The translations under genes were made by a program, and so were the position numbers. Source: Arcobacter sp. LA11 (GTDB taxonomy: Bacteria; Campylobacterota; Campylobacteria; Campylobacterales; Arcobacteraceae). Taken from it: a DNA stretch of 64,000 nt. Shown here piece by piece: positions 1 through 64,000 of the stretch; position 1 is the first letter of the stretch; each line of letters begins with the position of its first letter. The notes beneath the pieces are model-generated. The model made no database searches. It was given only the letters and a program-made list of their open reading frames with translations, and was not told the origin of the DNA. The stretch covers positions 310,001 to 374,000 of the forward strand of contig NZ_BDIR01000002.1 in assembly GCF_001895145.1 (NCBI RefSeq), given 5' to 3'.

Positions 1-86
1 AAGCTAAGAAAATTGAAAAATTAGAGAAAAAAATCATTGAACATGGCGATAAAAGTATGATGAGTAAGCTTTTTGGAGGAAGATAA
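1..86 (+). CDS. C-terminal end of an unidentified protein (cut by window edge)
   Basis: An open frame enters from the left edge (first full codon at position 3) and stops with TAA at 84-86. The 27 visible residues are lysine and glutamate rich (AKKIEKLEKKIIEHG) and end in SKLFGGR. This looks like the charged, probably helical or coiled tail of a longer protein. Too little is visible to name it. Confidence 0.55.
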   Translation, partial: AKKIEKLEKKIIEHGDKSMMSKLFGGR

Positions 87-110
87 CTTCTTCCAAAAAT
101 ACTTATAGTT

Positions 111-641
111 TTATTTTATTTCTATTGAAATAATTTTTTGGTCTCTTAAAGGTTTATTTCCTCTTGATTGTCCTGATGTAGGAACATTCTCTAACTTTTT
201 AACAATATCCATTCCTTTTGTAACAAAACCAAAAATTGAATGTCTTCCATTTAGCCAATATGTAGGTACAGTTGTAATAAAAAATTGACTACCATTTGTA
301 TTTGGTCCAGCATTTGCCATAGCTAAAATACCTGGTTTATCAAATACTGCATTTGGTGCAAACTCATCTTTAAACGGTTTCCCCCAAATAGATTCACCAC
401 CTCTTCCTGTTCCTGTTGGATCTCCACCTTGAATCATAAAGTTTTTTATAATTCTGTGAAAAATCAACCCATTATAATAACCATTTTTTGAATGTGTTAC
501 GAAATTCTCAACAGCTTTTGGAGCTAAATCTGGTCTTAATTCAATTTCTACAGTACCTTGTGTTGTTTTTACAACAGCAGTAGGGTTTGCTGCTTCTAAA
601 AGTAACACAAAAGAAAACAAAATAAACAATATCTTTTTCAT
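111..641 (-). CDS. Periplasmic peptidyl-prolyl cis-trans isomerase (cyclophilin type)
   Basis: A 176-residue cyclophilin that isomerises X-Pro bonds during protein folding. Residues 1-17 form a cleavable-looking signal peptide (MKK, then a hydrophobic core ending LLLEA), so the enzyme should act in the periplasm. The cyclophilin core follows: FHRIIKNFMIQGGDPTGTGR at about 61-80 carries the catalytic Arg63 and the FxxxxQGGD motif. GSQFFITT and WLNGRHSIFG follow further on. Length fits bacterial PpiA-like proteins. It is transcribed alone, convergent with the gene ending at 86 and divergent from the 2Fe-2S gene at 796. The family call is secure; the physiological clients are unknown. Confidence 0.93.
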   Translation of the reverse strand: MKKILFILFSFVLLLEAANPTAVVKTTQGTVEIELRPDLAPKAVENFVTHSKNGYYNGLIFHRIIKNFMIQGGDPTGTGRGGESIWGKPFKDEFAPNAVFDKPGILAMANAGPNTNGSQFFITTVPTYWLNGRHSIFGFVTKGMDIVKKLENVPTSGQSRGNKPLRDQKIISIEIK

Positions 642-795
642 AATTCACCTTTTTTATATAAAATTTTTGGAAAATAGTATATTATGTATGGTTTTAAAAA
701 CTTATTAAAAAACTATTTTTAGTGAAGTTTAATAAATATTTGTTAAAATTCAAACAAAAATTATCTTTAGTATTAGATAATAAAGGGAAAATTCA

Positions 796-1158
796 ATGGA
801 AATGCCAGCTATACCGCAACCAACTTTTTATATTTTTAAATGTGAGCAAAGCTCACCTCCTGGTATGCCTAAACCGTCATGTGTTACTGAACAATCAAGA
901 GATTTATTTAATCACTTAGCTCAAGGAATGATGCAAAAAGGTTTAATGGGACCAGTTCAAGTTATACGAACATCCTGTTTAGGGAGATGTCAAATGGGAC
1001 CTGTTATGTTAATAGAACCAGGACATCATATGTACTGTCAATTATCTAAGGAAAAAATTGATAGAATTGTAGAAGAACACATTATAGGCGGAAACCCTGT
1101 ACAAGAATTTTTAATTCCTGAGCAATTTTGGGGAGAGCCTGTTAATTTAGCGCAGTAG
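796..1158 (+). CDS. Thioredoxin-fold 2Fe-2S ferredoxin domain protein
   Basis: A 120-residue soluble protein resembling the thioredoxin-like [2Fe-2S] ferredoxins, which are electron carriers. Four cysteines have the right layout: one in FKCEQS near residue 16, one in PSCVTEQ near 29, and a CLGRC pair near 62-66 before a GPVMLIEPG strand. The start at 796 is preceded by AAAGGGAAA and fits the family N terminus. An overlapping 65-residue frame beginning at 722 is a shadow. The gene heads a run (2Fe-2S, panD, ybaB, prenyl synthase) with short gaps, so it is probably co-transcribed. The redox partner cannot be inferred from the context. Confidence 0.8.
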   Translation: MEMPAIPQPTFYIFKCEQSSPPGMPKPSCVTEQSRDLFNHLAQGMMQKGLMGPVQVIRTSCLGRCQMGPVMLIEPGHHMYCQLSKEKIDRIVEEHIIGGNPVQEFLIPEQFWGEPVNLAQ

Positions 1159-1170
1159 AGGACGTTATAT

Positions 1171-1554
1171 ATGACATTTGATATGCTATATAGTAAGATT
1201 CATAGAGCAACTGTAACAGATGCAAATCTTAATTATATCGGTTCAATTACAATTGATGAAGAGTTAATGACTGCTTCAAAAATAAGGGTTGGACAAAAAG
1301 TAGAAATTGTAAATGTAAACAATGGTGAACGATTTGCTACGTATGTAATTAAAGGAAAAGCAGGAAGTAAAGATATGTGCTTAAATGGGGCAGCTGCTAG
1401 AAAAGTAGAAATTGGTGATAAGATTATCGTAATATCTTATGCATCTTATTCTGAGGAAGAGTTGGAAAATTATTTACCAACAGTTGTAATTGTTGATGAT
1501 GAAAACAATATTGAGATGATTACAAATGAATTAGTAGGAAGTGATCATGTTTGA
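1171..1554 (+). CDS. panD: Aspartate 1-decarboxylase (pyruvoyl enzyme)
   Basis: PanD converts L-aspartate to beta-alanine for pantothenate and CoA synthesis in the cytoplasm. The 127-residue proenzyme has the self-processing site Y22-I-G24-S25: cleavage between Gly24 and Ser25 makes the pyruvoyl group, at the same numbering as E. coli PanD. The conserved Tyr58 is also present (ATYVIKG). The ATG is preceded by AGAGGA. The gene lies 12 bp after the 2Fe-2S gene and its last codons overlap the ybaB start. Confident identification. Confidence 0.97.
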
Positions 1555-1867
1555 GGGAATTGACTTAAGTAAAATCAATATGAATGATGTAATGGGTCAA
1601 GTCCAAGAAATGGCTGATAAAGCAAAAGAAAAAAATGCAGAACAAGTTTTTACATCAAAAGCTGGTGGAGGAATGATTGAAATTTCAATCAATGGAAACT
1701 CAGAAGTAATTGATTTACAAATTGATGATTCTTTATTAGAAGATAAAGACTCTTTACAAATTTTATTAATATCTGCAATGAATGATGTGATTAAACAATC
1801 TGATGAAAATAAAAAAATGATGGCTATGAATATGATGGGTGGACTAGGTTCATTCGGACAAAAATAA
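1547..1867 (+). CDS. YbaB/EbfC family nucleoid-associated protein
   Basis: A roughly 106-residue member of the YbaB/EbfC family, small dimeric DNA-binding proteins of the nucleoid. Typical features are an N-terminal helix ([20 protein letters not shown]), the strand [12 protein letters not shown], and a second helix ending in a Met/Gly-rich tail. An in-frame GTG exists at 1541, but ATG 1547 is preferred because AGGAAG at 1536-1541 then sits at normal distance. This overlaps the end of panD by 8 bp and suggests translational coupling. The family is often next to recR or dnaX elsewhere; here it sits between panD and a prenyl synthase. Confidence 0.85.
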
Positions 1868-1870
1868 AGA

Positions 1871-2734
1871 ATGAGAGAACTTTTAACTTCATTTGAAGAT
1901 TATCTTTTAAATAATCTTCCACAATCAAAAACTTTTCACCCTTATTTTGAAGATGCCTTAGGCGATATGTTAAAAGCTGGTGGTAAAAGATTTAGACCTA
2001 TGCTTTTATTATCTGTTGTAAAATCAAATAAATCTTTATTAGTACCAAATGCATATCCTGTAGCTCTTGGTTTAGAAATGTTACATACATACTCTTTAGT
2101 ACATGATGATTTACCTTCAATGGACAATGCAGATCTTAGACGGGGTTTTGAAACTTTACATAAAAAATATGATGAAGTAACAGCAATTTTAGTGGGTGAT
2201 GCTTTAAACACAGAAGCATTTAATCAGATTGTTCAAGCACCATTACATAATGATATTAAAGTAGAACTAATAAAAGTTTTAAGTATAAATGGTGGAATTG
2301 ATGGAATGATAATTGGTCAAGCAATTGATTGTTTCTTTGAGAATCAAAAACTTGAACTTAATCAGTTAGAATTTTTACATATTCATAAAACAGCAAAATT
2401 GATTGCAGCATCTTTGAAAATGGGTGCAATAATTTCAGAATATGATTTAAATATACAAGAAAAACTTTTTAATTTTGGAATTGATATTGGATTACTTTTC
2501 CAGATTCAAGATGATATTATAGATGAAACACAAACTACAGAAGAAGCTGGTAAAACAACTCAAAATGATGAATCGAAGAATTCTTTTGTAAATCTTTTAG
2601 GTCTTAATGGTGCAATTAAATCAGCTGATGAATTAGCATTAAAATGTGAAAATAGCCTAAATGCATTTGATGAAAATTTAAAAATATCATTAACTGAATT
2701 ACTTTTAAAATATTTATATAGACATAAAAATTAA
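1871..2734 (+). CDS. ispA: Polyprenyl (farnesyl/geranylgeranyl) diphosphate synthase
   Basis: A short-chain trans-prenyl diphosphate synthase of 287 residues. It condenses isopentenyl diphosphate with allylic diphosphates to supply farnesyl or geranylgeranyl diphosphate for quinone and lipid-carrier synthesis. Visible motifs are GGKRFRPML, the first aspartate-rich motif HDDLPSMDNADLRRG, and the second DDIID motif in LLFQIQDDIIDETQ. GKTTQNDESKNSF matches the family C-terminal region. The ATG lies 4 bp after the ybaB stop. The assignment as ispA type is by length and the DDxxxxD spacing; the exact chain length of the product cannot be read from the sequence. Confidence 0.88.
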   Translation: MRELLTSFEDYLLNNLPQSKTFHPYFEDALGDMLKAGGKRFRPMLLLSVVKSNKSLLVPNAYPVALGLEMLHTYSLVHDDLPSMDNADLRRGFETLHKKYDEVTAILVGDALNTEAFNQIVQAPLHNDIKVELIKVLSINGGIDGMIIGQAIDCFFENQKLELNQLEFLHIHKTAKLIAASLKMGAIISEYDLNIQEKLFNFGIDIGLLFQIQDDIIDETQTTEEAGKTTQNDESKNSFVNLLGLNGAIKSADELALKCENSLNAFDENLKISLTELLLKYLYRHKN

Positions 2735-2771
2735 TCAAATATACAACTTTAGTCAAATATACTCAAATTAC

Positions 2772-2800
2772 TTGACAATTAATCTAAAATTTAATAAAAT
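2772..2800 (+). promoter_or_regulatory. Sigma70-type promoter of groESL
   Basis: TTGACA at 2772-2777 and TAAAAT at 2795-2800 are separated by exactly 17 bp. A perfect -35 hexamer is uncommon elsewhere in this window. The -10 abuts the CIRCE operator. Confidence 0.8.
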
Positions 2801-2827
2801 TTGGCACTCAAAAAAATAGAGTGCTAA
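2801..2827 (+). promoter_or_regulatory. CIRCE operator (HrcA binding site)
   Basis: Inverted repeat TTGGCACTC - 9 bp - GAGTGCTAA, matching the CIRCE consensus TTAGCACTC-N9-GAGTGCTAA with one substitution in the left arm. It lies directly downstream of the -10, so HrcA bound here would cover the transcription start and repress groESL until heat stress. hrcA itself is not in the window. Confidence 0.93.
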
Positions 2828-2864
2828 ATTAACAATTATTATAAAAAATTATAGGAGAGACATA

Positions 2865-4764
<1,900 letters not shown>

Positions 4765-4775
4765 GAAAGCGTTAA

Positions 4776-4801
4776 AAAAGAGTGAAGAGTTTCACTCTTT
4801 T
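4776..4801 (+). terminator. Rho-independent terminator of groESL
   Basis: The perfect 11-bp arms AAAAGAGTGAA and TTCACTCTTTT with a GAGT loop begin 11 bp after the groEL stop. Confidence 0.85.
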
Positions 4802-4962
4802 AGCTTACGCAGACGAAGTGGTCGTAGCGTAGCGAAGCCACAAGTCCGAAGACAAGGCATAAAAATATGAAGAGTTTAACTTTTTTAGTTCGTGCAAATT
4901 AAGGTGATCTACAAAGTACTACCGTGTCCGAAAGTAAGCGTTAAAATATTTAAAACCACAAA
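4802..4962. repeat. GC-richer intergenic element with direct and inverted repeats
   Basis: This gene-free stretch after groEL is visibly richer in GC than its surroundings. GCTTAC (4803) and GTAAGC (4934) form inverted ends. AGCGTTAAAA occurs as a direct repeat at 4768-4777 and 4937-4946. GTCCGAA occurs twice inside, and GTGG..CCAC flanks a CGTAGCGTAGCG core. No open frame of note. It could be a dispersed intergenic repeat or a small structured RNA; function not known. Confidence 0.4.
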
Positions 4963-4995
4963 AAAAGGGAAGAGATTACAAACCTCTTCCCTTTT
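4963..4995. terminator. Strong bidirectional hairpin
   Basis: The 12-bp perfect arms AAAAGGGAAGAG and CTCTTCCCTTTT around a 9-nt loop work as a terminator on either strand. Two further hairpins follow in the remaining gap: AATTTACT/AGTAAATT at 5034-5053, and GTGTTATA/TATAACAC at 5122-5142 followed by CTTTTT. The latter two are weaker. The rest of 4996-5174 shows no gene. Confidence 0.7.
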
Positions 4996-5174
4996 CTATT
5001 ATATATATGTTATAAATAAAACACATATTTACTAATTTACTCTGTAGTAAATTTATTTTATATTAGTGTTTAACAATACTAAAAATGAAAATCCTTTGTC
5101 ATCTACACCTCCATATTGTTTGTGTTATAAGAAGTATAACACCTTTTTACCTAAAGAAAAGATTAATTACAGAA

Positions 5175-5750
5175 TTAAAAATATAATTTTATATTTTCCC
5201 CTTCAATATTAAATCTAATATTATGTGTTTTTAAAAGTTCAGTAATCTTTAAAAGCTCTTTTATATTTTTACTTGTAGTGTCTTTTTTTACAATCATTTT
5301 TTTTTCTTTATTATAAGAATAATGTAAAAACTGTTTTAATACATCTTCCATAATTTCTATTATATTATTTGAATTAGAAGAGTATTTACAAGTTAAGTTA
5401 TCAAAGTTTTTTATATAAGCTACTAGTTGACCTACATTTAATGGTTTTAATAATAGTTTTCTATTAAAAGTATTATCACATTGTTGACAAGTAAAAGTAT
5501 GATTGTACGATAATGATCTACTAATAACTAAAATTCTTTGTTTTGGATTACTATCTGTAATTAAGTTAAAAATTTCTTCACCACAATCATCTGTAACATC
5601 TATTATAATTATAGATTCATTTTTTTCATCATAATTAAAAAAAAAGTCATCTTTATTAAATACTTTTATAAATTTAATATCTAAATGTTTTGAGACAATA
5701 TCATAAATATCATTTTCATAAGATTCTAAATCGTATACTAAAATTTCCAT
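5175..5750 (-). CDS. Receiver-like protein with internal CxxC, function unknown
   Basis: A 191-residue protein whose first ~115 residues follow a response-regulator receiver fold. There is a beta1 strand MEILVYDLE, an acidic beta3 end in SIIIIDVTDD, a beta4 strand RILVISRS, and KPLNVGQLVAYI at the usual Lys-Pro position. Between beta4 and the KP motif lies TCQQCDN, a CxxC pair that receivers do not normally carry. The C-terminal part is Lys and Ile rich with no recognisable output domain. It is alone on the minus strand, 84 bp downstream of the YkgJ gene. It may be a degenerate or metal/redox-tuned receiver; this is inference and I do not recognise a named family. Confidence 0.6.
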   Translation of the reverse strand: MEILVYDLESYENDIYDIVSKHLDIKFIKVFNKDDFFFNYDEKNESIIIIDVTDDCGEEIFNLITDSNPKQRILVISRSLSYNHTFTCQQCDNTFNRKLLLKPLNVGQLVAYIKNFDNLTCKYSSNSNNIIEIMEDVLKQFLHYSYNKEKKMIVKKDTTSKNIKELLKITELLKTHNIRFNIEGENIKLYF

Positions 5751-5834
5751 TTAGTATTATCTCTAAATAAATATAACATATAACTAAACAGTATATAAAA
5801 ATGATATTTTATAGTTACAATTGGTCTGACAAGA

Positions 5835-6416
5835 TTAAAAAATAGATAAGTTTTTCAAAGAACTCTTGTGCATTTCTAAGTATTTTGATTTACTTGTTCC
5901 TACATATTTAAAAAAATCAACTTTATTGATAGTACGTATTTTTTCAAAATCTTTTTTTTCAAGTTTTTCAAATTGGAAATGGGTCTCAATATATTTATCT
6001 TGATATTCATAAAATACACTATTATCAAAGTTTTCATTTATAGTATTATTTTTTATAATTGTAAGTTCAGATTTGTTTATTTCTGGACAAAGAGTATCAA
6101 TATAAATATTATTATCAAGATTAGGGCTTAAAGGATAAGTTCTACAAACAGTCGGTCTATCTTGATAAATAGTACACTTAAAGTCTTTTAAATATGGACA
6201 AAAATCATTTCCCGTTGTAAGAAGTATTATAGGTTTTATAAATCCTAATTCACCAAATATAAAAAGAATAGGAAAATTTTTATAAACTTTTTCAAATTCA
6301 TTTAAAATAATTTGAGAAAAAATAGTTCCATGTCTTCCATCGCAACATTTAGCTTCACAATTAGAACAATTTCCAAAAGTAAAATGATGATTATTTGTAG
6401 AAATAAACTCTTTCAT
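5835..6416 (-). CDS. YkgJ-family cysteine-cluster (Zn/Fe-chelating) protein
   Basis: A 193-residue protein with the YkgJ cysteine cluster: CSNCEAKCC near residue 18, then CPYLKDFKCTIYQDRPTVCRTYPLSP near 80-105, and a later CPEI. This arrangement binds iron or zinc in the family, but the reaction is unknown. The gene is divergent from the inositol-phosphatase family gene at 6491, with 74 bp between them. No signal peptide is evident, so it is probably cytoplasmic. Confidence 0.85.
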   Translation of the reverse strand: MKEFISTNNHHFTFGNCSNCEAKCCDGRHGTIFSQIILNEFEKVYKNFPILFIFGELGFIKPIILLTTGNDFCPYLKDFKCTIYQDRPTVCRTYPLSPNLDNNIYIDTLCPEINKSELTIIKNNTINENFDNSVFYEYQDKYIETHFQFEKLEKKDFEKIRTINKVDFFKYVGTSKSKYLEMHKSSLKNLSIF

Positions 6417-6490
6417 TGTCTTCCTATATTGATATTAATCGTAGTGTAACTAAGTTTTGTTAAAATTTGTAAAAAATATTTGGAATTAAA

Positions 6491-7261
6491 ATGGAAAAAA
6501 AATTAATAGAGATAATAAAAGAAGCTGGTGAAATATTAAAAGAGGGATATTTTTCAAATAAAGATGTTAGTTTTAAAGCAAAAAAAGATTTGGTTACAAA
6601 ATATGATGTAGGTATTGAGAATTTTCTAAAAGAAAAATTTCTAAAAGAGTTTCAAGATTTTAATGTAATAGCAGAAGAATCAGATAATTCAAATATTGAA
6701 TTCAATAATTCGATTATAGTAGATCCTATTGATGGTACAACAAATTTTGTAAATAAATTACCACATACTTGTATTTCTGTTGGTGTATATAAAAATAAAG
6801 AACCCTATATAGGAATAGTGTACAATCCAATTTTAGATGAATTGTATACTGCAAAAGTAGGAAATGGAGCTTTTTTAAATGGTGAAAAAATTGAAGTGTC
6901 TGCTGAAGATGATTTTCAAAAGGCATTAATATCTACTGGTTTTCCATATACTTCGGGTACTTGTGAAGTTGATTTAAATGATGTGATAAAAAAGATAAAA
7001 GTAATTTTGCCTAAGTGTCAAGATATTAGAAGACTTGGTTCTGCAGCTTTAGATTTATGTTATGTAGCAAAGGGTATGTATGAAGGCTATTATGAAATGA
7101 ATCTTAAAGCTTGGGATGTAAGTGCAGGTATAATTATTTTGAAAGAAGCAGGTGGTAAAATTACTAATTTAGATGGAAATAAATATGTTTTATTTGAAAA
7201 TAAATATATAGTTGCTTCAAATACTAAGATTCATAATGCTTTAATTGAAAATTTAAATTAA
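6491..7261 (+). CDS. Inositol monophosphatase family phosphatase (SuhB/HisN/CysQ type)
   Basis: A 256-residue Mg-dependent phosphatase of the FIG superfamily. The metal-binding motifs are complete: AEESD near residue 66, VDPIDGTTNFVNKLPH near 77-92, and WDVSAGIIILKEAGG near 207-221. Members hydrolyse inositol phosphate, histidinol phosphate, fructose bisphosphate or PAP; the substrate cannot be decided from the motifs. Campylobacter carries a suhB-type gene near accD, consistent with the neighbourhood here. A -10-like TAAAAT lies about 30 bp upstream. Confidence 0.88.
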   Translation: MEKKLIEIIKEAGEILKEGYFSNKDVSFKAKKDLVTKYDVGIENFLKEKFLKEFQDFNVIAEESDNSNIEFNNSIIVDPIDGTTNFVNKLPHTCISVGVYKNKEPYIGIVYNPILDELYTAKVGNGAFLNGEKIEVSAEDDFQKALISTGFPYTSGTCEVDLNDVIKKIKVILPKCQDIRRLGSAALDLCYVAKGMYEGYYEMNLKAWDVSAGIIILKEAGGKITNLDGNKYVLFENKYIVASNTKIHNALIENLN

Positions 7262-7372
7262 GAAAATTATATTTCTAAAGTGGCTTATATATAAGAATAT
7301 TATAAAAGTAATTTTTTAGTATCTTTTAGATAATATATCTGACTTTAAAATTAATTAAAAGGCTTCTTTAGT

Positions 7373-9175
7373 ATGTGTGGAATAGTTGGATATATTGGAA
7401 ATCAAGATACAACAAACTTTTTATTAGATGGTTTAAAAGAGTTAGAATATAGAGGTTATGATTCTGCAGGAATTGCTTTATTAAATGATGAAAAAATTGA
7501 TGTATTCAAAGCTTTAGGAAAACTAGAAAATTTAAAAGAAAAAATTTCTAAATCTACACTTGGTGAATATCATATTGGTATTGGACATACTAGATGGGCT
7601 ACACATGGTAAGCCAACTGAACTAAATGCACATCCTCACTTAGGTGAATATTCATATGTCGTACACAATGGTATTATTGAAAACTACAAAGAGTTAAAAG
7701 AAGAATTAATTGCAGATGGACATAATTTTGTTTCTCAAACAGATACTGAAGTTATTGTTCATCTTTTTGAAAACTACGAAAATAAATTAGAAAATAGTAC
7801 AGAAGCTTTTAAAAACACTATTCAAAGACTTGAAGGTGCTTTTTCAATTCTTTTAATTTCAAAAGCTGATCCTTCTAAAATATTCTTTTTTAAACATGGA
7901 AGTCCTTTAATAATTGCACGTGGGAAAGAAGAAAAAGAAGTTTTGTTTTCATCTTCGGATGCTCCATTAATTGGGCTTGCAAATGATGTTGTATATTTAG
8001 AAGATGGAGTTGGAGGAGTTGCTTCAACTGCTGGAATTGAATTCTTTAGTGATGACTATTCTTGGTCAACACTTCCTACTTCTAAACAATTTGCTCAAAA
8101 AGATGGTTTTAGATTTTTTATGGAAAAAGAAATTTATGAGCAAAGTGATGTTGTAAGTGATTGTATGCTTGGACGTTTAAATGATGATGAGATTTTATTT
8201 GATGAAATTGATGCTTCTGTTTTTGATGGGATAAAAGAGATTAAAATTTGTGCTTGTGGTACCTCTTATCATGCAGGACTTACTTCAGCTTATCTCTTTG
8301 AAAGATTATCAAAAATTAAATGTAATGTAGAAATAGCAAGTGAATTTAGATATAAAGAGCCATTGCTTACAAAAGATACATTGTTTATTGTAATATCTCA
8401 AAGTGGAGAAACTGCAGATACTTTAGAAGCTTTAAAGATGGCAAAAAAAGCGGGTTTAAAATCTATTGTAGTATGTAATGTTGATAACTCATCAATGACA
8501 AGAACAGCAGATTACACTATACTTACTCGTGCTGGTATTGAAAAAGGTGTTGCTTCAACTAAAGCATTTTCAACTCAAGCGGTTGTTTTATGGATGCTTG
8601 CTTTATATATTGCAAAAGCAAAAAATGTAATAGATACTAATATTTTACAAAATGAAATTCATGCATTAAGAGAAGTTCCAAGCTCATTAATGGTTGCTGA
8701 TAAAATGCATGAAAAGGCTAAAAGATTATCAAAAAGATATCTTCATGGTCACGGTTTTTTCTTTATAGGACGAGACGTCTTTTTCCCATTAGCCCTTGAA
8801 GGTGCTTTAAAATTAAAAGAAATTTCATATTTGCATGCAGAAGGATATCCTGCAGGTGAGATGAAACATGGTCCAATTGCATTAGCGGATCCAGAATTAT
8901 TTACTATTGCGTTAATGCCAGAAAATTTATTATATGATAAAATTAAATCTAATGTTGAAGAGTTAAGTGCAAGAGATAGTACTATTTGTGCCATTTCACC
9001 TCTTGATTTTGAACTTGCAGATGATTTTATAAAAACTCAAAAGACTGATCATTATATGTTAGAGTTTTTTGAAATGTTAGTTGTATTACAACTTCTATCA
9101 ATGGAGATTTCAATACGATTAGGAAATGATGTTGACATGCCGAGAAACTTGGCTAAGTCCGTAACTGTTGAATAA
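7373..9175 (+). CDS. glmS: Glutamine-fructose-6-phosphate aminotransferase (isomerising)
   Basis: GlmS makes glucosamine-6-phosphate from fructose-6-phosphate and glutamine, the first step towards UDP-GlcNAc for peptidoglycan and LPS. The 600 residues start MCGIVGYIGN; Cys2 is the N-terminal nucleophile of the glutaminase half. HTRWATHG and VHNGIIENYKEL follow. Two SIS sugar-isomerase domains form the second half (ACGTSYHAGL, SQSGETADTLEAL, HGHGFFFIGR), ending in the invariant PRNLAKSVTVE. Length is standard. No glmS-ribozyme-like leader was recognised in the 111-bp gap upstream. Confidence 0.98.
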   Translation: MCGIVGYIGNQDTTNFLLDGLKELEYRGYDSAGIALLNDEKIDVFKALGKLENLKEKISKSTLGEYHIGIGHTRWATHGKPTELNAHPHLGEYSYVVHNGIIENYKELKEELIADGHNFVSQTDTEVIVHLFENYENKLENSTEAFKNTIQRLEGAFSILLISKADPSKIFFFKHGSPLIIARGKEEKEVLFSSSDAPLIGLANDVVYLEDGVGGVASTAGIEFFSDDYSWSTLPTSKQFAQKDGFRFFMEKEIYEQSDVVSDCMLGRLNDDEILFDEIDASVFDGIKEIKICACGTSYHAGLTSAYLFERLSKIKCNVEIASEFRYKEPLLTKDTLFIVISQSGETADTLEALKMAKKAGLKSIVVCNVDNSSMTRTADYTILTRAGIEKGVASTKAFSTQAVVLWMLALYIAKAKNVIDTNILQNEIHALREVPSSLMVADKMHEKAKRLSKRYLHGHGFFFIGRDVFFPLALEGALKLKEISYLHAEGYPAGEMKHGPIALADPELFTIALMPENLLYDKIKSNVEELSARDSTICAISPLDFELADDFIKTQKTDHYMLEFFEMLVVLQLLSMEISIRLGNDVDMPRNLAKSVTVE

Positions 9176-9231
9176 ATATTAATTTTTTATTTTTTTATTA
9201 GAATTTAAAGATAAAAATAAGTATCGATTTA

Positions 9232-9283
9232 ATGGAAAACAAAAATGGAAAACAAAATAGGAAAACAAAAATGGAAAACAAAA
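9232..9283 (+). repeat. Four-copy 13-bp tandem repeat over the metK start
   Basis: Four head-to-tail 13-bp units begin at 9232, 9245, 9258 and 9271. Units 1, 2 and 4 read ATGGAAAACAAAA; unit 3 reads TAGGAAAACAAAA, an AT to TA swap. The swap removes a start codon and creates AGGA at 9259-9262, at ribosome-binding distance from the ATG of unit 4. Thirteen is not a multiple of three, so successive ATGs fall in different frames; only the first and fourth share the metK frame. Confidence 0.9.
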
Positions 9284-10479
9284 CAAATTACTTATTTACA
9301 AGTGAAGTAGTAAGCCCAGGGCACCCAGATAAATGTGCAGATATTATAGCAGACTCTATAGTTGATAAATTAATTATAGAGGATAAGCAAAGTAGAGTAG
9401 CTTCTGAGGTTTTTGTAGCAGGAAAACATGTTGTAATTGGTGGAGAAGTAAAATCTAAATGCCAGTTATCACAAAAAGAGTATGAAGATTTAGTAAAAGA
9501 GGCATTAGCTAAAATAGGTTATGATGGAAAATCAGCCTTTACTAAAGAACAATGTTTACATCCAGATGATGTACAGGTACAAGTTTTATTAAATCAGCAA
9601 TCACCAGATATTTCTCAAGGTGTTGATCAAGAAACTGGAGAAATTGGTGCAGGGGATCAAGGTATTATGTTTGGGTTTGCTTCAACTGAAACATCTGATT
9701 ATATGCCTGCTGCTATTACATATGCAAGAATGCTTTCAGATAAAGTATATAATTATGCATTAAATCATAATCATAAACTTGGAGTTGATATTAAAACTCA
9801 AGTTACTGTTGATTATGGAACAAAAGAGAACTTTGAGAATTGTAAACCACAAAAAATACATACAATAGTTGTAAGTGCACCTTCTGTTGAAGGGATGCCA
9901 ATAGATGAAGTAAGAGAGTTGATTCAAGGTTTAATTGATGATACAGGTTTACCAACTGATATGTATAATAAAGATGAAACTATCATTCATATTAATCCAA
10001 CAGGAAGATATGTAAGTCACTCTTCATTACATGATAGTGGATTAACAGGAAGAAAACTTATTGTTGATTCATTTGGAGGATATTCTCCTATTGGTGGTGG
10101 AGCTCAATCTTCTAAAGATTATACAAAAGTTGATAGAAGTGGATTATATGCAGCACGTTGGATTGCAAAAAATATTGTTGCAGCTGGATTAGCTGGAAAA
10201 GCAATTGTTCAAATTTCTTATGCAATTGGTGTTGCAAGACCAACATCAGTATCTGTTGATACAATGGGAACATATACGAAGTTTGATGATGATAAATTAT
10301 CTCAAATAGTAATGGATGAATATTCTTTAACTCCAAGATGGATTACAGAAAAATTTGGATTAGATAAGCCATCAAGTGAAACATTTCTTTATGCAGATGT
10401 TGCATCAAGAGGTCAAGTTGGTCAAAGTGATTACCCTTGGGAAAAGCTTGATGAAGTAGAAAAACTTAAGAATATATAG
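9271..10479 (+). CDS. metK: S-adenosylmethionine synthetase
   Basis: MetK condenses ATP and methionine to S-adenosylmethionine. The protein begins MENKTNYLFTSEVVSPGHPDKCAD; the SEVVSPGHPDK segment is the ATP/Mg site. GAGDQGIMFGFA (about 120) and the P-loop-like GGGAQSSKDYTKVDRSGLYAARW (about 260-285) are present. An in-frame ATG at 9232 would add 13 residues made purely of repeat sequence. I prefer 9271 because AGGA at 9259-9262 precedes it and because family members start just ahead of the LFTSE segment. No SAM riboswitch was recognised upstream. Confidence 0.96.
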   Translation: MENKTNYLFTSEVVSPGHPDKCADIIADSIVDKLIIEDKQSRVASEVFVAGKHVVIGGEVKSKCQLSQKEYEDLVKEALAKIGYDGKSAFTKEQCLHPDDVQVQVLLNQQSPDISQGVDQETGEIGAGDQGIMFGFASTETSDYMPAAITYARMLSDKVYNYALNHNHKLGVDIKTQVTVDYGTKENFENCKPQKIHTIVVSAPSVEGMPIDEVRELIQGLIDDTGLPTDMYNKDETIIHINPTGRYVSHSSLHDSGLTGRKLIVDSFGGYSPIGGGAQSSKDYTKVDRSGLYAARWIAKNIVAAGLAGKAIVQISYAIGVARPTSVSVDTMGTYTKFDDDKLSQIVMDEYSLTPRWITEKFGLDKPSSETFLYADVASRGQVGQSDYPWEKLDEVEKLKNI

Positions 10480-10502
10480 TAAAATTTAAAAAAGGATTTA
10501 TG

Positions 10503-11372
10503 ATGGATTTAAAAAATTTATTTAGTAAAATTTCATTTGATAGTAATGATAAAGAACAACCTTCGAAAAAAGATGCTCCAACTCACTGGATAAAATGTCC
10601 AGAATGTGCGTCATTAATGTTTTTTAAAGAGGTTGAAAATCAAAATAACATTTGTCCTAAATGTAACTTTCATATGAGAATAGGGGCAAAAAGAAGAATT
10701 GAGATATTAACAGATGCAGATTCTTTTGTTGAATATGATGCTGATTTAAAACCTATTGATCCTCTTAAATTTGTTGATAAAAAATCTTATAAAAAAAGAG
10801 TTGATGAAGCTACTAAAAAAACAGGAAGAAGTTCTGCAGTTGTAAGTGGTGAGTGTACAATCAATGGCATAGGTACTCAGATAGTTGTATTTGATTTTGC
10901 TTTTATGGGTGGAAGTTTAGGTTCTGTTGAAGGTGAAAAAATTGTTCGTGCAGTTGATAGAGCAATGGAAAAACACCAAGGTGTTATCATTGTTTCAGCT
11001 TCAGGTGGTGCTAGAATGCAAGAATCAACTTTTTCTTTAATGCAAATGGCTAAAACATCTGCAGCACTTAAAAGAATGGATAAAGCAAAACTTCCTTTTA
11101 TTTCAGTATTAACTGATCCAACTATGGGTGGAGTATCTGCTTCATTTGCTTTCTTAGGTGATATTATTATGGCTGAACCTGGTGCACTTGTAGGATTTGC
11201 AGGGCAAAGAGTTATTAAACAAACTATTGGTGCAGATTTACCTGAAGGTTTCCAAAGAGCTGAATTTTTACTTGAAAAAGGTTCAATTGATATGGTTGTT
11301 AATAGAAATGATATGAAACAAACACTTTCTGATTTATTAACAATGTTCTCAAAAACTTCTAACGCTAGCTAA
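10503..11372 (+). CDS. accD: Acetyl-CoA carboxylase carboxyltransferase subunit beta
   Basis: AccD is the beta half of the carboxyltransferase that transfers CO2 from biotin to acetyl-CoA for fatty acid synthesis, working with AccA (not in the window). A four-cysteine zinc ribbon lies near residues 34-60 (CPECASLMF and CPKCNFHMR). The crotonase-fold core follows with SASGGARMQES and PTMGGVSASFAFLGDI. Two ATGs are adjacent (10500 and 10503); 10503 gives better spacing from AAGGA. The TAA shares a base with the next ATG, so the genes are translationally coupled. Confidence 0.96.
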   Translation: MDLKNLFSKISFDSNDKEQPSKKDAPTHWIKCPECASLMFFKEVENQNNICPKCNFHMRIGAKRRIEILTDADSFVEYDADLKPIDPLKFVDKKSYKKRVDEATKKTGRSSAVVSGECTINGIGTQIVVFDFAFMGGSLGSVEGEKIVRAVDRAMEKHQGVIIVSASGGARMQESTFSLMQMAKTSAALKRMDKAKLPFISVLTDPTMGGVSASFAFLGDIIMAEPGALVGFAGQRVIKQTIGADLPEGFQRAEFLLEKGSIDMVVNRNDMKQTLSDLLTMFSKTSNAS

Positions 11373-11980
11373 TGGCTACAAGATTTGAAGAGGCTTTAGG
11401 TTTTAAACTTGAAGCTTCTAATCTTCTTTATGCTTTATGTGACTTTCAAACTATCCTAAATAAAGATATTTTTTTATATGATTTTTTAAATATTATAAAA
11501 AAATATGATATTAAAATTTTGCAATATAGAGATAAAATTAACTCTATAGAGACTCAAATTGAAAATTTACAATATTTAAAAAAACATCTTAATATTCCAA
11601 TTATGATTAATGATAAGATAGAATTAATAAATTATGCAGATGGTTTACATTTAGGACAAGAAGATTTTGATTCAATTCATAGTGATAAAAAAATCGCTAT
11701 AAAACTTATAAGAAAAAAAATAGGAAATAAGCTTTTAGGACTATCAACTCATAATGAAGTTGAGATTCTAGAGGCAAATGAATTAGATATAGATATGATT
11801 GGTCTTGGTGCGTATAAATCAACATCAACAAAAGATGTCCCAAATTTATTAGGTGATAAAATCACTTATTTAGCAAAGATATCAAATCATCCTGTTTGTG
11901 CAATAGGTGGAGTTAATATAAAAGATAAAATTGAAAATATATCATTTAATGTAGTAGGGAGTGGTTTATATGAAGATTAA
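11372..11980 (+). CDS. ThiE-like thiamine phosphate synthase family protein
   Basis: A 202-residue TIM-barrel protein of the thiamine monophosphate synthase (ThiE/TenI) family. It keeps recognisable family motifs: QYRDK for the diphosphate/pyrimidine site, MINDKIELINYADGLHLGQED, LSTHNEVEILEANELDIDMIGLG, the STSTK loop and CAIGGVN near the end. The N terminus is short and the usual P-rich segments are altered, so it may be a specialised paralogue and not the main ThiE. It sits between accD (1-bp overlap) and rlmH (11-bp overlap), away from other thiamine genes. Family is clear, exact substrate is not. Confidence 0.75.
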   Translation: MATRFEEALGFKLEASNLLYALCDFQTILNKDIFLYDFLNIIKKYDIKILQYRDKINSIETQIENLQYLKKHLNIPIMINDKIELINYADGLHLGQEDFDSIHSDKKIAIKLIRKKIGNKLLGLSTHNEVEILEANELDIDMIGLGAYKSTSTKDVPNLLGDKITYLAKISNHPVCAIGGVNIKDKIENISFNVVGSGLYED

Positions 11981-12425
11981 TATTTATGCAATTGTAAAAC
12001 CGTCTTCTGATGAATTTGATAAGTTATCTAAAGAATTTATTAAAATGTGTTCAAAATATGCAAAAGTTCAAGTTCATTCTATTTTTAATAAAAATATTTC
12101 AAAAGCACAAACAATTGGTGAAAAAGAGGCAAAACAATCATACACTGATGCCTATAAACCATACATGAGTGGTTATTGTATTGCTTTGGATGTTTTAGGA
12201 AAAAGTGTTGATAGCTTTGAGTTCTCTAAAATGGTAACAAATAACAGTGAAGTTAACTTTTTTATTGGTGGAGCATATGGTTTTGAAAAAGATTTTTTAA
12301 AAAAATGCGATAAAATTATTAGTCTTAGTTCTCTCACAATGGCACATAAAGTGGTCACTCTTGTACTTTTAGAACAAATTTTTAGAGGGCTTGCAATAAA
12401 AAATAACCACCCCTATCATAAATAA
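11970..12425 (+). CDS. rlmH: 23S rRNA pseudouridine-1915 N3-methyltransferase RlmH
   Basis: RlmH methylates pseudouridine 1915 in helix 69 of 23S rRNA using SAM and a trefoil-knot SPOUT fold. The motif FFIGGAYGFEKDFLKKCDKIISLSSLTMAHKVV is diagnostic, and the C terminus ends in the typical NHPYHK. The length of 151 residues is standard. ATG 11970 is chosen over GTG 11961 because AGGGAG at 11956-11961 then serves as ribosome binding site. It overlaps the ThiE-like gene and keeps the accD-rlmH-dksA neighbourhood known from Campylobacter. Confidence 0.95.
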   Translation: MKINIYAIVKPSSDEFDKLSKEFIKMCSKYAKVQVHSIFNKNISKAQTIGEKEAKQSYTDAYKPYMSGYCIALDVLGKSVDSFEFSKMVTNNSEVNFFIGGAYGFEKDFLKKCDKIISLSSLTMAHKVVTLVLLEQIFRGLAIKNNHPYHK

Positions 12426-12441
12426 TTTATATAGTTTTAAG

Positions 12442-12447
12442 TATAAT
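12442..12447 (+). promoter_or_regulatory. -10 element upstream of dksA
   Basis: TATAAT at 12442-12447, 29 bp before the GTG start; no good -35 is visible, as is usual in Campylobacterota. Confidence 0.5.
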
Positions 12448-12475
12448 AGCGAAATTTTTTAAAAAAAGGTATAAT

Positions 12476-12829
12476 GTGGCTAACTCGAAACAGATTGAAG
12501 AATTAAAAGAAATCTTAATTGAAAGAAAAGAAACAATTACTAAAAACATTCAAGGAAGTAGAGACAGTATCGACTCTTTGAAGGAATCTGAGTGTAAAGA
12601 TGAGTATGATTATGCGGAAGTTTCTAGTGATAGTTTTAAAGAGGGAATTATTGCAAATCAACAAATAAAAGAGTTGAATGAAATTGAAGATGCCTTAAAG
12701 AGAATAGAAAAAGGTACTTATGGAATTTGTGAGATGTGTGATGAATCAATTGCAATTGGTAGACTAAGAGCTAAACCATTTGCAAAGTTTTGTACACCTT
12801 GTAGAGAAATTTACGAAGTAGAACAATAA
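12476..12829 (+). CDS. dksA: DksA/TraR-family RNA polymerase-binding protein
   Basis: A 117-residue protein of the DksA/TraR family, which reaches through the RNA polymerase secondary channel and acts with ppGpp in the stringent response. A long helical hairpin (about 1-80, with DEYDYAEVSSDSFKEG) is followed by a C4 zinc finger: CEMCDESI near 84 and CTPCREIYEVE near 107. It starts with GTG at 12476, preceded by AAAGG at good distance. It is shorter than E. coli DksA (151 residues) but typical for Campylobacterota. Confidence 0.9.
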   Translation: MANSKQIEELKEILIERKETITKNIQGSRDSIDSLKESECKDEYDYAEVSSDSFKEGIIANQQIKELNEIEDALKRIEKGTYGICEMCDESIAIGRLRAKPFAKFCTPCREIYEVEQ

Positions 12830-12841
12830 AAAGGATAAAAT

Positions 12842-13855
12842 GTGGGACTTAAAGCTTATATAGGTTTTTCTTTAGTATTACTAATTGCCGTTGGAGTTGG
12901 TGGATATGCAATTCAAAATGGTGAATATGAAATTACTGTTTGGAAATATACATTAAATTTACCAATTATATTTTGGGTACTTGCACCAGCAGTTGTATTA
13001 TTTGTTTTTTCAGTTCTGCATTTAATGTTTTACGGTTCTGTAAACTACTGTAAGAGTAGAGGCTTTAATAAAGATGAAGCAACTATTATTGAAACTATAA
13101 AATCAATACTTTTACAAAAAGAAGATAAGAAAAAATTTAAAACGAATGGTTACAAGAATGTAGCTTCTATTTTAAATCAATTTAATATGGATGTTAAAGA
13201 TTCTGCATTTACTTCTTCATATGAAGGTTTAAATCAAGTTGTTTCTCAAATAAAAGATATTAAATCTGGTAAGTATGTAAATGAAAAACCATTAAAATTA
13301 AATCTTAATTCAGAACTTGCTAAACAAAACTTAATTAATAAAATAAATGAACAAGTTGATTATGCAGTTGATATTTTAAAAAAATCTGACCAGTTTTCAG
13401 AAGACGTAGTTAGAGTTGCATATTTAAATGTTTTAGATAATAAAAGTATGACTACAATTAAAAAAGTTTATTCAAACGTTAAGCTTGATAAAGAAATGGC
13501 ATTAAAACTTTTCTTAAAAGATATTGACAATACTGATTTTGGTTTATCAAAAGAAGAAATTTTAAAAATTACAAAAAGTTTGAATTATTCAAAAGAAGAG
13601 TATATTACTTTAGCAAAACTGTATAAAGATGGATTAACACCAGATAAATTACTTCAACTTTTTGAAACAATTTCAGAAGAGAATGAAGTTGCGATGGATG
13701 CATATTTATATGTTTTATTAGAACTTGAAATGATTGAAAAAGCAAAAGAAATATTATCAGGTTACCCTGAAAATGAATTTGTATTATTTAGAGCACTTTT
13801 AGATTTAAAAGATGCTGGAAAACACTACTCAGTGGATGATATTACTTATAATTAA
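12842..13855 (+). CDS. Membrane protein with two N-terminal TM segments, function unknown
   Basis: A 337-residue protein. Hydrophobic segments at about 4-24 (AYIGFSLVLLIAVGVGGYA) and 43-66 (IIFWVLAPAVVLFVFSVLHLMFY) form an N-terminal membrane hairpin. The remaining 270 residues are charged and mostly helical, probably cytoplasmic. The GTG start at 12842 follows AAAGGATAAA. The stop overlaps the dus start by one base. A membrane protein at this place, after dksA, also occurs in Campylobacter, but no function is known to me. Confidence 0.85.
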   Translation: MGLKAYIGFSLVLLIAVGVGGYAIQNGEYEITVWKYTLNLPIIFWVLAPAVVLFVFSVLHLMFYGSVNYCKSRGFNKDEATIIETIKSILLQKEDKKKFKTNGYKNVASILNQFNMDVKDSAFTSSYEGLNQVVSQIKDIKSGKYVNEKPLKLNLNSELAKQNLINKINEQVDYAVDILKKSDQFSEDVVRVAYLNVLDNKSMTTIKKVYSNVKLDKEMALKLFLKDIDNTDFGLSKEEILKITKSLNYSKEEYITLAKLYKDGLTPDKLLQLFETISEENEVAMDAYLYVLLELEMIEKAKEILSGYPENEFVLFRALLDLKDAGKHYSVDDITYN

Positions 13856-14787
13856 TGAAGAATAAAATAGATTTTAGCCAACCCCTAGTGGTGTTGGCTC
13901 CACTTGCTGGATATACCGATTTACCTTTTCGTGCAGTTGTTAAAAAATTTGGAGCAGATTTAACGATATCTGAAATGATATCTTCAAACGCTTTAGTTTA
14001 TAAATCAGAAAAAACACGAAAAATGATTGAAAAATCACCAAGTGAAGACCCTTATATTGTACAAATTGCTGGAAATAACAAAGATATCGTAAGAGATGCT
14101 GTAGAAATTCTAAATGATATTGATGGTATTGATGGAATAGACTTAAATTGTGGTTGTCCTGCTCCAAAAGTATTTTCTCATGGTTCAGGTTCAAATCTTT
14201 TAGGGGATTTAAAAAAACTAGAAGAAATTTTAAGTACTGTAAAAAAATACAATAAAAAACAATATACTACTGCAAAAGTAAGAATAGGTGTAAATGAAAA
14301 AATACCTGTAGATATTGCAAAAGCAGTTGAATCTTGTGGTGTAGATTTTGTATCTGTACATGGAAGAACGAGAGCTGGAAAATATAAAGCTCCCGTAGAT
14401 TATGATGCAATTAGACTTATGAAAGAAGCTGTTTCTATTCCTGTAATTGCAAATGGTGATATTAAAAGTTATGATAAAGCAAGAGAAGTTTTAGAATATA
14501 CAAAAGCAGATGGAGTGATGATAGGTCGTGCAGCTATTGGAAATCCATGGATTTTTTATCAATTAAAGTATGGTGTAGAAAATATAGACCAAGATAAAAA
14601 AAGAGAAATAATATTAGAACACTATGATGAAGTATTAAAATTTCATGGAATTCATGGTGCTGTAATGTTTAGAAAATTACTACATTCTTATTCTAAAGGC
14701 TATAAAGGTGCTGCAGAATTTAGAGATATTATTAATCGTATTTCTGATGAAAAAGTTATGCGTGATATGATAGAAAACTTTTTTTAA
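13855..14787 (+). CDS. dus: tRNA-dihydrouridine synthase
   Basis: An FMN-dependent enzyme reducing uridines in the tRNA D-loop. The 310-residue protein shows the Dus signature: LAPLAGYTDLPFR (about 13-25), DLNCGCPAPKV with the catalytic Cys near 100, SVHGRTRAGKYK near 165, IPVIANGDIKS near 195, and DGVMIGRAAIGNPWIF near 218. It is of the DusB-like subgroup by overall length. It is coupled to the upstream membrane protein gene by a TAATG overlap. Confidence 0.93.
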   Translation: MKNKIDFSQPLVVLAPLAGYTDLPFRAVVKKFGADLTISEMISSNALVYKSEKTRKMIEKSPSEDPYIVQIAGNNKDIVRDAVEILNDIDGIDGIDLNCGCPAPKVFSHGSGSNLLGDLKKLEEILSTVKKYNKKQYTTAKVRIGVNEKIPVDIAKAVESCGVDFVSVHGRTRAGKYKAPVDYDAIRLMKEAVSIPVIANGDIKSYDKAREVLEYTKADGVMIGRAAIGNPWIFYQLKYGVENIDQDKKREIILEHYDEVLKFHGIHGAVMFRKLLHSYSKGYKGAAEFRDIINRISDEKVMRDMIENFF

Positions 14788-14830
14788 AAACTTTTTAGAT
14801 AGAATATTGCACTTTAATTAAGGGATATAT

Positions 14831-15637
14831 TTGTCTGAACATTATTATGAATTAATAATCAAACCAAAACAACACTATGATACATTTCTCGACTTATTAG
14901 GTACTTTAACTAATAACGCGATAGAAGAAGCCGATGGTTCTATTATTGCAAGAAGTGAAGATGATTTATGCGATGTAGAATTTGGAATAAATGAATTTGC
15001 AAAAGCATTAAATGTTCAATGTGAAACAGTTTTAACAAAAAAAGAAAATATAGATTGGATTAAACAGTATCAAGAGTCTGTAAAGTCAATTGAAATAGGA
15101 AAGTTTTTCATTAGACCATCATGGGATGAGTCTAAGGATGACAAAATAAATATTATTATTGATCCTGCTTTATCTTTTGGTTCAGGACATCATGAAACTA
15201 CTTCAAGTTGTATAGAAGCAATTAGCGAATATGTAAAAAAAGATGATACAGTTTTAGATGTTGGAACTGGTAGTGGAATACTTGCAATTGCTGCGTCAAA
15301 GCTAGGTTGTAAAGTTGATATTTGTGATACAGATGAAGTTTGTATAAATGATACAAAATCTAATTATGAGTTAAATAATACAAAATTTGAAAACTCATGG
15401 ATAGGTAGTGCAAATAATGCCAAAGAAAAATATGATGTTGTTATAGCAAATATTGTTGCTGATGTATTGGTTTTTATTGCAAGTGATTTAAAAAAATGCT
15501 TAAACAATGATGGTATACTAGTTATATCAGGTATATTAGATAAACATATAGATAAGGTTTTAAGAAAATTTCAAGATTTAGAACAGTTAAAATTAATCCA
15601 TAAGAATGAATGGGTAACTGTAGTATTTAAAAAATAA
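14831..15637 (+). CDS. prmA: Ribosomal protein L11 methyltransferase
   Basis: PrmA trimethylates ribosomal protein L11 with SAM. The 268-residue protein has an N-terminal substrate-recognition region and a C-terminal Rossmann methyltransferase: PALSFGSGHHETT, then motif I DVGTGSGILAIAASKLG, and ANIVADVL near 205. The start appears to be TTG at 14831 (TTGTCTGAACATTATTATG), preceded by AAGGGATAT. It is followed 16 bp later by ftsH. Confidence 0.93.
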   Translation: MSEHYYELIIKPKQHYDTFLDLLGTLTNNAIEEADGSIIARSEDDLCDVEFGINEFAKALNVQCETVLTKKENIDWIKQYQESVKSIEIGKFFIRPSWDESKDDKINIIIDPALSFGSGHHETTSSCIEAISEYVKKDDTVLDVGTGSGILAIAASKLGCKVDICDTDEVCINDTKSNYELNNTKFENSWIGSANNAKEKYDVVIANIVADVLVFIASDLKKCLNNDGILVISGILDKHIDKVLRKFQDLEQLKLIHKNEWVTVVFKK

Positions 15638-15653
15638 AAGGGAGTTATATTTT

Positions 15654-17744
15654 ATGAACGACAAGAATAATAGAAATAGTAACGGTGGAGATAATAACAA
15701 TAATTTTTTCAATAATAATCCACTTTTAGTATTTGTAATTTTTTCAATAGTGACGATATTTGTATTTAAAGCAGTGTTTCCAGAAGGAAATAATTCAGGA
15801 ATGGGTTCTTCTAACTCGTCATCTGCTGCATTTGGTAAAGCTAAAAATCAAACTATCGCATATTCAGAATTAAAAAAATTAATTGATTCTGGAAAGATAA
15901 ATCATGTAGGAATTGGTAATACTCAAATAAAAGCAATTTCTAAAGGGTCAAATGGTTCTGTAACAAGTTATACAGCAAGAAGAGTAATACCAGATAATAC
16001 TTTAGTTCCAAGTTTAGAAAAAAATGGAATTACCTATGGTGGAATAAATGAAGAGAATCTAATTGCAGATGTTCTTTTTGGATGGGTTTTACCTATTTTC
16101 ATATTCTTTGCAATATGGATGTTCTTAGCTAAAAGAATGTCAAAGTCTATGGGTGGAGGCTCAGGGGGAATTCTTGGAATTGGAAGTTCTAAGAAGATGA
16201 TTAATTCTGAAAAACCAAATGTAACTTTTGATGATATGGCTGGAAATAAAGAAGCTAAAGAAGAAGTACAAGAAGTAGTTGATTTCTTAAAAGATCCAGA
16301 AAGATATGTAAAGCTTGGAGCACAGATTCCAAAAGGTGTTTTATTAGTAGGACCTCCAGGAACTGGTAAAACTTTACTTGCAAAAGCTGTTGCTGGTGAA
16401 GCTAGTGTTGAGTTTTTATCTGTATCAGGTTCTGCTTTTATTGAGATGTTTGTAGGTGTTGGAGCTTCAAGAGTTAGAGACCTTTTTGAACAAGCAAAAA
16501 AAGTTGCTCCTGCTATTATTTTTATTGATGAAATTGATGCAATTGGTAAATCTAGAGCATCTGGTGGTCCAATGGGTGGTAATGATGAGAGAGAACAAAC
16601 TCTGAATCAATTACTTGCCGAAATGGATGGATTTTCAACAGAGCATGCTCCTGTTATTGTATTGGCTGCAACAAATAGACCAGAAGTTCTTGACCCAGCA
16701 TTATTAAGACCAGGAAGATTTGATAGACAAGTACTTGTTGATAAACCAGATTTTGAAGGTAGAAAAGAAATTCTTAATGTACATATCAAAAATGTGGTAT
16801 TAGGAAAAGATGTTGATTTAGTTGAAGTAGCAAGAATGACAGCAGGACTTGCAGGGGCAGATTTAGCAAATATTATTAATGAAGCTGCACTTTTAGCAGG
16901 ACGAGCTAAAAAAGATGAAGTAACATATGAAGATTTTAAAGAAGCAGTTGAAAGACAAATTGCAGGACTAGAAAAGAAATCAAGAAGAATTTCTCCTAAA
17001 GAGAGAAAGATAGTTGCTTATCACGAATCTGGACATGCGGTTATTGCTGAGATTACAAAAGGTGCGAAAAAAGTAAATAAGGTTTCAATTGTTCCAAGGG
17101 GACTTGCAGCACTTGGTTATACACTAAATACACCAGAAGAAAATAAATATTTAATGCAAAAACATGAACTAATCGCTGAAGTTGACACTTTACTTGGTGG
17201 ACGTGCTGCAGAAGAAGTATTTATTGGTGAAATTTCTACTGGTGCAGGAAATGACTTAGAAAGAGCAACTGACATTATCAAATCTATGGCTTCTGTTTAT
17301 GGAATGAGTGATGTTGCTGGTTTAATGGTTCTTGAAAAAAGACAGAATCAATTTTTAGGTGGGCAAACAACAAAAGATTTCTCAGATGAGATGGCTAAGA
17401 ATTTAGATGATCATGTTAAATCTTTACTTAATGAAAGATATGATGCTGTACTTGAGTCTTTAAGAGAGCATAACGATGCAATTGAAGAAATGACTGCTGA
17501 GTTACTTGATATTGAAGTTATTTCTGGAGAAAGAGTTAGAGAGATTATTAAAGCTCATGGTGGAGAAGTTTTTGAAGATGAAGATTTGCATACTGAGTCT
17601 TTAAAAGATACTTCTGATGAAAAAACTTCAGATAAAGAAGATGATTCTATTGTTGAATCTGATGATAATGAAAAATCAAATTCTGATACAACTTTAGAAG
17701 ATGTTGAAGAGAATATTGAAGAAGAAAAAAAAGATAAAGAGTAA
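15654..17744 (+). CDS. ftsH: ATP-dependent zinc metalloprotease FtsH
   Basis: A membrane AAA+ protease that degrades misfolded membrane proteins and regulatory substrates. Residues 1-15 are very Asn rich. TM helices lie at about 22-42 and 140-160, with a periplasmic loop between. The AAA domain has Walker A GPPGTGKT (about 230) and Walker [12 protein letters not shown]; the zinc site HESGH is near 455. The C-terminal ~55 residues are an acidic Asp/Glu/Ser-rich tail ([12 protein letters not shown]..), longer than needed for the protease. The gene order ftsH then Psd-like matches Campylobacter. Confidence 0.98.
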
Positions 17745-17746
17745 AA

Positions 17747-18367
17747 ATGTTTGATAGTATTATTGCAAAAGAGGGTCAAAAATCTATTTTTCTTGCATTT
17801 ATTGCAATGTTAGTGTTTATATTAGCCGAATGTAGTTTTTTAGCTTTTATATCTTTTGCTTTAGTACTAATTTTTATTTTTATTTATAGAAACAATGCTT
17901 TAAAAACAAATTCAAATTCAAATGGTATTTTATCTCCTATTTCTGGTGTAGTCTCTGCAATAGATGTAAAAGATAGAAATAAATTAATATATATAGATGT
18001 TAGTTTATGTAATACGCATATTTTAAGAGCTTTAGAAGATGGAGCATTTAAGCTTAGCTACAAAAGAGGTTTAAATCTTTTTCTATCAACTTTTAAAGCA
18101 AAAGTATTAAATGAGAAAGCTACAATAGAATTCGAAAATTCTACTATGGAATTAATATCTTCTATGTGCAATACTACTATTGATATAAAAGAAAACAATA
18201 ATTCATTAAAAGGTGAAAGAATAGGTGTTTTTTTACAAGGACAAATTATAGTCACTATAAAACCTGAATTTGAACTTTCAGTTAAAATTGGTGATAAACT
18301 TGAATCTGGAGTTAGTATAATTGCCAATAAAATAGATATAGAAAAAAAACAAGAAGAAAATATTTAA
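17747..18367 (+). CDS. Phosphatidylserine decarboxylase-like protein lacking the cleavage serine
   Basis: A 206-residue membrane protein with two N-terminal hydrophobic segments (about 15-48) and a domain related to the archaeal-type phosphatidylserine decarboxylase: GILSPISGVVSAIDV, IYIDVSLCNTHILRA, then GERIGVFLQGQIIVTIKPEF near 155-174. In active members the last motif reads roughly GERFGxxxFGSRVD, and the serine is cleaved to make the pyruvoyl cofactor. Here the position is Gln (LQGQ), so self-processing and decarboxylase activity are unlikely. The start is 2 bp after the ftsH stop. In Campylobacter a Psd-related gene also follows ftsH; the pssA gene I would expect next is absent here. 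Confidence 0.75.
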   Translation: MFDSIIAKEGQKSIFLAFIAMLVFILAECSFLAFISFALVLIFIFIYRNNALKTNSNSNGILSPISGVVSAIDVKDRNKLIYIDVSLCNTHILRALEDGAFKLSYKRGLNLFLSTFKAKVLNEKATIEFENSTMELISSMCNTTIDIKENNNSLKGERIGVFLQGQIIVTIKPEFELSVKIGDKLESGVSIIANKIDIEKKQEENI

Positions 18368-18372
18368 TCTTC

Positions 18373-18401
18373 TTGACAAAAAGAATTTAACCTATTATAA
18401 T
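18373..18401 (+). promoter_or_regulatory. Consensus sigma70 promoter for the leu leader / leuA
   Basis: TTGACA (18373-18378) and TATAAT (18396-18401) are separated by exactly 17 bp: a full consensus promoter. It fires into the leader peptide gene at 18431. A second, unaided TATAAT at 18578-18583 lies 27 bp before leuA and could be an internal promoter. Confidence 0.85.
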
Positions 18402-18430
18402 TCTTTACTACAAAAAATTAGGAGAGTACA

Positions 18431-18508
18431 ATGAAAATATTTGATTTTTATAATAACCATTTCATAAAAAGTGTTAACACTCTTCTGCTTCTTTCAAAAT
18501 CACTCTAA
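18431..18508 (+). CDS. leuL: Candidate leu operon leader peptide with four tandem Leu codons
   Basis: A 25-codon reading frame sits between a consensus promoter and leuA. It has a strong ribosome binding site (AGGAGAG at 18420-18426) and an ATG at 18431. The peptide starts MKIFDFYNNHF and ends VNTLLLLSKSL. The Leu run is coded CTT CTG CTT CTT and the last sense codon is CTC. This genome prefers TTA, so CTG and CTC are infrequent codons. This is the pattern of an amino-acid leader peptide whose translation senses charged tRNA-Leu. A 12-bp palindrome AGTGTTAACACT (18470-18481) lies within it. I see no classical terminator before leuA, only an AT-only hairpin (CTTTTTTT/AAAAAAAG, 18555-18575), so the mechanism is open. 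Confidence 0.6.
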   Translation: MKIFDFYNNHFIKSVNTLLLLSKSL

Positions 18509-18609
18509 TATTTAACAATTAAATATAAATAACAATCACGCAAATTAGTTTTTACTTTTTTTACAATAAAAAAAGGATATAATACACGACTTTTACAGGG
18601 GTTTAAACA

Positions 18610-20163
18610 ATGGATAAAAATAGAATTATAGTATTTGATACAACTTTAAGGGATGGAGAACAAAGTCCAGGTTGTTCAATGAACACAGAAGAAAAGATTA
18701 AAGTAGCTTTACAATTAGAAAAATTAGGTGTAGATGTAATTGAAGCAGGTTTTGCAGCGGCATCTCCTGGTGATTTTGATGCAGTAAGTAGAATAGCAGA
18801 GCAAGTTAAAAACTCTTCAATCTGTTCTTTAAGTAGAGCGATTGATAATGATATTAAACAATCAGGATTAGCAGTTTCAAAAGCACCTTTACATAGAATT
18901 CATACATTTATTGCAACTTCACCAATTCATATGAAATATAAATTAAAAATGAGTGAAGACGAAGTTATTAAAAGAGCAGTTCATGCAGTAGAGTATGCAA
19001 GAACATTTGTAGATGATGTAGAGTTTTCTTTAGAAGATGCTGGAAGATCAGAAATACCATTTATGAAAGAAGTTATGGATGCAGTTATTGCTGCTGGAGC
19101 TTCAACTATTAACTTACCAGATACAGTTGGATATAGATTACCACATGAATTAGGTGCTATGGTAAAAGAATTATCTGATTTTGCAGGTGATAGAGCTATT
19201 ATTTCTGTACATAATCATAATGATTTAGGATTATCAACTGCAAATACTTTAGCAGCAGTTATGAGTGGTGCTAGACAAATTGAAGTTACTATGAATGGTT
19301 TAGGTGAAAGAGCAGGAAATTCTGCTTTAGAAGAAGCTGTAATGGCAATTAAAACTAGAAAAGATGTATTTGGTGAATTATATACAGGAATTAATACTCC
19401 AGAGTTATATCCAACTTCTAGATTAGTTGCAACAATTACAGGTGTTGAACCACAACAAAATAAAGCTATTATTGGTAAAAATGCTTTTTCTCATGAAAGT
19501 GGTATTCACCAAGATGGTGTATTAAAACATCAAGAGACTTATGAAATTATGAAACCAGAAGATGTAGGTGTATATAAAGAGTCTACATTAATCTTAGGTA
19601 AACACTCAGGACGTGCAGCATTTAGAGATAAAATTGTACATTTAGGTTTTGATAAAGTTTCTGATGAAGAATTAAATTCTGCATTTGATAGATTTAAAAT
19701 TTTGGCTGATAAGAAAAAAGAAGTTACAGATGATGATGTAAGAATGTTAATCACTGATGAGTCGTTAAACTCTGATAAAACTTATGAGTTAGTAGGATTA
19801 CAAATCTCTGACTGTTCAAATGGTATGCCAATGGCAGCTGTTTCAATTAAGTACAAAGACCAAGTTATGAAAGATGCAAATATTGGTGATGGTACTATGG
19901 ACTCAATCTTTAAAACAATTGATAGATTGACAGGATATACAGGAGAATTAAAAGATTATAAAGTTTTATCTGTAACTGAAGGTAAAGATGCTTTAGCAAA
20001 AGTTACGACAAGAGTATCTTTTGATGAAAATTCACCTGAATTTGTTGGTCATGGTTTAAGCATTGATACTATGCTTGCAACTGCAAAAGCATATTTAGGA
20101 GCAGTAAATTCTTACCTTTCTCAAAAAGAGAGATTATCTAAAAAAACTGAACATCAAGTTTAA
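18610..20163 (+). CDS. leuA: 2-isopropylmalate synthase
   Basis: LeuA condenses 2-ketoisovalerate and acetyl-CoA, the committed step to leucine. The 517-residue protein has the DRE-TIM signature [17 protein letters not shown] at the N terminus and [12 protein letters not shown] (metal site) near 200. [14 protein letters not shown] and HESGIHQDG follow, with a C-terminal LeuA allosteric domain that normally binds leucine for feedback inhibition. It stands alone behind the leader at 18431, and a hairpin terminator follows, so the other leu genes are elsewhere. Confidence 0.97.
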
Positions 20164-20169
20164 TAAAAT

Positions 20170-20201
20170 GTAAGAAAAGTGGAATATTCTACTTTTCTTA
20201 C
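20170..20201 (+). terminator. Terminator of leuA
   Basis: Arms GTAAGAAAAGT and ACTTTTCTTAC around a 10-nt loop, followed by TTCTTCTTT, starting 7 bp after the leuA stop. Confidence 0.8.
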
Positions 20202-20326
20202 TTCTTCTTTATAAAATAACCAAAAACACTATGTTTCACAAGCATTTTTCAGCAAATAATTTGATTAATAATAATAAAATAATATTAATATTACAAAGTT
20301 AGTAATGAATGAGGGAGAAATAAAAT

Positions 20327-22360
20327 ATGACTCAATTTAACTTCTTTTTGAAGCTTTTGAAGGAATCTTTTAGAGATTTGATTCCTATTGTCGTTGTTAT
20401 CCTATTCTTTCAATTAGCGATTATCCAAGCTGTTCCAGACGGTTGGGTAAGTACAGCAATTGGTTTAGGTATTGTTGGTGTTGGACTTGCTATTTTCTTA
20501 CAAGGTCTAGAAATTGGTATTTTCCCAGTAGGGGAAGGGCTTGCAAGAGATTTTGCAAAACACGGTACTATGTTGTGGGTACTATTTTTTGGATTTTTAA
20601 TTGGTTTTGGTACAACTATTGCAGAACCAGCTCTTGCTGTAATTGCAGATAAAGCAGCTTCCATATCAAGTGGAAGAATTGATGCAACTATATTAAGACT
20701 TGTTGTTGCAGGTTCAGTTGGGTTCGCAATTTTCTTAGGTGTTTATAGAATCTATAAAGGACACCCAATTCACTACTATATCATAGCTGGATATATAGCA
20801 GTTGTAAGTGTTACTTTTTTTGCACCACAAGAGATTATTGGACTTGCTTATGACCTTGGTGGAGTTACAACATCAACCGTAACAGTACCTTTAGTTGCCG
20901 CACTTGGTATTGGATTAGCTTCTACAATTAAAGGAAGAAATCCTGTTGTTGATGGATTTGGATTAATTGCCTTTGCATCTTTAACACCAATGATTTTTGT
21001 ACAGGTTTACGGTATTGCTGTTTATAATCTTGTTGAAGCAAAAGAAGTAACAGAAGTAGTTGTTGAAGCTTCAGTTTCTTCAGTTGCTAATATAACTTTC
21101 TCTTCAATACTTACAGGAATAGGTTCTGTAATAAAAGATGTTGCACCAATATTATTGATTATTTTATTTTTTCAATATGGTGTTATTAAGAAAAAAATAG
21201 AAAATATTAAAACTGTATTTTTTGGGTTTGCTTTAGTAATAATTGGTCTTTATGCTTTTATTTTAGGTCTTGAAATGGGTCTATTCTCACTTGGTGAGAC
21301 AATGGCTTATCAATTAACAAAAAGAGATTCCGTTTTTGTAATTTATGCATTCGCATTTGCTATTGGTTTTTCTACGACTATGGCAGAGCCAGCATTAATG
21401 GCAATTGCAAAAAAAGCAAAAGAAATTTCTGATGGTAAAATTAATGACTTTGCCTTAAGACTTTTCGTTGCCTTTGGTGTTGCTATGGGTATTGCTCTTG
21501 GAGCATTTAGAATTGTTGATGGTGGACATATTCATTACTATATTATTGTTGGATATATTTTAGTAATTATTCTTACTTTTATTGCACCAAAATATATTAT
21601 TCCTATTGCCTATGATTCGGGTGGGGTTACAACATCTACTGTAACTGTTCCATTAGTTGCCGCATTAGGTATTGGACTTGCTACAAATATTGAAGGTAGG
21701 TCACCACTTATTGATGGTTTTGGTCTTATCGCTTTTGCTTCATTATTTCCAATGATTACGGTAATGCTATATGGTATTATTACTGAAAAACTTGGAATTA
21801 AATCAGATACAGAGATCGAAGCTGCAAATATTTTAAAAGATGCACTTATTGATGCAGAAAATATGGATTTAGCTACAGTTAATATTGATGGAAGTGATAG
21901 ACGACATTCTTTACCTATGGACTTTAGTGCCGTAGTAATTATAGTTCCTAAAGATAAAAAGATTGATGCAATACAAGCAGCTAATAAGGCAGGAGCTCCT
22001 GGAGTTACAGTTCTTCGTGCAGATGGTATTGGTCTTGGTAAAATTGATAACTATTATAGAACTTCATTTGAAGCAAATGATGCAATGTTATTATTTTTAC
22101 TTCCTCAAAGTTTAGTGAATCCAGTTATTAAATCTATAATTCACTCTTTACATATTACTACTACAGGAAAAGGTATAGCATTTGCTTTCCCTCTAACTCA
22201 TATGAAAGGTATTAGTTTAAGTAGACATGATATCTTTGTTAACAGAAAAGATCATAAAAATATTGATTCTGAAGAGTTAATAAAAGAGGAAGAAAAGAAA
22301 GCGGAAGAAAAAATTACAGAAACAGCTGTAGTACATGATCCAATTATCAACAAAAAATGA
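20327..22360 (+). CDS. Duplicated DUF1538 membrane protein fused to a PII-like domain
   Basis: A 677-residue polytopic membrane protein. Two homologous DUF1538 units are visible. Each has a hydrophobic entry, LGxEIGIFPVGE or LGLEMGLFSLGE, then FG/STTIAEPAL, HYYIIxGYI, and a closing GGVTTSTVTVPLVAALGIGLA. That 21-residue block ends both halves (about 180 and 430). After about residue 520 a soluble domain follows with AVVIIVPKDKKIDAIQAANKAG, GVTVLRADGIGLGKIDNYY and GKGIAFAFPLTHMKGI, similar in pattern to a PII nitrogen-regulatory protein. DUF1538 proteins are putative transporters often encoded beside PII-like proteins; here the two seem fused. The substrate is unknown. A Lys/Glu-rich tail ends the protein. 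Confidence 0.82.
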   Translation: MTQFNFFLKLLKESFRDLIPIVVVILFFQLAIIQAVPDGWVSTAIGLGIVGVGLAIFLQGLEIGIFPVGEGLARDFAKHGTMLWVLFFGFLIGFGTTIAEPALAVIADKAASISSGRIDATILRLVVAGSVGFAIFLGVYRIYKGHPIHYYIIAGYIAVVSVTFFAPQEIIGLAYDLGGVTTSTVTVPLVAALGIGLASTIKGRNPVVDGFGLIAFASLTPMIFVQVYGIAVYNLVEAKEVTEVVVEASVSSVANITFSSILTGIGSVIKDVAPILLIILFFQYGVIKKKIENIKTVFFGFALVIIGLYAFILGLEMGLFSLGETMAYQLTKRDSVFVIYAFAFAIGFSTTMAEPALMAIAKKAKEISDGKINDFALRLFVAFGVAMGIALGAFRIVDGGHIHYYIIVGYILVIILTFIAPKYIIPIAYDSGGVTTSTVTVPLVAALGIGLATNIEGRSPLIDGFGLIAFASLFPMITVMLYGIITEKLGIKSDTEIEAANILKDALIDAENMDLATVNIDGSDRRHSLPMDFSAVVIIVPKDKKIDAIQAANKAGAPGVTVLRADGIGLGKIDNYYRTSFEANDAMLLFLLPQSLVNPVIKSIIHSLHITTTGKGIAFAFPLTHMKGISLSRHDIFVNRKDHKNIDSEELIKEEEKKAEEKITETAVVHDPIINKK

Positions 22361-22664
22361 ATTAGATAAGTTTATTAGTACAGGGGAACCTGTACTGATT
22401 TATTTTTCAGGAGAAAACTGTTCCGTTTGTAAGGTCTTAAAACCTAAGATTGATGAAATAATTCCACAAAAATTCCCAAAAATGAAAACATACGAAGTAA
22501 AAGTAGATTTATATAAAGAGATAGCAAGCAAATTTTCGGTATTTTCTATTCCAACAATACTAGTCTTTTTTGATTCAAAAGAGTTTTTTAGAAAAGGAAG
22601 AAATCTTTCTATCACTCATTTTTGTGATGAATTAAAAAGGCCGTATAATTTATTTATGGATTAA
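22335..22664 (+). CDS. Thioredoxin family protein (CSVC active site)
   Basis: A 109-residue cytoplasmic thioredoxin-fold protein. The redox motif is GENCSVCKVLKPKIDE, a CSVC pair in place of the CGPC of standard thioredoxin. A cis-proline-type strand FSIPTILVFFDSKE follows near 75. It overlaps the 3' end of the DUF1538 gene by 26 bp, so it is co-transcribed and probably coupled. It might maintain a thiol in a neighbour (for example the haem-binding protein that follows), but that is a guess. Confidence 0.83.
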   Translation: MIQLSTKNELDKFISTGEPVLIYFSGENCSVCKVLKPKIDEIIPQKFPKMKTYEVKVDLYKEIASKFSVFSIPTILVFFDSKEFFRKGRNLSITHFCDELKRPYNLFMD

Positions 22665-22669
22665 GATAA

Positions 22670-23089
22670 ATGAAAAGAGCACTATTAATTTTTTTACTTG
22701 TATTCATAGCGATGCAAGTTATTCAAACTGAGAAAACTAACGTACAGGCTTCTAAAGACTTAGAGATAAAAGCTCCTGCGCATATTAAATCTGTATTTGA
22801 AACTTCATGTTATGATTGTCATTCAAATAATACAAAATGGCCTTGGTATTCAAATATAGCACCTTTATCATGGATTATTAGCTCAAATGTAAAAAATGCA
22901 AGAGCTGGAGTCAATTTTTCGATTTGGGAAAGTTATACTCCTGAACAAAAAAAGAAAAAGTTAAAGAGAATATTTAGAACAGTATATGCCGCTATGCCTT
23001 TACAAAGTTATGTAAGATTTCATGAAGATGCAGATTTAACAAGAGAACAAAGAACAATGATAAGAGAGTGGACTGGAGTGAAAAAATAA
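22670..23089 (+). CDS. Periplasmic haem-binding (cytochrome c-like) domain protein
   Basis: A 139-residue exported protein with an N-terminal signal anchor (ALLIFLLVFIAMQVIQ) and one covalent-haem motif CYDCH near residue 46. The motif is followed by SNNTKWPWYSNIAPLSWIISSNVKNARAGVNFSIW, the signature of the Haem_bd family. This family is implicated in redox sensing or electron transfer in the periplasm, without a settled role. It lies 5 bp after the thioredoxin gene and 1 bp before mutS7, in the same direction. Confidence 0.88.
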   Translation: MKRALLIFLLVFIAMQVIQTEKTNVQASKDLEIKAPAHIKSVFETSCYDCHSNNTKWPWYSNIAPLSWIISSNVKNARAGVNFSIWESYTPEQKKKKLKRIFRTVYAAMPLQSYVRFHEDADLTREQRTMIREWTGVKK

Positions 23090-23090
23090 A

Positions 23091-26051
23091 TTGAGAGAAG
23101 AAGTTCAAGAGTTACTAGACCAGAAGAAAACTTTATTAACTGTTACTTATTTTAAACTTCAAAGATTGTTTGAAAAAAAGTATGGAGTAAATACTGTAGT
23201 TCTTATGGAAATAGGAACATTTTTTGAAGTTTACGAAGTAAATAATGATGAAGAACAAGTTGGAAAAGCAAAAGAAATAGCTGAACTTCTAAATATTCAA
23301 CTTACGCGTAAGAATAAATCAATTTTAGAAAATTCACAAGAAAATCCAATTATGGCAGGTGTTCCTGCAATATCACTTGAAAAACATTTAGCTAGAATAA
23401 TATCTGAGCAAAAGTATACAGTAGTAATAATCAAACAACGTGGATTACCTCCAAAAGTATCTAGATATCTTGACACAGTTGTAAGTCCAGGTACAAACTT
23501 TGATTTTGTGATTGACCAAGATGAAAATAATATTACATCTTTGGTAATTGACCAAATCAAAGGAATTTATTTAGTTGGATATTCGGCAATAGATGTTACA
23601 ACTGGAAAATGTTTTTACAATGAAGTTCATGGAACAAGTGAAGATAAGTTTTATGCACTTGATGAAGTTTTCAATTATATGAATATGCATAAAACAAATG
23701 AAGTAGTAGTAACTTTTACAGATAAAAATATAAATCAAAAAGAAGTTATAGATTACCTAGAACTTGCTTTAAAAACTTTCCATATAGGAAACTTTTGTCC
23801 AAAAATTTCTTATCAAAATGAATTGTTTAAAAATGTATTTAATATAGAATCTCTTTTAACTTCTATTGAACATCTTGATATGGAAAGAGTACCTTTAAGT
23901 ACAGAGGCTTTAGCTATTTTAATTGATTTTGTAATAGGTCATGATTCAAATATTGTTCAAAAACTTTCATATCCAGTTAAACTTGATGTTAGTAAATACA
24001 TTTATCTTGGAAATAATGCCTTAGAGCAATTAAATATTATAGAAACAACACATAATCCAAGTTTGATAAAACTTATAAATAATACATCAACAGCTATGGG
24101 TAAAAGACTTTTAAAAGAGAGACTTACTCATCCTGTAAAAGATAGTAAAGAGTTACTTAGAAGATATGCTCTTTCAAAAGAATTATATGATTACCATGGA
24201 CCTATAGAGAATGAACTAGCAAATATTTACGATATAGAAAGACTTACAAGAAGAATAAAACTTACAAGACTTCATCCTTTTGAACTAAATTATTTATATG
24301 ACTCTTTACAAAGTATAAAAGAAGTTGTATCTTTTATGGAAAACTACAAGTTTATAACTCCTCCTTGTTCTTTAGCTGAACTTCAAATGTTTATAGATTC
24401 AATAGAATCAACGTTCAATTTAGCAGTATCTGGAAAGTATATGTTAAAAGATGTTGAATGTAATATGGTTTGCGATGGTGTAAATACACAAATAGACGAG
24501 CTTAATAAAGAAAACGAAGAACTTTATGGGAAACTAGAACTTTTAAGAAGTCATATTTTTTCTTTTATAAATAGTAGTGATTCAAACTATGTTAGTATAA
24601 ATAGACTTGATAAAGAAGGTTTTTTTCTATCTTTAACAAAAAATAGATTCAATCTTATTAAAGAAGAGTTATTAAATTCGCATATTATTATTGATGATGA
24701 ACTTCTTTTATTTAAAGACTTTAATATAAAAATACAAACTACATCAGTAAAAATCTCGTGCCCTTTTACAGATACTATTTCAGATAAATATGTTCATAAC
24801 CTAAGAAAAATTATTGAACTTAATAAACTTGTATTTAAAGAAAAACTTACAGAATTTGAAAAGAAATTTGCAACACTTTTAGAAGACTTAGTACAGTTTA
24901 TTGCAGAAGTTGATTTAACTATATCAAATATCAAAACAGCTAAAAAATACAACTATGTATGTCCAAAAATAGTAAAGATAAAAGAAGATGAAAACTTTTT
25001 AGAAGTAATTGATTTACGGCACCCAATTATTGAAGCGAATGAAGAACAGGGTATTTATGTGCCAAATGATATTATTTTAGGTGAACTATCTTTAGCAAAT
25101 GAAGAGTTCAAAAATAATGTGATAATTAAAAACTCAAATCCAATAAACATGTACAATAATAAAATGCATGGTGTTTTATTATATGGAATAAACTCTTCTG
25201 GAAAATCTTCACTTATGAAGTCAATAGGAATTGCAGTAATACTAGCACAAGCAGGTTTTTATGTCCCTGCTAAGTCTATGAGATTTTCTATTTTTGATTC
25301 TGTATTTACTAGAATATCTGGGGCTGATAATATTGCAAAAGGTTTATCTTCTTTTGCAGTTGAGATGTTAGAGCTTAAAAATATTTTTAACCGTGCAACT
25401 AACCAATCTCTTATTTTAGGAGATGAAATCTCACATAGTACAGAAACTATGAGTGGAGTTAGTATTGTTGCAAGTTCTATTTTAAAGCTATCAAAACTAG
25501 AGTCAATGTTTATTTTTGCAACACATTTACATCAATTACCAGAAATAAAAGAGATACAAAAACTAAAAAATATAATTCCTCTTCATTTATCTGTTATGTA
25601 TGAAGATGAAGAAGATAAGTTAATTTTTGATAGAAAGTTAAAATATGGAAGTGGTTCATCTATGTATGGCCTTGAATATGCAAAATCACTCCATATGGAT
25701 AAAGAATTCTTACAAGTGGCAAATGACATAAGAAAAAAACTTACAGATGATTACTCTGCAGTTGAAAGAATTACTCATAAAAAATCATCAAAATACAACA
25801 AAGATGTTTTTGTAAGTTCTTGTGTGATTTGTGGAAGAGCTTGTGATGATGTTCATCATATTAAAGAACAAGCACGTGCAAATAAAGATGGTTTTATAGG
25901 ACATATCAATGCAAACCATAAGTATAATTTGATACCATTATGTAAACAACATCATAAAATGGTTCATGATGGAACAATAAATGTAAATGGATTTGTAGCA
26001 ACATCTAAAGGTCTTGAGTTACATTATACATCAGCTGATGAGGTGAAATAG
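23091..26051 (+). CDS. MutS7-type mismatch repair ATPase with C-terminal HNH nuclease
   Basis: A 986-residue MutS-family protein. The mismatch-reading domain is present with a Phe-x-Glu motif, F44-F45-E46 in EIGTFFEVYE, followed by GVPAISLEKHLARI. The core and clamp regions follow. The ATPase has Walker A GINSSGKSS near residue 699 and Walker B SLILGDEISHSTE near 780. The last ~80 residues are an HNH endonuclease: CVICGRACDDVHHIKEQ, then NLIPLCKQHHKMVHDG. This layout matches the MutS7 subfamily, known from octocoral mitochondria, some giant viruses and Campylobacterota. The nuclease may replace MutL/MutH in strand incision. It starts with TTG at 23091. Confidence 0.88.
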   Translation: MREEVQELLDQKKTLLTVTYFKLQRLFEKKYGVNTVVLMEIGTFFEVYEVNNDEEQVGKAKEIAELLNIQLTRKNKSILENSQENPIMAGVPAISLEKHLARIISEQKYTVVIIKQRGLPPKVSRYLDTVVSPGTNFDFVIDQDENNITSLVIDQIKGIYLVGYSAIDVTTGKCFYNEVHGTSEDKFYALDEVFNYMNMHKTNEVVVTFTDKNINQKEVIDYLELALKTFHIGNFCPKISYQNELFKNVFNIESLLTSIEHLDMERVPLSTEALAILIDFVIGHDSNIVQKLSYPVKLDVSKYIYLGNNALEQLNIIETTHNPSLIKLINNTSTAMGKRLLKERLTHPVKDSKELLRRYALSKELYDYHGPIENELANIYDIERLTRRIKLTRLHPFELNYLYDSLQSIKEVVSFMENYKFITPPCSLAELQMFIDSIESTFNLAVSGKYMLKDVECNMVCDGVNTQIDELNKENEELYGKLELLRSHIFSFINSSDSNYVSINRLDKEGFFLSLTKNRFNLIKEELLNSHIIIDDELLLFKDFNIKIQTTSVKISCPFTDTISDKYVHNLRKIIELNKLVFKEKLTEFEKKFATLLEDLVQFIAEVDLTISNIKTAKKYNYVCPKIVKIKEDENFLEVIDLRHPIIEANEEQGIYVPNDIILGELSLANEEFKNNVIIKNSNPINMYNNKMHGVLLYGINSSGKSSLMKSIGIAVILAQAGFYVPAKSMRFSIFDSVFTRISGADNIAKGLSSFAVEMLELKNIFNRATNQSLILGDEISHSTETMSGVSIVASSILKLSKLESMFIFATHLHQLPEIKEIQKLKNIIPLHLSVMYEDEEDKLIFDRKLKYGSGSSMYGLEYAKSLHMDKEFLQVANDIRKKLTDDYSAVERITHKKSSKYNKDVFVSSCVICGRACDDVHHIKEQARANKDGFIGHINANHKYNLIPLCKQHHKMVHDGTINVNGFVATSKGLELHYTSADEVK

Positions 26052-26052
26052 C

Positions 26053-26274
26053 ATGAAATATATTATTGGTATAATATTAGTTTTTTCAATCTCTTTATTT
26101 GCAAAGCAGAGTTTAGAAAAAGAAAAAGTAGATTTAACAAAACCACATTTAAAATCTGTTCATGAAAAAGGTTTATCAAAAAAAGAACTAGCTTTTCAAA
26201 AATATAAACAAAAATTAGAAAAAGAGAATCAAAAACTAGAAGATGATGGTTTTTGTTCTTGTAATAATAACTAG
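26053..26274 (+). CDS. Small secreted Lys/Glu-rich protein, function unknown
   Basis: A 73-residue protein with a signal peptide at 1-17 (MKYIIGIILVFSISLFA) and a charged, helical mature part (KKELAFQKYKQKLEKENQKLED). It ends in a CSC pair, DGFCSCNNN. It lies 1 bp after the mutS7 stop, so it is co-transcribed. The terminal cysteines could bind metal or form a disulfide. No family is recognised. Confidence 0.65.
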   Translation: MKYIIGIILVFSISLFAKQSLEKEKVDLTKPHLKSVHEKGLSKKELAFQKYKQKLEKENQKLEDDGFCSCNNN

Positions 26275-26288
26275 GGTAAAACCCTAGT
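26270..26288. terminator. Short convergent hairpin between the small secreted protein and hisA
   Basis: ACTAGGGT / ACCCTAGT arms with an AAA loop lie between the convergent ends at 26274 and 26297; the stop codon is inside the left arm. Confidence 0.6.
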
Positions 26289-26296
26289 CTTTAGAT

Positions 26297-27013
26297 TTAT
26301 ATATGTCCTACTGTATCAAAGGCTTCTTTTAAGTCAAGTCTACCTTCGTAGAAAGCTTTTCCAACAATCATACCTGCAATGTTTCCATTGTCTTTACACT
26401 CTAAAACATCTGTGATATCTTTTACTCCACCTGAAGCAATTGTATCAATTCCAGATGCAAGTGCTATTGATTCTGTAAATTCTACATTAACCCCACAAAG
26501 CATTCCATCTTTTGAGATATCAGTACAAATAATAGCTTCAACACCAGCATTTGCAAACTCTTTTGCTAAATCAGTTGCTTTCATAGATGAAACTTCTGCC
26601 CATCCTTCAACTGCAACCATGCCATCCATTGCATCAATGCCTACTGCAATAGGGTATTTTGCTGCCATATCTTTTACAAACTGAGGGTCCTTAACTGCTA
26701 TTGAACCTAAGATAAGTCTATCAACACCAAGTTCAATATACATTTTGATAGTTTCTTCATCCCTAATTCCACCACCAAGTTCTATTTTAAGATTACAGTT
26801 TTCTCTAATCTTTTTGATTTGCTCTAAATTTGCTGGTTCACCTGCAAATGCACCGTTTAAATCAACTATATGAAGCCATTTACTCCCAAGTTCCTCAAAT
26901 TTCTTTGCAACTTGCCATGGTTCATCTGAATAGATTTTTGCACTATCCATAAGTCCTTTACTTAGTCTTACAGCTTTTCCGTCTTTCAGGTCTATTGCTG
27001 GTAAAATATCCAT
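26297..27013 (-). CDS. hisA: Phosphoribosylformimino-5-aminoimidazole carboxamide ribotide isomerase
   Basis: HisA isomerises ProFAR to PRFAR in histidine synthesis. The 238-residue TIM barrel starts [17 protein letters not shown] (catalytic Asp8) and contains [30 protein letters not shown] with the second catalytic Asp, and [11 protein letters not shown]. It is transcribed after hisH with a 17-bp gap. The other his genes are not nearby. Confidence 0.97.
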
Positions 27014-27030
27014 AGTATCTCTTCCCTTTT

Positions 27031-27645
27031 TTAGTGTTTTAAATTCATAAAATTTTTAAGTATTTTTAGTCCATTTTCATGAGATTTTTCTGGGTGTGGT
27101 TGAAAACCATAAATGTTCTCTTTATGTACTGCACTTACAAAATCATATCCATATTCAGTTTTTCCAATAATATTTTTCTCATCAGTTATTGCATGATAAG
27201 AGTGTACAAAATAAAGGTACGGATCTTTTAATCCTTCAAATAAAGTATGATCATCTTGTGTTTTAATTGTATTCCATCCCATATGTGGGATTTTTGTATC
27301 TTCATGCATTTTTGATTTATCAAATTTTACAACTTTCCCATCTACAAGTCCAAGACCTTTATGCTCTCCAAACTCTTCAGAGCTTTCAAATAAAAGTTGC
27401 ATACCAAGACAGATACCTATCATAGGCTTTCCAGTCTTTGCAAAGCTATAGATTGCTTCTTTCATACCTGTTTCATTTAGGTGTTCCATTGCATCACCAA
27501 ATGCACCAACTCCTGGTAAAATGATTCTATCAAAGTTTTTTAGTTCTTCAGGGTTTTTTACAAATGAAGCTTTTGTATCTAATAGATGACAAGCATTATA
27601 AACTGAAGCAAGATTTCCCATATTATAATCGATAATTCCAATCAA
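27031..27645 (-). CDS. hisH: Imidazole glycerol phosphate synthase, glutaminase subunit
   Basis: HisH supplies ammonia from glutamine to HisF for ring closure in histidine synthesis. The 204-residue class I amidotransferase starts [15 protein letters not shown]. It shows [11 protein letters not shown], the nucleophile elbow [16 protein letters not shown] (Cys near 79) and the His-Glu pair in [12 protein letters not shown] near 186. It forms a two-gene unit with hisA. Confidence 0.97.
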
Positions 27646-27683
27646 TTAATATCCTTTGTGTTATTTAAGAAGTAGGCATTATA

Positions 27684-28253
27684 CTAAAATTTAGCATCAG
27701 CTAGGGTTAAAGAAAAAAGCACTTCATTGTTTTTTTTTTCTAAAGCTTTCTTTGCTTCTAAAATAGTAGTACCAGTTGTAATTAAATCATCTACTAAGAT
27801 AATCTTTTTGTTTGATAAAGATGTTTTGAATTTTCTTTTATTCTTTTGTCTATACTCTAAATCATGTCCTGCATATTTTACTATATTTGTGGCTTTGAGT
27901 TGGTTATAGATTGGTTTTATATTTTTTGATTTTAGATGACGTGAAAGAATTGCAGTTTGTGAAAACTTATGTCTTGTGTGTTCATCTATTCCTATTGAAT
28001 AAACTAATTCTTCAAATTCAAAGTTTTTTGCAAATTTTTTGAATGATAGTTTGGCTAGTATATTGAAAACTTTGTCTCCATGAAAGTAGTATTTTGAGGT
28101 TATTAGGTATTCAATTTCTGAGAATGAATAGAAGGAGTAGTTATAAAAATCTTTTTTTAGTTCTCTTTTGTGGAACGAGGGTGTTAGTAAGTTTTGTCGG
28201 CATTTATTGCAAATGATTTTGAATGATAGTTGTTCACATGATAAGCATTTCAT
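27684..28253 (-). CDS. ComF family phosphoribosyltransferase-like protein
   Basis: A 189-residue ComFC-type protein. The N terminus holds a small zinc ribbon (MKCLSCEQL and ICNKC, residues 3-18). The C-terminal phosphoribosyltransferase motif is KIILVDDLITTGTTILEAKKAL near 145-166. ComFC homologues are needed for natural transformation, in Campylobacter and Helicobacter among others. It lies upstream of hisH with a 38-bp gap, all on the minus strand. Confidence 0.87.
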   Translation of the reverse strand: MKCLSCEQLSFKIICNKCRQNLLTPSFHKRELKKDFYNYSFYSFSEIEYLITSKYYFHGDKVFNILAKLSFKKFAKNFEFEELVYSIGIDEHTRHKFSQTAILSRHLKSKNIKPIYNQLKATNIVKYAGHDLEYRQKNKRKFKTSLSNKKIILVDDLITTGTTILEAKKALEKKNNEVLFSLTLADAKF

Positions 28254-28317
28254 AATTGGAATTATTATATAGTAATGAACTTTATACTTTTCTTTTTAGT
28301 AAAGAAAAGTACCAAAA

Positions 28318-28448
28318 GAAAAGCGTTCGCAGGTTCCAAAATAGCTAAAAAATATATAGAAATTCTAAAATTACAAAACTCGACTACGTACCTTTGTCTC
28401 AGACAGTTGTAATTTTTTTACGAATTTATATAGATTTTTCTTAACGCT
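28318..28448. repeat. Intergenic imperfect long inverted repeat
   Basis: The gap between comFC and the gene at 28502 carries an imperfect inverted repeat. The left arm at about 28343-28376 (..ATATATAGAAATTC.. ATTACAA) pairs with the right arm at about 28407-28448 (TTGTAAT.. GAATTTATATAG.. AACGCT). The ~30-nt loop contains TTTGTCTCAGACAG. AGCGTT lies near both ends in inverted orientation. It may be a dispersed repeat or MITE-like element; no open frame. Confidence 0.45.
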
Positions 28449-28501
28449 ACTTTGAAAATACTTACATTTTGATAGTTTGAATATTTTAAAGGAATTGTCT
28501 T

Positions 28502-29209
28502 ATGAAAAAAATCTTAATTGTTATAATATTTTCATTATTTGTTAGTGCAAATGAAAAAACAGATATAGATAAATGGTTAACTTATTATTATCTTCAACCA
28601 GAACCAAATAAATTTGAAATTGTAGTTAAAGAATTATCTTCAATAGGCTTTTTAGAAAGAAAAAAATCTTTAGCGCCAATGGGAGGTTTCTTTTCTGTAA
28701 TATTTAGAGGAAATAAAAATAAAGTTGATAAATGGATAGATTTTTTAGTAAATTTAAAAGAAAATGAGAGAAAAATATTCATTATGGCTTTATATTATTC
28801 TGATATAAAAGATAAATATGAACATATTAAAAAGTTAGTTAAAACAGAAAAAGAAAAAAAATTATTGTTTGGAATAAAAAAACTTAAGTTTATAAATCTT
28901 ATTGATATGGATGTTATATCAGCTAAAACTTTAGATATTCATTGGGGAGCTTTTATGGCTTCAGGTGATGAACGACATATATATAAGATAATTGATTCGT
29001 TATCTTTTGGCGGGATAAAAGGTAAAAAGCCTACAAATATTTTAATTATAGAAGAAACAGCTAAATGGTCTTTATCATCTAATGCTAAACAACATAAAAA
29101 AGTGTTAGACATATGTAAATATTTTATTGATAATCCTCAGTATACTACTGATGATGTAAATCAAATATTAAAAAATATTGTTAAAAAAGTTGAGAAGAAC
29201 CATAATTAG
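28502..29209 (+). CDS. Secreted protein of unknown function
   Basis: A 235-residue protein with a signal peptide (MKKILIVIIFSLFVSA, 1-16) and a Lys/Ile-rich, mainly helical mature part. Examples are KWLTYYYLQPEPNKFEIVVKEL and HWGAFMASGDERHIYKIIDSLSFGG near 150. No catalytic or metal motif is obvious. The ATG is preceded by AAAGGAATTG. It is flanked by the inverted repeat on its left and converges on lepA. I do not recognise the family. Confidence 0.75.
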   Translation: MKKILIVIIFSLFVSANEKTDIDKWLTYYYLQPEPNKFEIVVKELSSIGFLERKKSLAPMGGFFSVIFRGNKNKVDKWIDFLVNLKENERKIFIMALYYSDIKDKYEHIKKLVKTEKEKKLLFGIKKLKFINLIDMDVISAKTLDIHWGAFMASGDERHIYKIIDSLSFGGIKGKKPTNILIIEETAKWSLSSNAKQHKKVLDICKYFIDNPQYTTDDVNQILKNIVKKVEKNHN

Positions 29210-29328
29210 TTTGTTGAGATTTAATATTTAGTATAGGTTCAAGGTGGAGCTTTAATTTTAAAGTAGAGTTTACTAGAAGTAAATGAGCATTTAAAATTGA
29301 AGTTTCAACGCAGAAGATGTGCTAAAGA

Positions 29329-31116
29329 TTAAATCTTCAACACAGCCATGAATGCTTCTTGTGGTACGTTCACCTTTCCAATTGCTTTCATTCTTTTTTT
29401 ACCAGCTTTTTGTTTTTCTAGTAGTTTTCTTTTTCTTGTAATATCTCCACCATAACATTTTGCGGTTACGTTTTTACCTGTTGATTTTACTGTTTCTCTC
29501 GCAATAATTGTTGAACCAATACTTGCTTGAATAGCAACTTCAAAAAGTTGTCTTGGTATTAATTCTTTTAAGGCTTTGATAAATTCTCTACCTTTACTAA
29601 GTGCTTTATTTTCTGGAACGATAATTGATAAGGCATCAACAACATCACCAGCAACTTTGATATCAAGTTTTTGTAAAACACCTGGTCTAAATCCAACTGG
29701 TTCATAATCGAAAGATGCATAACCTTTTGTTGTTGATTTTAGTTTATCATAGAAGTCCATTACGATTTCATTCATTGGAATATCATAATCTAAAAGTACT
29801 CTTTTCCCTATATAGTCCATTTTATTTTGGATAGCTCTTTTGTCATTTAAAAGCTTGATTACATTTCCTAAAAACTCATCAGGAACTAAAACTGTAGCTT
29901 TTACATATGGTTCAAAAATTGTCTCTATATAGTTTGGCTCTGGTAGTTCTGATGGATTTTGGATTGTGATTCTTTCTCCATCTTTTTTTAGAACTTCATA
30001 TATAACTGTTGGTGCAGTTGCTATTAAATCTAAGTTGAATTCTCTTTCAAGTCTTTCTTTTATAACTTCCATATGAAGCATACCTAAAAATCCTGTTCTA
30101 AATCCAGAACCAAGTGCCGCAGAAGATTCTGGTTCAAAAGAGATAGATGAATCATTTAGTTGTAACTTTGTAAGTGCTTCTCTTAAATCCTCAAACTTAT
30201 CAGTTTCAATTGGGTAAATCCCAGCGAATACGAAAGGTTTAGCAGGCTCAAATCCATCAATAGCAACAGGTGTTGGGTTTTTTGCATCAGTTATTGTATC
30301 CCCAACTGCAATACCATCTAAAGTTTTAAGCCCTAATACAACAATACCTATTTCACCAGTTTTGATTTCATTTGTATTTTGTCTTTTTAATGGATGAGGA
30401 TACATTAAGTTAAGAACTGGATGTTCAACTTTTGTATTCATCATCTTCATCATTTGACCTTTTTTGATACTCCCTTCATAAACTCTTACAAGTGCAAGAG
30501 CTCCAAGGTAGTTATCAAACCAAGAATCATAGATTAGTGCTTTTGTAGGAGCATTTTCATCACCTTGTGGTGCTGGAACTCTATCAACAATTGAATCAAT
30601 TAAGTCTCTAACTCCAAGACCTGTTTTCGCAGAAATTAGATTGTTTTCTGTACAGTCAAGTCCAATCGCTTCTTCTACTTCTTCTAAAACTCTATCTGGG
30701 TCAGCAGAAGGCAAATCAATTTTATTTACAACAGGAAGTAGTTCTAAGTCATTGTCCATTGCTATATAAACATTTGCAATAGTTTGTGCTTCAACACCTT
30801 GTGTTGAATCTACAATAAGTAAAGCACCTTCTGATGAGGCTAAAGAACGACTCACTTCATAAGAAAAATCAACATGACCTGGAGTGTCAATAAGATTTAG
30901 AACATAATTCTGGCCATCTTTTACATAGTCAAGTCTTACACTTTGAGCTTTAATAGTAATACCACGCTCTTTTTCAATATCCATTGTATCCATAACTTGT
31001 GCTGACATATCTCTATCTGCAACTGAACCACACTCTTGAATAATTCTATCTGCTAGTGTTGATTTTCCATGGTCAATATGAGCAATAATTGAAAAGTTTC
31101 TAATATTTTCTTGCAA
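29329..31116 (-). CDS. lepA: Elongation factor 4 (LepA GTPase)
   Basis: LepA is a ribosomal GTPase that affects elongation or initiation under stress. The 595 residues start [25 protein letters not shown] (G1 motif near 13). DTPGHVDF (G3) and [10 protein letters not shown] (G4) follow, and the LepA-specific C terminus ([20 protein letters not shown]) replaces EF-G domain IV. The start codon is TTG (complement of 31114-31116), with AGGA a few bases ahead. A TATAAT lies at 31148-31153 on the complement. Confidence 0.97.
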
Positions 31117-31147
31117 CGTATAATCCTATTTAATATATTTTATCGCG

Positions 31148-31153
31148 ATTATA
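31148..31153 (-). promoter_or_regulatory. -10 element of lepA
   Basis: TATAAT on the minus strand, 31 bp upstream of the TTG start of lepA, in a T-rich context without a clear -35. Confidence 0.5.
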
Positions 31154-31222
31154 TCTAAAAAAAAGTAAGTTTCGTGTTAAGTAAAAAGTTAAGAGAAGTT
31201 TTAAGTAGGAAATTTAAAAAAG

Positions 31223-31253
31223 ATAGATTTTAGGCTTTTTGCCTAAAATCTAT
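31223..31253 (-). terminator. Terminator of the OmpA-family gene
   Basis: Perfect 13-bp arms ATAGATTTTAGGC / GCCTAAAATCTAT with a 5-nt loop; on the minus strand it is followed by CTTTTTTAAA. Confidence 0.88.
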
Positions 31254-31266
31254 AAAAGAATAAAGA

Positions 31267-32292
31267 CTATCTAGAGATAGAACCTTCAACTCTTCTGTTC
31301 ATTGCTTTACCTTCAGCAGTCTCATTTGATGCTTTAGGATTTAATTCTCCATATCCAACAGAGTTTAATCTTGCTTTTTCAACACCGTAAGCTTCTAATG
31401 CTTTAACAGTAGACGCTGCTCTTCTTTCAGATAATTTTTGGTTATATGCATCTGAACCATCTGAATCTGTATGAGCTTCAATTTTACCTTTAACTGATGG
31501 GAAAGCTTTCATGAAGTCTGCAAATTTTTTGATTTTTGAAGAGTAAGAGTTGTTAATTACTGCAGAGTCAGTATCAAAATTAATATTTAAGTTAACTTTT
31601 AATGAACAACCAGTTTCATCAACGATATCACCTTTTGGAGTATTTGGACATTTGTCATTTGCATCAACAACACCATCACCATCAGAATCTTTTGGCATTA
31701 CTACATCAACTGGAGTAATAACTGGAATTGGTTCTTTTTTCATCATTGGAGCAGGAGCAGCTTTTTTTCCAAATGGAATAGCTAAACCAACTGTATATAA
31801 TAAGTTGTTATCACCATGATCAAATTCAACTAAGTGTCTAACGTCAGCTTTTAAAGCTACTGCTTCAGAAATTTTATATTTGATACCAACACCGTAGTTA
31901 GCGAATAAACCATCTTCATTATCAAACTCTTCGTTATCAAAAATTTCAACACCAGCCCCGATTAATCCATATAATGACGTAGAATCAGATAAACCATACT
32001 CTTTTACTAAGTTTGCGAATACTCTAGTAATTCCTGTATCTTCATTTGTACCATTTCTTGTGTAATCAACATCTTCTAAACTTCTTAAGAAACCTAGTTC
32101 TACTTGATCAAACATAGAATCATCTAAGTTAAAACCTAAACTTAAACCAGCATCTGCATAGTTTCTTTCTAAATCTAAGTTACCTTCCGTATAAACTCCA
32201 CCAATCATAGGCGTGATTTCATATTTATATTCACTATTTGCAGCGAACATCATTGAAGCACATAGTGCAGTTGATAATAGTATCTTTTTCAT
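31267..32292 (-). CDS. OmpA-family outer membrane protein
   Basis: A 341-residue porin-like protein. It has a signal peptide (residues 1-18, ending MMFAA) and a beta-barrel region of about 165 residues with alternating hydrophobic strands. A Pro-rich linker (KKAAPAPMMKKEPIPVITPVD) leads to a thrombospondin type 3 calcium motif DSDGDGVVDANDKCPNTPKG. The C-terminal OmpA peptidoglycan-binding domain (residues ~235-341) contains NINFDTDSAVINNSY, AHTDSDGSDAYNQKLSERRAAS and NRRVEGSISR. It probably anchors the outer membrane to the wall. Single gene with its own terminator. Confidence 0.93.
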   Translation of the reverse strand: MKKILLSTALCASMMFAANSEYKYEITPMIGGVYTEGNLDLERNYADAGLSLGFNLDDSMFDQVELGFLRSLEDVDYTRNGTNEDTGITRVFANLVKEYGLSDSTSLYGLIGAGVEIFDNEEFDNEDGLFANYGVGIKYKISEAVALKADVRHLVEFDHGDNNLLYTVGLAIPFGKKAAPAPMMKKEPIPVITPVDVVMPKDSDGDGVVDANDKCPNTPKGDIVDETGCSLKVNLNINFDTDSAVINNSYSSKIKKFADFMKAFPSVKGKIEAHTDSDGSDAYNQKLSERRAASTVKALEAYGVEKARLNSVGYGELNPKASNETAEGKAMNRRVEGSISR

Positions 32293-32365
32293 AATTTTCC
32301 CTTGTGTTTGTTATTTTGCAATATTTTATCTAAAAATAAATTAAATCTTTATTTATCTTAAATTA

Positions 32366-33295
32366 CTATATAAAAATCGAATTTACTGATTCATTATTAG
32401 TAATTCTTCTAATAGTTTCACCAATAATTCTTGAACCTGTTAATACAGTGATTTTATCACTTTCTCCATGCATTGGAATTGTATCTGAGATAATTAATTC
32501 ATCCAATGTTCCCTCATTTAGTCTATCAAATGCTGGTCCTGATAGTACACCATGAGTACAGCAGGCCATTACTGATGTCGCACCTTTTTTCTTTAATACT
32601 TCAGCAGCTTTAACTAAAGTTCCAGCAGTATCAACCATATCATCAACTAAGATTACATCTTTACCTTCAACGTCACCAATGATATTCATAACTTCTGCAA
32701 CATTTGCTTTTTCTCTTCTTTTATCAACAATTACTAAGTCATATCCTAGTTTATCTGCATAGCTTCTTGCCCGTGCAACTCCGCCAATATCTGGACTTGC
32801 AATGATTGGGTTTTTTAGATTTTTAGATTTTAAATAATCTACAAACATAACTGAACCATATAAGTTATCAACAGGGATATTGAAAAATCCTTGAATTTGT
32901 GCAGCATGTAAATCAATAGTAATCATTCTATCAATACCTGCAGCTTCTAACATATCAGCAACTAACTTTGCAGTAATTGGAACTCTTGGAGCAGCTTTTC
33001 TATCTTGTCTAGCATATCCATAATATGGAATAACAGCAGAGATAGATTTTGCACTTGATCTTTTTAATGCATCTACCATAATAAGTAGTTCCATTAGGTG
33101 GTCATTTGTTGGAGCACATGTAGGTTGAACAATAAATACATCTTGTCCTCTTACGCTCTCTTTAACTTGAACAGAGATTTCTCCATCACTAAATTTATTG
33201 ATTGTAGCTGTGCCTACTTCAATGTTTAGATAGTCTCCAACATTTTTAGCAAATTCAGGGTTTGCGGTACCACTAAAAAGCTTAAATTTTGACAT
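32366..33295 (-). CDS. prs: Ribose-phosphate pyrophosphokinase
   Basis: Prs makes PRPP from ribose-5-phosphate and ATP for nucleotide, histidine and tryptophan synthesis. The 309-residue protein shows FSDGEISVQVKESVRGQDVFIVQP, the ATP loop YYGYARQDRKAAPRVPI near 97, and the PRPP-binding motif DVILVDDMVDTAGTLVKA near 213. Start MSKFKLFSGTANPE is canonical. It is a single gene on the minus strand. Confidence 0.98.
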   Translation of the reverse strand: MSKFKLFSGTANPEFAKNVGDYLNIEVGTATINKFSDGEISVQVKESVRGQDVFIVQPTCAPTNDHLMELLIMVDALKRSSAKSISAVIPYYGYARQDRKAAPRVPITAKLVADMLEAAGIDRMITIDLHAAQIQGFFNIPVDNLYGSVMFVDYLKSKNLKNPIIASPDIGGVARARSYADKLGYDLVIVDKRREKANVAEVMNIIGDVEGKDVILVDDMVDTAGTLVKAAEVLKKKGATSVMACCTHGVLSGPAFDRLNEGTLDELIISDTIPMHGESDKITVLTGSRIIGETIRRITNNESVNSIFI

Positions 33296-33447
33296 TAGGT
33301 TTTCCTTGTGTGATTGTTTGTGTTAAAGCGATTTTATCTAAAAAGTACTTAATAGATATTAAGATAATTTTAGAGTTAATTAAATTATATAAAGTTATTT
33401 AAAAAAATATATAAAAAAGATATTTTATTGAAAGTTATAATCAAATC

Positions 33448-33477
33448 TTATAAACTAGGAGAATCCCCAGTTTATAA
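33448..33477 (-). terminator. Hairpin after mnmA1
   Basis: TTATAAACT / AGTTTATAA arms with a partly paired GG..CC interior lie 6 bp after the mnmA stop. The following U-rich tract is poor. Confidence 0.5.
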
Positions 33478-33482
33478 ACTAT

Positions 33483-34517
33483 CTATTCAGTTTCTTGAAT
33501 CCAACCACTACCTAGTACTTTATCATTATCATAAAATACTGCAAGTTGTCCATCTGCTACTCCAAATGCAGCTTCATCTAAATTAATGTAAGCTTTATCT
33601 CCTTCAATCCTCACTTTACAAGAAGTTGAAATAGATCTATATCTTAATTTAACAGTACATGTAAATTCTTTATCTTCTATATACATATTTAAATTGTTAA
33701 CTTCAACTTCATTGATTTCTAATGCAGCTTTTTTACCTACAACGATTGTATTATTTTCAGGGTTTATTTTAGTAACAAAATGAGGTTCATGTGCTCCATG
33801 AACAATAAATCCTCTTCTTTTTCCAATTGTATAATGCATATAACCTTTATGTTCACCTACAACATTTCCTTCTTCATTTAAAACTTTTCCAGGAAGGTCA
33901 ATTTTTGCATGTTTTTTTATTACATCTGTGTATACAGTATCAACAAAACATATTTCTTGAGACTCATTTTTTTCAGTGATTTTTACATAGACTTCATCTA
34001 ATGAGGCAGCGAATTTAACAATATCCTCTTTTTTATAAGTACTTAATGGGAACATCATAAATGGTAAAGCTTCTTTTTTTACTTGTGATAAGAAATAGCT
34101 TTGATCTTTTGATTTATCATCTGCTTCATAGAAAAACTTGCCATCAGTTTTTGCATAATGTCCAGTAGCTAAAAAATCAGCTCCATGTTCTTTTGCAAAA
34201 TCAAGCATAGCTCCAAACTTTATTTGTCTATTACATTTTACACATGGATTTGGAGTAGTTCCATCAATATATGAATTTACAAAATAGTCGTAAACTTCTT
34301 CTCCAAATGTATCAGTTTTATCTAAAATATGATATTTGATATTTAAAAATTTTGCAACTTTTTCTATATAAGCAAGATTTGTTTCATGATAACCGTCTGT
34401 TCTATCGTGAAGTTTTAAGTAAACACCTTCAACTTGAAAGCCATCTTTTTGTAGCATATAAGCAGTAACTGATGAGTCAATTCCTCCACTCATACCTACC
34501 ATTACTTTTTTTTTCAT
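33483..34517 (-). CDS. mnmA: tRNA-specific 2-thiouridylase MnmA, Campylobacter type
   Basis: MnmA puts the 2-thio group on U34 of Lys, Glu and Gln tRNAs. The 344-residue protein has the PP-loop SGGIDSS (10-16). The catalytic cysteine is in NPCVKCNRQIKF (Cys95, with an extra Cys92), the partner Cys190 is in SQEICFV, and ATGHYAK and SKDQSYFL are present. The segment HYTIGKRRGFIVHGAHEPHFV is the form I know from Campylobacter MnmA. This is the lineage-typical copy; the paralogue at 34984 belongs to a different subfamily. Confidence 0.93.
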   Translation of the reverse strand: MKKKVMVGMSGGIDSSVTAYMLQKDGFQVEGVYLKLHDRTDGYHETNLAYIEKVAKFLNIKYHILDKTDTFGEEVYDYFVNSYIDGTTPNPCVKCNRQIKFGAMLDFAKEHGADFLATGHYAKTDGKFFYEADDKSKDQSYFLSQVKKEALPFMMFPLSTYKKEDIVKFAASLDEVYVKITEKNESQEICFVDTVYTDVIKKHAKIDLPGKVLNEEGNVVGEHKGYMHYTIGKRRGFIVHGAHEPHFVTKINPENNTIVVGKKAALEINEVEVNNLNMYIEDKEFTCTVKLRYRSISTSCKVRIEGDKAYINLDEAAFGVADGQLAVFYDNDKVLGSGWIQETE

Positions 34518-34564
34518 TTTTAACCTTTAAAAAGTTCCTTTTTCAAAGAAACCAAAATTTAAGA

Positions 34565-34604
34565 ACTACTTTTTAGTATTGGAGTAAATCCAATTAAAAG
34601 TAGT
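34565..34604. terminator. Hairpin between folK fragment and mnmA1
   Basis: ACTACTTTT / AAAAGTAGT outer arms and an inner ATTGGA / TCCAAT stem lie between the folK remnant and mnmA1. The role (terminator or processing site) is uncertain. Confidence 0.4.
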
Positions 34605-34632
34605 AAAATCCTAAAGAAAACAACGAGTTGTT

Positions 34633-34875
34633 CTACATATATTTTAAAGGAATAATCACTGATTCTCTATTTGCCCAATTTTTATGAGGAATAATAAGGT
34701 CTTTTGTATTTATTTTCTTATTATTAAAAAAGACTATATCTATATCTAGGTTTTTAGGCGCATCTTGAAAGGATCGCTTTCTTCCATATCTAATCTCTAA
34801 TCTTACAGGATTTAATAATCCGTTTGTTGTAAGATTATTAGAAAGCGGCATTATATCATTTAAAATAGGTTTTTG
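34633..34875 (-). pseudogene. Truncated duplicate of the folK 3' half
   Basis: About 72-80 codons are homologous to the C-terminal half of the intact folK at 36140. Shared segments include RKRSFQDAP, LDIDI, FFNNKKINTKDLIIPHK (intact copy FFDNKKINTKKLIIPHK) and ANRESVIIPLKY. Similarity extends a little upstream (LNDIMPLSNNL against LNGIIAIKTNL), where the intact copy continues and this one ends. The N-terminal half of HPPK, including the pterin-binding part, is missing, so no enzyme can be made. It lies between the two mnmA genes, which fits a scar of the event that brought in the second mnmA. Substitutions are scattered, so it is not recent. Confidence 0.85.
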
Positions 34876-34933
34876 TTATAAAAATAGAGTTAAAATTATA
34901 AGTAAATCAAATTAAAATTTTTTATTTAGTAGC

Positions 34934-34960
34934 ATTGAGGATGGTTTTCCAATCCTCAAT
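34934..34960. terminator. Hairpin downstream of mnmA2
   Basis: ATTGAGGAT / ATCCTCAAT with an inner GG-TTTT-CC lies 23 bp after the mnmA2 stop. The run of T is on the plus-strand side (ATTTTTT), so its efficiency for the minus-strand gene is uncertain. Confidence 0.5.
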
Positions 34961-34983
34961 ATTTTTTAATTCATAGGCGCTAA

Positions 34984-36084
34984 TTAATAGTAATTGCTTA
35001 TAAATCCGCCACCTAGACAATACTCACCATCATATAAAACAAGACTTTGTCCTAAAGTTACTGCTCTTTGAGGTTTGTCAAATTTGACTATTACTTTATT
35101 ATCTTTAGTTTCTGTCACAGTACAAGCTTGCTTTTGTTGACGATAACGTACTTGTGCCATCAATTTATCACCAACTTTAGGAGCAACTTCAAGTACCCAG
35201 TGCATATGACTAGCTTCTACATTTTGGTTCATAAGTAGGGGGTGATTAGTATCTTGTACTACTGTTAATGTGTTGTTTTCAATATCTTTTTTAGCTGCAT
35301 ACCATGGTTTATGAATGTGTCCAGCTGATTCAGTCTCTTTGATACCTCCAAGACCAATACCTTTTCTCTGACCTAATGTGTAACAAATTAGACCTTTATG
35401 TTTTCCTATTACTTTTCCATTTTCATCTAACATATCTCCAGGAATTGCTTTTAGATGTTGTGTAATAAAATCATCAAATCTTTGATTTCCAATAAAACAT
35501 ATACCAGTACTATCTTTTTTATCACTAACAGGAAGATTGTGTTCTCTTGCAATTTCTCTAACTTCTATTTTTGTCAAATCACCAAGGGGAAACATAGCAT
35601 GTGAAAGTTGCTCACTTAATAGTGCATGTAAGAAGTAACTTTGGTCTTTTGAACTATCTTTTGGAGTATCTAGTACATAGTGGTCATTGTATTTAGATAT
35701 TTTTGCATAATGCCCAGTTGCAATCATATCTGCACCCATTTTTTTTGCTTCATTTAAAAATACATTGAATTTAATTTCTCTATTACATAGAATATCTGGA
35801 TTTGGTGTAAGCCCTTTTTTTAAACCTTCTAAAAATACATCAAATACTTTTGTTCTGTATTCTTCAACAAAGTCTTTACCTTTTACTTCAATTCCTAAGA
35901 GTTCGCCTACTTTTTTTGCATCTTCAAACTCTATACGATTAGGACATTGGCTTCCTTTGATTCCATATTCCCAGTTACGCATGAATAAGCCTACTACTTC
36001 ATATCCTTGTTGTTTTAACAGTAATGCAGTAACAGAAGAATCAACACCACCTGACATCCCAACAACTACTTTTTTTTTGTCCAT
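34984..36084 (-). CDS. mnmA: Second MnmA (2-thiouridylase), gamma/beta-proteobacterial type
   Basis: A full-length 366-residue MnmA: PP-loop SGGVDSS (11-17), Cys100 in NPDILCNREIKF, Cys196 in DSTGICFIG, then CYTLGQRKGIGLGG. The extended C-terminal beta-barrel ends LGQSLVLYDGEYCLGGG. This wording closely follows the E. coli protein (NPDILCNKEIKF, DSTGICFIG, HTLGQRKGLGIGG). It differs clearly from the copy at 33483, so it is not a simple tandem duplicate. All catalytic residues are kept, so both copies may be active. It follows folK with a 55-bp gap and precedes the folK fragment. Confidence 0.92.
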   Translation of the reverse strand: MDKKKVVVGMSGGVDSSVTALLLKQQGYEVVGLFMRNWEYGIKGSQCPNRIEFEDAKKVGELLGIEVKGKDFVEEYRTKVFDVFLEGLKKGLTPNPDILCNREIKFNVFLNEAKKMGADMIATGHYAKISKYNDHYVLDTPKDSSKDQSYFLHALLSEQLSHAMFPLGDLTKIEVREIAREHNLPVSDKKDSTGICFIGNQRFDDFITQHLKAIPGDMLDENGKVIGKHKGLICYTLGQRKGIGLGGIKETESAGHIHKPWYAAKKDIENNTLTVVQDTNHPLLMNQNVEASHMHWVLEVAPKVGDKLMAQVRYRQQKQACTVTETKDNKVIVKFDKPQRAVTLGQSLVLYDGEYCLGGGFISNYY

Positions 36085-36139
36085 TTTTTAACCTCTAAAA
36101 GTTCTTTTTTCAGAACTTTATTTACAACAATGAGTTGTT

Positions 36140-36616
36140 TTATATGTATTTTAAAGGAATAATCACTGACTCTCTATTTGCCCAATCTTTGTGAGGGATA
36201 ATAAGTTTTTTAGTATTAATTTTTTTATTATCGAAAAAGATTATATCAATATCTAGGGTTCTAGGCGCATCTTGAAAGGATCGCTTTCTTCCAAATCTTT
36301 TTTCTAATCTATGCATATTTTTAAGGAATTCATTCGGTGCAAGATTAGTTTTAATCGCAATTATACCATTTAAAAAGTCATTTTGTTCCAAAAAACCAAA
36401 TGGTGGGTTTGTAAGTAAAGGTGAAGTCATAAGAATATCAAATTTTTTATTTGTTTTTAAAGATAAGAAAAGTTTATCAAAAATTCTTTTTGTATTTCCA
36501 ATATTTCCCCCAATTCCAATAGTTACAAGATATTTCTTATTTGAATGGTTTTTAAATTTTTTTGGAAAATTACTAGTATAATGCAGTGTTAAATTTTCAT
36601 TTAATTTTTTTTTCAT
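36140..36616 (-). CDS. folK: 2-amino-4-hydroxy-6-hydroxymethyldihydropteridine pyrophosphokinase
   Basis: FolK (HPPK) transfers pyrophosphate from ATP to hydroxymethyl-dihydropterin in folate synthesis. The 158 residues show TIGIGGNIGNTKRIFDKL, LLTNPPFGFLEQNDFLNGIIAIKT, and the signature KRFGRKRSFQDAPRTLDIDIIFFD near 108-131. It lies 64 bp downstream of the M24 peptidase gene. Campylobacter and Helicobacter also have folK close to aroQ and an Xaa-Pro peptidase, but with flhF following; here mnmA follows. Confidence 0.93.
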   Translation of the reverse strand: MKKKLNENLTLHYTSNFPKKFKNHSNKKYLVTIGIGGNIGNTKRIFDKLFLSLKTNKKFDILMTSPLLTNPPFGFLEQNDFLNGIIAIKTNLAPNEFLKNMHRLEKRFGRKRSFQDAPRTLDIDIIFFDNKKINTKKLIIPHKDWANRESVIIPLKYI

Positions 36617-36680
36617 ATTTCTCCAAAAAAATAAAAATTATTAAGTTAGTCAAGATTGATTTTCTTAATTCTTTTGTAAA

Positions 36681-37706
36681 TTACAGTATTTGAGCTCTAC
36701 CATTCTTCATAACAACAGTATCTTCAATTCTAACTCCAAATTCATTTGGGATATATATACCAGGTTCAATAGTAAAAACCATATTATCTTCAATAATTAC
36801 ATCTGATTTTGAGTTTATATTAGGAAATTCATGTATATCAAGTCCTACTCCATGACCAGTGCTATGTACAAAGTATTTACCATAGCCAGCTTTAATAATA
36901 TAATCCCTAGTAAAACTATCAACTTTAGAAGCTTTCATTCCCGTTCTTACTTTATTTATAGCGTTTAGTTGGGCTTTATAAACTATGTCATATATTTTTT
37001 GATGTTTTTTATTTTTAAATTTTTGTTCTCTTTTGAAAGAAAACTTTTCAAAGTTTGTATTTGCTGTACATGTTCTATCTGAACAATATCTTTTATATTT
37101 TACTCCAGCATCAACTAATACAAGGTCGTTTAATTTTAATTTTTTATTAGTTGGTAGGGCATGTGGTTTTGCTGCATTTTTATTAAAAGCAACAATTGGA
37201 TCAAAACTTAAATCGTTTTTACCTTGGTTACTCATTTTTTCAATAGCTTTAAAATGTAAAAAGTTCTCACTTTGATTGTAACCATTTTTTCTTATATAAG
37301 AAGCTAATTCTTTAAAACCTTTTCTTCCTATCTTTGCAGCTTTTCTTAGTATTTGAATTTCTTCATCACTTTTTATTATTCTTTTTAATTTAGAGAAATT
37401 TTCTTTTGGAATAAATTCTGTTTTTAAATCTTTTGTTAGGTTTTGATAAAAAGATAATTTAAAATCATTTGGATCAAAAACTACTTTTTTAATTTTATTT
37501 TTTTTTAGTATCTTTTTAGTATCTTCAATTAGATTTGAACTTTCGATAACTGAACAATTTTTTGTATATTCTTCTGCTTCTACAGTGTATCTTGAGTCAG
37601 TTATAAAGAAGGCTTCTGAACCTAATTTTAAATAAACAGCGTTGTCACATGAAAATCCACATTCATAATAAACGGCATTTTCATCCAATAGTATATAATT
37701 TTTCAT
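36681..37706 (-). CDS. M24-family metallopeptidase (Xaa-Pro aminopeptidase/dipeptidase)
   Basis: A 341-residue pita-bread peptidase that cleaves next to proline. The dinuclear metal ligands are visible: LVDAGVKYKRYCSDRTCT (two Asp), HSTGHGVGLDIHEFPN (His), VFTIEPGIYIPNEFG (Glu) and GVRIEDTVV (Glu). The N-terminal creatinase-like domain covers residues 1-115. It could be pepP or pepQ-like; the sequence does not decide. Divergent from aroQ with a 79-bp gap; head of the peptidase-folK-mnmA run. Confidence 0.9.
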   Translation of the reverse strand: MKNYILLDENAVYYECGFSCDNAVYLKLGSEAFFITDSRYTVEAEEYTKNCSVIESSNLIEDTKKILKKNKIKKVVFDPNDFKLSFYQNLTKDLKTEFIPKENFSKLKRIIKSDEEIQILRKAAKIGRKGFKELASYIRKNGYNQSENFLHFKAIEKMSNQGKNDLSFDPIVAFNKNAAKPHALPTNKKLKLNDLVLVDAGVKYKRYCSDRTCTANTNFEKFSFKREQKFKNKKHQKIYDIVYKAQLNAINKVRTGMKASKVDSFTRDYIIKAGYGKYFVHSTGHGVGLDIHEFPNINSKSDVIIEDNMVFTIEPGIYIPNEFGVRIEDTVVMKNGRAQIL

Positions 37707-37785
37707 AAGTACTCTTTTTATTTTGATTTATAATTAACATAAATTTCAATATAATCTTACCTAAAATTTATAAAAGGAATATAAT

Positions 37786-38262
37786 ATGAAAATCGCAGTA
37801 ATCCAAGGTCCAAACTTAAATATGTTAGGTATTAGAGAACAGCATATTTACGGTCCAATGAGTTTAGACCAAATTCATGAGCAAATGAAAGGTTCTGCTT
37901 CTCAAAATGGTGTAGAGTTAGAGTTTTTTCAATCAAATTTAGAAGGTGAAATAGTAGATAGAATTCAAGAATGTTTAGGTACAGTTGATGGTATTTTAAT
38001 TAACCCAGCAGCATTTTCTCATACGTCAATTGCAATCAAAGATGCTTTATCAGCAATAAATTTACCAACAGTAGAAGTTCACATTTCAAATATTTATAAA
38101 AGAGAAGAATATAGACAAAAATCAATTACAGCTGGTTCTTCAACTGGTGTTATTAGTGGGTTTGGTCCATTTGGATATCATATGGGTTTAATTGCACTAA
38201 CTCAAATTGTTTCAGAAGTTAAAGCAGTAGAATCTCAAAAACAAGCAGAATCTGCAGAATAA
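37786..38262 (+). CDS. aroQ: Type II 3-dehydroquinate dehydratase
   Basis: AroQ dehydrates 3-dehydroquinate in the shikimate pathway. The 158-residue dodecameric type II enzyme begins [23 protein letters not shown], with the catalytic Tyr in HIYG near 25. [17 protein letters not shown] and the catalytic His in [15 protein letters not shown] near 103 follow. The C-terminal tail is Ala/Glu rich. It begins the aroQ - deaminase - sppA operon, an order shared with Campylobacter. Confidence 0.96.
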
Positions 38263-38281
38263 TCAAAGGTAATTAACTTTA

Positions 38282-39511
38282 ATGAAAATTATTAGTGCAT
38301 CATGGATAATTACTTGTGATGAAAATAGTACCATAATAAAAGATGGTGCTATTGTTTATGATAAAAAAATTATTGATGTAGGAACTATAGAGTTTATAAA
38401 AGAAAAATATCCTGATGTGGATATTTTTCAATTAGAAGAAAATTCTATAGTAATGCCTGGCTTAATAAATTCCCATGTTCATCTAGAGTTTTCTTCAAAT
38501 ACAACAACTTTAAAATATGGTAACTTTATATCTTGGCTTAATTCAGTTATAGGTTCAAGAGATGAACTTATTGAAAAAGCTACTACAAAACTAATTTCTC
38601 AAAAATTATCACGAATGAAAAAAACTGGTACTACAAGTATTGGAGCAATTTCATCATATTCATTTGATTTAGAAGCTTGTAAAAAATCACCAATAAATAC
38701 AGTTTTTTTTACAGAGGTGATTGGTAGTAAAGCAGATATGGCAGATACGTTATTTGCAGATTTTAAAGCAAGATTGAATAGTGCTGTTTTAGAAAAAGAT
38801 GAAAGCTTTATTCCTGCTGTTGCAATTCATTCTCCTTATTCTGTTCATCCATTTTTAATAAGAGAGAGCCTAAAATTAGCTTCTGAAACTAATCTAAGTG
38901 TTAGTTCTCATTTTTTAGAATCGCCTGAAGAGTTTGAATGGTTACATAAAGACCAAGGTAGTTTTTTAGACTTTTTTAAAAACTTTTTGGGACAGAGTCA
39001 AAGTGTAACACGACCAATGGAATTTTTAAATCAGTTTAAAAATATTGAAAATCTTTCTTTTACTCATTGTGTTGAAGCAAGTAATAATGACTTACATAAA
39101 ATAAAAGAATTGGGTGCAACAATAAATCATTGTGTTACATCAAATAGATTTTTAAATAATACAAAATTAGATTTAGATAGATTAGATGAATATTCAATTC
39201 CATTTTCTATAGGAACAGATGGCTTGAGTTCAAATAACTCTTTATCAATGTTTGATGAGTTGAGAAATTTACTAATGACACATACAAACAGAAATATTAT
39301 TGATTTTTCAAAAGTATTATTAAAAGCAGCAACAAAAAATGGTAGTGATGCTTTAGGATTAAATAAAGGTGAGTTAGTAGCAAACAAAGATGCTGATTTA
39401 ATTTGCATTAGTTTGCCAGACAGAGTAAAAGATGAAAATGATTTATGTATGAATATTATTCTACACACAAAGTTTGTAGATAAAACAATTATAGGAGGTA
39501 AAAATGTTTGA
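38282..39511 (+). CDS. mqnX: Aminodeoxyfutalosine deaminase-like amidohydrolase
   Basis: A 409-residue metal-dependent hydrolase of the amidohydrolase superfamily. Metal ligands: NSHVHLEFSS (about 61), HSPYSVHPF and SSHFLESPEE (about 190-220), THCVEASNND (about 260), GTDGLSSNNS (about 314). In Campylobacter and Helicobacter the gene at this place, between aroQ and sppA, is the aminodeoxyfutalosine deaminase of the futalosine menaquinone pathway. I apply that name by family and synteny; guanine deaminase-like activity cannot be excluded. Its 3' end overlaps sppA by 8 bp. Confidence 0.8.
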   Translation: MKIISASWIITCDENSTIIKDGAIVYDKKIIDVGTIEFIKEKYPDVDIFQLEENSIVMPGLINSHVHLEFSSNTTTLKYGNFISWLNSVIGSRDELIEKATTKLISQKLSRMKKTGTTSIGAISSYSFDLEACKKSPINTVFFTEVIGSKADMADTLFADFKARLNSAVLEKDESFIPAVAIHSPYSVHPFLIRESLKLASETNLSVSSHFLESPEEFEWLHKDQGSFLDFFKNFLGQSQSVTRPMEFLNQFKNIENLSFTHCVEASNNDLHKIKELGATINHCVTSNRFLNNTKLDLDRLDEYSIPFSIGTDGLSSNNSLSMFDELRNLLMTHTNRNIIDFSKVLLKAATKNGSDALGLNKGELVANKDADLICISLPDRVKDENDLCMNIILHTKFVDKTIIGGKNV

Positions 39512-40394
39512 GATGATTAAAAAGCTATTTTATCCAATTATAGCAATTTTAGATTTTATAACTAAGTATTTTAAGACTATAGTCTTTTTAACAATAATTT
39601 ATTTTGTTGTTTCAAGTTCAGATGATTCTGCTTTAAATAATAGTAATCAAGAGCAAGCAAATTTACAAAAAATTGAGTTGATGGGTCCTATTTTAAATAT
39701 TGAAAAAGTTATGGAAGATATTTATGAAGCTAAGAGAAATAAAAACATAAAAGGTGTTTTACTTATTGTAAATTCTCCTGGAGGTGCTGTTGCTCCTTCT
39801 GTTGAATTAGCTTATGCGATAAAAGAATTAGCCCAAATTAAACCAGTAGTTGCTTATGCAAGTGGTGTTATGGCAAGTGGAAGTTATTATGCCTCTATTT
39901 GGGCAAATAAAATTATTGCAAATCCTGGTGCTATGATTGGTTCTATTGGTGTTATTTTTCAAGGAACAAATCTTGAAGAACTTATGGAAAAAATCGGAGT
40001 TAAAACACAAACTGTAAAAGCAGGGCGATATAAAGAATCTGGAACACCAACAAGAGAATGGGCTAGTTATGAAAAAGAAGAACTTGAAAAAGTTATAAAA
40101 GATACTTACTCAATGTTTGTATCCGATGTAGCAAATGCAAGAAAGCTTAAAGTTGAAGATCATGAAATATATGCCGATGCACATATATTTACTTCAGGAC
40201 AGGCTAAAAAAGTAGGGCTTGTAGATGAAGTGACTACTTTAACGTATGCAAAAGAAGAGATTGAAAAACTTTCAGGGGTTGATAAAGCTGTTTGGAAAAA
40301 AGAAGATAAATTTGAAAAATTCATTGATAAAATTATCAATGAAGCAGTATCGAATTTTTCAGTAAATCTTTTTGGTTCTTTAAAAGCTTATTAG
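39504..40394 (+). CDS. sppA: Signal peptide peptidase SppA
   Basis: A 296-residue membrane serine protease that degrades cleaved signal peptides. One TM helix lies near 20-38 (YFKTIVFLTIIYFVVSS). The crotonase-like protease fold has LLIVNSPGGAVAPSVELAYAI, the catalytic Ser in YASGVMASGSYYASIWA, and the Lys in VKAGRYKESGTPTREWA. This is the short single-domain form, about half of E. coli SppA. The strong site AGGAGG precedes its ATG, inside the end of the upstream gene. Confidence 0.94.
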   Translation: MFEMIKKLFYPIIAILDFITKYFKTIVFLTIIYFVVSSSDDSALNNSNQEQANLQKIELMGPILNIEKVMEDIYEAKRNKNIKGVLLIVNSPGGAVAPSVELAYAIKELAQIKPVVAYASGVMASGSYYASIWANKIIANPGAMIGSIGVIFQGTNLEELMEKIGVKTQTVKAGRYKESGTPTREWASYEKEELEKVIKDTYSMFVSDVANARKLKVEDHEIYADAHIFTSGQAKKVGLVDEVTTLTYAKEEIEKLSGVDKAVWKKEDKFEKFIDKIINEAVSNFSVNLFGSLKAY

Positions 40395-40423
40395 TTTAAT
40401 TTTAACATTATATAAATAGAAAT

Positions 40424-40457
40424 AAAAAGGTAAAGTTTAAAGCTTTACCTTTTTTTA
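40424..40457 (+). terminator. Terminator of the aroQ-sppA operon
   Basis: AAAAAGGTAAAG / CTTTACCTTTTT arms with a 7-nt loop followed by TTT, 30 bp after the sppA stop. The remaining 140 bp to the helicase show no gene. Confidence 0.85.
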
Positions 40458-40599
40458 TAATTGTGTTATACTCCGCAAAAAATTATAGTAAGCAAGCTAC
40501 GTTTATCTTCGTTTTTATCTAAATTATATTTATCAATAGTTTCTTCATTAACCAAGATTATCATTTCTTTAAATTACTAAATTTAATTAAAGGTAATTA

Positions 40600-41988
40600 A
40601 TGTCATTTTCACAATTAGGATTAAATCCTAATATTTTAAAAGCAATAGAAGACCAAGGGTATACAACTCCAACTCCTATTCAAAAAGAATCAATACCAAT
40701 TATTCTGCAAAAGCATGATGTTTTGGCAGCTGCTCAAACAGGTACTGGTAAAACAGCAGGTTTCACACTCCCTTTATTGGAAATAATGAGTCAAAAGGTA
40801 CATAAAAAAGAGAATAAACCTTATATAAAAGCACTTATTTTAACCCCAACAAGAGAGTTAGCTGCACAAGTAGCTCAAAGTATTGATACGTATAGCAAAT
40901 ATCTTCCTATAAAAACAGCTGTTATTTTTGGTGGAGTTGGAATAAATCCTCAAAAGGCTATTTTACGAAAAGGTGTTGATATTGTAATTGCGACTCCTGG
41001 AAGGTTATTAGATCATATTGCACAAAAGACGATTGATTTATCAAGAGTTGATTTTCTAGTTCTTGATGAAGCAGATAGAATGTTAGATATGGGATTTATT
41101 CATGATATCAAAAAAGTAATGGCACATGTCCCTAAACATAGACAAACACTTCTTTTTTCAGCTACTTTTTCTGATGAAATAAAAACTTTATCGAAGAGTT
41201 TATTAAAAGAGCCAAAGCTTATAGAAGTTGCAAAGAGTAATACTTCTTCTGAACAAGTTAAACAAGTAGTTCATTATGTTCAAAAAGATAAAAAAAGAAG
41301 TCTATTGTCTTTTTTAATTCATACAGGGGACTGGAATCAAGTTTTAGTATTTACAAGGACTAAACATGGGGCAAATAGATTATGTCAATATCTAAATAAA
41401 AGTAATATAACTTCACTTGCAATACATGGTGGAAAATCTCAAGGAGCTAGAACAACTGCATTAAATGATTTTAAAGCAAAAAAGATTAGAGTTTTAGTTG
41501 CTACTGATATTGCTGCACGTGGAATTGATATAGAACTTTTACCTCATGTTGTTAATTATGAACTACCAAATGTTCCAGAAGATTATATACATAGAATAGG
41601 AAGAACAGGACGGGCTGGAAATGAAGGGGTTGCTATGTCTTTAGTTTGTGATGAAGAATTAGAATATTTAGAAGATATAGAAAAATTAATAAAAATAAAA
41701 ATAGAAGTAAAAGATATAGAAGGTTTTACAGTCTCTTCTTTAAAGAAAGTAAAACCACCTAAGAAAGACAATAATTCTAGACAAAATAATAAAAGAGCCT
41801 CTAAACAAAATCAATCAAGAAATAAAAAAGTGAAAAATGAAAATAAAAAAAGTAAAAGTTCACAAAAAAAAGATTTCAAAAAAGAGATAGAAGATTTTAT
41901 TGAGAATAGAAAAAATAGTACTCCTAAGAAAAATAATAGAAAAATAACAAGTGATTATCGTAGAGATTCAGGAAGTAGAAATAAATAA
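40600..41988 (+). CDS. DEAD-box ATP-dependent RNA helicase (RhlE-like)
   Basis: A 462-residue DEAD-box helicase for RNA remodelling, probably in ribosome assembly or mRNA decay. Motifs in order: [14 protein letters not shown] (Q motif), [12 protein letters not shown] (I), PTRELAAQ (Ia), [14 protein letters not shown] (II), FSATFSDEI (III), [11 protein letters not shown] (V), [10 protein letters not shown] (VI). The core ends near 375. A basic, Lys/Asn/Ser-rich tail of about 85 residues follows, typical of RhlE-type proteins, and should bind RNA nonspecifically. Confidence 0.94.
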
Positions 41989-42071
41989 TAGATTTTTATG
42001 TTTACTTTTATTTACTTCATATTTAAAATCTATTTAATTAAAAGCTGTATTATTCGTAGTAAAGGTTTACT

Positions 42072-42164
42072 ATGCAAATGTTTTTTACTGACTACGAAAT
42101 TTTAAAAGTAATAATAAAAAGAATTCTACAAAATAAAAAAAGAATAAAGTTAAAAATACTTTAG
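42072..42164 (+). CDS. Possible 30-residue basic small protein
   Basis: A 30-codon frame starts MQMFFTDYEILKV and ends in a Lys/Arg-rich helix (KNKK-type, KLKIL). AAAGG at 42061-42065 lies 6 bp ahead of the ATG, and a terminator starts 6 bp after the stop. The start region lies inside a TTCGTAGT / ACTACGAA inverted repeat (about 42055-42100). Weak evidence; it may instead be a structured RNA or nothing. Confidence 0.25.
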   Translation: MQMFFTDYEILKVIIKRILQNKKRIKLKIL

Positions 42165-42169
42165 ATAGA

Positions 42170-42203
42170 AAAAAGGGTAAGAATTTCTTCTTATCCTTTT
42201 TTT
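42170..42203. terminator. Convergent terminator between helicase side and SH3 protein
   Basis: AAAAAGGGTAAGAA / TTCTTATCCTTTTT arms with a TTTC loop and one G-U pair; T-rich on both sides, so active in both directions. Confidence 0.8.
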
Positions 42204-42207
42204 ATTA

Positions 42208-42807
42208 CTACCAACGAGTTTTTTTACGACGGCTTGGAATTAATGAAGGAAGAATTAAGCCTATAAGAAGACCTCCTCCTGCAACCATTCCACCATAAGT
42301 AAACCAACGCATTAATAAATCATTTTTTTGAGTATCTAGCTTTGCATTTAAACTTCTATTTAGTGTTTGAACTTCTTGCAGTTCTTCATTTAATTTCGAG
42401 TTTACATTTTGTAATTCGTTAACTTGATTTTTATAAGAATCTAAATTCTTTTCTAAACTTGACTTGTCTTTATTTGCTTCATCTTTAGCTGTATTTAACT
42501 GTGAATTTAGTTCTGCAAGTTTAGTTTCAAGTTTTGGTAAACGTTCTTTTAATCCTGGTTGTCTAGAAATATATTTTGAATTAATCCAACCATTACGACC
42601 TTTTGAATCTTTTATTTGAGTAAAACCTGCATTGGTTTTAATTACATTAATACGTTCTCCTGAATTAATACTTCCAACTATCTTATATTTAGTACCTGGG
42701 CCTGAATGAATGTAAGTAAATAAATCATCTGAAACATATCGAGTTGCTGCATTAGCTGGTGAAATTAGGTATACTAAAACCAATAATAAAGTTGCCTTAT
42801 GCATCAT
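42208..42807 (-). CDS. YgiM-like SH3-domain membrane protein
   Basis: A 199-residue envelope protein. It has a signal peptide (1-20, ending SPANA) and a bacterial SH3 domain at about 22-85 (SDDLFTYIHSGPGTKYKIVGSINSG, GRNGWINSKYIS). A coiled coil of Leu/Asn/Lys heptads lies at about 90-163, and a C-terminal TM helix at about 170-190 (YGGMVAGGGLLIGLILPSLI) precedes a basic SRRKKTRW tail. The order matches E. coli YgiM (TIGR04211 family). The SH3 domain probably contacts the cell wall. Single gene. Confidence 0.85.
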   Translation of the reverse strand: MMHKATLLLVLVYLISPANAATRYVSDDLFTYIHSGPGTKYKIVGSINSGERINVIKTNAGFTQIKDSKGRNGWINSKYISRQPGLKERLPKLETKLAELNSQLNTAKDEANKDKSSLEKNLDSYKNQVNELQNVNSKLNEELQEVQTLNRSLNAKLDTQKNDLLMRWFTYGGMVAGGGLLIGLILPSLIPSRRKKTRW

Positions 42808-42915
42808 TTAACATATCCTTTTTTATAAAAATAAACAAAATTATTATCTTTTGAAAGTAATTTTGCGTATATAAGAATAACATAATTTAGCTTTTGAAGA
42901 ATAGATTATAAGCAT

Positions 42916-42950
42916 AAAAAAAGGCAAGGTTTTCACTCCTTGCCTTTTTT
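42916..42950 (-). terminator. Terminator of pta-ackA1
   Basis: AAAAAAGGCAAGG / CCTTGCCTTTTTT arms with an 8-nt loop, 31 bp after the ackA1 stop; T-rich on both flanks. Confidence 0.88.
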
Positions 42951-42980
42951 CTTTTCCCTAGATTAGATAATGAGTAATGA

Positions 42981-44180
42981 TTACTCAATACCCTTAACAA
43001 TTTTATATGTGTCGTTAGCAATAACGTATTCTTCATTTGTTGGAATAACAAAGATTCTACCATTTGAACCATTAGTAGAAATATCTCTAGCTTCCCCAGA
43101 TCTTTTGTTATTTTTAGTTGGGTCAATGTTTAATCCCATATAATCTAACCCAGCACAAACTTTTTCTCTGATAAGTGCAGCATTTTCACCAATACCACCT
43201 GTGAAACATAATGCATCAACACCATCAAGTGCAGCAGCATATGAACCAACGTATTTTTTGATAATGTATGCAATCATATCAACTGCAAGTCTACATCTAT
43301 CATCACCAGCATCCATACCTTCTAATACTTCTCTTAAATCAGAAGATTTTCCAGAAATACCAACGATACCAGATTTTTTATTTAAAGTATCTAACATCTC
43401 TTTGATGTTCATACCTTCAGTTTCCATCATGTATTGGATTGCTCCTGCACCAATATCACCAGATCTTGTACCCATCATTAAACCTTGAACAGGAGTAAGA
43501 CCCATTGAAGTATCGATACATTTACCATCAAATATTGCAGATACAGAAGAACCATTACCTAAATGACAAACGATAATTCTTGTATTATGTTTTTTATCTA
43601 ACATTTTAACAGCTTCATTTGATACAAAGTAGTGTGATGTACCATGGAAACCATATTTTCTAACACCATTTTTAGTGTATTGCTCATATGGAAGTGGATA
43701 CATATATGCATAATCAGGCATAGTTTGGTGGAATGCAGTATCAAATACGGCTACATTTGGCTTACCTGGCATTAATTCTTGACAGATTTCCATACCCATA
43801 ATATTTGCTGGATTATGTAATGGAGCTAAAGGAATAAGCTCTTTCATTTTGTTAATTACTTTATCACTTACCATTACAGAACTAGCGAATTCTTCCCCAC
43901 CATGTACAGCTCTGTGTCCAATAGCTTCAATATCATCTACAGAATCAATAACTTTACCTTCACCATCAGTTAAAGTTTTTAATACTAATTCAATAGCTTC
44001 TTTATGTGTAGGCATTGCAGTTTCAATTTTCATTTTTTGGTCATCACCAAACTCATGTTTTAAAACACCATCAATTCCAATTCTTTCACAAATTCCTACT
44101 GCTAAAACTTCTTTGTTTACTGGATTCATTAATTGATATTTTAATGATGAACTTCCTGCATTTAAAATAAATACTAACAT
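42981..44180 (-). CDS. ackA: Acetate kinase 1
   Basis: AckA interconverts acetyl phosphate + ADP and acetate + ATP. The 399 residues show the ASKHA signature MLVFILNAGSSSLKYQL. The active-site residues lie in AIGHRAVHGG (Arg), FDTAFHQTMP (Asp), GFHGTSHYFVS (His), MMGTRSGDIGAG (Arg) and NEEYVIA (Glu), with GIGENA for nucleotide binding. It lies 39 bp downstream of pta, in the same direction, so the pair forms the acetate-acetyl-CoA route. A second acetate kinase gene lies on the other side of pta. Confidence 0.97.
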   Translation of the reverse strand: MLVFILNAGSSSLKYQLMNPVNKEVLAVGICERIGIDGVLKHEFGDDQKMKIETAMPTHKEAIELVLKTLTDGEGKVIDSVDDIEAIGHRAVHGGEEFASSVMVSDKVINKMKELIPLAPLHNPANIMGMEICQELMPGKPNVAVFDTAFHQTMPDYAYMYPLPYEQYTKNGVRKYGFHGTSHYFVSNEAVKMLDKKHNTRIIVCHLGNGSSVSAIFDGKCIDTSMGLTPVQGLMMGTRSGDIGAGAIQYMMETEGMNIKEMLDTLNKKSGIVGISGKSSDLREVLEGMDAGDDRCRLAVDMIAYIIKKYVGSYAAALDGVDALCFTGGIGENAALIREKVCAGLDYMGLNIDPTKNNKRSGEARDISTNGSNGRIFVIPTNEEYVIANDTYKIVKGIE

Positions 44181-44219
44181 ATATCTTTCCCCTATTTTTA
44201 AATTAAATTTCTTTTATGT

Positions 44220-45212
44220 TTACGATTGTGTAGCTGTAATAGCTACTAAGTTTGAAATATCTTCAACTGAACAACCTCTTGAAAGGTCATTAACTGGTTT
44301 ATTTAAACCTTGAACAATTGGTCCATGAGCATCTGCTCCTGCAAATCTTTGAACTAATTTATATCCAATATTTCCAGCTTGTAAATCTGGGAACACTAAG
44401 ATATTAGCACGTCCAGCTACTTTAGAATCTGGTGCTTTTTTAGCTCCTATTGCTTCAACGATTGCAGCATCTGCTTGCATCTCTCCATCGAAAGCAAAAT
44501 CAACATTTCTGTCTTTTAAGATTTGAACTGCATCTTGAACTTTAGATACTAGTGGATGTTTTGCACTTCCCATTGTTGAGAATGATAACATTGCAACTCT
44601 TGGTTCTAATCCAACTACAGAAGATGCAGTTGCAGCAGTAGATGAAGCAATATCAGCTAATTGTTCAGATGTTGGGTCTGGTAGTACAGCACAGTCAGCA
44701 AATAATAATAAACCATTATCTCCAAATTTTCCATCAGCTGTTTCCATCACGAAAGCTGAAGATACAGTTTTGATACCTGGAGCAGTTTTAATAACTTGAA
44801 TTGCAGCTCTTAATACATCTGCCGTTGGTGAGTTTGAACCAGCAACTAGTCCATCAGCATCACCTAATCTAACCATCATACAACCAAAAAATCTTGGTTC
44901 AGTAGTCATGATTTCTTTAGCTTCAGCTTTTGTAAGACCTTTTGAAGCTCGTAATTCAACTAATTCATCAACATATTTTTCAATACCATTGTACAATTTT
45001 GGATCAATAATCGTAGCACCTTCAATTGAAGCGCCACAAGAAGCAGCATCAGCTTTAATTGTCTCCTCATTTCCAATTAAAACTACATTTGCAGTTTTTT
45101 CCTCTAAAACAATTTGTGCAGCTTTTAATACTCTTTCGTCTTCAGATTCTGGAAGAACGATTGTTTTCAGTTGTTTTTTAGCATTTTCTTTTATACTTTC
45201 AATTAAACCCAT
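44220..45212 (-). CDS. pta: Phosphate acetyltransferase
   Basis: Pta interconverts acetyl-CoA and acetyl phosphate. This is the short 330-residue form without the DRTGG/BioD N-terminal domains of E. coli Pta. Landmarks are VLPESEDERVLKAAQ (19-33), DADGLVAGSNSPTADVLRAAIQ (117-138), LSFSTMGSAKHP (about 210) and NILVFPDLQAGNIGYKLVQR near 270. It is the first gene of pta-ackA1. A TATAAT at 45242-45247 (minus strand) is its likely -10, preceded by three 11-bp-spaced TAGCAT boxes. Confidence 0.97.
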   Translation of the reverse strand: MGLIESIKENAKKQLKTIVLPESEDERVLKAAQIVLEEKTANVVLIGNEETIKADAASCGASIEGATIIDPKLYNGIEKYVDELVELRASKGLTKAEAKEIMTTEPRFFGCMMVRLGDADGLVAGSNSPTADVLRAAIQVIKTAPGIKTVSSAFVMETADGKFGDNGLLLFADCAVLPDPTSEQLADIASSTAATASSVVGLEPRVAMLSFSTMGSAKHPLVSKVQDAVQILKDRNVDFAFDGEMQADAAIVEAIGAKKAPDSKVAGRANILVFPDLQAGNIGYKLVQRFAGADAHGPIVQGLNKPVNDLSRGCSVEDISNLVAITATQS

Positions 45213-45241
45213 TCAAGTTTCCTTTATTGTAAAATCAATAA

Positions 45242-45247
45242 ATTATA
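45242..45247 (-). promoter_or_regulatory. -10 element of pta-ackA1
   Basis: TATAAT on the minus strand, 29 bp upstream of the pta ATG. The nearest TAGCAT box begins 12 bp upstream, so the boxes cover the -35 position, as expected for an activator-dependent promoter. Confidence 0.6.
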
Positions 45248-45258
45248 TTACCCAAACG

Positions 45259-45286
45259 TAGCATTAAAATAGCATTAACATAGCAT
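45259..45286 (-). promoter_or_regulatory. Triple 11-bp direct-repeat operator (acetate box) upstream of pta
   Basis: Read on the plus strand, TAGCAT occurs at 45259, 45270 and 45281, exactly 11 bp apart (ATGCTA on the coding strand). Eleven-bp direct repeats put successive half-sites on one DNA face, the arrangement bound by OmpR/PhoB-class response regulators. Similar two-copy versions occur ahead of both yjcH-actP operons. An additional inverted repeat TTTTATACA / TGTATAAAA lies at 45298-45328. Confidence 0.6.
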
Positions 45287-45407
45287 TTTTGAAAAAGTTT
45301 TATACATATTTTCTTGATGTGTATAAAAGTAGTACATACTCTTTACTAAAGTATATATTTTGGTAGATTATTAGATTAGTTTATAATTTTGGTGACCAGT
45401 AAAAGCA

Positions 45408-46595
45408 TTAAGCTTTTACTAGTTTATAAGTATCATTTGCAATTACATACTCTTCATTTGTAGGTATTACATAAATTTTTGTTTTTGAAGAATTTGTATT
45501 GATTTCTCTATTTTCATCGTTTCTAACTTTGTTTTTATCTTCATCTAATTCAACACCCATGAACTCTAATCCATTACAAACTTTTTCTCTAATTAAGTCT
45601 GCATTTTCTCCAATACCTGCTGTGAAACAAATTGCATCAACACCTTCAAGCATTCCTGCATATGAACAAATATATTTTTTGATTCTATTACATTTCATGT
45701 CAATTGTAGTTGCTGCTCTTTCATCACCATTTTCACAAGCTTCAATAATCTCTCTTAAATCAGAAGAAATCCCTGAAACCCCTAGAAGACCAGATTTTTT
45801 ATTTAAATAGTTTACTGTTTCTTCTGCAGTCATTCCTTTTTTATCCATTAAGTAAGATAAAACACCCGCATCAATATCTCCTGATCTAGTACCCATAACT
45901 AAACCTTCAAGTGGAGTAAGTCCCATTGATGTATCAATTGATTTACCATCTCTTACCGCACATACTGATGAACCATTACCTAGATGACATACAATAACTT
46001 TTGAATCTTCTTTATTTAACATTTTTTTAGCTTCATTTGAAACATAGTAGTGCGATGTACCATGGAAACCATATTTTCTAACACCATGTTCTTTATAATC
46101 TTCATATGGAACTGCGTACATATAGTTTGAAGCTGGCATAGTTTGGTGAAAGGCAGTATCAAATACAGCTACATTTGGTTTTGTAGGCATTATTTCTTGT
46201 GCAATTTTCATACCCATAATATTTGCTGGATTATGTAGTGGTGCAAGAGGGATAAGTGATTCAAGTTTAGCAATTACTTCATCATCAACTATTACAGATT
46301 GATTAAAGAATTCTCCACCATGAACAACTCTATGTCCAATAGCTTGAATTTCATCAATTGAATCAATAACTTTATCTTCTCCATTTGTTAAAAAGTCTAA
46401 TACAATCTCAATAGCTTCTTTATGCGTTGGCATATTAATATCTTTTTTGATTTTATGTTCATTTGCTTCGTGAACTAATCTACCATCAATTCCGATTCTT
46501 TCACAAAGTCCAGTTGCTTTTACTTCGGCAGTTTCTGGATTCATTAATTGATATTTTAAAGAAGAACTTCCTGAGTTTAGAACTAATACTAACAT
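45408..46595 (-). CDS. ackA: Acetate kinase 2 (paralogue)
   Basis: A second full-length acetate kinase, 395 residues. It keeps all active-site segments: LNSGSSSLKYQL, AIGHRVVHGG, FDTAFHQTMP, FHGTSHYYVS, VMGTRSGDIDAG, GIGENADLIREKVC and NEEYVIANDTYKLV. It differs from copy 1 in the segment DMKCNRIKKYICSYAG, where copy 1 has DMIAYIIKKYVGSYAA, giving two extra cysteines. It stands alone, 195 bp upstream of pta on the same strand, without a TAGCAT box. It probably has separate regulation or a different preferred direction; propionate kinase activity is a possible alternative. Confidence 0.95.
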   Translation of the reverse strand: MLVLVLNSGSSSLKYQLMNPETAEVKATGLCERIGIDGRLVHEANEHKIKKDINMPTHKEAIEIVLDFLTNGEDKVIDSIDEIQAIGHRVVHGGEFFNQSVIVDDEVIAKLESLIPLAPLHNPANIMGMKIAQEIMPTKPNVAVFDTAFHQTMPASNYMYAVPYEDYKEHGVRKYGFHGTSHYYVSNEAKKMLNKEDSKVIVCHLGNGSSVCAVRDGKSIDTSMGLTPLEGLVMGTRSGDIDAGVLSYLMDKKGMTAEETVNYLNKKSGLLGVSGISSDLREIIEACENGDERAATTIDMKCNRIKKYICSYAGMLEGVDAICFTAGIGENADLIREKVCNGLEFMGVELDEDKNKVRNDENREINTNSSKTKIYVIPTNEEYVIANDTYKLVKA

Positions 46596-46679
46596 ATCTT
46601 TTTTACCTTTTATATTTTAATTTTATAGGATTATAACAAAAAGATATGTCATTTGTGTGTCAAAGTTAGCTTAAGAAAT

Positions 46680-47300
46680 TTATTTTATTTTTACTTTTGG
46701 TTGATTTTTAAGTTTTAAAAACATCATTGCTGTCATAATAGCATCATTGTAAGCATCGTGTTTCCCCATTTCAGGAATTTGAAGATCTTTCATTATTGCA
46801 TCGAATCTAAGATCAATATTACTTTGAGGGATTTTTTCTATTTTATAGTCATGATATATTCCAGATACTTCATAAGTTTTATTAGGTAATTTAATCCCGA
46901 TTTTTGGTTTTAAATATTTATTTACCATGGCAACATCAAACTCTAAAAAATATCCAACAAGTTTTCTATTTCCAACAAATTCTAAAAACTCTTCAATTAC
47001 TACAGCAATATCTTCTGCTTCTTCTAAATCCATTTCTCGTATGTGATGAACTTTAATTGCTTCTATTTGAAGCTTTGTTTTTGGTTTAACAAACTTTACA
47101 AATTTTTTACTTGAAACTATCCTATTCCCTTTGATTAAAACAGCACCGATTGATATGATATCATCATTTTCTACACTTAAACCGGTTGTTTCACAATCAA
47201 AACATACATATTCATCACTTGTAGGAGTATCAAAAAGATATAAATATTTTTCATCTTTTAAATTTTTTTTATTGAAGTAGTTTTGTATTTTTCTAAACAT
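46680..47300 (-). CDS. DnaQ-type 3'-5' exonuclease linked to acetate symporter genes (copy 1)
   Basis: A 206-residue DEDDh exonuclease of the DnaQ/RNase T superfamily. ExoI is YVCFDCETTGLSVENDDIISIGAV (D and E near 32-34), ExoII is near VGYFLEFDVAMVNKYL (about 132), and ExoIII is MGKHDAYNDAIMTAMMFL (His and Asp near 182-187). It overlaps the DUF294 gene by 8 bp, so the two are co-translated. In Pseudomonas and Vibrio the same pair occurs beside acetate symporter genes, so it is probably part of that module and not a replication proofreader. Its substrate is unknown. Confidence 0.88.
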   Translation of the reverse strand: MFRKIQNYFNKKNLKDEKYLYLFDTPTSDEYVCFDCETTGLSVENDDIISIGAVLIKGNRIVSSKKFVKFVKPKTKLQIEAIKVHHIREMDLEEAEDIAVVIEEFLEFVGNRKLVGYFLEFDVAMVNKYLKPKIGIKLPNKTYEVSGIYHDYKIEKIPQSNIDLRFDAIMKDLQIPEMGKHDAYNDAIMTAMMFLKLKNQPKVKIK

Positions 47301-49134
47301 AATTTAACTTATAATGATGTTCTAATTTTTTCTTTAATTTATTAACAATTTTAAAACTATCTTTTAATAAATCTTTTTCCATTGTATTTAGATTATCAGG
47401 ATTTATGTAGTTATCAATTGTTTGACCACTATCCATTTTTTCTAGATTAGATTTTAATTTGATTGTTAGTAAAAATTTAAATGATTCTATTAATTCTGAT
47501 GCAAATTCTTCATCAAGTTCACCAAGTTCTTTTAGCTCTTTAATTCTTCTTATTGTATTTACTCTCATTAATTTATGTTCTAATGATAGTGTTCTAATAC
47601 TTTGAACAATTATGAAAATACCACCTCTTTTTATATCAATTTCATTATCATGTTCTTTATCTGTTGAATCAAATACGAAGCCATCAAAGAATCCTAAAGG
47701 CACATCAAAGTCCATAATAATTTTTGCAAAGTGCATATAAAAAGTTTTTGAAGTCGAACCTATTTTAAATAGATATTCTTTTAGTTCTGTCAATATTTTT
47801 CTATCTTCTGTTACTGACATTGCATCATAGAAAATTGCAAGATTCATAAAGTTATCACCACTTGGTTTTGTAACCCATTCATAAATCAAGTCTTTAAAAT
47901 CTTTCTGTCTTCTACACCAATATGGATTAGAAACCATAATATTACCTTCACATCTTGGAAATCCAAAATCTACAAGATGTTCTGTATATTCATGAGTATA
48001 TTTTAAAATCTCTTCATCACTTAAAGTACAATCATCAGCAATTATAAGAGCATTATCTTGGTCTGTCTTTAAAATTTGTTCAGCTCTTCCTTCACTTCCC
48101 ATTACTACTAAACATGCTTTGCCTAAAAGTTCTTCAGGTGCAGTTAGTTTAAATAGTTTGTTCATTACTTTTCTATTTAATTGATTGATTAATTTTGAAA
48201 TAAAATCAACTTTTACACCTTTTGCATTTAGTGATTTTATAATTTTTGTAAATGATTGAGAGGCTTCTTTCAATTCTTCTATAGTCTCTGCTTTTGATAT
48301 TGTATTTGATACTGAAAATGTATGTGTCGCAAAAAAAGAAGATAAAGAAATTTGATCTATTATTCCACAAATTTCATTTTGGTCATTTTTAACTACAACT
48401 CTTTTTAGACCGTGTTTAGCCATAATTAATTGGGCATTAAATAAGAAGTCATTTTCGTTTACATATACAAGACCTTTGTTTGATATCTTTCCAACTATAT
48501 CATCAAAATCCATTCTATTTAATATTACTTTTTCTCTAAAATCTGAATCAGTTACAATATACATTTCGCCGTTTTCATCTTTTAAAAGTAAAGTTGGTAC
48601 TTTTTCTTTCTTTATTGTTGTAACTGCATCAAAAATTGAGGTATTATATGGAACTATTACTGCTCTATGTACATTTGCCTCTTTTACTTTTGCTACCATT
48701 AAATTTGATAATTCTTTATTTTTCTGATTATTAATATTTGCATTTAATTTTTGAGAGATACTTTGAAAGAAAAAACTTTCTAATGCAGAATTTTCATGTA
48801 ATGTTTTTATAAAAATTGCACGTGGTAGTGTATAGCATATTGTTTCTTGTGCTGTGACAAAAGTATGTTTTGAGTAGTTTTCGATAAGTGAAATAGGATC
48901 AAAAAATTCATTTGTTGAATATATTGACATAACTTCTTCATCTACTTTTTCTTGAACTAAACCTTTAATAATAAAATATAAATTTTCAGGTTCACTTCCT
49001 TGTTTTTGTAATACTTCATCTTTTTTTAGATAAACAATATCTAGATTTTCTGCAAACTCTTCCCGTTGTACTTTTGTCAAGTTTTCAAAAGGATGAATTG
49101 ATTTTATAAACGTTGTTTGTTCAAGTATACTCAT
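47293..49134 (-). CDS. cNMP/CBS/DUF294 nucleotidyltransferase signalling protein (copy 1)
   Basis: A 613-residue cytoplasmic regulator. Order of domains: cyclic-nucleotide-binding fold (about 10-135, KDEVLQKQGSEPENLYFIIKG), a CBS pair (about 155-275, PTLLLKDENGEMYIVTDSDF and KRVVVKNDQNEICGIID), and a DUF294 nucleotidyltransferase with VVMGSEGRAEQILKTDQDNALI near 340-362. A helical DUF294_C substrate-binding region ends the protein. The GSxGRxE..DxD pattern is that of GlnD-like nucleotidyltransferases and looks intact. It is encoded with a DnaQ exonuclease and an acetate symporter, twice in this window. Target and nucleotide are unknown. Confidence 0.88.
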   Translation of the reverse strand: MSILEQTTFIKSIHPFENLTKVQREEFAENLDIVYLKKDEVLQKQGSEPENLYFIIKGLVQEKVDEEVMSIYSTNEFFDPISLIENYSKHTFVTAQETICYTLPRAIFIKTLHENSALESFFFQSISQKLNANINNQKNKELSNLMVAKVKEANVHRAVIVPYNTSIFDAVTTIKKEKVPTLLLKDENGEMYIVTDSDFREKVILNRMDFDDIVGKISNKGLVYVNENDFLFNAQLIMAKHGLKRVVVKNDQNEICGIIDQISLSSFFATHTFSVSNTISKAETIEELKEASQSFTKIIKSLNAKGVKVDFISKLINQLNRKVMNKLFKLTAPEELLGKACLVVMGSEGRAEQILKTDQDNALIIADDCTLSDEEILKYTHEYTEHLVDFGFPRCEGNIMVSNPYWCRRQKDFKDLIYEWVTKPSGDNFMNLAIFYDAMSVTEDRKILTELKEYLFKIGSTSKTFYMHFAKIIMDFDVPLGFFDGFVFDSTDKEHDNEIDIKRGGIFIIVQSIRTLSLEHKLMRVNTIRRIKELKELGELDEEFASELIESFKFLLTIKLKSNLEKMDSGQTIDNYINPDNLNTMEKDLLKDSFKIVNKLKKKLEHHYKLNYV

Positions 49135-49287
49135 AATCTCTCTTTATTTAATTTTTATTGTATTACTAATAATTTTAACTTAAAATGAATAAAATAGTTA
49201 TTATTATTTAGCTTAATTTTTGAAAAAAACGTCGATTTTATGGGAAATAATGTAAGAAAAATGGAATTTTATTAATTTGTAGGATTC

Positions 49288-49317
49288 TTTATCAAAGGAT
49301 AAAAATCCTTTGATAAA
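49288..49317 (-). terminator. Hairpin after actP1
   Basis: TTTATCAAAGGAT / ATCCTTTGATAAA arms with an AAAA loop, 19 bp after the actP1 stop. Confidence 0.7.
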
Positions 49318-49335
49318 AATTTATAATTTTTTGTA

Positions 49336-50985
49336 TTAGTGGTCAACTGCTCCAGCTGAACCAATACCTGTATTTGCTCTAACATTTTGAGCTCTAAACA
49401 TCTCTTTTTCATTTTTCCCTCTTTCAGAGTTATCTGTTTTAGAGAAGAACCAGATACCAACAAAGGCAACTGTTACAGAGAATAGAGCAGGGTGTTTATA
49501 TGGGAATAATGCTTCAGCATTTCCTAAAATTTGCACCCAAACAATTGGTCCAACTATAACAAGAGTAACGGCAGTAAGTAATCCTGCAAGACCACCTAAG
49601 AATGCACCTCTTGTTGTTAATCCTCTCCAGTAAATAGATAAGAATAAAATTGGGAAGTTTGCAGATGCAGCAATACCAAATGCTAGTCCAACCATATATG
49701 CGATATTTTGTGATTCAAAAGCAATACCTAAAGTAACACCAACAATACCAACAGCTACAACTGTGATTCTTGAAATTTTAACAATTTGCTCATCAGATGC
49801 ATCAGGATTGATTACATTTGAGTAAAGGTCATGCGAAATTGCAGATGCTCCAGCAAGAGTTAATCCAGATACAACTGCTAAAATAGTAGCAAATGCAACA
49901 GCTGAAATAAATCCTAAGAATGCGTTACCACCTAACATATGTGATAAGTGAATTGAAGCCATATTATTTCCACCAAATAGTTTTCCATCAACATAATATT
50001 GAGCACCTTCTGGTGAATTTAAGAATGCGATTGCACCAAAACCAACAACAGTAATAATAATCCAGAAGTAACCAACAAAACCAGTTGCATAAACAACAGA
50101 TTTTCTAGCTTCTTTAGCATTACCAACAGTAAAGAATCTCATAAGTACGTGTGGTAAACCAGCAGTACCAAGCATAAGTGCCATACCAAGTGAAATAGCA
50201 GAAATAGGATCAGAGATAAATCCACCTGGTGCTAAAATTGATTCTCCTGCAGTGTGATTTTCAACTGCTTTAACAGCTAAAGATTCAAATGAGAAATCAA
50301 ATGCATATAGAACCATAACCGCCATAACTGTTACACCTGTTAGAAGTAAACAAGCTTTAATAATTTGTACCCAAGTAGTTGCAAGCATACCACCAAAAGT
50401 AACGTAAATAATCATCATTACCCCAACAAGCATTACAGCAAACTCATATTCCATACCAAATAGTACTTGAATAAGCTTTCCTGCTCCAACCATTTGTGCA
50501 ATTAAGTATAAAACAACAACTGAAATTGTACCAAATGCAGCTAGTGTTCTAATCTCTTTTTGACCAAGTCTATATGCTGCAATATCAGCAAAAGTAAACT
50601 TACCTAAGTTTCTTAACTTTTCAGCCATAAAGAAAAGAATAATTGGCCATCCAACTAAGAATGATACTGCATATATAACACCATCATAACCTTTTAAATA
50701 AATTAAACCAGATACTCCAAGGAATGCAGCAGCAGACATATAATCACCTGCAATTGCTAAACCATTTTGGAAACCAGTAATTCCTCCACCAGCAGTATAA
50801 AAGTCAGATGCAGATTTTGTTTTTCTTGCTGCCCAAACTGTTAAACCTAAAGTAAATACAATAAAAGCAAAAAACATAATAATTGCAGGAATATTAAGTT
50901 CTCTTTTTGTTGCTTCAAACGTTGCATCACCAGCAGCAAATGCGCCTAATGCAATAATAGAAATAAGTGCTAATATTTTAAACAT
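49336..50985 (-). CDS. actP: Cation/acetate symporter (copy 1)
   Basis: ActP imports acetate with sodium or another cation. The 549-residue sodium:solute symporter has a possible leader helix ([18 protein letters not shown]), then about 13 TM segments. Family landmarks are [31 protein letters not shown] (about 60-90), [65 protein letters not shown] and [29 protein letters not shown]. It begins at the last base of yjcH, so the two are coupled. It closely resembles copy 2 at 59890. Confidence 0.94.
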
Positions 50986-51299
50986 TATAATAAATCCTTT
51001 ACATCTTCTTTAATCTCATCATTTAAATCTTCAAACTCACCATTTGCTCTTTTTACGTAGATAACAGTAGTTAAAAAACTAATAACTAAGATAGCTAATG
51101 CAATAGGAAATGCAATTGTTGTAAGCCCATCACCCATTTTTGTAGCTAATAGCTCTTTATTAAATGCGATTACCATAATGTATGAATAAAACATTACAAG
51201 TACAAAAATACCTAACTTAATACCAAAGCTGTTCTTTTTAGAAACCAGCTCTTGGTATTTAGGATTGTTTTCAATCCTCTCTACTAATTCGTCCTTCAT
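50985..51299 (-). CDS. yjcH: DUF485 (YjcH) membrane protein, ActP partner (copy 1)
   Basis: A 104-residue inner membrane protein of the DUF485/YjcH family, regularly encoded directly ahead of actP. Two TM helices lie at about 24-45 ([22 protein letters not shown]) and 60-83 ([23 protein letters not shown]), followed by the family motif [20 protein letters not shown]. It probably assists acetate uptake. The stop overlaps the actP start by one base. Upstream are the TAGCAA/TAGCAT box and TGTA repeats. Confidence 0.93.
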
Positions 51300-51384
51300 C
51301 TTTTCCCCTTCATTTTCTTAAGATCGTCCTTCATAAGAAAAATTTATGATGTTAATATACTTAATTATAAGCTTACCTTAAGAG

Positions 51385-51401
51385 TAGCAATAACATAGCA
51401 T
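51385..51401 (-). promoter_or_regulatory. Two-copy 11-bp direct-repeat operator (acetate box) upstream of yjcH-actP1
   Basis: TAGCAA at 51385 and TAGCAT at 51396 (plus-strand reading), spaced 11 bp, followed by ATAAAA. A minus-strand TATAAT lies at 51364-51369, with 15 bp between. It matches the boxes at 45259 and 61911 in sequence, spacing and orientation. Confidence 0.5.
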
Positions 51402-51441
51402 ATAAAAACATAGTAATTATTACATATGAATAATCAAATGC

Positions 51442-51485
51442 TGTACATATTTTGTACTAATTGTGTAAAAAATATGTAAGATATG
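51442..51485 (-). promoter_or_regulatory. Four-copy TGTA repeat with 11-bp period
   Basis: TGTAC (51442), TGTAC (51453), TGTAA (51464) and TGTAA (51475) follow each other at exactly 11-bp steps. The pattern suggests a cooperative site for a helix-phase-reading regulator. Further TGTAC copies lie at 51581, 51592 (11 bp) and 51601. Confidence 0.45.
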
Positions 51486-51749
51486 TAGAAAGGTAACAAA
51501 ATATAGGTATAACAAAAATACCAATTTATGGTACTTCTAGTACAGTTTTAGAACAGAGAAAGTTCTTTAAAGCTACTTGATGTACATATACTGTACAGAA
51601 TGTACTTTTAAAGAACATTTTAGTAACTTGTTTTGATTATTATGTTCTTTAATAAAAAGACCAAGGAAATGCTTTTTTTGAGTTATTTTGTAAAAATTTA
51701 TTATAGAGTTAATTCTTGAATTAATCAAGTGAAGATTATTATTTAAATA

Positions 51750-51785
51750 ATAACCTTACATTCTTGTTTTTGAGTGTAAGGTTAT
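51750..51785 (-). terminator. Terminator of the molybdoenzyme operon
   Basis: ATAACCTTACA / TGTAAGGTTAT arms with a 14-nt loop. It begins 4 bp beyond the TAA at 51790-51792 and 61 bp beyond the in-frame TGA at 51847-51849. Confidence 0.8.
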
Positions 51786-51789
51786 ATAT

Positions 51790-52200
51790 TTATTTAATAG
51801 CAGTTTTTATTATTTGTCTTGCTAAACTAGCAACTTGAACTCCTGCTCAACTACTTCTATAAATCAAATTTACATTTAATAATAGTTCATAGTTTCCTTT
51901 TTCATAAAATTCTATAGAAGAAAAAGGAATTCCATTTTCTACTTCTGGTTCTTTTTTTGAAGTAAAATGTTCAATATCAATAAATGCTACTATATTATAT
52001 CCTGAAGGTAACTTTGACTCACTTAGTTTTATTTCTATTTTATTTTTTCCTATAAAAAATTTTGAAGGAATAATAACTTTTACATCTTGATTTGAATAAT
52101 AGTCAAAATCTTTTTTAACTATTGGACAAACTTTTGAAAAATCTTCTTCAGCAATAAGTAGTGTCAAAGAAATAAATAGTAGTGCCAAAATAGTTTTCAT
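51790..52200 (-). CDS. Small secreted protein with in-frame UGA (possible selenoprotein) ending the molybdoenzyme operon
   Basis: The frame starts at 52200 with a signal peptide (MKTILALLFISLTLLIA). It carries one cysteine (FSKVCPIVKK) and a beta-rich domain (VKVIIPSKFFIGKNKIEIKL). It reaches a TGA at 51847-51849 after NVNLIYRSS, 117 residues. The same frame then continues AGVQVASLARQIIKTAIK to TAA at 51790-51792, just before the terminator. Thirteen nt after the TGA is a perfect 6-bp hairpin with a GTT loop, in the position and form of a bacterial SECIS. It may be a selenoprotein with Sec118, a recent nonsense mutation, or simply a 117-residue protein ending at the TGA. The family is not recognised. 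It is coupled to dmsB (9-bp gap). Confidence 0.6.
51819..51833 (-). promoter_or_regulatory. SECIS-like hairpin downstream of an in-frame UGA
   Basis: On the minus strand, TTGCTA - GTT - TAGCAA forms a perfect 6-bp stem with a 3-nt loop starting with G. The loop begins 19 nt after the UGA, within the spacing I know for bacterial SECIS elements, which also need a G in the first two loop positions. No U-tract follows, so it is not a terminator. Confidence 0.45.
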
Positions 52201-52209
52201 TTTATATCC

Positions 52210-52839
52210 TTATAGTCTATGCACTTTATTCGGCATTGATGAATGAATAAATCTTGTACTTGGTTTTGTTGGTGCTTCAACTGCATAATCAAGACCTAAA
52301 GGATTTTTTTCTCCTATATTTGCATATTTTGGATCATGAATATCAACAACTTGTATCGCTTCAACTGGACATGATTGAACACATGCTGGTAGTTTGCCAT
52401 CAGCTTGTCTCTCCCAACACATACTACATTTTTCTGCTTTTCCTAATTGCTCATTAAATTTAGATGCTCCAAATGGACATGCTTTTACACATCCTCCACA
52501 TCCTATACATAAACTTTGGTCATGTTTACAAATACCAGTTTCTGGATCTTTTGTATGTGCTTGAACTGGACAAACAGCTACACATGCTGGCTCTTCACAA
52601 TGATTACATGCAATTGAAGCATAATATCTTTCTGCTGGAACTTCTACTTTAGGAGGTTTTGCATACCATACAAGTGTAGGTAAAATATTATTTTGATCTG
52701 TTCTATACTCTTCATGACCTATTTCTCTTACTTGTCTCCATAAAATACCCTTATCTTGATGATATTGATTTTTACAAGCCATTGCACAGGTATTACAACC
52801 TAAACATTTATCACTATCTACTAAAAAAGCTTTTTGCAT
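52210..52839 (-). CDS. Four-cluster ferredoxin subunit of the molybdopterin oxidoreductase (DmsB/PhsB type)
   Basis: A 209-residue electron-transfer subunit with four [4Fe-4S] sites. CLGCNTCAMACK is near residue 12, CNHCEEPACVAVCP near 73, CIGCGGCVKACPFG near 106, and CSMCWERQADGKLPACVQSCP near 131-150. It should pass electrons to or from the catalytic subunit encoded just upstream (10-bp gap). A membrane anchor (DmsC/NrfD) normally follows; here a small secreted protein gene follows instead, so the quinone-side partner must be elsewhere or absent. No Tat signal of its own, so export by hitchhiking is expected. Confidence 0.92.
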   Translation of the reverse strand: MQKAFLVDSDKCLGCNTCAMACKNQYHQDKGILWRQVREIGHEEYRTDQNNILPTLVWYAKPPKVEVPAERYYASIACNHCEEPACVAVCPVQAHTKDPETGICKHDQSLCIGCGGCVKACPFGASKFNEQLGKAEKCSMCWERQADGKLPACVQSCPVEAIQVVDIHDPKYANIGEKNPLGLDYAVEAPTKPSTRFIHSSMPNKVHRL

Positions 52840-52849
52840 AATTTCCTCC

Positions 52850-55126
52850 TTATACTTTTCTAATGTTTACATAAGTATCTTGTAATGCGACACCTGGTGC
52901 ACCAGTTTTGAATAGACCCATATCAGAAGAAGTATCATCTACTAATTCATTTACATTATAAATACTATTGTTGTACCATTGTTCATACATCATAAATGTC
53001 CCAACTGGAGTATTATCTGTAATTTTTGCCTTAACACGTAAAAGACCTTGTTTATTGAAAACAGATACCATGTCACCTGTTTTAATTCTTTTATATGTTG
53101 CATCTTCAGGATTGATGTATACAAATGGTTCTGGATGAATATCTTCCATCCAATCAATATTTTGAAACTGTGAGTGAAGTGAAAATCTAGAGTGTAGAGT
53201 TGTTAATCTATATTTATCATATGGTTTTCTTGTTTCTAAATATTCAGGCAATGCAGTGTGTCCATATTCAAGTGCTTGTTCTGAATAGAATTCAAACTTA
53301 CCGCTTGGAGTACCAAATTTACCATCTGCAAATGGAATAACTGCTTTTGCTTTTACTGGTCCATTTTCTAGTTCTTTCCATGATTTTATTCCAAATTGTT
53401 CATAAATTCCTTTATTGAATTCTTTACTTGTAAGTTTTTTACTATCGTATTTTTGAGGGAAAGTACAAGAACCTTTCTCTTTTTTATTCATATATACTGA
53501 GAGTAAAGAAGCAATTTCTAAATCAGATTTTACTTCATGTAGAGGTTTTATAGCTTGTTGATTTATACTTAACCAGTAGTGCCAATAAGAGACATTTACA
53601 TCATACTCTTCAAATTGAGTTGTAACAGGCAATACAATATCTGCCCATCTTGTAGTTTCATTGAAAAACTGGTCAGCTACAATAACTGTATCAACACTAT
53701 TAAATGCTTTTATAAGTTTATTTCTATCAAAATCTTGAGCCATTGGATTTTTACATGCAACCCAAAGAAGTTTTATTTTTGGATCAGTTGCTGTTAGTAT
53801 TCCTTCTGCTGTTTTATTAATATTTAAATACCTATCAGAGTATTTAACTTTTTTAGCACTATCAGCTCCATGCATATCTCCCATTACTGCATTTGATGCC
53901 GTATACCCAATACTTCCTTTTGGTTTAGGATTTGTCATTGCATTATAATTAAAGCCCCAAGTATGCAAATGTCCATATCTAGCACCACCTGCATATTTAC
54001 CTACATTTCCAGTAACTGCAACTAAAGCGTCTATTGCTCTAACCATTGAACCACCGTTTGTGTGTCTTTGAATACCATAACCAATCCAAATAGTTGCAGG
54101 GTCTGCTTTTGCAAAACCTAATGCAATCTCATGAATTAATTTTTCAGATAATCCACTTACTTCAGATGCTTTTTTTACTGATACTGTTTTTAAATACTTC
54201 TCAAATTCTTTATATCCATGTGAGTTCTTCTTTAACCATTTTTTGTCATGTAGATTATTATCAATAATTATTTTAGCCATAGCTAAAGCTAGTAATCCAT
54301 CACTTCCTGCTTTTACTTGGAAATATTCATTAGCTTTAGATGCAGTTTCTGTAAATAAAGGATCAATTACAATAACTTTTGCACCTTTTCTTTTTGCTTC
54401 ATAAATATATTTCATAGTATGAATAGAGTTTGAAGCTGGATTAACTCCCCAAAGAATAATATATTTACTATCTTTCATCTCTTCAGGGTCATTACACCAC
54501 ATATTTCCAGTATCAAAATTTTGTGCATCAATTCCTGCTGGCCAACATGGAGTTCCTCCAAATCTTGTTGTATATCCAAGAGAACTAAACATACCTTCAA
54601 CACCATAGTGAGTAATACCAAAGTTACCAGAGTATTTTGTAAGTGCTGCACCTAACAAGTGTCCATCTTCTTTTTTCATATTTAAGAATTTATCACCAAT
54701 ATGACCAATAGCTTCATCCCAAGAGATTCTTTTCCATGAACCAGAACCTTTTCCACCAACTTGCATCATTGGGTACTTGATTCTTTTAGGAGAATAAACT
54801 CTTCTTACATAAGAGTTTCCTTTAACACAACAACCACCATTTGTAAAAGTTGATTCTGTTGCCCCTTCTATAAATTGCATTACCCCATCTTTTACAAAAG
54901 TCTTTATACTACAAGTATCATAACAGTTCCTTGGACAGGCATTTCTGAAGGTTTCATAAGCCTTTTCTCCTAAATAAGGAATCTTAGTATTTAAAGATTC
55001 ATTTGCTAGAAGTCTTCCTCCTGGTAATACTGATAGAACACCACAGGCGACTAAACCTTTTAAAAAACTTCTTCTTTGAAGGCCATCATTTAATATACCT
55101 TCTACTTTTTCTTTTGAATAACTCAT
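52850..55126 (-). CDS. Tat-exported molybdopterin oxidoreductase, DMSO-reductase superfamily catalytic subunit
   Basis: A 758-residue periplasmic Mo-bisMGD enzyme. The twin-arginine signal is LQRRSFLKGLVACG (Arg18-Arg19). The [4Fe-4S] ligands are Cys64, Cys68, Cys72 and Cys100 (ACPRNCYDTC and CVKG), with an extra Cys99 beside the last. The molybdopterin domains include ILWGVNPASNSIHTM, KVIVIDPLFTETA and IWIGYGIQRHTNGG. At the metal-ligand region the sequence reads FGGTPCWPAGID, so Cys194 is a candidate Mo ligand. DMSO reductases use Ser, so the substrate may be a sulfur or other compound. It could also be annotated DmsA, PhsA or acetylene hydratase-like; I cannot decide. Confidence 0.85.
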   Translation of the reverse strand: MSYSKEKVEGILNDGLQRRSFLKGLVACGVLSVLPGGRLLANESLNTKIPYLGEKAYETFRNACPRNCYDTCSIKTFVKDGVMQFIEGATESTFTNGGCCVKGNSYVRRVYSPKRIKYPMMQVGGKGSGSWKRISWDEAIGHIGDKFLNMKKEDGHLLGAALTKYSGNFGITHYGVEGMFSSLGYTTRFGGTPCWPAGIDAQNFDTGNMWCNDPEEMKDSKYIILWGVNPASNSIHTMKYIYEAKRKGAKVIVIDPLFTETASKANEYFQVKAGSDGLLALAMAKIIIDNNLHDKKWLKKNSHGYKEFEKYLKTVSVKKASEVSGLSEKLIHEIALGFAKADPATIWIGYGIQRHTNGGSMVRAIDALVAVTGNVGKYAGGARYGHLHTWGFNYNAMTNPKPKGSIGYTASNAVMGDMHGADSAKKVKYSDRYLNINKTAEGILTATDPKIKLLWVACKNPMAQDFDRNKLIKAFNSVDTVIVADQFFNETTRWADIVLPVTTQFEEYDVNVSYWHYWLSINQQAIKPLHEVKSDLEIASLLSVYMNKKEKGSCTFPQKYDSKKLTSKEFNKGIYEQFGIKSWKELENGPVKAKAVIPFADGKFGTPSGKFEFYSEQALEYGHTALPEYLETRKPYDKYRLTTLHSRFSLHSQFQNIDWMEDIHPEPFVYINPEDATYKRIKTGDMVSVFNKQGLLRVKAKITDNTPVGTFMMYEQWYNNSIYNVNELVDDTSSDMGLFKTGAPGVALQDTYVNIRKV

Positions 55127-55671
55127 GATATCTCTCCTTTAATTTTGAGCTCATTTTGGAAAAAACTATTTAATTCTTTTATTATCAAATTAATTGCATT
55201 TGATTTTTTATTTTTATTTTCTAATACTCTATTTGTAAATTTAAATATCCATGTATTTATATGTTCACATAAAAAATAAGTTCTCAAATCTTTTAAATAT
55301 GGAATATCTTTTTCAATCTCAATAAAAAGTAGTTGGTAGTATGCATCTAATTCTAAACCTATAAAATCTTCTGGAACTCTATCTTTTAGGGAGTTTTTAA
55401 ATCCCATAATTTCATATAAATCTCGTATTTGCATTGTAGTTTTTGTCATTAGTGCTTCTTCTTCGTCTAAATAAATAGAGGCATAAGGAGGAGCAATAGG
55501 AGTATCTGGCCCAATAAAAAAATAATTAAACTCTGTTTCAAGCTTTATTTCAGAGATTTTTGTATCTTGAACTAAACTTGAAAAAGCTTCAAATAACTCT
55601 TTTGAATTATTACTTAAAAAGATATCTCTTAAGTTTTCTGCTGTTTTTAATCTATTAGAATTTGTATTCAT
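55123..55671 (-). CDS. TorD/DmsD-family molybdoenzyme chaperone
   Basis: A 182-residue helical protein of the TorD/DmsD/NarJ family, which holds the apo-catalytic subunit and its Tat signal until the cofactor is inserted. Visible landmarks are NYFFIGPDTPIAPPYASIYLDEE (about 49-71), PEDFIGLELDAYYQLLF (about 98-115), and CEHINTWIFKFTNRV near 130. It is the first gene of the operon and overlaps the catalytic subunit start by 4 bp. Confidence 0.88.
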   Translation of the reverse strand: MNTNSNRLKTAENLRDIFLSNNSKELFEAFSSLVQDTKISEIKLETEFNYFFIGPDTPIAPPYASIYLDEEEALMTKTTMQIRDLYEIMGFKNSLKDRVPEDFIGLELDAYYQLLFIEIEKDIPYLKDLRTYFLCEHINTWIFKFTNRVLENKNKKSNAINLIIKELNSFFQNELKIKGEIS

Positions 55672-55788
55672 TTTAGCCTCTATTTTTTAATTTATTAAAG
55701 TAATGCTAACTAAAAAAAATCGCAAAAAAATACTAAAAAATAGAATATTTTAAATTTATCTTAATTTTTAAATTTAATTTTTCTTGGC

Positions 55789-55794
55789 TATAAT
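55789..55794 (+). promoter_or_regulatory. -10 element of the response regulator operon
   Basis: TATAAT preceded by TTGGC, 43 bp upstream of the TTG start of the response regulator, within the 166-bp divergent region shared with the molybdoenzyme operon. Confidence 0.5.
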
Positions 55795-55837
55795 AGAAGG
55801 CAGATTCGCTTAAAAAAGTTTGATATAAGGGGTTGTT

Positions 55838-56521
55838 TTGAAAAGTGTTAAAACTAGGTTAAAAGCTGTAACTATACTTTATGCTGAAGATGAAGTGGGA
55901 ATTAGAAAAAATATTATGAAAACATTATCTTATTATGCAAAAGAGGTTTATGAAGCTTCAAATGGACAAGAAGCTTTTGATTTATATGAAAAAAATAAAC
56001 CAGATATTATTCTAAGTGATATTCATATGCCTATTATGGATGGAATAGAATTTATAAAAAAAGTTAGGCAAACTGATAAAAATACACCTGTTGTAATGAT
56101 AACTGCACATACTGATAAGAAATATTTACTTGAAGCAGTTGAATTGCATATGGAAAAATATATTGTTAAACCAATTAATACAAAAATGTTATTTGAAGTT
56201 TTAGGAAAATGTATTGATGCTTTAAATATAAATTGTGTGATAAATCTAAGTTGTGATAAAAATTATAGTTATGATTTTGATAATAAAAAATTAATGTATA
56301 AAGATGAGGTAATAGTTTTAAATAAAAAAGAGGTCTCTTTTGTAGAATTACTTATAAATAATCAAAATAGAGTTGTAAAATATGAAGAGATACAAGATAA
56401 AGTTTGGCAAGATAATGTTATGACTGATAGTGCATTGCGATCAGTTGTTTTACACTTACGAAAAAAGTTACCAACTAATATTATAAATAACCTCTCTGGG
56501 ATAGGATATAATCTTGTCTAG
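55838..56521 (+). CDS. OmpR-family response regulator
   Basis: A 227-residue two-component regulator. The receiver has the acidic pocket AEDE near 16-19, the phosphoacceptor Asp61 in ILSDIHMPIMDG, Thr89 in MITAH, and Lys111 in YIVKPI. The C-terminal winged helix (about 145-227) contains LNKKEVSFVELLINNQNRVVKYEEI and ALRSVVLHLRKKLP. The start is TTG at 55838 after AAGGGG. It is followed by an overlapping solute-binding protein gene and a sensor kinase, and divergent from the molybdoenzyme operon, which it probably controls. Confidence 0.9.
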   Translation: MKSVKTRLKAVTILYAEDEVGIRKNIMKTLSYYAKEVYEASNGQEAFDLYEKNKPDIILSDIHMPIMDGIEFIKKVRQTDKNTPVVMITAHTDKKYLLEAVELHMEKYIVKPINTKMLFEVLGKCIDALNINCVINLSCDKNYSYDFDNKKLMYKDEVIVLNKKEVSFVELLINNQNRVVKYEEIQDKVWQDNVMTDSALRSVVLHLRKKLPTNIINNLSGIGYNLV

Positions 56522-58160
56522 AATATTTTTTTTATTGATGATTTTAATAGTATATTCTCATACTATGGATAATATAGAAGAAGATATATTTAAAGAAGAT
56601 AAATCTTCTTTAGACGCTATAAACTATTTGCATCCTAAATCACATATAAAAGTATTTCTTCCTAGTATTCCTTATATTTATATATCAAAAAATACAAATG
56701 CTGGACTTATACGTTCTGATGATAATGAACAAGGTTGGGTATATGATTTAGCCAAATCTCATGAACGAATAGATGATTATACTTATATTTTCGAAATCAA
56801 AAGAAATTTAAAGTTTCAAGATGGTACTTCTTTTACAATTGAATCGGTTATGAATAATTTAAATCATTTTAAGAAGAATCCTTTTTTATTCACAAATGTT
56901 GATAAAATAGATTTTGAAATTACAAAATTAGATGATTATAGAATAAAAATTAAATTAAAACAGAAGTATGAGATGTTTTTTTTAGACTTGGCAAGAGTAT
57001 TCTTTTTTACAGATGAATATCTTAAAAAATATAATCCAAAAGGCGAAGAGACAGAGACTGGAACAAAAGCTGCTGGAGCTTTTGGTATGGGTCCATATAT
57101 TTTAAAAAGTGGTTATGCAATTGGTAAAAAACAAACTAATAAAATTATACTTGAGGCAAATCCATATTATTGGGATAAAAGATATCCAAAAATTAAAAAA
57201 GTAACTATTTTTACCCAACTTGATGCAAATGAAGCTTTTGATAGTGCTGTAAATTATGAAGGGTTACTTGATATATCGCCTATTCCTTTTGACAAGAAAA
57301 TTGAAGCAGTTATGTCTAAATATTCGAAACTAGTAATAAAAGAGTCTACAAATAATATTATTGTTTTTTTTAATCTTATTAATGGAAATAAAAAGCTAAG
57401 AGATAAAAAAGTAAGAATAGCACTTAACGAGGCTTTAAATCAAGAGAATCTCTTAAATTTTGTATATAAAAAAGAAGGAACACTTTCTCCTTTTTCTACA
57501 TCTATTCATTTTAAAGTAGTAAATAAAATTGCTAAGAAGAAAGAGTACAAAGTATATTCAATGAGTGAAAAAGAGAAGCATAAATTATTAGATGGTTTAG
57601 TTCTTGATGTTTTTACTCAAGATCGTTTTATGTTTTTATGGAGAGGAATTGAGTATCAACTTGAACAATATGGAGTAAAGTTAAATTATCTTGTTACAAC
57701 TAGTGAAAAAGATATTTATGAACAATTACTTAATACAAAATCTTCTAAAAATAGTAAGTCTTGGGATATGTTAGCTTGGGGTGATGATGATTGGTATTAT
57801 CAAAATCCTTGGACAACTCTATTTATTTATGAAAGTGATTCTCCTTGGTCTACCATTCCTAATGACGCATTTATGAAAAAATATATTGATAAATTTTTTG
57901 AAACTAAAATAGATGAATCAGAATATGAAGATGTTGTTTCAAAGATTTTATATAGAGCAAGAGATATGGCATATACTTTAAGAGTACCATCTATAAATAA
58001 AGTAATAGCTGTAAATAAAGAGGTGATTTTTGAACCATATGAGGGAGGTATTATTCCTTTATGGAAAACAAAAATTACAAAAAAACATTGGTCTGTTAGA
58101 AAGAAAGTAAATTATCCTGAAAATCTACATCAGCCAATAATTCCCCTAAGGGTCAAATAA
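56514..58160 (+). CDS. Family 5 periplasmic solute-binding protein, likely sensor component
   Basis: A 548-residue extracellular solute-binding protein of the peptide/nickel class (SBP_bac_5). Signal peptide at 1-18 (TTG start, FFLLMILIVYSHT). Family segments: YTYIFEIKRNLKFQDGTSFTIESV (about 83-106), GAFGMGPYILKSGYAIGKKQTNKIILEANPYYWDKRYP (about 184-222) and NALN-type KVRIALNEALNQENLLNFVY near 300. No permease or ATPase genes accompany it. It overlaps the response regulator by 8 bp and the sensor kinase by 1 bp, so it most likely binds a ligand and signals to that kinase. The ligand is unknown. Confidence 0.88.
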   Translation: MSRIFFLLMILIVYSHTMDNIEEDIFKEDKSSLDAINYLHPKSHIKVFLPSIPYIYISKNTNAGLIRSDDNEQGWVYDLAKSHERIDDYTYIFEIKRNLKFQDGTSFTIESVMNNLNHFKKNPFLFTNVDKIDFEITKLDDYRIKIKLKQKYEMFFLDLARVFFFTDEYLKKYNPKGEETETGTKAAGAFGMGPYILKSGYAIGKKQTNKIILEANPYYWDKRYPKIKKVTIFTQLDANEAFDSAVNYEGLLDISPIPFDKKIEAVMSKYSKLVIKESTNNIIVFFNLINGNKKLRDKKVRIALNEALNQENLLNFVYKKEGTLSPFSTSIHFKVVNKIAKKKEYKVYSMSEKEKHKLLDGLVLDVFTQDRFMFLWRGIEYQLEQYGVKLNYLVTTSEKDIYEQLLNTKSSKNSKSWDMLAWGDDDWYYQNPWTTLFIYESDSPWSTIPNDAFMKKYIDKFFETKIDESEYEDVVSKILYRARDMAYTLRVPSINKVIAVNKEVIFEPYEGGIIPLWKTKITKKHWSVRKKVNYPENLHQPIIPLRVK

Positions 58161-59827
58161 TGAGAATAATTAACAGGTTTAATATCAAGTCAAAATTGAG
58201 TATTTTATTCATCGTTTTATGTTGTTCAGTATTTATTTTTGGATATATAATTATTGATATAAGTGAGAACTCAAAAGGAAGATTAAAAGCAGTTTATCTT
58301 CAATCTCAAGATGTATCACTATTACAAGAAAATATCATAACTCCTTTATATAAATTAAGAGAAAAAACTCAATCTCTTGTAATGGCTCCAAATAAAAAAT
58401 TAAGAGTCAAGATCCAATATGATTTAAATTTATTGATAAAAGAGTTAGAGAAATCTTTTTCAAATTTTCATATAGAAGATGAACAAACAATCAATTTATG
58501 GGATAAATATAAAAAAGTTATAAAAAGAACAAATTATTATTTACAAAGAGGCTTTGAAGAGGGTGCTTATATAAATGTAACAACAAAAGGAAAAGACCAG
58601 TTTGAATTTTTGATAAATCATTTATTGAATTTACAAAGTGAACTATTAAATAAAGCAAAAACTTCTTATTCTAATGCAGTTGAAGAATCAAAGTTATTGA
58701 TTATTGAAATTATAATATATTTATTAATAATTCTATTTTTCTCAATAATTATTGGATGGCTTATTTCAAATAGTATTATTACTTCTATGGATGTTGTTCA
58801 AAGAGGTTTAAATGAGTTTTTTGAATACTTAAATTATAAAAAAGATAAAGCTCAAAAAATTGTTATTCATTCAAATGATGAGTTTTCTCAGATGGCACAA
58901 TCAATTAATCAAAATTTTGAGAATGTAGAACTTAATATCAAAAAAAATGAAGAGTTAATCAAAAATGCAACAAAAGTATTACAAAGTATAAAAAGTGGTA
59001 ATTTAGGAATGAGGCTAACAACAAATACAAATAGTAAAGCTTTAAATGAGTTAAAAATTATGATAAATAATATGATAGATAATTTAGAATACAAAATACA
59101 AAATGAGATAGATAAAAGGTTAGAACAAGAACAGATTTTAATACAGCAATCAAAACTAGCAGCCATGGGAGAAATGATAGGAAATATTGCTCATCAATGG
59201 AGACAACCTTTATCACAAATATCAGCTATTCATATGAATATGTTAGCTACTTATGAATTTAATGAATTCACAGAAGAATATTTAAATGAAAAAATAGAAG
59301 AGGCCGATATGCTTACTTCTTATATGACTCAAACAATCTCTGACTTTCAAAACTTTTTTAATCCTGAAGAAAAGAAACAAATATTTAGTGTAAAAGAGGC
59401 TTGTAATAAGGCTTGTTTTATTGTTAAAAGTGCTTTGAACTATCATAATATAGAGTTAACTTTAAATGTATTAGATGATGAAAAAGTAAATGGATATCAA
59501 AATGAGTATTCTCAAGTGATATTAAATATTTTAAGTAACGCAAAAGATATATTATTAGAAAGAGAAATAAAAAATCCAAAAATTCAAATAGAAATAAAAA
59601 GTGGAGAGGATTATAATATTTTAAAAATAGAAGATAATGCGGGAGGAGTAGATGAAGATATTTTAGATAAGATTTTTGAACCATATTTTACAACTCATCA
59701 TAAAACTCAAGGTACAGGAATAGGTCTTTATATGTCTAAAAATATTATTGAAAGAGAAATGAATGGATTTATAAATGTTAAAAATACTGAAGTTGGAGCT
59801 TGCTTTACAATAAAGGTTCCCCAATAG
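58160..59827 (+). CDS. Membrane sensor histidine kinase
   Basis: A 555-residue kinase. TM1 lies at about 13-34 (SILFIVLCCSVFIFGYIIID), and a periplasmic helical sensor at about 35-175. TM2 lies at about 180-203 (IIEIIIYLLIILFFSIIIGWLI), followed by a HAMP-like linker. The H box is MIGNIAHQWRQPLSQ with His345, a form common in Campylobacterota. The ATPase has NEYSQVILNILSNAKD (N box), IEDNAGGV (G1) and GTGIGLYMSKNII (G2). It ends a response regulator - binding protein - kinase operon. The binding protein probably docks on the periplasmic sensor region. Confidence 0.93.
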   Translation: MRIINRFNIKSKLSILFIVLCCSVFIFGYIIIDISENSKGRLKAVYLQSQDVSLLQENIITPLYKLREKTQSLVMAPNKKLRVKIQYDLNLLIKELEKSFSNFHIEDEQTINLWDKYKKVIKRTNYYLQRGFEEGAYINVTTKGKDQFEFLINHLLNLQSELLNKAKTSYSNAVEESKLLIIEIIIYLLIILFFSIIIGWLISNSIITSMDVVQRGLNEFFEYLNYKKDKAQKIVIHSNDEFSQMAQSINQNFENVELNIKKNEELIKNATKVLQSIKSGNLGMRLTTNTNSKALNELKIMINNMIDNLEYKIQNEIDKRLEQEQILIQQSKLAAMGEMIGNIAHQWRQPLSQISAIHMNMLATYEFNEFTEEYLNEKIEEADMLTSYMTQTISDFQNFFNPEEKKQIFSVKEACNKACFIVKSALNYHNIELTLNVLDDEKVNGYQNEYSQVILNILSNAKDILLEREIKNPKIQIEIKSGEDYNILKIEDNAGGVDEDILDKIFEPYFTTHHKTQGTGIGLYMSKNIIEREMNGFINVKNTEVGACFTIKVPQ

Positions 59828-59846
59828 TTTTGGCTTTAGAAAGATT

Positions 59847-59879
59847 TAGACTAAAAAGAGTATAACTCTTTTTAGTCTA
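59847..59879. terminator. Convergent terminator between the kinase and actP2
   Basis: Perfect 15-bp arms TAGACTAAAAAGAGT / ACTCTTTTTAGTCTA with an ATA loop, between convergent genes; works in both directions. Confidence 0.9.
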
Positions 59880-59889
59880 TTAAATATAC

Positions 59890-61539
59890 TTAGTGATCAA
59901 CTGCTCCATCTGCACCAAATCCTGTTTCAGCTCTAACATTCTGAGCTTCAAATGCTTTTTGTTCATCTTTTGCTCTTTGAGAATTATCAGTAATTGAGAA
60001 AAACCAAATACCAATAAAGGCAATAGATACAGAGAATAAAGCAGGGTGTTTATATGGAAAAATTGCTTCTGCATTTCCTAAAACTGATACCCAAACAACG
60101 GGACCTAAAATAACTAAAACAACAGCTGTAATAAGACCCATTAGTCCACCAATTAATGCTCCTCTTGTTGTTAATTTAGACCAGTAAATTGATAAGAAAA
60201 GAATTGGGAAGTTTGCTGATGCTGCAATTGCAAATGCAAGACCAACCATAAACGCAATATTTTGTTGTTCAAATGCAATACCTAATACCACTCCTACTAT
60301 ACCAATAGCAATTGTAGCTCTTTTTGAAACTTTAATTTCTTGCTCTTCTGTACAGTTTGTATTTATAACAGAAGCATAAAGGTCATGAGAAATCGCAGAT
60401 GCCCCAGCAAGAGTTAGTCCAGATACAACGGCTAAAATAGTTGCAAATGCTACTGCTGAAATAAATCCTAGAAATACATTTCCTCCTACAACATGAGATA
60501 GATGAATTGCTGCCATATTATTTCCACCAAATAATTTACCGTCAACAAAATAAGCTTGTCCTTCTGGAGAGTTTAAGAAAACAATTGCTCCAAGACCAAT
60601 AATTGCAATTACTAAATAAAAGTATCCAATAAATCCAGTTGCATAAACAACAGATTTTCTAGCTTCTTTTGCATTTCCTACTGTAAAGAATCTCATAAGT
60701 ACATGGGGAAGACCAGCAGTACCTAACATAAGTGCTAAACCTAATGAAATTGCAGAGACTGGATCAGAGATAAAGCCTCCTGGAGCCATAATATCTTGTC
60801 CTAAAGTATGTGTTTCAACAGCTTTTGTAGCTAATGCTTCAAAAGAAAAACCAAAATGACTTAATACCATGAATCCCATAAAAGTAACACCAGATAAAAG
60901 TAATACTGCTTTGATAATTTGTACCCATGTTGTAGCAAGCATACCACCAAATGTTACATAAACAATCATCATTACACCAACTAAAATTACGGCATATTCA
61001 TATTCTAATCCAAATAATACTTGAATAAGTTTTCCTGAACCAACCATTTGTGCAATTAAATATAAAGTAACAACTGCTAAAGAACCAAGTGCTGCAAGAG
61101 TTCTAATCTCTTTTTGACCAAGTCTATATGCAGCAATGTCTGCAAATGTAAATTTACCTAAGTTTCTTAATTTCTCAGCCATTAAGAACAAAATTACTGG
61201 CCAACCAACTAAAAATCCAACTGCATAAACAAGACCATCATAACCTTTTAAATAAACAAGTCCTGATAATCCTAAAAAAGATGCTGCTGACATATAATCA
61301 CCTGCAATTGCCATACCATTTTGGAATCCTGAAATTCCTCCACCTGCCGTATAAAAATCTGATGCAGATTTAGTTCTTTTTGCTGCCCAGTAAGTAATAC
61401 CTAAAGTACCACCAACAAAGATAAAAAACATAATAATTGCAGGAATATTAAGCTCTCTTTTTGTTGCTTCAAACTGTGCATCACCAGCTGCAAACATTGC
61501 AACTACAAAAATTGAAATAAGTGCTAATATTCTTAACAT
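59890..61539 (-). CDS. actP: Cation/acetate symporter (copy 2)
   Basis: A 549-residue paralogue of the symporter at 49336, equal in length and nearly collinear. It shares [54 protein letters not shown] and [27 protein letters not shown]. Differences cluster in the loop after [18 protein letters not shown] and at the C-terminal tail. It is coupled to its own yjcH. The two copies may differ in affinity or expression. Confidence 0.94.
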
Positions 61540-61853
61540 TATAATTCTTCCTTTACATCTTCTCTAATTTTATTAGTTAAATCTTCAAATTCACCATTTG
61601 CTCTTTTTACGTAGATTAATGTTGTAATGAAGCTAATAATAATAATTGCAGCTGCAACAGGGAATGCTATAGTCATAACACCTTCCCCAGTTTTAATTCC
61701 AAGTACTGTAGGGTTAAATGCAATCGTTAAAATGTATGTATAAAACATAACTAAAATGAAAATGCCTAATTTAACAGCAAAACCAGTTCTTTTTTTTACT
61801 AACTCTTGATAGTTGGGGTTAGCTTTTATTTTCTGTACTAATTGATCGTTCAT
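61539..61853 (-). CDS. yjcH: DUF485 (YjcH) membrane protein, ActP partner (copy 2)
   Basis: A 104-residue two-TM protein parallel to the copy at 50985 ([42 protein letters not shown]). The stop overlaps the actP2 start by one base. The upstream region has two TAGCAT boxes 11 bp apart. Confidence 0.93.
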
Positions 61854-61910
61854 AGATCCGTCCTCTCCTCTAGACTTATTTTCTTATATTACAATTTCTT
61901 ATACTTTTAG

Positions 61911-61927
61911 TAGCATAAAAATAGCAT
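61911..61927 (-). promoter_or_regulatory. Two-copy 11-bp direct-repeat operator (acetate box) upstream of yjcH-actP2
   Basis: TAGCAT at 61911 and 61922 (plus-strand reading), exactly 11 bp apart, followed by AT-rich spacers. Possible minus-strand -10 TATAAG at 61898-61903. Same motif, spacing and orientation as the boxes upstream of pta and yjcH-actP1. Confidence 0.55.
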
Positions 61928-62057
61928 TACAAAAATAATGTAGATTATACATCTAATAATTTGTAGATTAGTTTAAAAGTTGATTTTTAAGTCAAGATTA
62001 AGTATGAATACATATTCAGTAACAAATAGTTACAACAATAAAATAACAAAAAAGAAT

Positions 62058-62074
62058 ATGCTATTTTATTGCTA
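62058..62074 (+). promoter_or_regulatory. Inverted-orientation 11-bp repeat (ATGCTA/TTGCTA)
   Basis: ATGCTA at 62058 and TTGCTA at 62069 on the plus strand. The 19 bases ATGCTATTTTATTGCTACG differ by one base from part of the pta box read on its coding strand (ATGCTATTTTAATGCTACG). It lies at the far end of the same intergenic region, in the opposite orientation to the 61911 box. Confidence 0.4.
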
Positions 62075-62095
62075 CGAAGTAATGTGAATTTTTAA

Positions 62096-62728
62096 TTATC
62101 CTGTATAAAATGTAGAGTTTGCAGGAGTCATTTCTCTTAGTTTTAGGAATATCATTGAAGTCATTATTGCATCATTTAAAGCATCATGTTTTCCAAGTTC
62201 AGGAATTTCTAACTCTTTCATAATAGTATCAAATTTTAAATCAATAAATTGATATTCAGAGTTTTTTGGTCTAGTCTTATAATACATTGAAGATACCTCA
62301 ATGGAATGATTAGGAAGTTTAATCCCAATATATTTTTTTGTATATTTTGAAATCATTGCAATATCAAATTTAATGTAGTATCCTACAATTGTTCTATTTC
62401 CAATGAATTCTAAAAGTTCTAAAATAGCATCCTTAGGATCTACAGCATTTTCTAAATCAATAGGTCTTATATGATGAATTTTGATTGACTCTTCAGTTAC
62501 ATTTTTTGAAGGTTTTACAAATATATTTAAAGTTTTTCTCATCAAGATTTTATTTTCTTTGATGATTACTGCACCTATAGAAAGAATTTCATCTTTTTTA
62601 GGACTTAAGCCAGTTGTCTCACAATCTAAACATACATATTCATCTTTTGGAGCATCCTCAAAAAGAAAATCATATCTTTTATCTTTTAGATTCTTTCTTC
62701 TCCAGTTTTTTATAAATTTTTTAAACAT
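62096..62728 (-). CDS. DnaQ-type 3'-5' exonuclease linked to acetate symporter genes (copy 2)
   Basis: A 210-residue DEDDh exonuclease paralogous to the one at 46680: YVCLDCETTGLSPKKDEILSIGAV (ExoI), VGYYIKFDIAMISKYT (ExoII), LGKHDALNDAIMTSMIFL (ExoIII). Catalytic D, E, H and D are kept. It shares one base with the DUF294 gene upstream. Here the module order is DUF294, exonuclease, yjcH, actP, whereas copy 1 reads yjcH, actP, DUF294, exonuclease. Confidence 0.88.
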   Translation of the reverse strand: MFKKFIKNWRRKNLKDKRYDFLFEDAPKDEYVCLDCETTGLSPKKDEILSIGAVIIKENKILMRKTLNIFVKPSKNVTEESIKIHHIRPIDLENAVDPKDAILELLEFIGNRTIVGYYIKFDIAMISKYTKKYIGIKLPNHSIEVSSMYYKTRPKNSEYQFIDLKFDTIMKELEIPELGKHDALNDAIMTSMIFLKLREMTPANSTFYTG

Positions 62729-64000
62729 TATGAAATCTTATCTGTTTTAAATGAATAGCTAATAAATTTTTTAAAATCATTTACGATTTTAAAACTATCT
62801 TTTAGTAAATCTCTCTCAATCTTACCTAAAGAGTGAGTATCTATTTCATTATTAATTTCTTTATCATCCTGAATCATCAATAAGTGTGCTTTTAGTCTTA
62901 ATGTATTTAAAACATCAAAAGCTTCAAGTAATTCATGTGCCATATCATGTTCTAATACTTTTTTACTTTCTAATATTTTTATTCTTTTTATTGTTGTAGT
63001 TTCTCTGATTTTTTCACGTAATGCAAGACTTCTTATCCCTTGTACTATTGGGAAAACACCAGTTTTTTTAATATCAAGAATATGTGTTTTTGTCATAAAA
63101 TTTGCTACGGTACTTGGAGTGTCAAAAGTTAGAGTAGCTTTTGCAAAATATGCCATAAAAACATCTTTATCATGCAGTTTATTAAATAAATCATCTTTTA
63201 AATTAATTAATAATTCTTTATCTCCTGCAACTGCATAAGCATCAAAGAAAATTGCTAAATCCATGTAATTTTGCATATCTGGTGCTTCAATCCATTTAGC
63301 AGTCTCTTTTTTATAATCTTCTACATTTTTACACCAAAATGGATTTGATACCATAATATTACCTTCACATGGAGGATAACCAAAATCAATTAGAGTTTGA
63401 GTGATTCTTTCCATATAAGGTCTATATTTTTCAACATCAACTCCATCTTTGACAACTAAGGCATTATCTTGGTCAGTTTTCATGATTTGTTCATTTCTAC
63501 CTTCACTTCCCATTACAATAAGACATGCATCAGCTTGCATTTCATCTGGCAACATTAACGTGTATAGCTTTTTATAAACTTTTGTATTTAATTGACCAAT
63601 TAAATTTGATATATGATTTACTTTTACACCTTTTGCATTTAGTGTTTTAATAGTATTGATTAATTCAATACTTGCATCTTTTAAATCTCCAATACTTTTA
63701 GCATTTTTAATTTTTGAATCTACAACATATGTATGATTTGCAAAATGTGATAAGACATCAATTTGTTCTAAAATACCAATCATATTACAATCGTTATCAA
63801 CAACCCCAACTCTTTTAATATTCTTTTTAATTAATAAAGAGAATGAGTCAAATAAGTAATCATCTTGGTTTACTGATAATAAAGGGAATATTGCAATATC
63901 ATCAACTGGTATTGTTAAATCTCTACCTTCTAATAATACTTTTATTTTAAGCAATGAATCTGTGATAATTCCATATTCATTATTTTCTTTTTTTACAATT
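62728..64000 (-). CDS. CBS/DUF294 nucleotidyltransferase signalling protein (copy 2, 5' end beyond window)
   Basis: The C-terminal ~423 residues of a paralogue of the protein at 47293. The frame continues without a stop to the window edge (IVKKENNEYGIITDSLL..), so the TTG at 63954 is internal and not the start. Visible are the end of the first CBS motif, a second CBS region (KRVGVVDNDCNMIGILEQID), the nucleotidyltransferase VMGSEGRNEQIMKTDQDNALVV, and the DUF294_C helical region. A cyclic-nucleotide domain probably lies in the missing N terminus, by analogy with copy 1. It overlaps the exonuclease gene by one base. Confidence 0.88.
   Translation of the reverse strand, partial: IVKKENNEYGIITDSLLKIKVLLEGRDLTIPVDDIAIFPLLSVNQDDYLFDSFSLLIKKNIKRVGVVDNDCNMIGILEQIDVLSHFANHTYVVDSKIKNAKSIGDLKDASIELINTIKTLNAKGVKVNHISNLIGQLNTKVYKKLYTLMLPDEMQADACLIVMGSEGRNEQIMKTDQDNALVVKDGVDVEKYRPYMERITQTLIDFGYPPCEGNIMVSNPFWCKNVEDYKKETAKWIEAPDMQNYMDLAIFFDAYAVAGDKELLINLKDDLFNKLHDKDVFMAYFAKATLTFDTPSTVANFMTKTHILDIKKTGVFPIVQGIRSLALREKIRETTTIKRIKILESKKVLEHDMAHELLEAFDVLNTLRLKAHLLMIQDDKEINNEIDTHSLGKIERDLLKDSFKIVNDFKKFISYSFKTDKIS

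Follow-up and report, generated by a model that had tools for sequence, protein, structure and literature searches.

Organization of the locus

The window, that is the whole stretch of 64,000 nucleotides of Arcobacter sp. LA11 that was analysed, was found to contain a molybdoenzyme operon in which the gene of a TorD-like chaperone is followed by the genes of a catalytic subunit (MopB) and a 4Fe-4S subunit and, in the last position, by a candidate selenoprotein gene that starts at 52200 (Table 1). The operon had been recognised in an earlier note made from the sequence of the window, and its gene order was found to be kept in three families. These four genes and the response regulator, solute-binding protein and histidine kinase genes next to them, seven in all, occurred together in the window and at six other loci, again in three families.

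The open reading frame at 51847-52200 of the reverse strand contained 117 sense codons followed by a TGA at 51847-51849, and the frame stayed open for 18 further sense codons (51793-51846) up to a TAA at 51790-51792. The earlier note had claimed a TGA at codon 118, 18 open codons and a TAA placed 4 bp before a terminator, and all of these are present in the sequence, the 14-pair repeat at 51750-51785 lying exactly 4 bp from the TAA. TGA was rare as a stop, ending two of the 43 open frames of at least 200 codons within the window. The N-terminus of the candidate selenoprotein was found to be signal-peptide-like.

Table 1. Features of the molybdoenzyme locus and their positions in the window
Feature	Position	Strand	Remark
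Terminator-like inverted repeat, 14 pairs	51750..51785	.	Begins 4 bp past TAA
Candidate selenoprotein gene	51790..52200	-	136 residues, putative Sec at 118, then TAA
18-codon extension past UGA (AGVQVASLARQIIKTAIK), predicted last beta strand	51793..51846	-	AlphaFold2 and pN/pS
SECIS-like hairpin TTGCTA-GTT-TAGCAA	51819..51833	-	Loop 51825-51827; 21/21 species, wobble-wobble covariation
In-frame UGA, codon 118, putative selenocysteine	51847..51849	-	UGA at aligned position in 21/21 species
4Fe-4S dicluster electron-transfer subunit (DmsB-like)	52210..52839	-	TIGR02951 E 1.2e-42, below curated cut-off
Molybdopterin oxidoreductase catalytic subunit (MopB)	52850..55126	-	Tat-type signal RRSFLKG
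TorD/DmsD-type chaperone	55123..55671	-	First gene of the operon
Response regulator	55838..56521	+	Conserved neighbour
Periplasmic solute-binding protein (SBP_bac_5), no adjoining transporter	56514..58160	+	Conserved neighbour
Histidine kinase	58160..59827	+	Conserved neighbour

The profile scores of the catalytic subunit were below all curated family cut-offs, and the window subunits differ from DmsA and DmsB in scoring below the curated cut-offs. The operon shares a Tat-exported catalytic subunit, a 4Fe-4S subunit and a TorD/DmsD chaperone, encoded in one operon, with the DmsABC, SrnABC and YnfEFGH systems (PMC12724226), whereas the DmsC/SrnC anchor of those systems is absent and the selenoprotein gene stands in its place. 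A DmsC-type membrane anchor was found neither in the window nor at the six other Campylobacterales loci. The closest molybdoenzyme found outside the phylum, with 56% identity, was located on an E. coli plasmid, where the next gene encodes a DmsC anchor and a selenoprotein is absent. This plasmid (CP027641.1, L065:7270-11440) contained a TorD-MopB-FeS-DmsC operon, and among 5426 complete E. coli genomes only two had near-identical DNA over the greater part of this operon (100% and 78%), while three more had remnants of 10%.

Conservation of the in-frame UGA

Homologues with 29-76% identity to the window protein were found in 21 species of three Campylobacterales families, and the aligned codon was TGA in all of them. 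A tblastn-type search of 104 genomes of the window family found the gene in four genomes of a single genus, and each copy had a single TGA in frame, always at the same codon, and its stop at codon 137. When 397 genomes across the phylum were searched with a profile, 12 further carriers with 30-38% identity to the window protein were found in the families f3 and f10, and a wider profile applied to 399 genomes of the order added five carriers. A contig scan of genomes returned three near relatives only, and no homologues were found in plasmids, searched with single-sequence queries, or in viral contigs, for which a profile was also used. A TGA, an open tail and a hairpin common to 21 species are far more than chance. 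The carriers are related to one another, so that the species counts overstate the number of independent events.

Neither Cys nor any other sense codon (Trp, Arg or Gly) was found at the TGA position in the 21 homologues, and replacement of UGA by UGG, UAA or UAG was likewise not found in the 21 species. The search for Cys homologues covered the phylum and the viral contigs by profile and the plasmids by single sequences. The alignment of homologues had been proposed in the earlier note, in which a Trp, Arg or Gly codon at this position without a hairpin was named as evidence against selenocysteine; the expectation of a conserved tail behind the position was borne out with UGA in 21 of 21 species, and the expected mixture of Cys and Sec was not seen, as no Cys form was found. 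A genome-wide reassignment of UGA was considered and rejected, since the TorD gene of the window ends in UGA, as does the same gene in L019-L023 and L069, and UGA thus still serves as a stop there.

Constraint on the tail

The first 13 codons past the TGA contained 14 synonymous and 0 nonsynonymous differences within the window genus (pN/pS 0.00), and the tail in family f10 gave a pN/pS of 0.19, the differences being summed over pairs that are not independent. The motif S-U-[GA]-G...ASLA was invariant in both of its parts, S-U-[GA]-G and A-S-L-A. Homologues ending at the TGA position had been named in the earlier note as evidence against a selenoprotein; the tails were instead found to be conserved as protein and to have comparable end points.

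As a control, the frames were followed past the stops of six neighbouring genes of the island, and they were soon closed, diverged in the most distant relative or overlapped the CDS of the next gene. Some of these control stretches, such as that past the MopB stop, were highly identical among near relatives, so that the control bears chiefly on the comparison with distant relatives.

These data bear on the possibility that the UGA is a true stop or a recent nonsense mutation and that the tail and the hairpin are due to chance or form a regulatory RNA element before the terminator. An open run of 18 codons is by itself not rare, and the terminator-like repeat 4 bp past the TAA would suit such an element; this reading is nevertheless extremely unlikely in view of the same TGA in three families, the purifying selection on the tail as protein, the behaviour of the frames past the six control stops and the predicted core strand that would be lost if the protein ended at the UGA.

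SECIS-like hairpin

The hairpin begins 13 nt past the UGA and has a 6-bp stem and a 3-nt loop with G in the first position, the first loop base lying at +20 nt, and it was found to form in 21 of 21 species. The stem TTGCTA/TAGCAA with a GTT loop, 13 nt past the UGA, is thus present at 51819-51833 as described in the earlier note, and the fit claimed there to the bacterial SECIS rules on loop distance and loop G was confirmed. The bacterial SECIS model comprises a loop of 3-9 nt, a stem of 4-16 bp, a G in the first two loop positions and a loop located 16-37 nt from the UGA (PMC13188914), and the hairpin agrees with it in all features of geometry. A minimal hairpin of 5-6 bp with an invariant loop G is described for this phylum (PMC4607533).

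The window hairpin was found to be weak, with -4.2 kcal/mol alone and about -4.3 kcal/mol with flanks, which is above the published SECIS energy cut-off of -7.5 kcal/mol; the published program may fold a different stretch. SelD, encoded in the same genome, scored -7.1 kcal/mol. Sixteen hairpins were folded, with about -4.2 kcal/mol for the window and two near relatives, -6.9 kcal/mol for L024 and -7.9 to -14.8 kcal/mol for the other 12. Most relatives gave about -7 to -15 kcal/mol with flanks, and the window is AT-rich.

Five of the six stem pairs never vary and are uninformative either way. In the one variable pair the wobble base of an Ala is joined to that of a Leu, both residues being invariant. 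This pair is U-A, C-G or A-U, and the Leu codon (TTA, TTG, CTT or CTG) tracks it, so that the pairing and the amino acid are both kept. The C-G pair was found in L017 and again, with a different Leu codon, in L081. In 500 shuffles neither the observed pairing nor the observed covariation was ever reached, and both were lost when the partner was slid. In the window genus, 8 of 8 hairpin codons were identical; for the remaining degenerate codons at invariant residues the count was 29 of 65 (Fisher p 0.005). Random synonymous coding of the VASLAx peptide with local codon usage gave a perfect stem with the loop G in about 4% of cases per lineage. A search of the genome with Rfam RF00031 gave no match, and since the controls were likewise unmatched the search is uninformative.

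Selenocysteine machinery and probable decoding of the UGA

The genes selA, selB, selC (tRNA-SeC) and selD, which the earlier note had asked to be looked for, naming the absence of selB or selC as evidence against the candidate, were all found together on the contig C14 of the genome, with an E value of 1.9e-93 for selB. The selB gene was present in 16 of 16 carriers tested (of 21), in 10 of 12 non-carriers of the window genus and in 246 of the 397 genomes of the phylum sample (62%).

FdhA (L034) contained one in-frame TGA followed by a hairpin with a G-rich loop, and SelD (L009:1613-2647) contained a UGA in AAG-U-AAKMGPGDL, also followed by a hairpin with a G-rich loop. FdhA and SelD are selenoproteins of this genome, and the open reading frame list cuts SelD at its UGA. 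The candidate resembles these SelB/SECIS-dependent proteins in the UGA followed by a hairpin, the early loop G, the similar spacing and the same selA/B/C/D machinery; it differs from them in being unrelated as a protein, in its Ig-like fold and in that no Cys homologue was found.

The candidate gene was never found without the molybdoenzyme operon in the phylum sample. Of the sampled genomes, 14 contained the molybdoenzyme at E below 1e-200; the selenoprotein was present in 13 of these, and the 14th (G433) was without it and was not among the selB matches listed. G433 is one case, which points in the direction of Sec decoding. Its locus (L064:3257-6760) has the chaperone, catalytic and 4Fe-4S genes and no selenoprotein gene, and its catalytic subunit has 63% identity.

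A leaky UGA could also be read by a near-cognate tRNA (e.g. Trp) with no involvement of selenium, the hairpin merely stimulating the read-through. Downstream RNA structure can in general stimulate read-through, and a tail that has clearly been translated in evolution would be expected under this explanation as well. It is nonetheless very unlikely, as none of the 21 species has UGG, UAA, UAG or a codon for Cys in place of the UGA, the position of the hairpin and its loop G match the bacterial SECIS model, selB is present in all tested carriers and the molybdoenzyme-only genome G433 is not among the selB matches listed.

UGA118 is, in all likelihood, decoded as selenocysteine, as judged from the open frame, its conservation, the hairpin and the Sec machinery. 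A Cys homologue that would confirm the residue was not found, and this gap is filled by the covarying SECIS stem and the association with selB. The reading of the earlier note, a new selenoprotein in a molybdoenzyme operon, is supported by the UGA in 21 of 21 species, the constrained tail, the hairpin and the selA/B/C/D genes. SelB with Sec-tRNA(Sec) would bind the hairpin 20 nt past UGA118 and insert selenocysteine, and translation would run 18 codons further to the TAA, so that the final strand of the Ig-like beta sandwich is completed.

Predicted structure

AlphaFold2, run with 4 and with 16 sequences, predicted an Ig-like beta sandwich in which the residues 120-135 form the last strand, with a mean pLDDT of about 91-95 for this strand in the blocks, so that a protein ending at the UGA would lack a core strand predicted with confidence. 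In the predicted model, Sec118 lies in the turn that connects the penultimate strand to the last. Cys25 and the position of Sec118 were invariant in the 21 species.

Foldseek and VIA-align returned a generic Ig-like sandwich, with Z at most 7.1 and many tied folds, so that no function can be read from the structure matches. No SoxY- or SoxZ-like entry was present among the structure matches listed, which is uninformative, and a sequence search of the PDB gave chance-level matches only.

Proposed function

The gene neighbourhood, with its chaperone, Tat-type oxidoreductase and 4Fe-4S subunit and with DmsC instead of the candidate in the plasmid relative, suggests an exported selenoprotein partner of a periplasmic molybdoenzyme. 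The mature protein would have about 115 residues, with Sec in the turn before its last strand and the invariant Cys near the N-terminus. It would most likely act in the periplasm, as a selenol-based partner, for redox or as a ligand, of the Tat-exported molybdoenzyme encoded in its own operon. The signal peptide and the operon make both the export and this partnership probable. The location of Sec118 in the last turn and the invariant Cys25 suggest selenol/thiol redox chemistry, and a redox role together with Cys25 is tentatively preferred to metal binding, as a best guess.

A selenol binder of metals or metalloids with a CopC-like Ig fold, acting in copper or heavy-metal handling and not as a redox partner of the molybdoenzyme, is possible but unlikely. 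A weak structural likeness to CopC, PcoC and Helicobacter pylori CrdA was found among many Ig-like folds, one member gave a sub-threshold YtkA match, and a review supposes metal binding for many Sec residues. The likeness to these periplasmic copper proteins consists of a generic Ig-like beta sandwich and a similar size, whereas the candidate is without the copper-site pattern and has a predicted Sec, and CrdA, at Z about 6, is tied with unrelated Ig folds. No obvious His/Met-rich metal site is present among the invariant residues, and the strict linkage to the molybdoenzyme operon in the phylum sample also argues against metal handling.

The selenoprotein could instead stand in for a DmsC-type anchor and dock a soluble periplasmic complex to another electron donor, as the plasmid relative has DmsC where the Campylobacterales operons have the selenoprotein and no anchor. 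This is rather improbable in view of G433, in which neither an anchor gene nor the selenoprotein gene adjoins those of the chaperone, the catalytic subunit and the 4Fe-4S subunit, and of the small Ig-like protein itself, which is without a haem or Fe-S motif. On a bolder reading, which is speculative and improbable, the candidate would belong to a Sec-only Ig-like family with no Cys form in nature and would carry electrons, persulphide or selenium intermediates in the periplasm by its selenol, serving a single molybdoenzyme and replacing its membrane anchor.

Relation to known selenoproteins

The decoding mechanism is known, and the protein family appears to be new. None of the NCBIfam families was matched by 16 members and no Pfam family came near its cut-off. 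No entry with such a context or motif was found among the 119 prokaryotic selenoprotein families of the 2026 catalogue (PMC13188914, Table 1), the family is not mentioned in the accessible part of the 2015 survey of the phylum, and no report of it was found in the open-access literature on Sulfurospirillum, Arcobacter and Campylobacterota selenoproteins. DUF466 (KCU-star; PMC4607533) is a small Campylobacterales selenoprotein found by its SECIS, which the candidate resembles in being a small putative selenoprotein of the same phylum; DUF466 differs in its C-terminal Cys-Sec and its Cys homologues in over 1,200 species. Similarity of the candidate to DUF466 was not detected, there being no NCBIfam match.

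In the latest prediction paper every new selenoprotein family had Cys homologues, and a family of the present kind is easily missed because homology-based methods lean on them. With the candidate, the selenoproteins gain a family whose members are cut short by standard annotation. Its predicted Ig-like fold and its linkage to a periplasmic molybdoenzyme that is uncharacterised and has a sensing cassette of three genes make the function directly testable. Characterised selenoproteins are mostly thioredoxin-like.

Surroundings of the island

The SBP_bac_5 protein was located between the response regulator and the histidine kinase without a transporter in three families, which suggests that these three components together sense the molybdoenzyme substrate. 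The island was found to be flanked by two paralogous cassettes of the same order (46680-51299 and 59890-63954), each containing, with names given by eye, a DUF485-like small protein, an ActP-like symporter, an exonuclease-like protein and a nucleotidyltransferase/CBS-type protein. In the region 42981-46595 of the window, two acetate-kinase-like genes (42981-44180 and 45408-46595) flanked a phosphotransacetylase-like gene.
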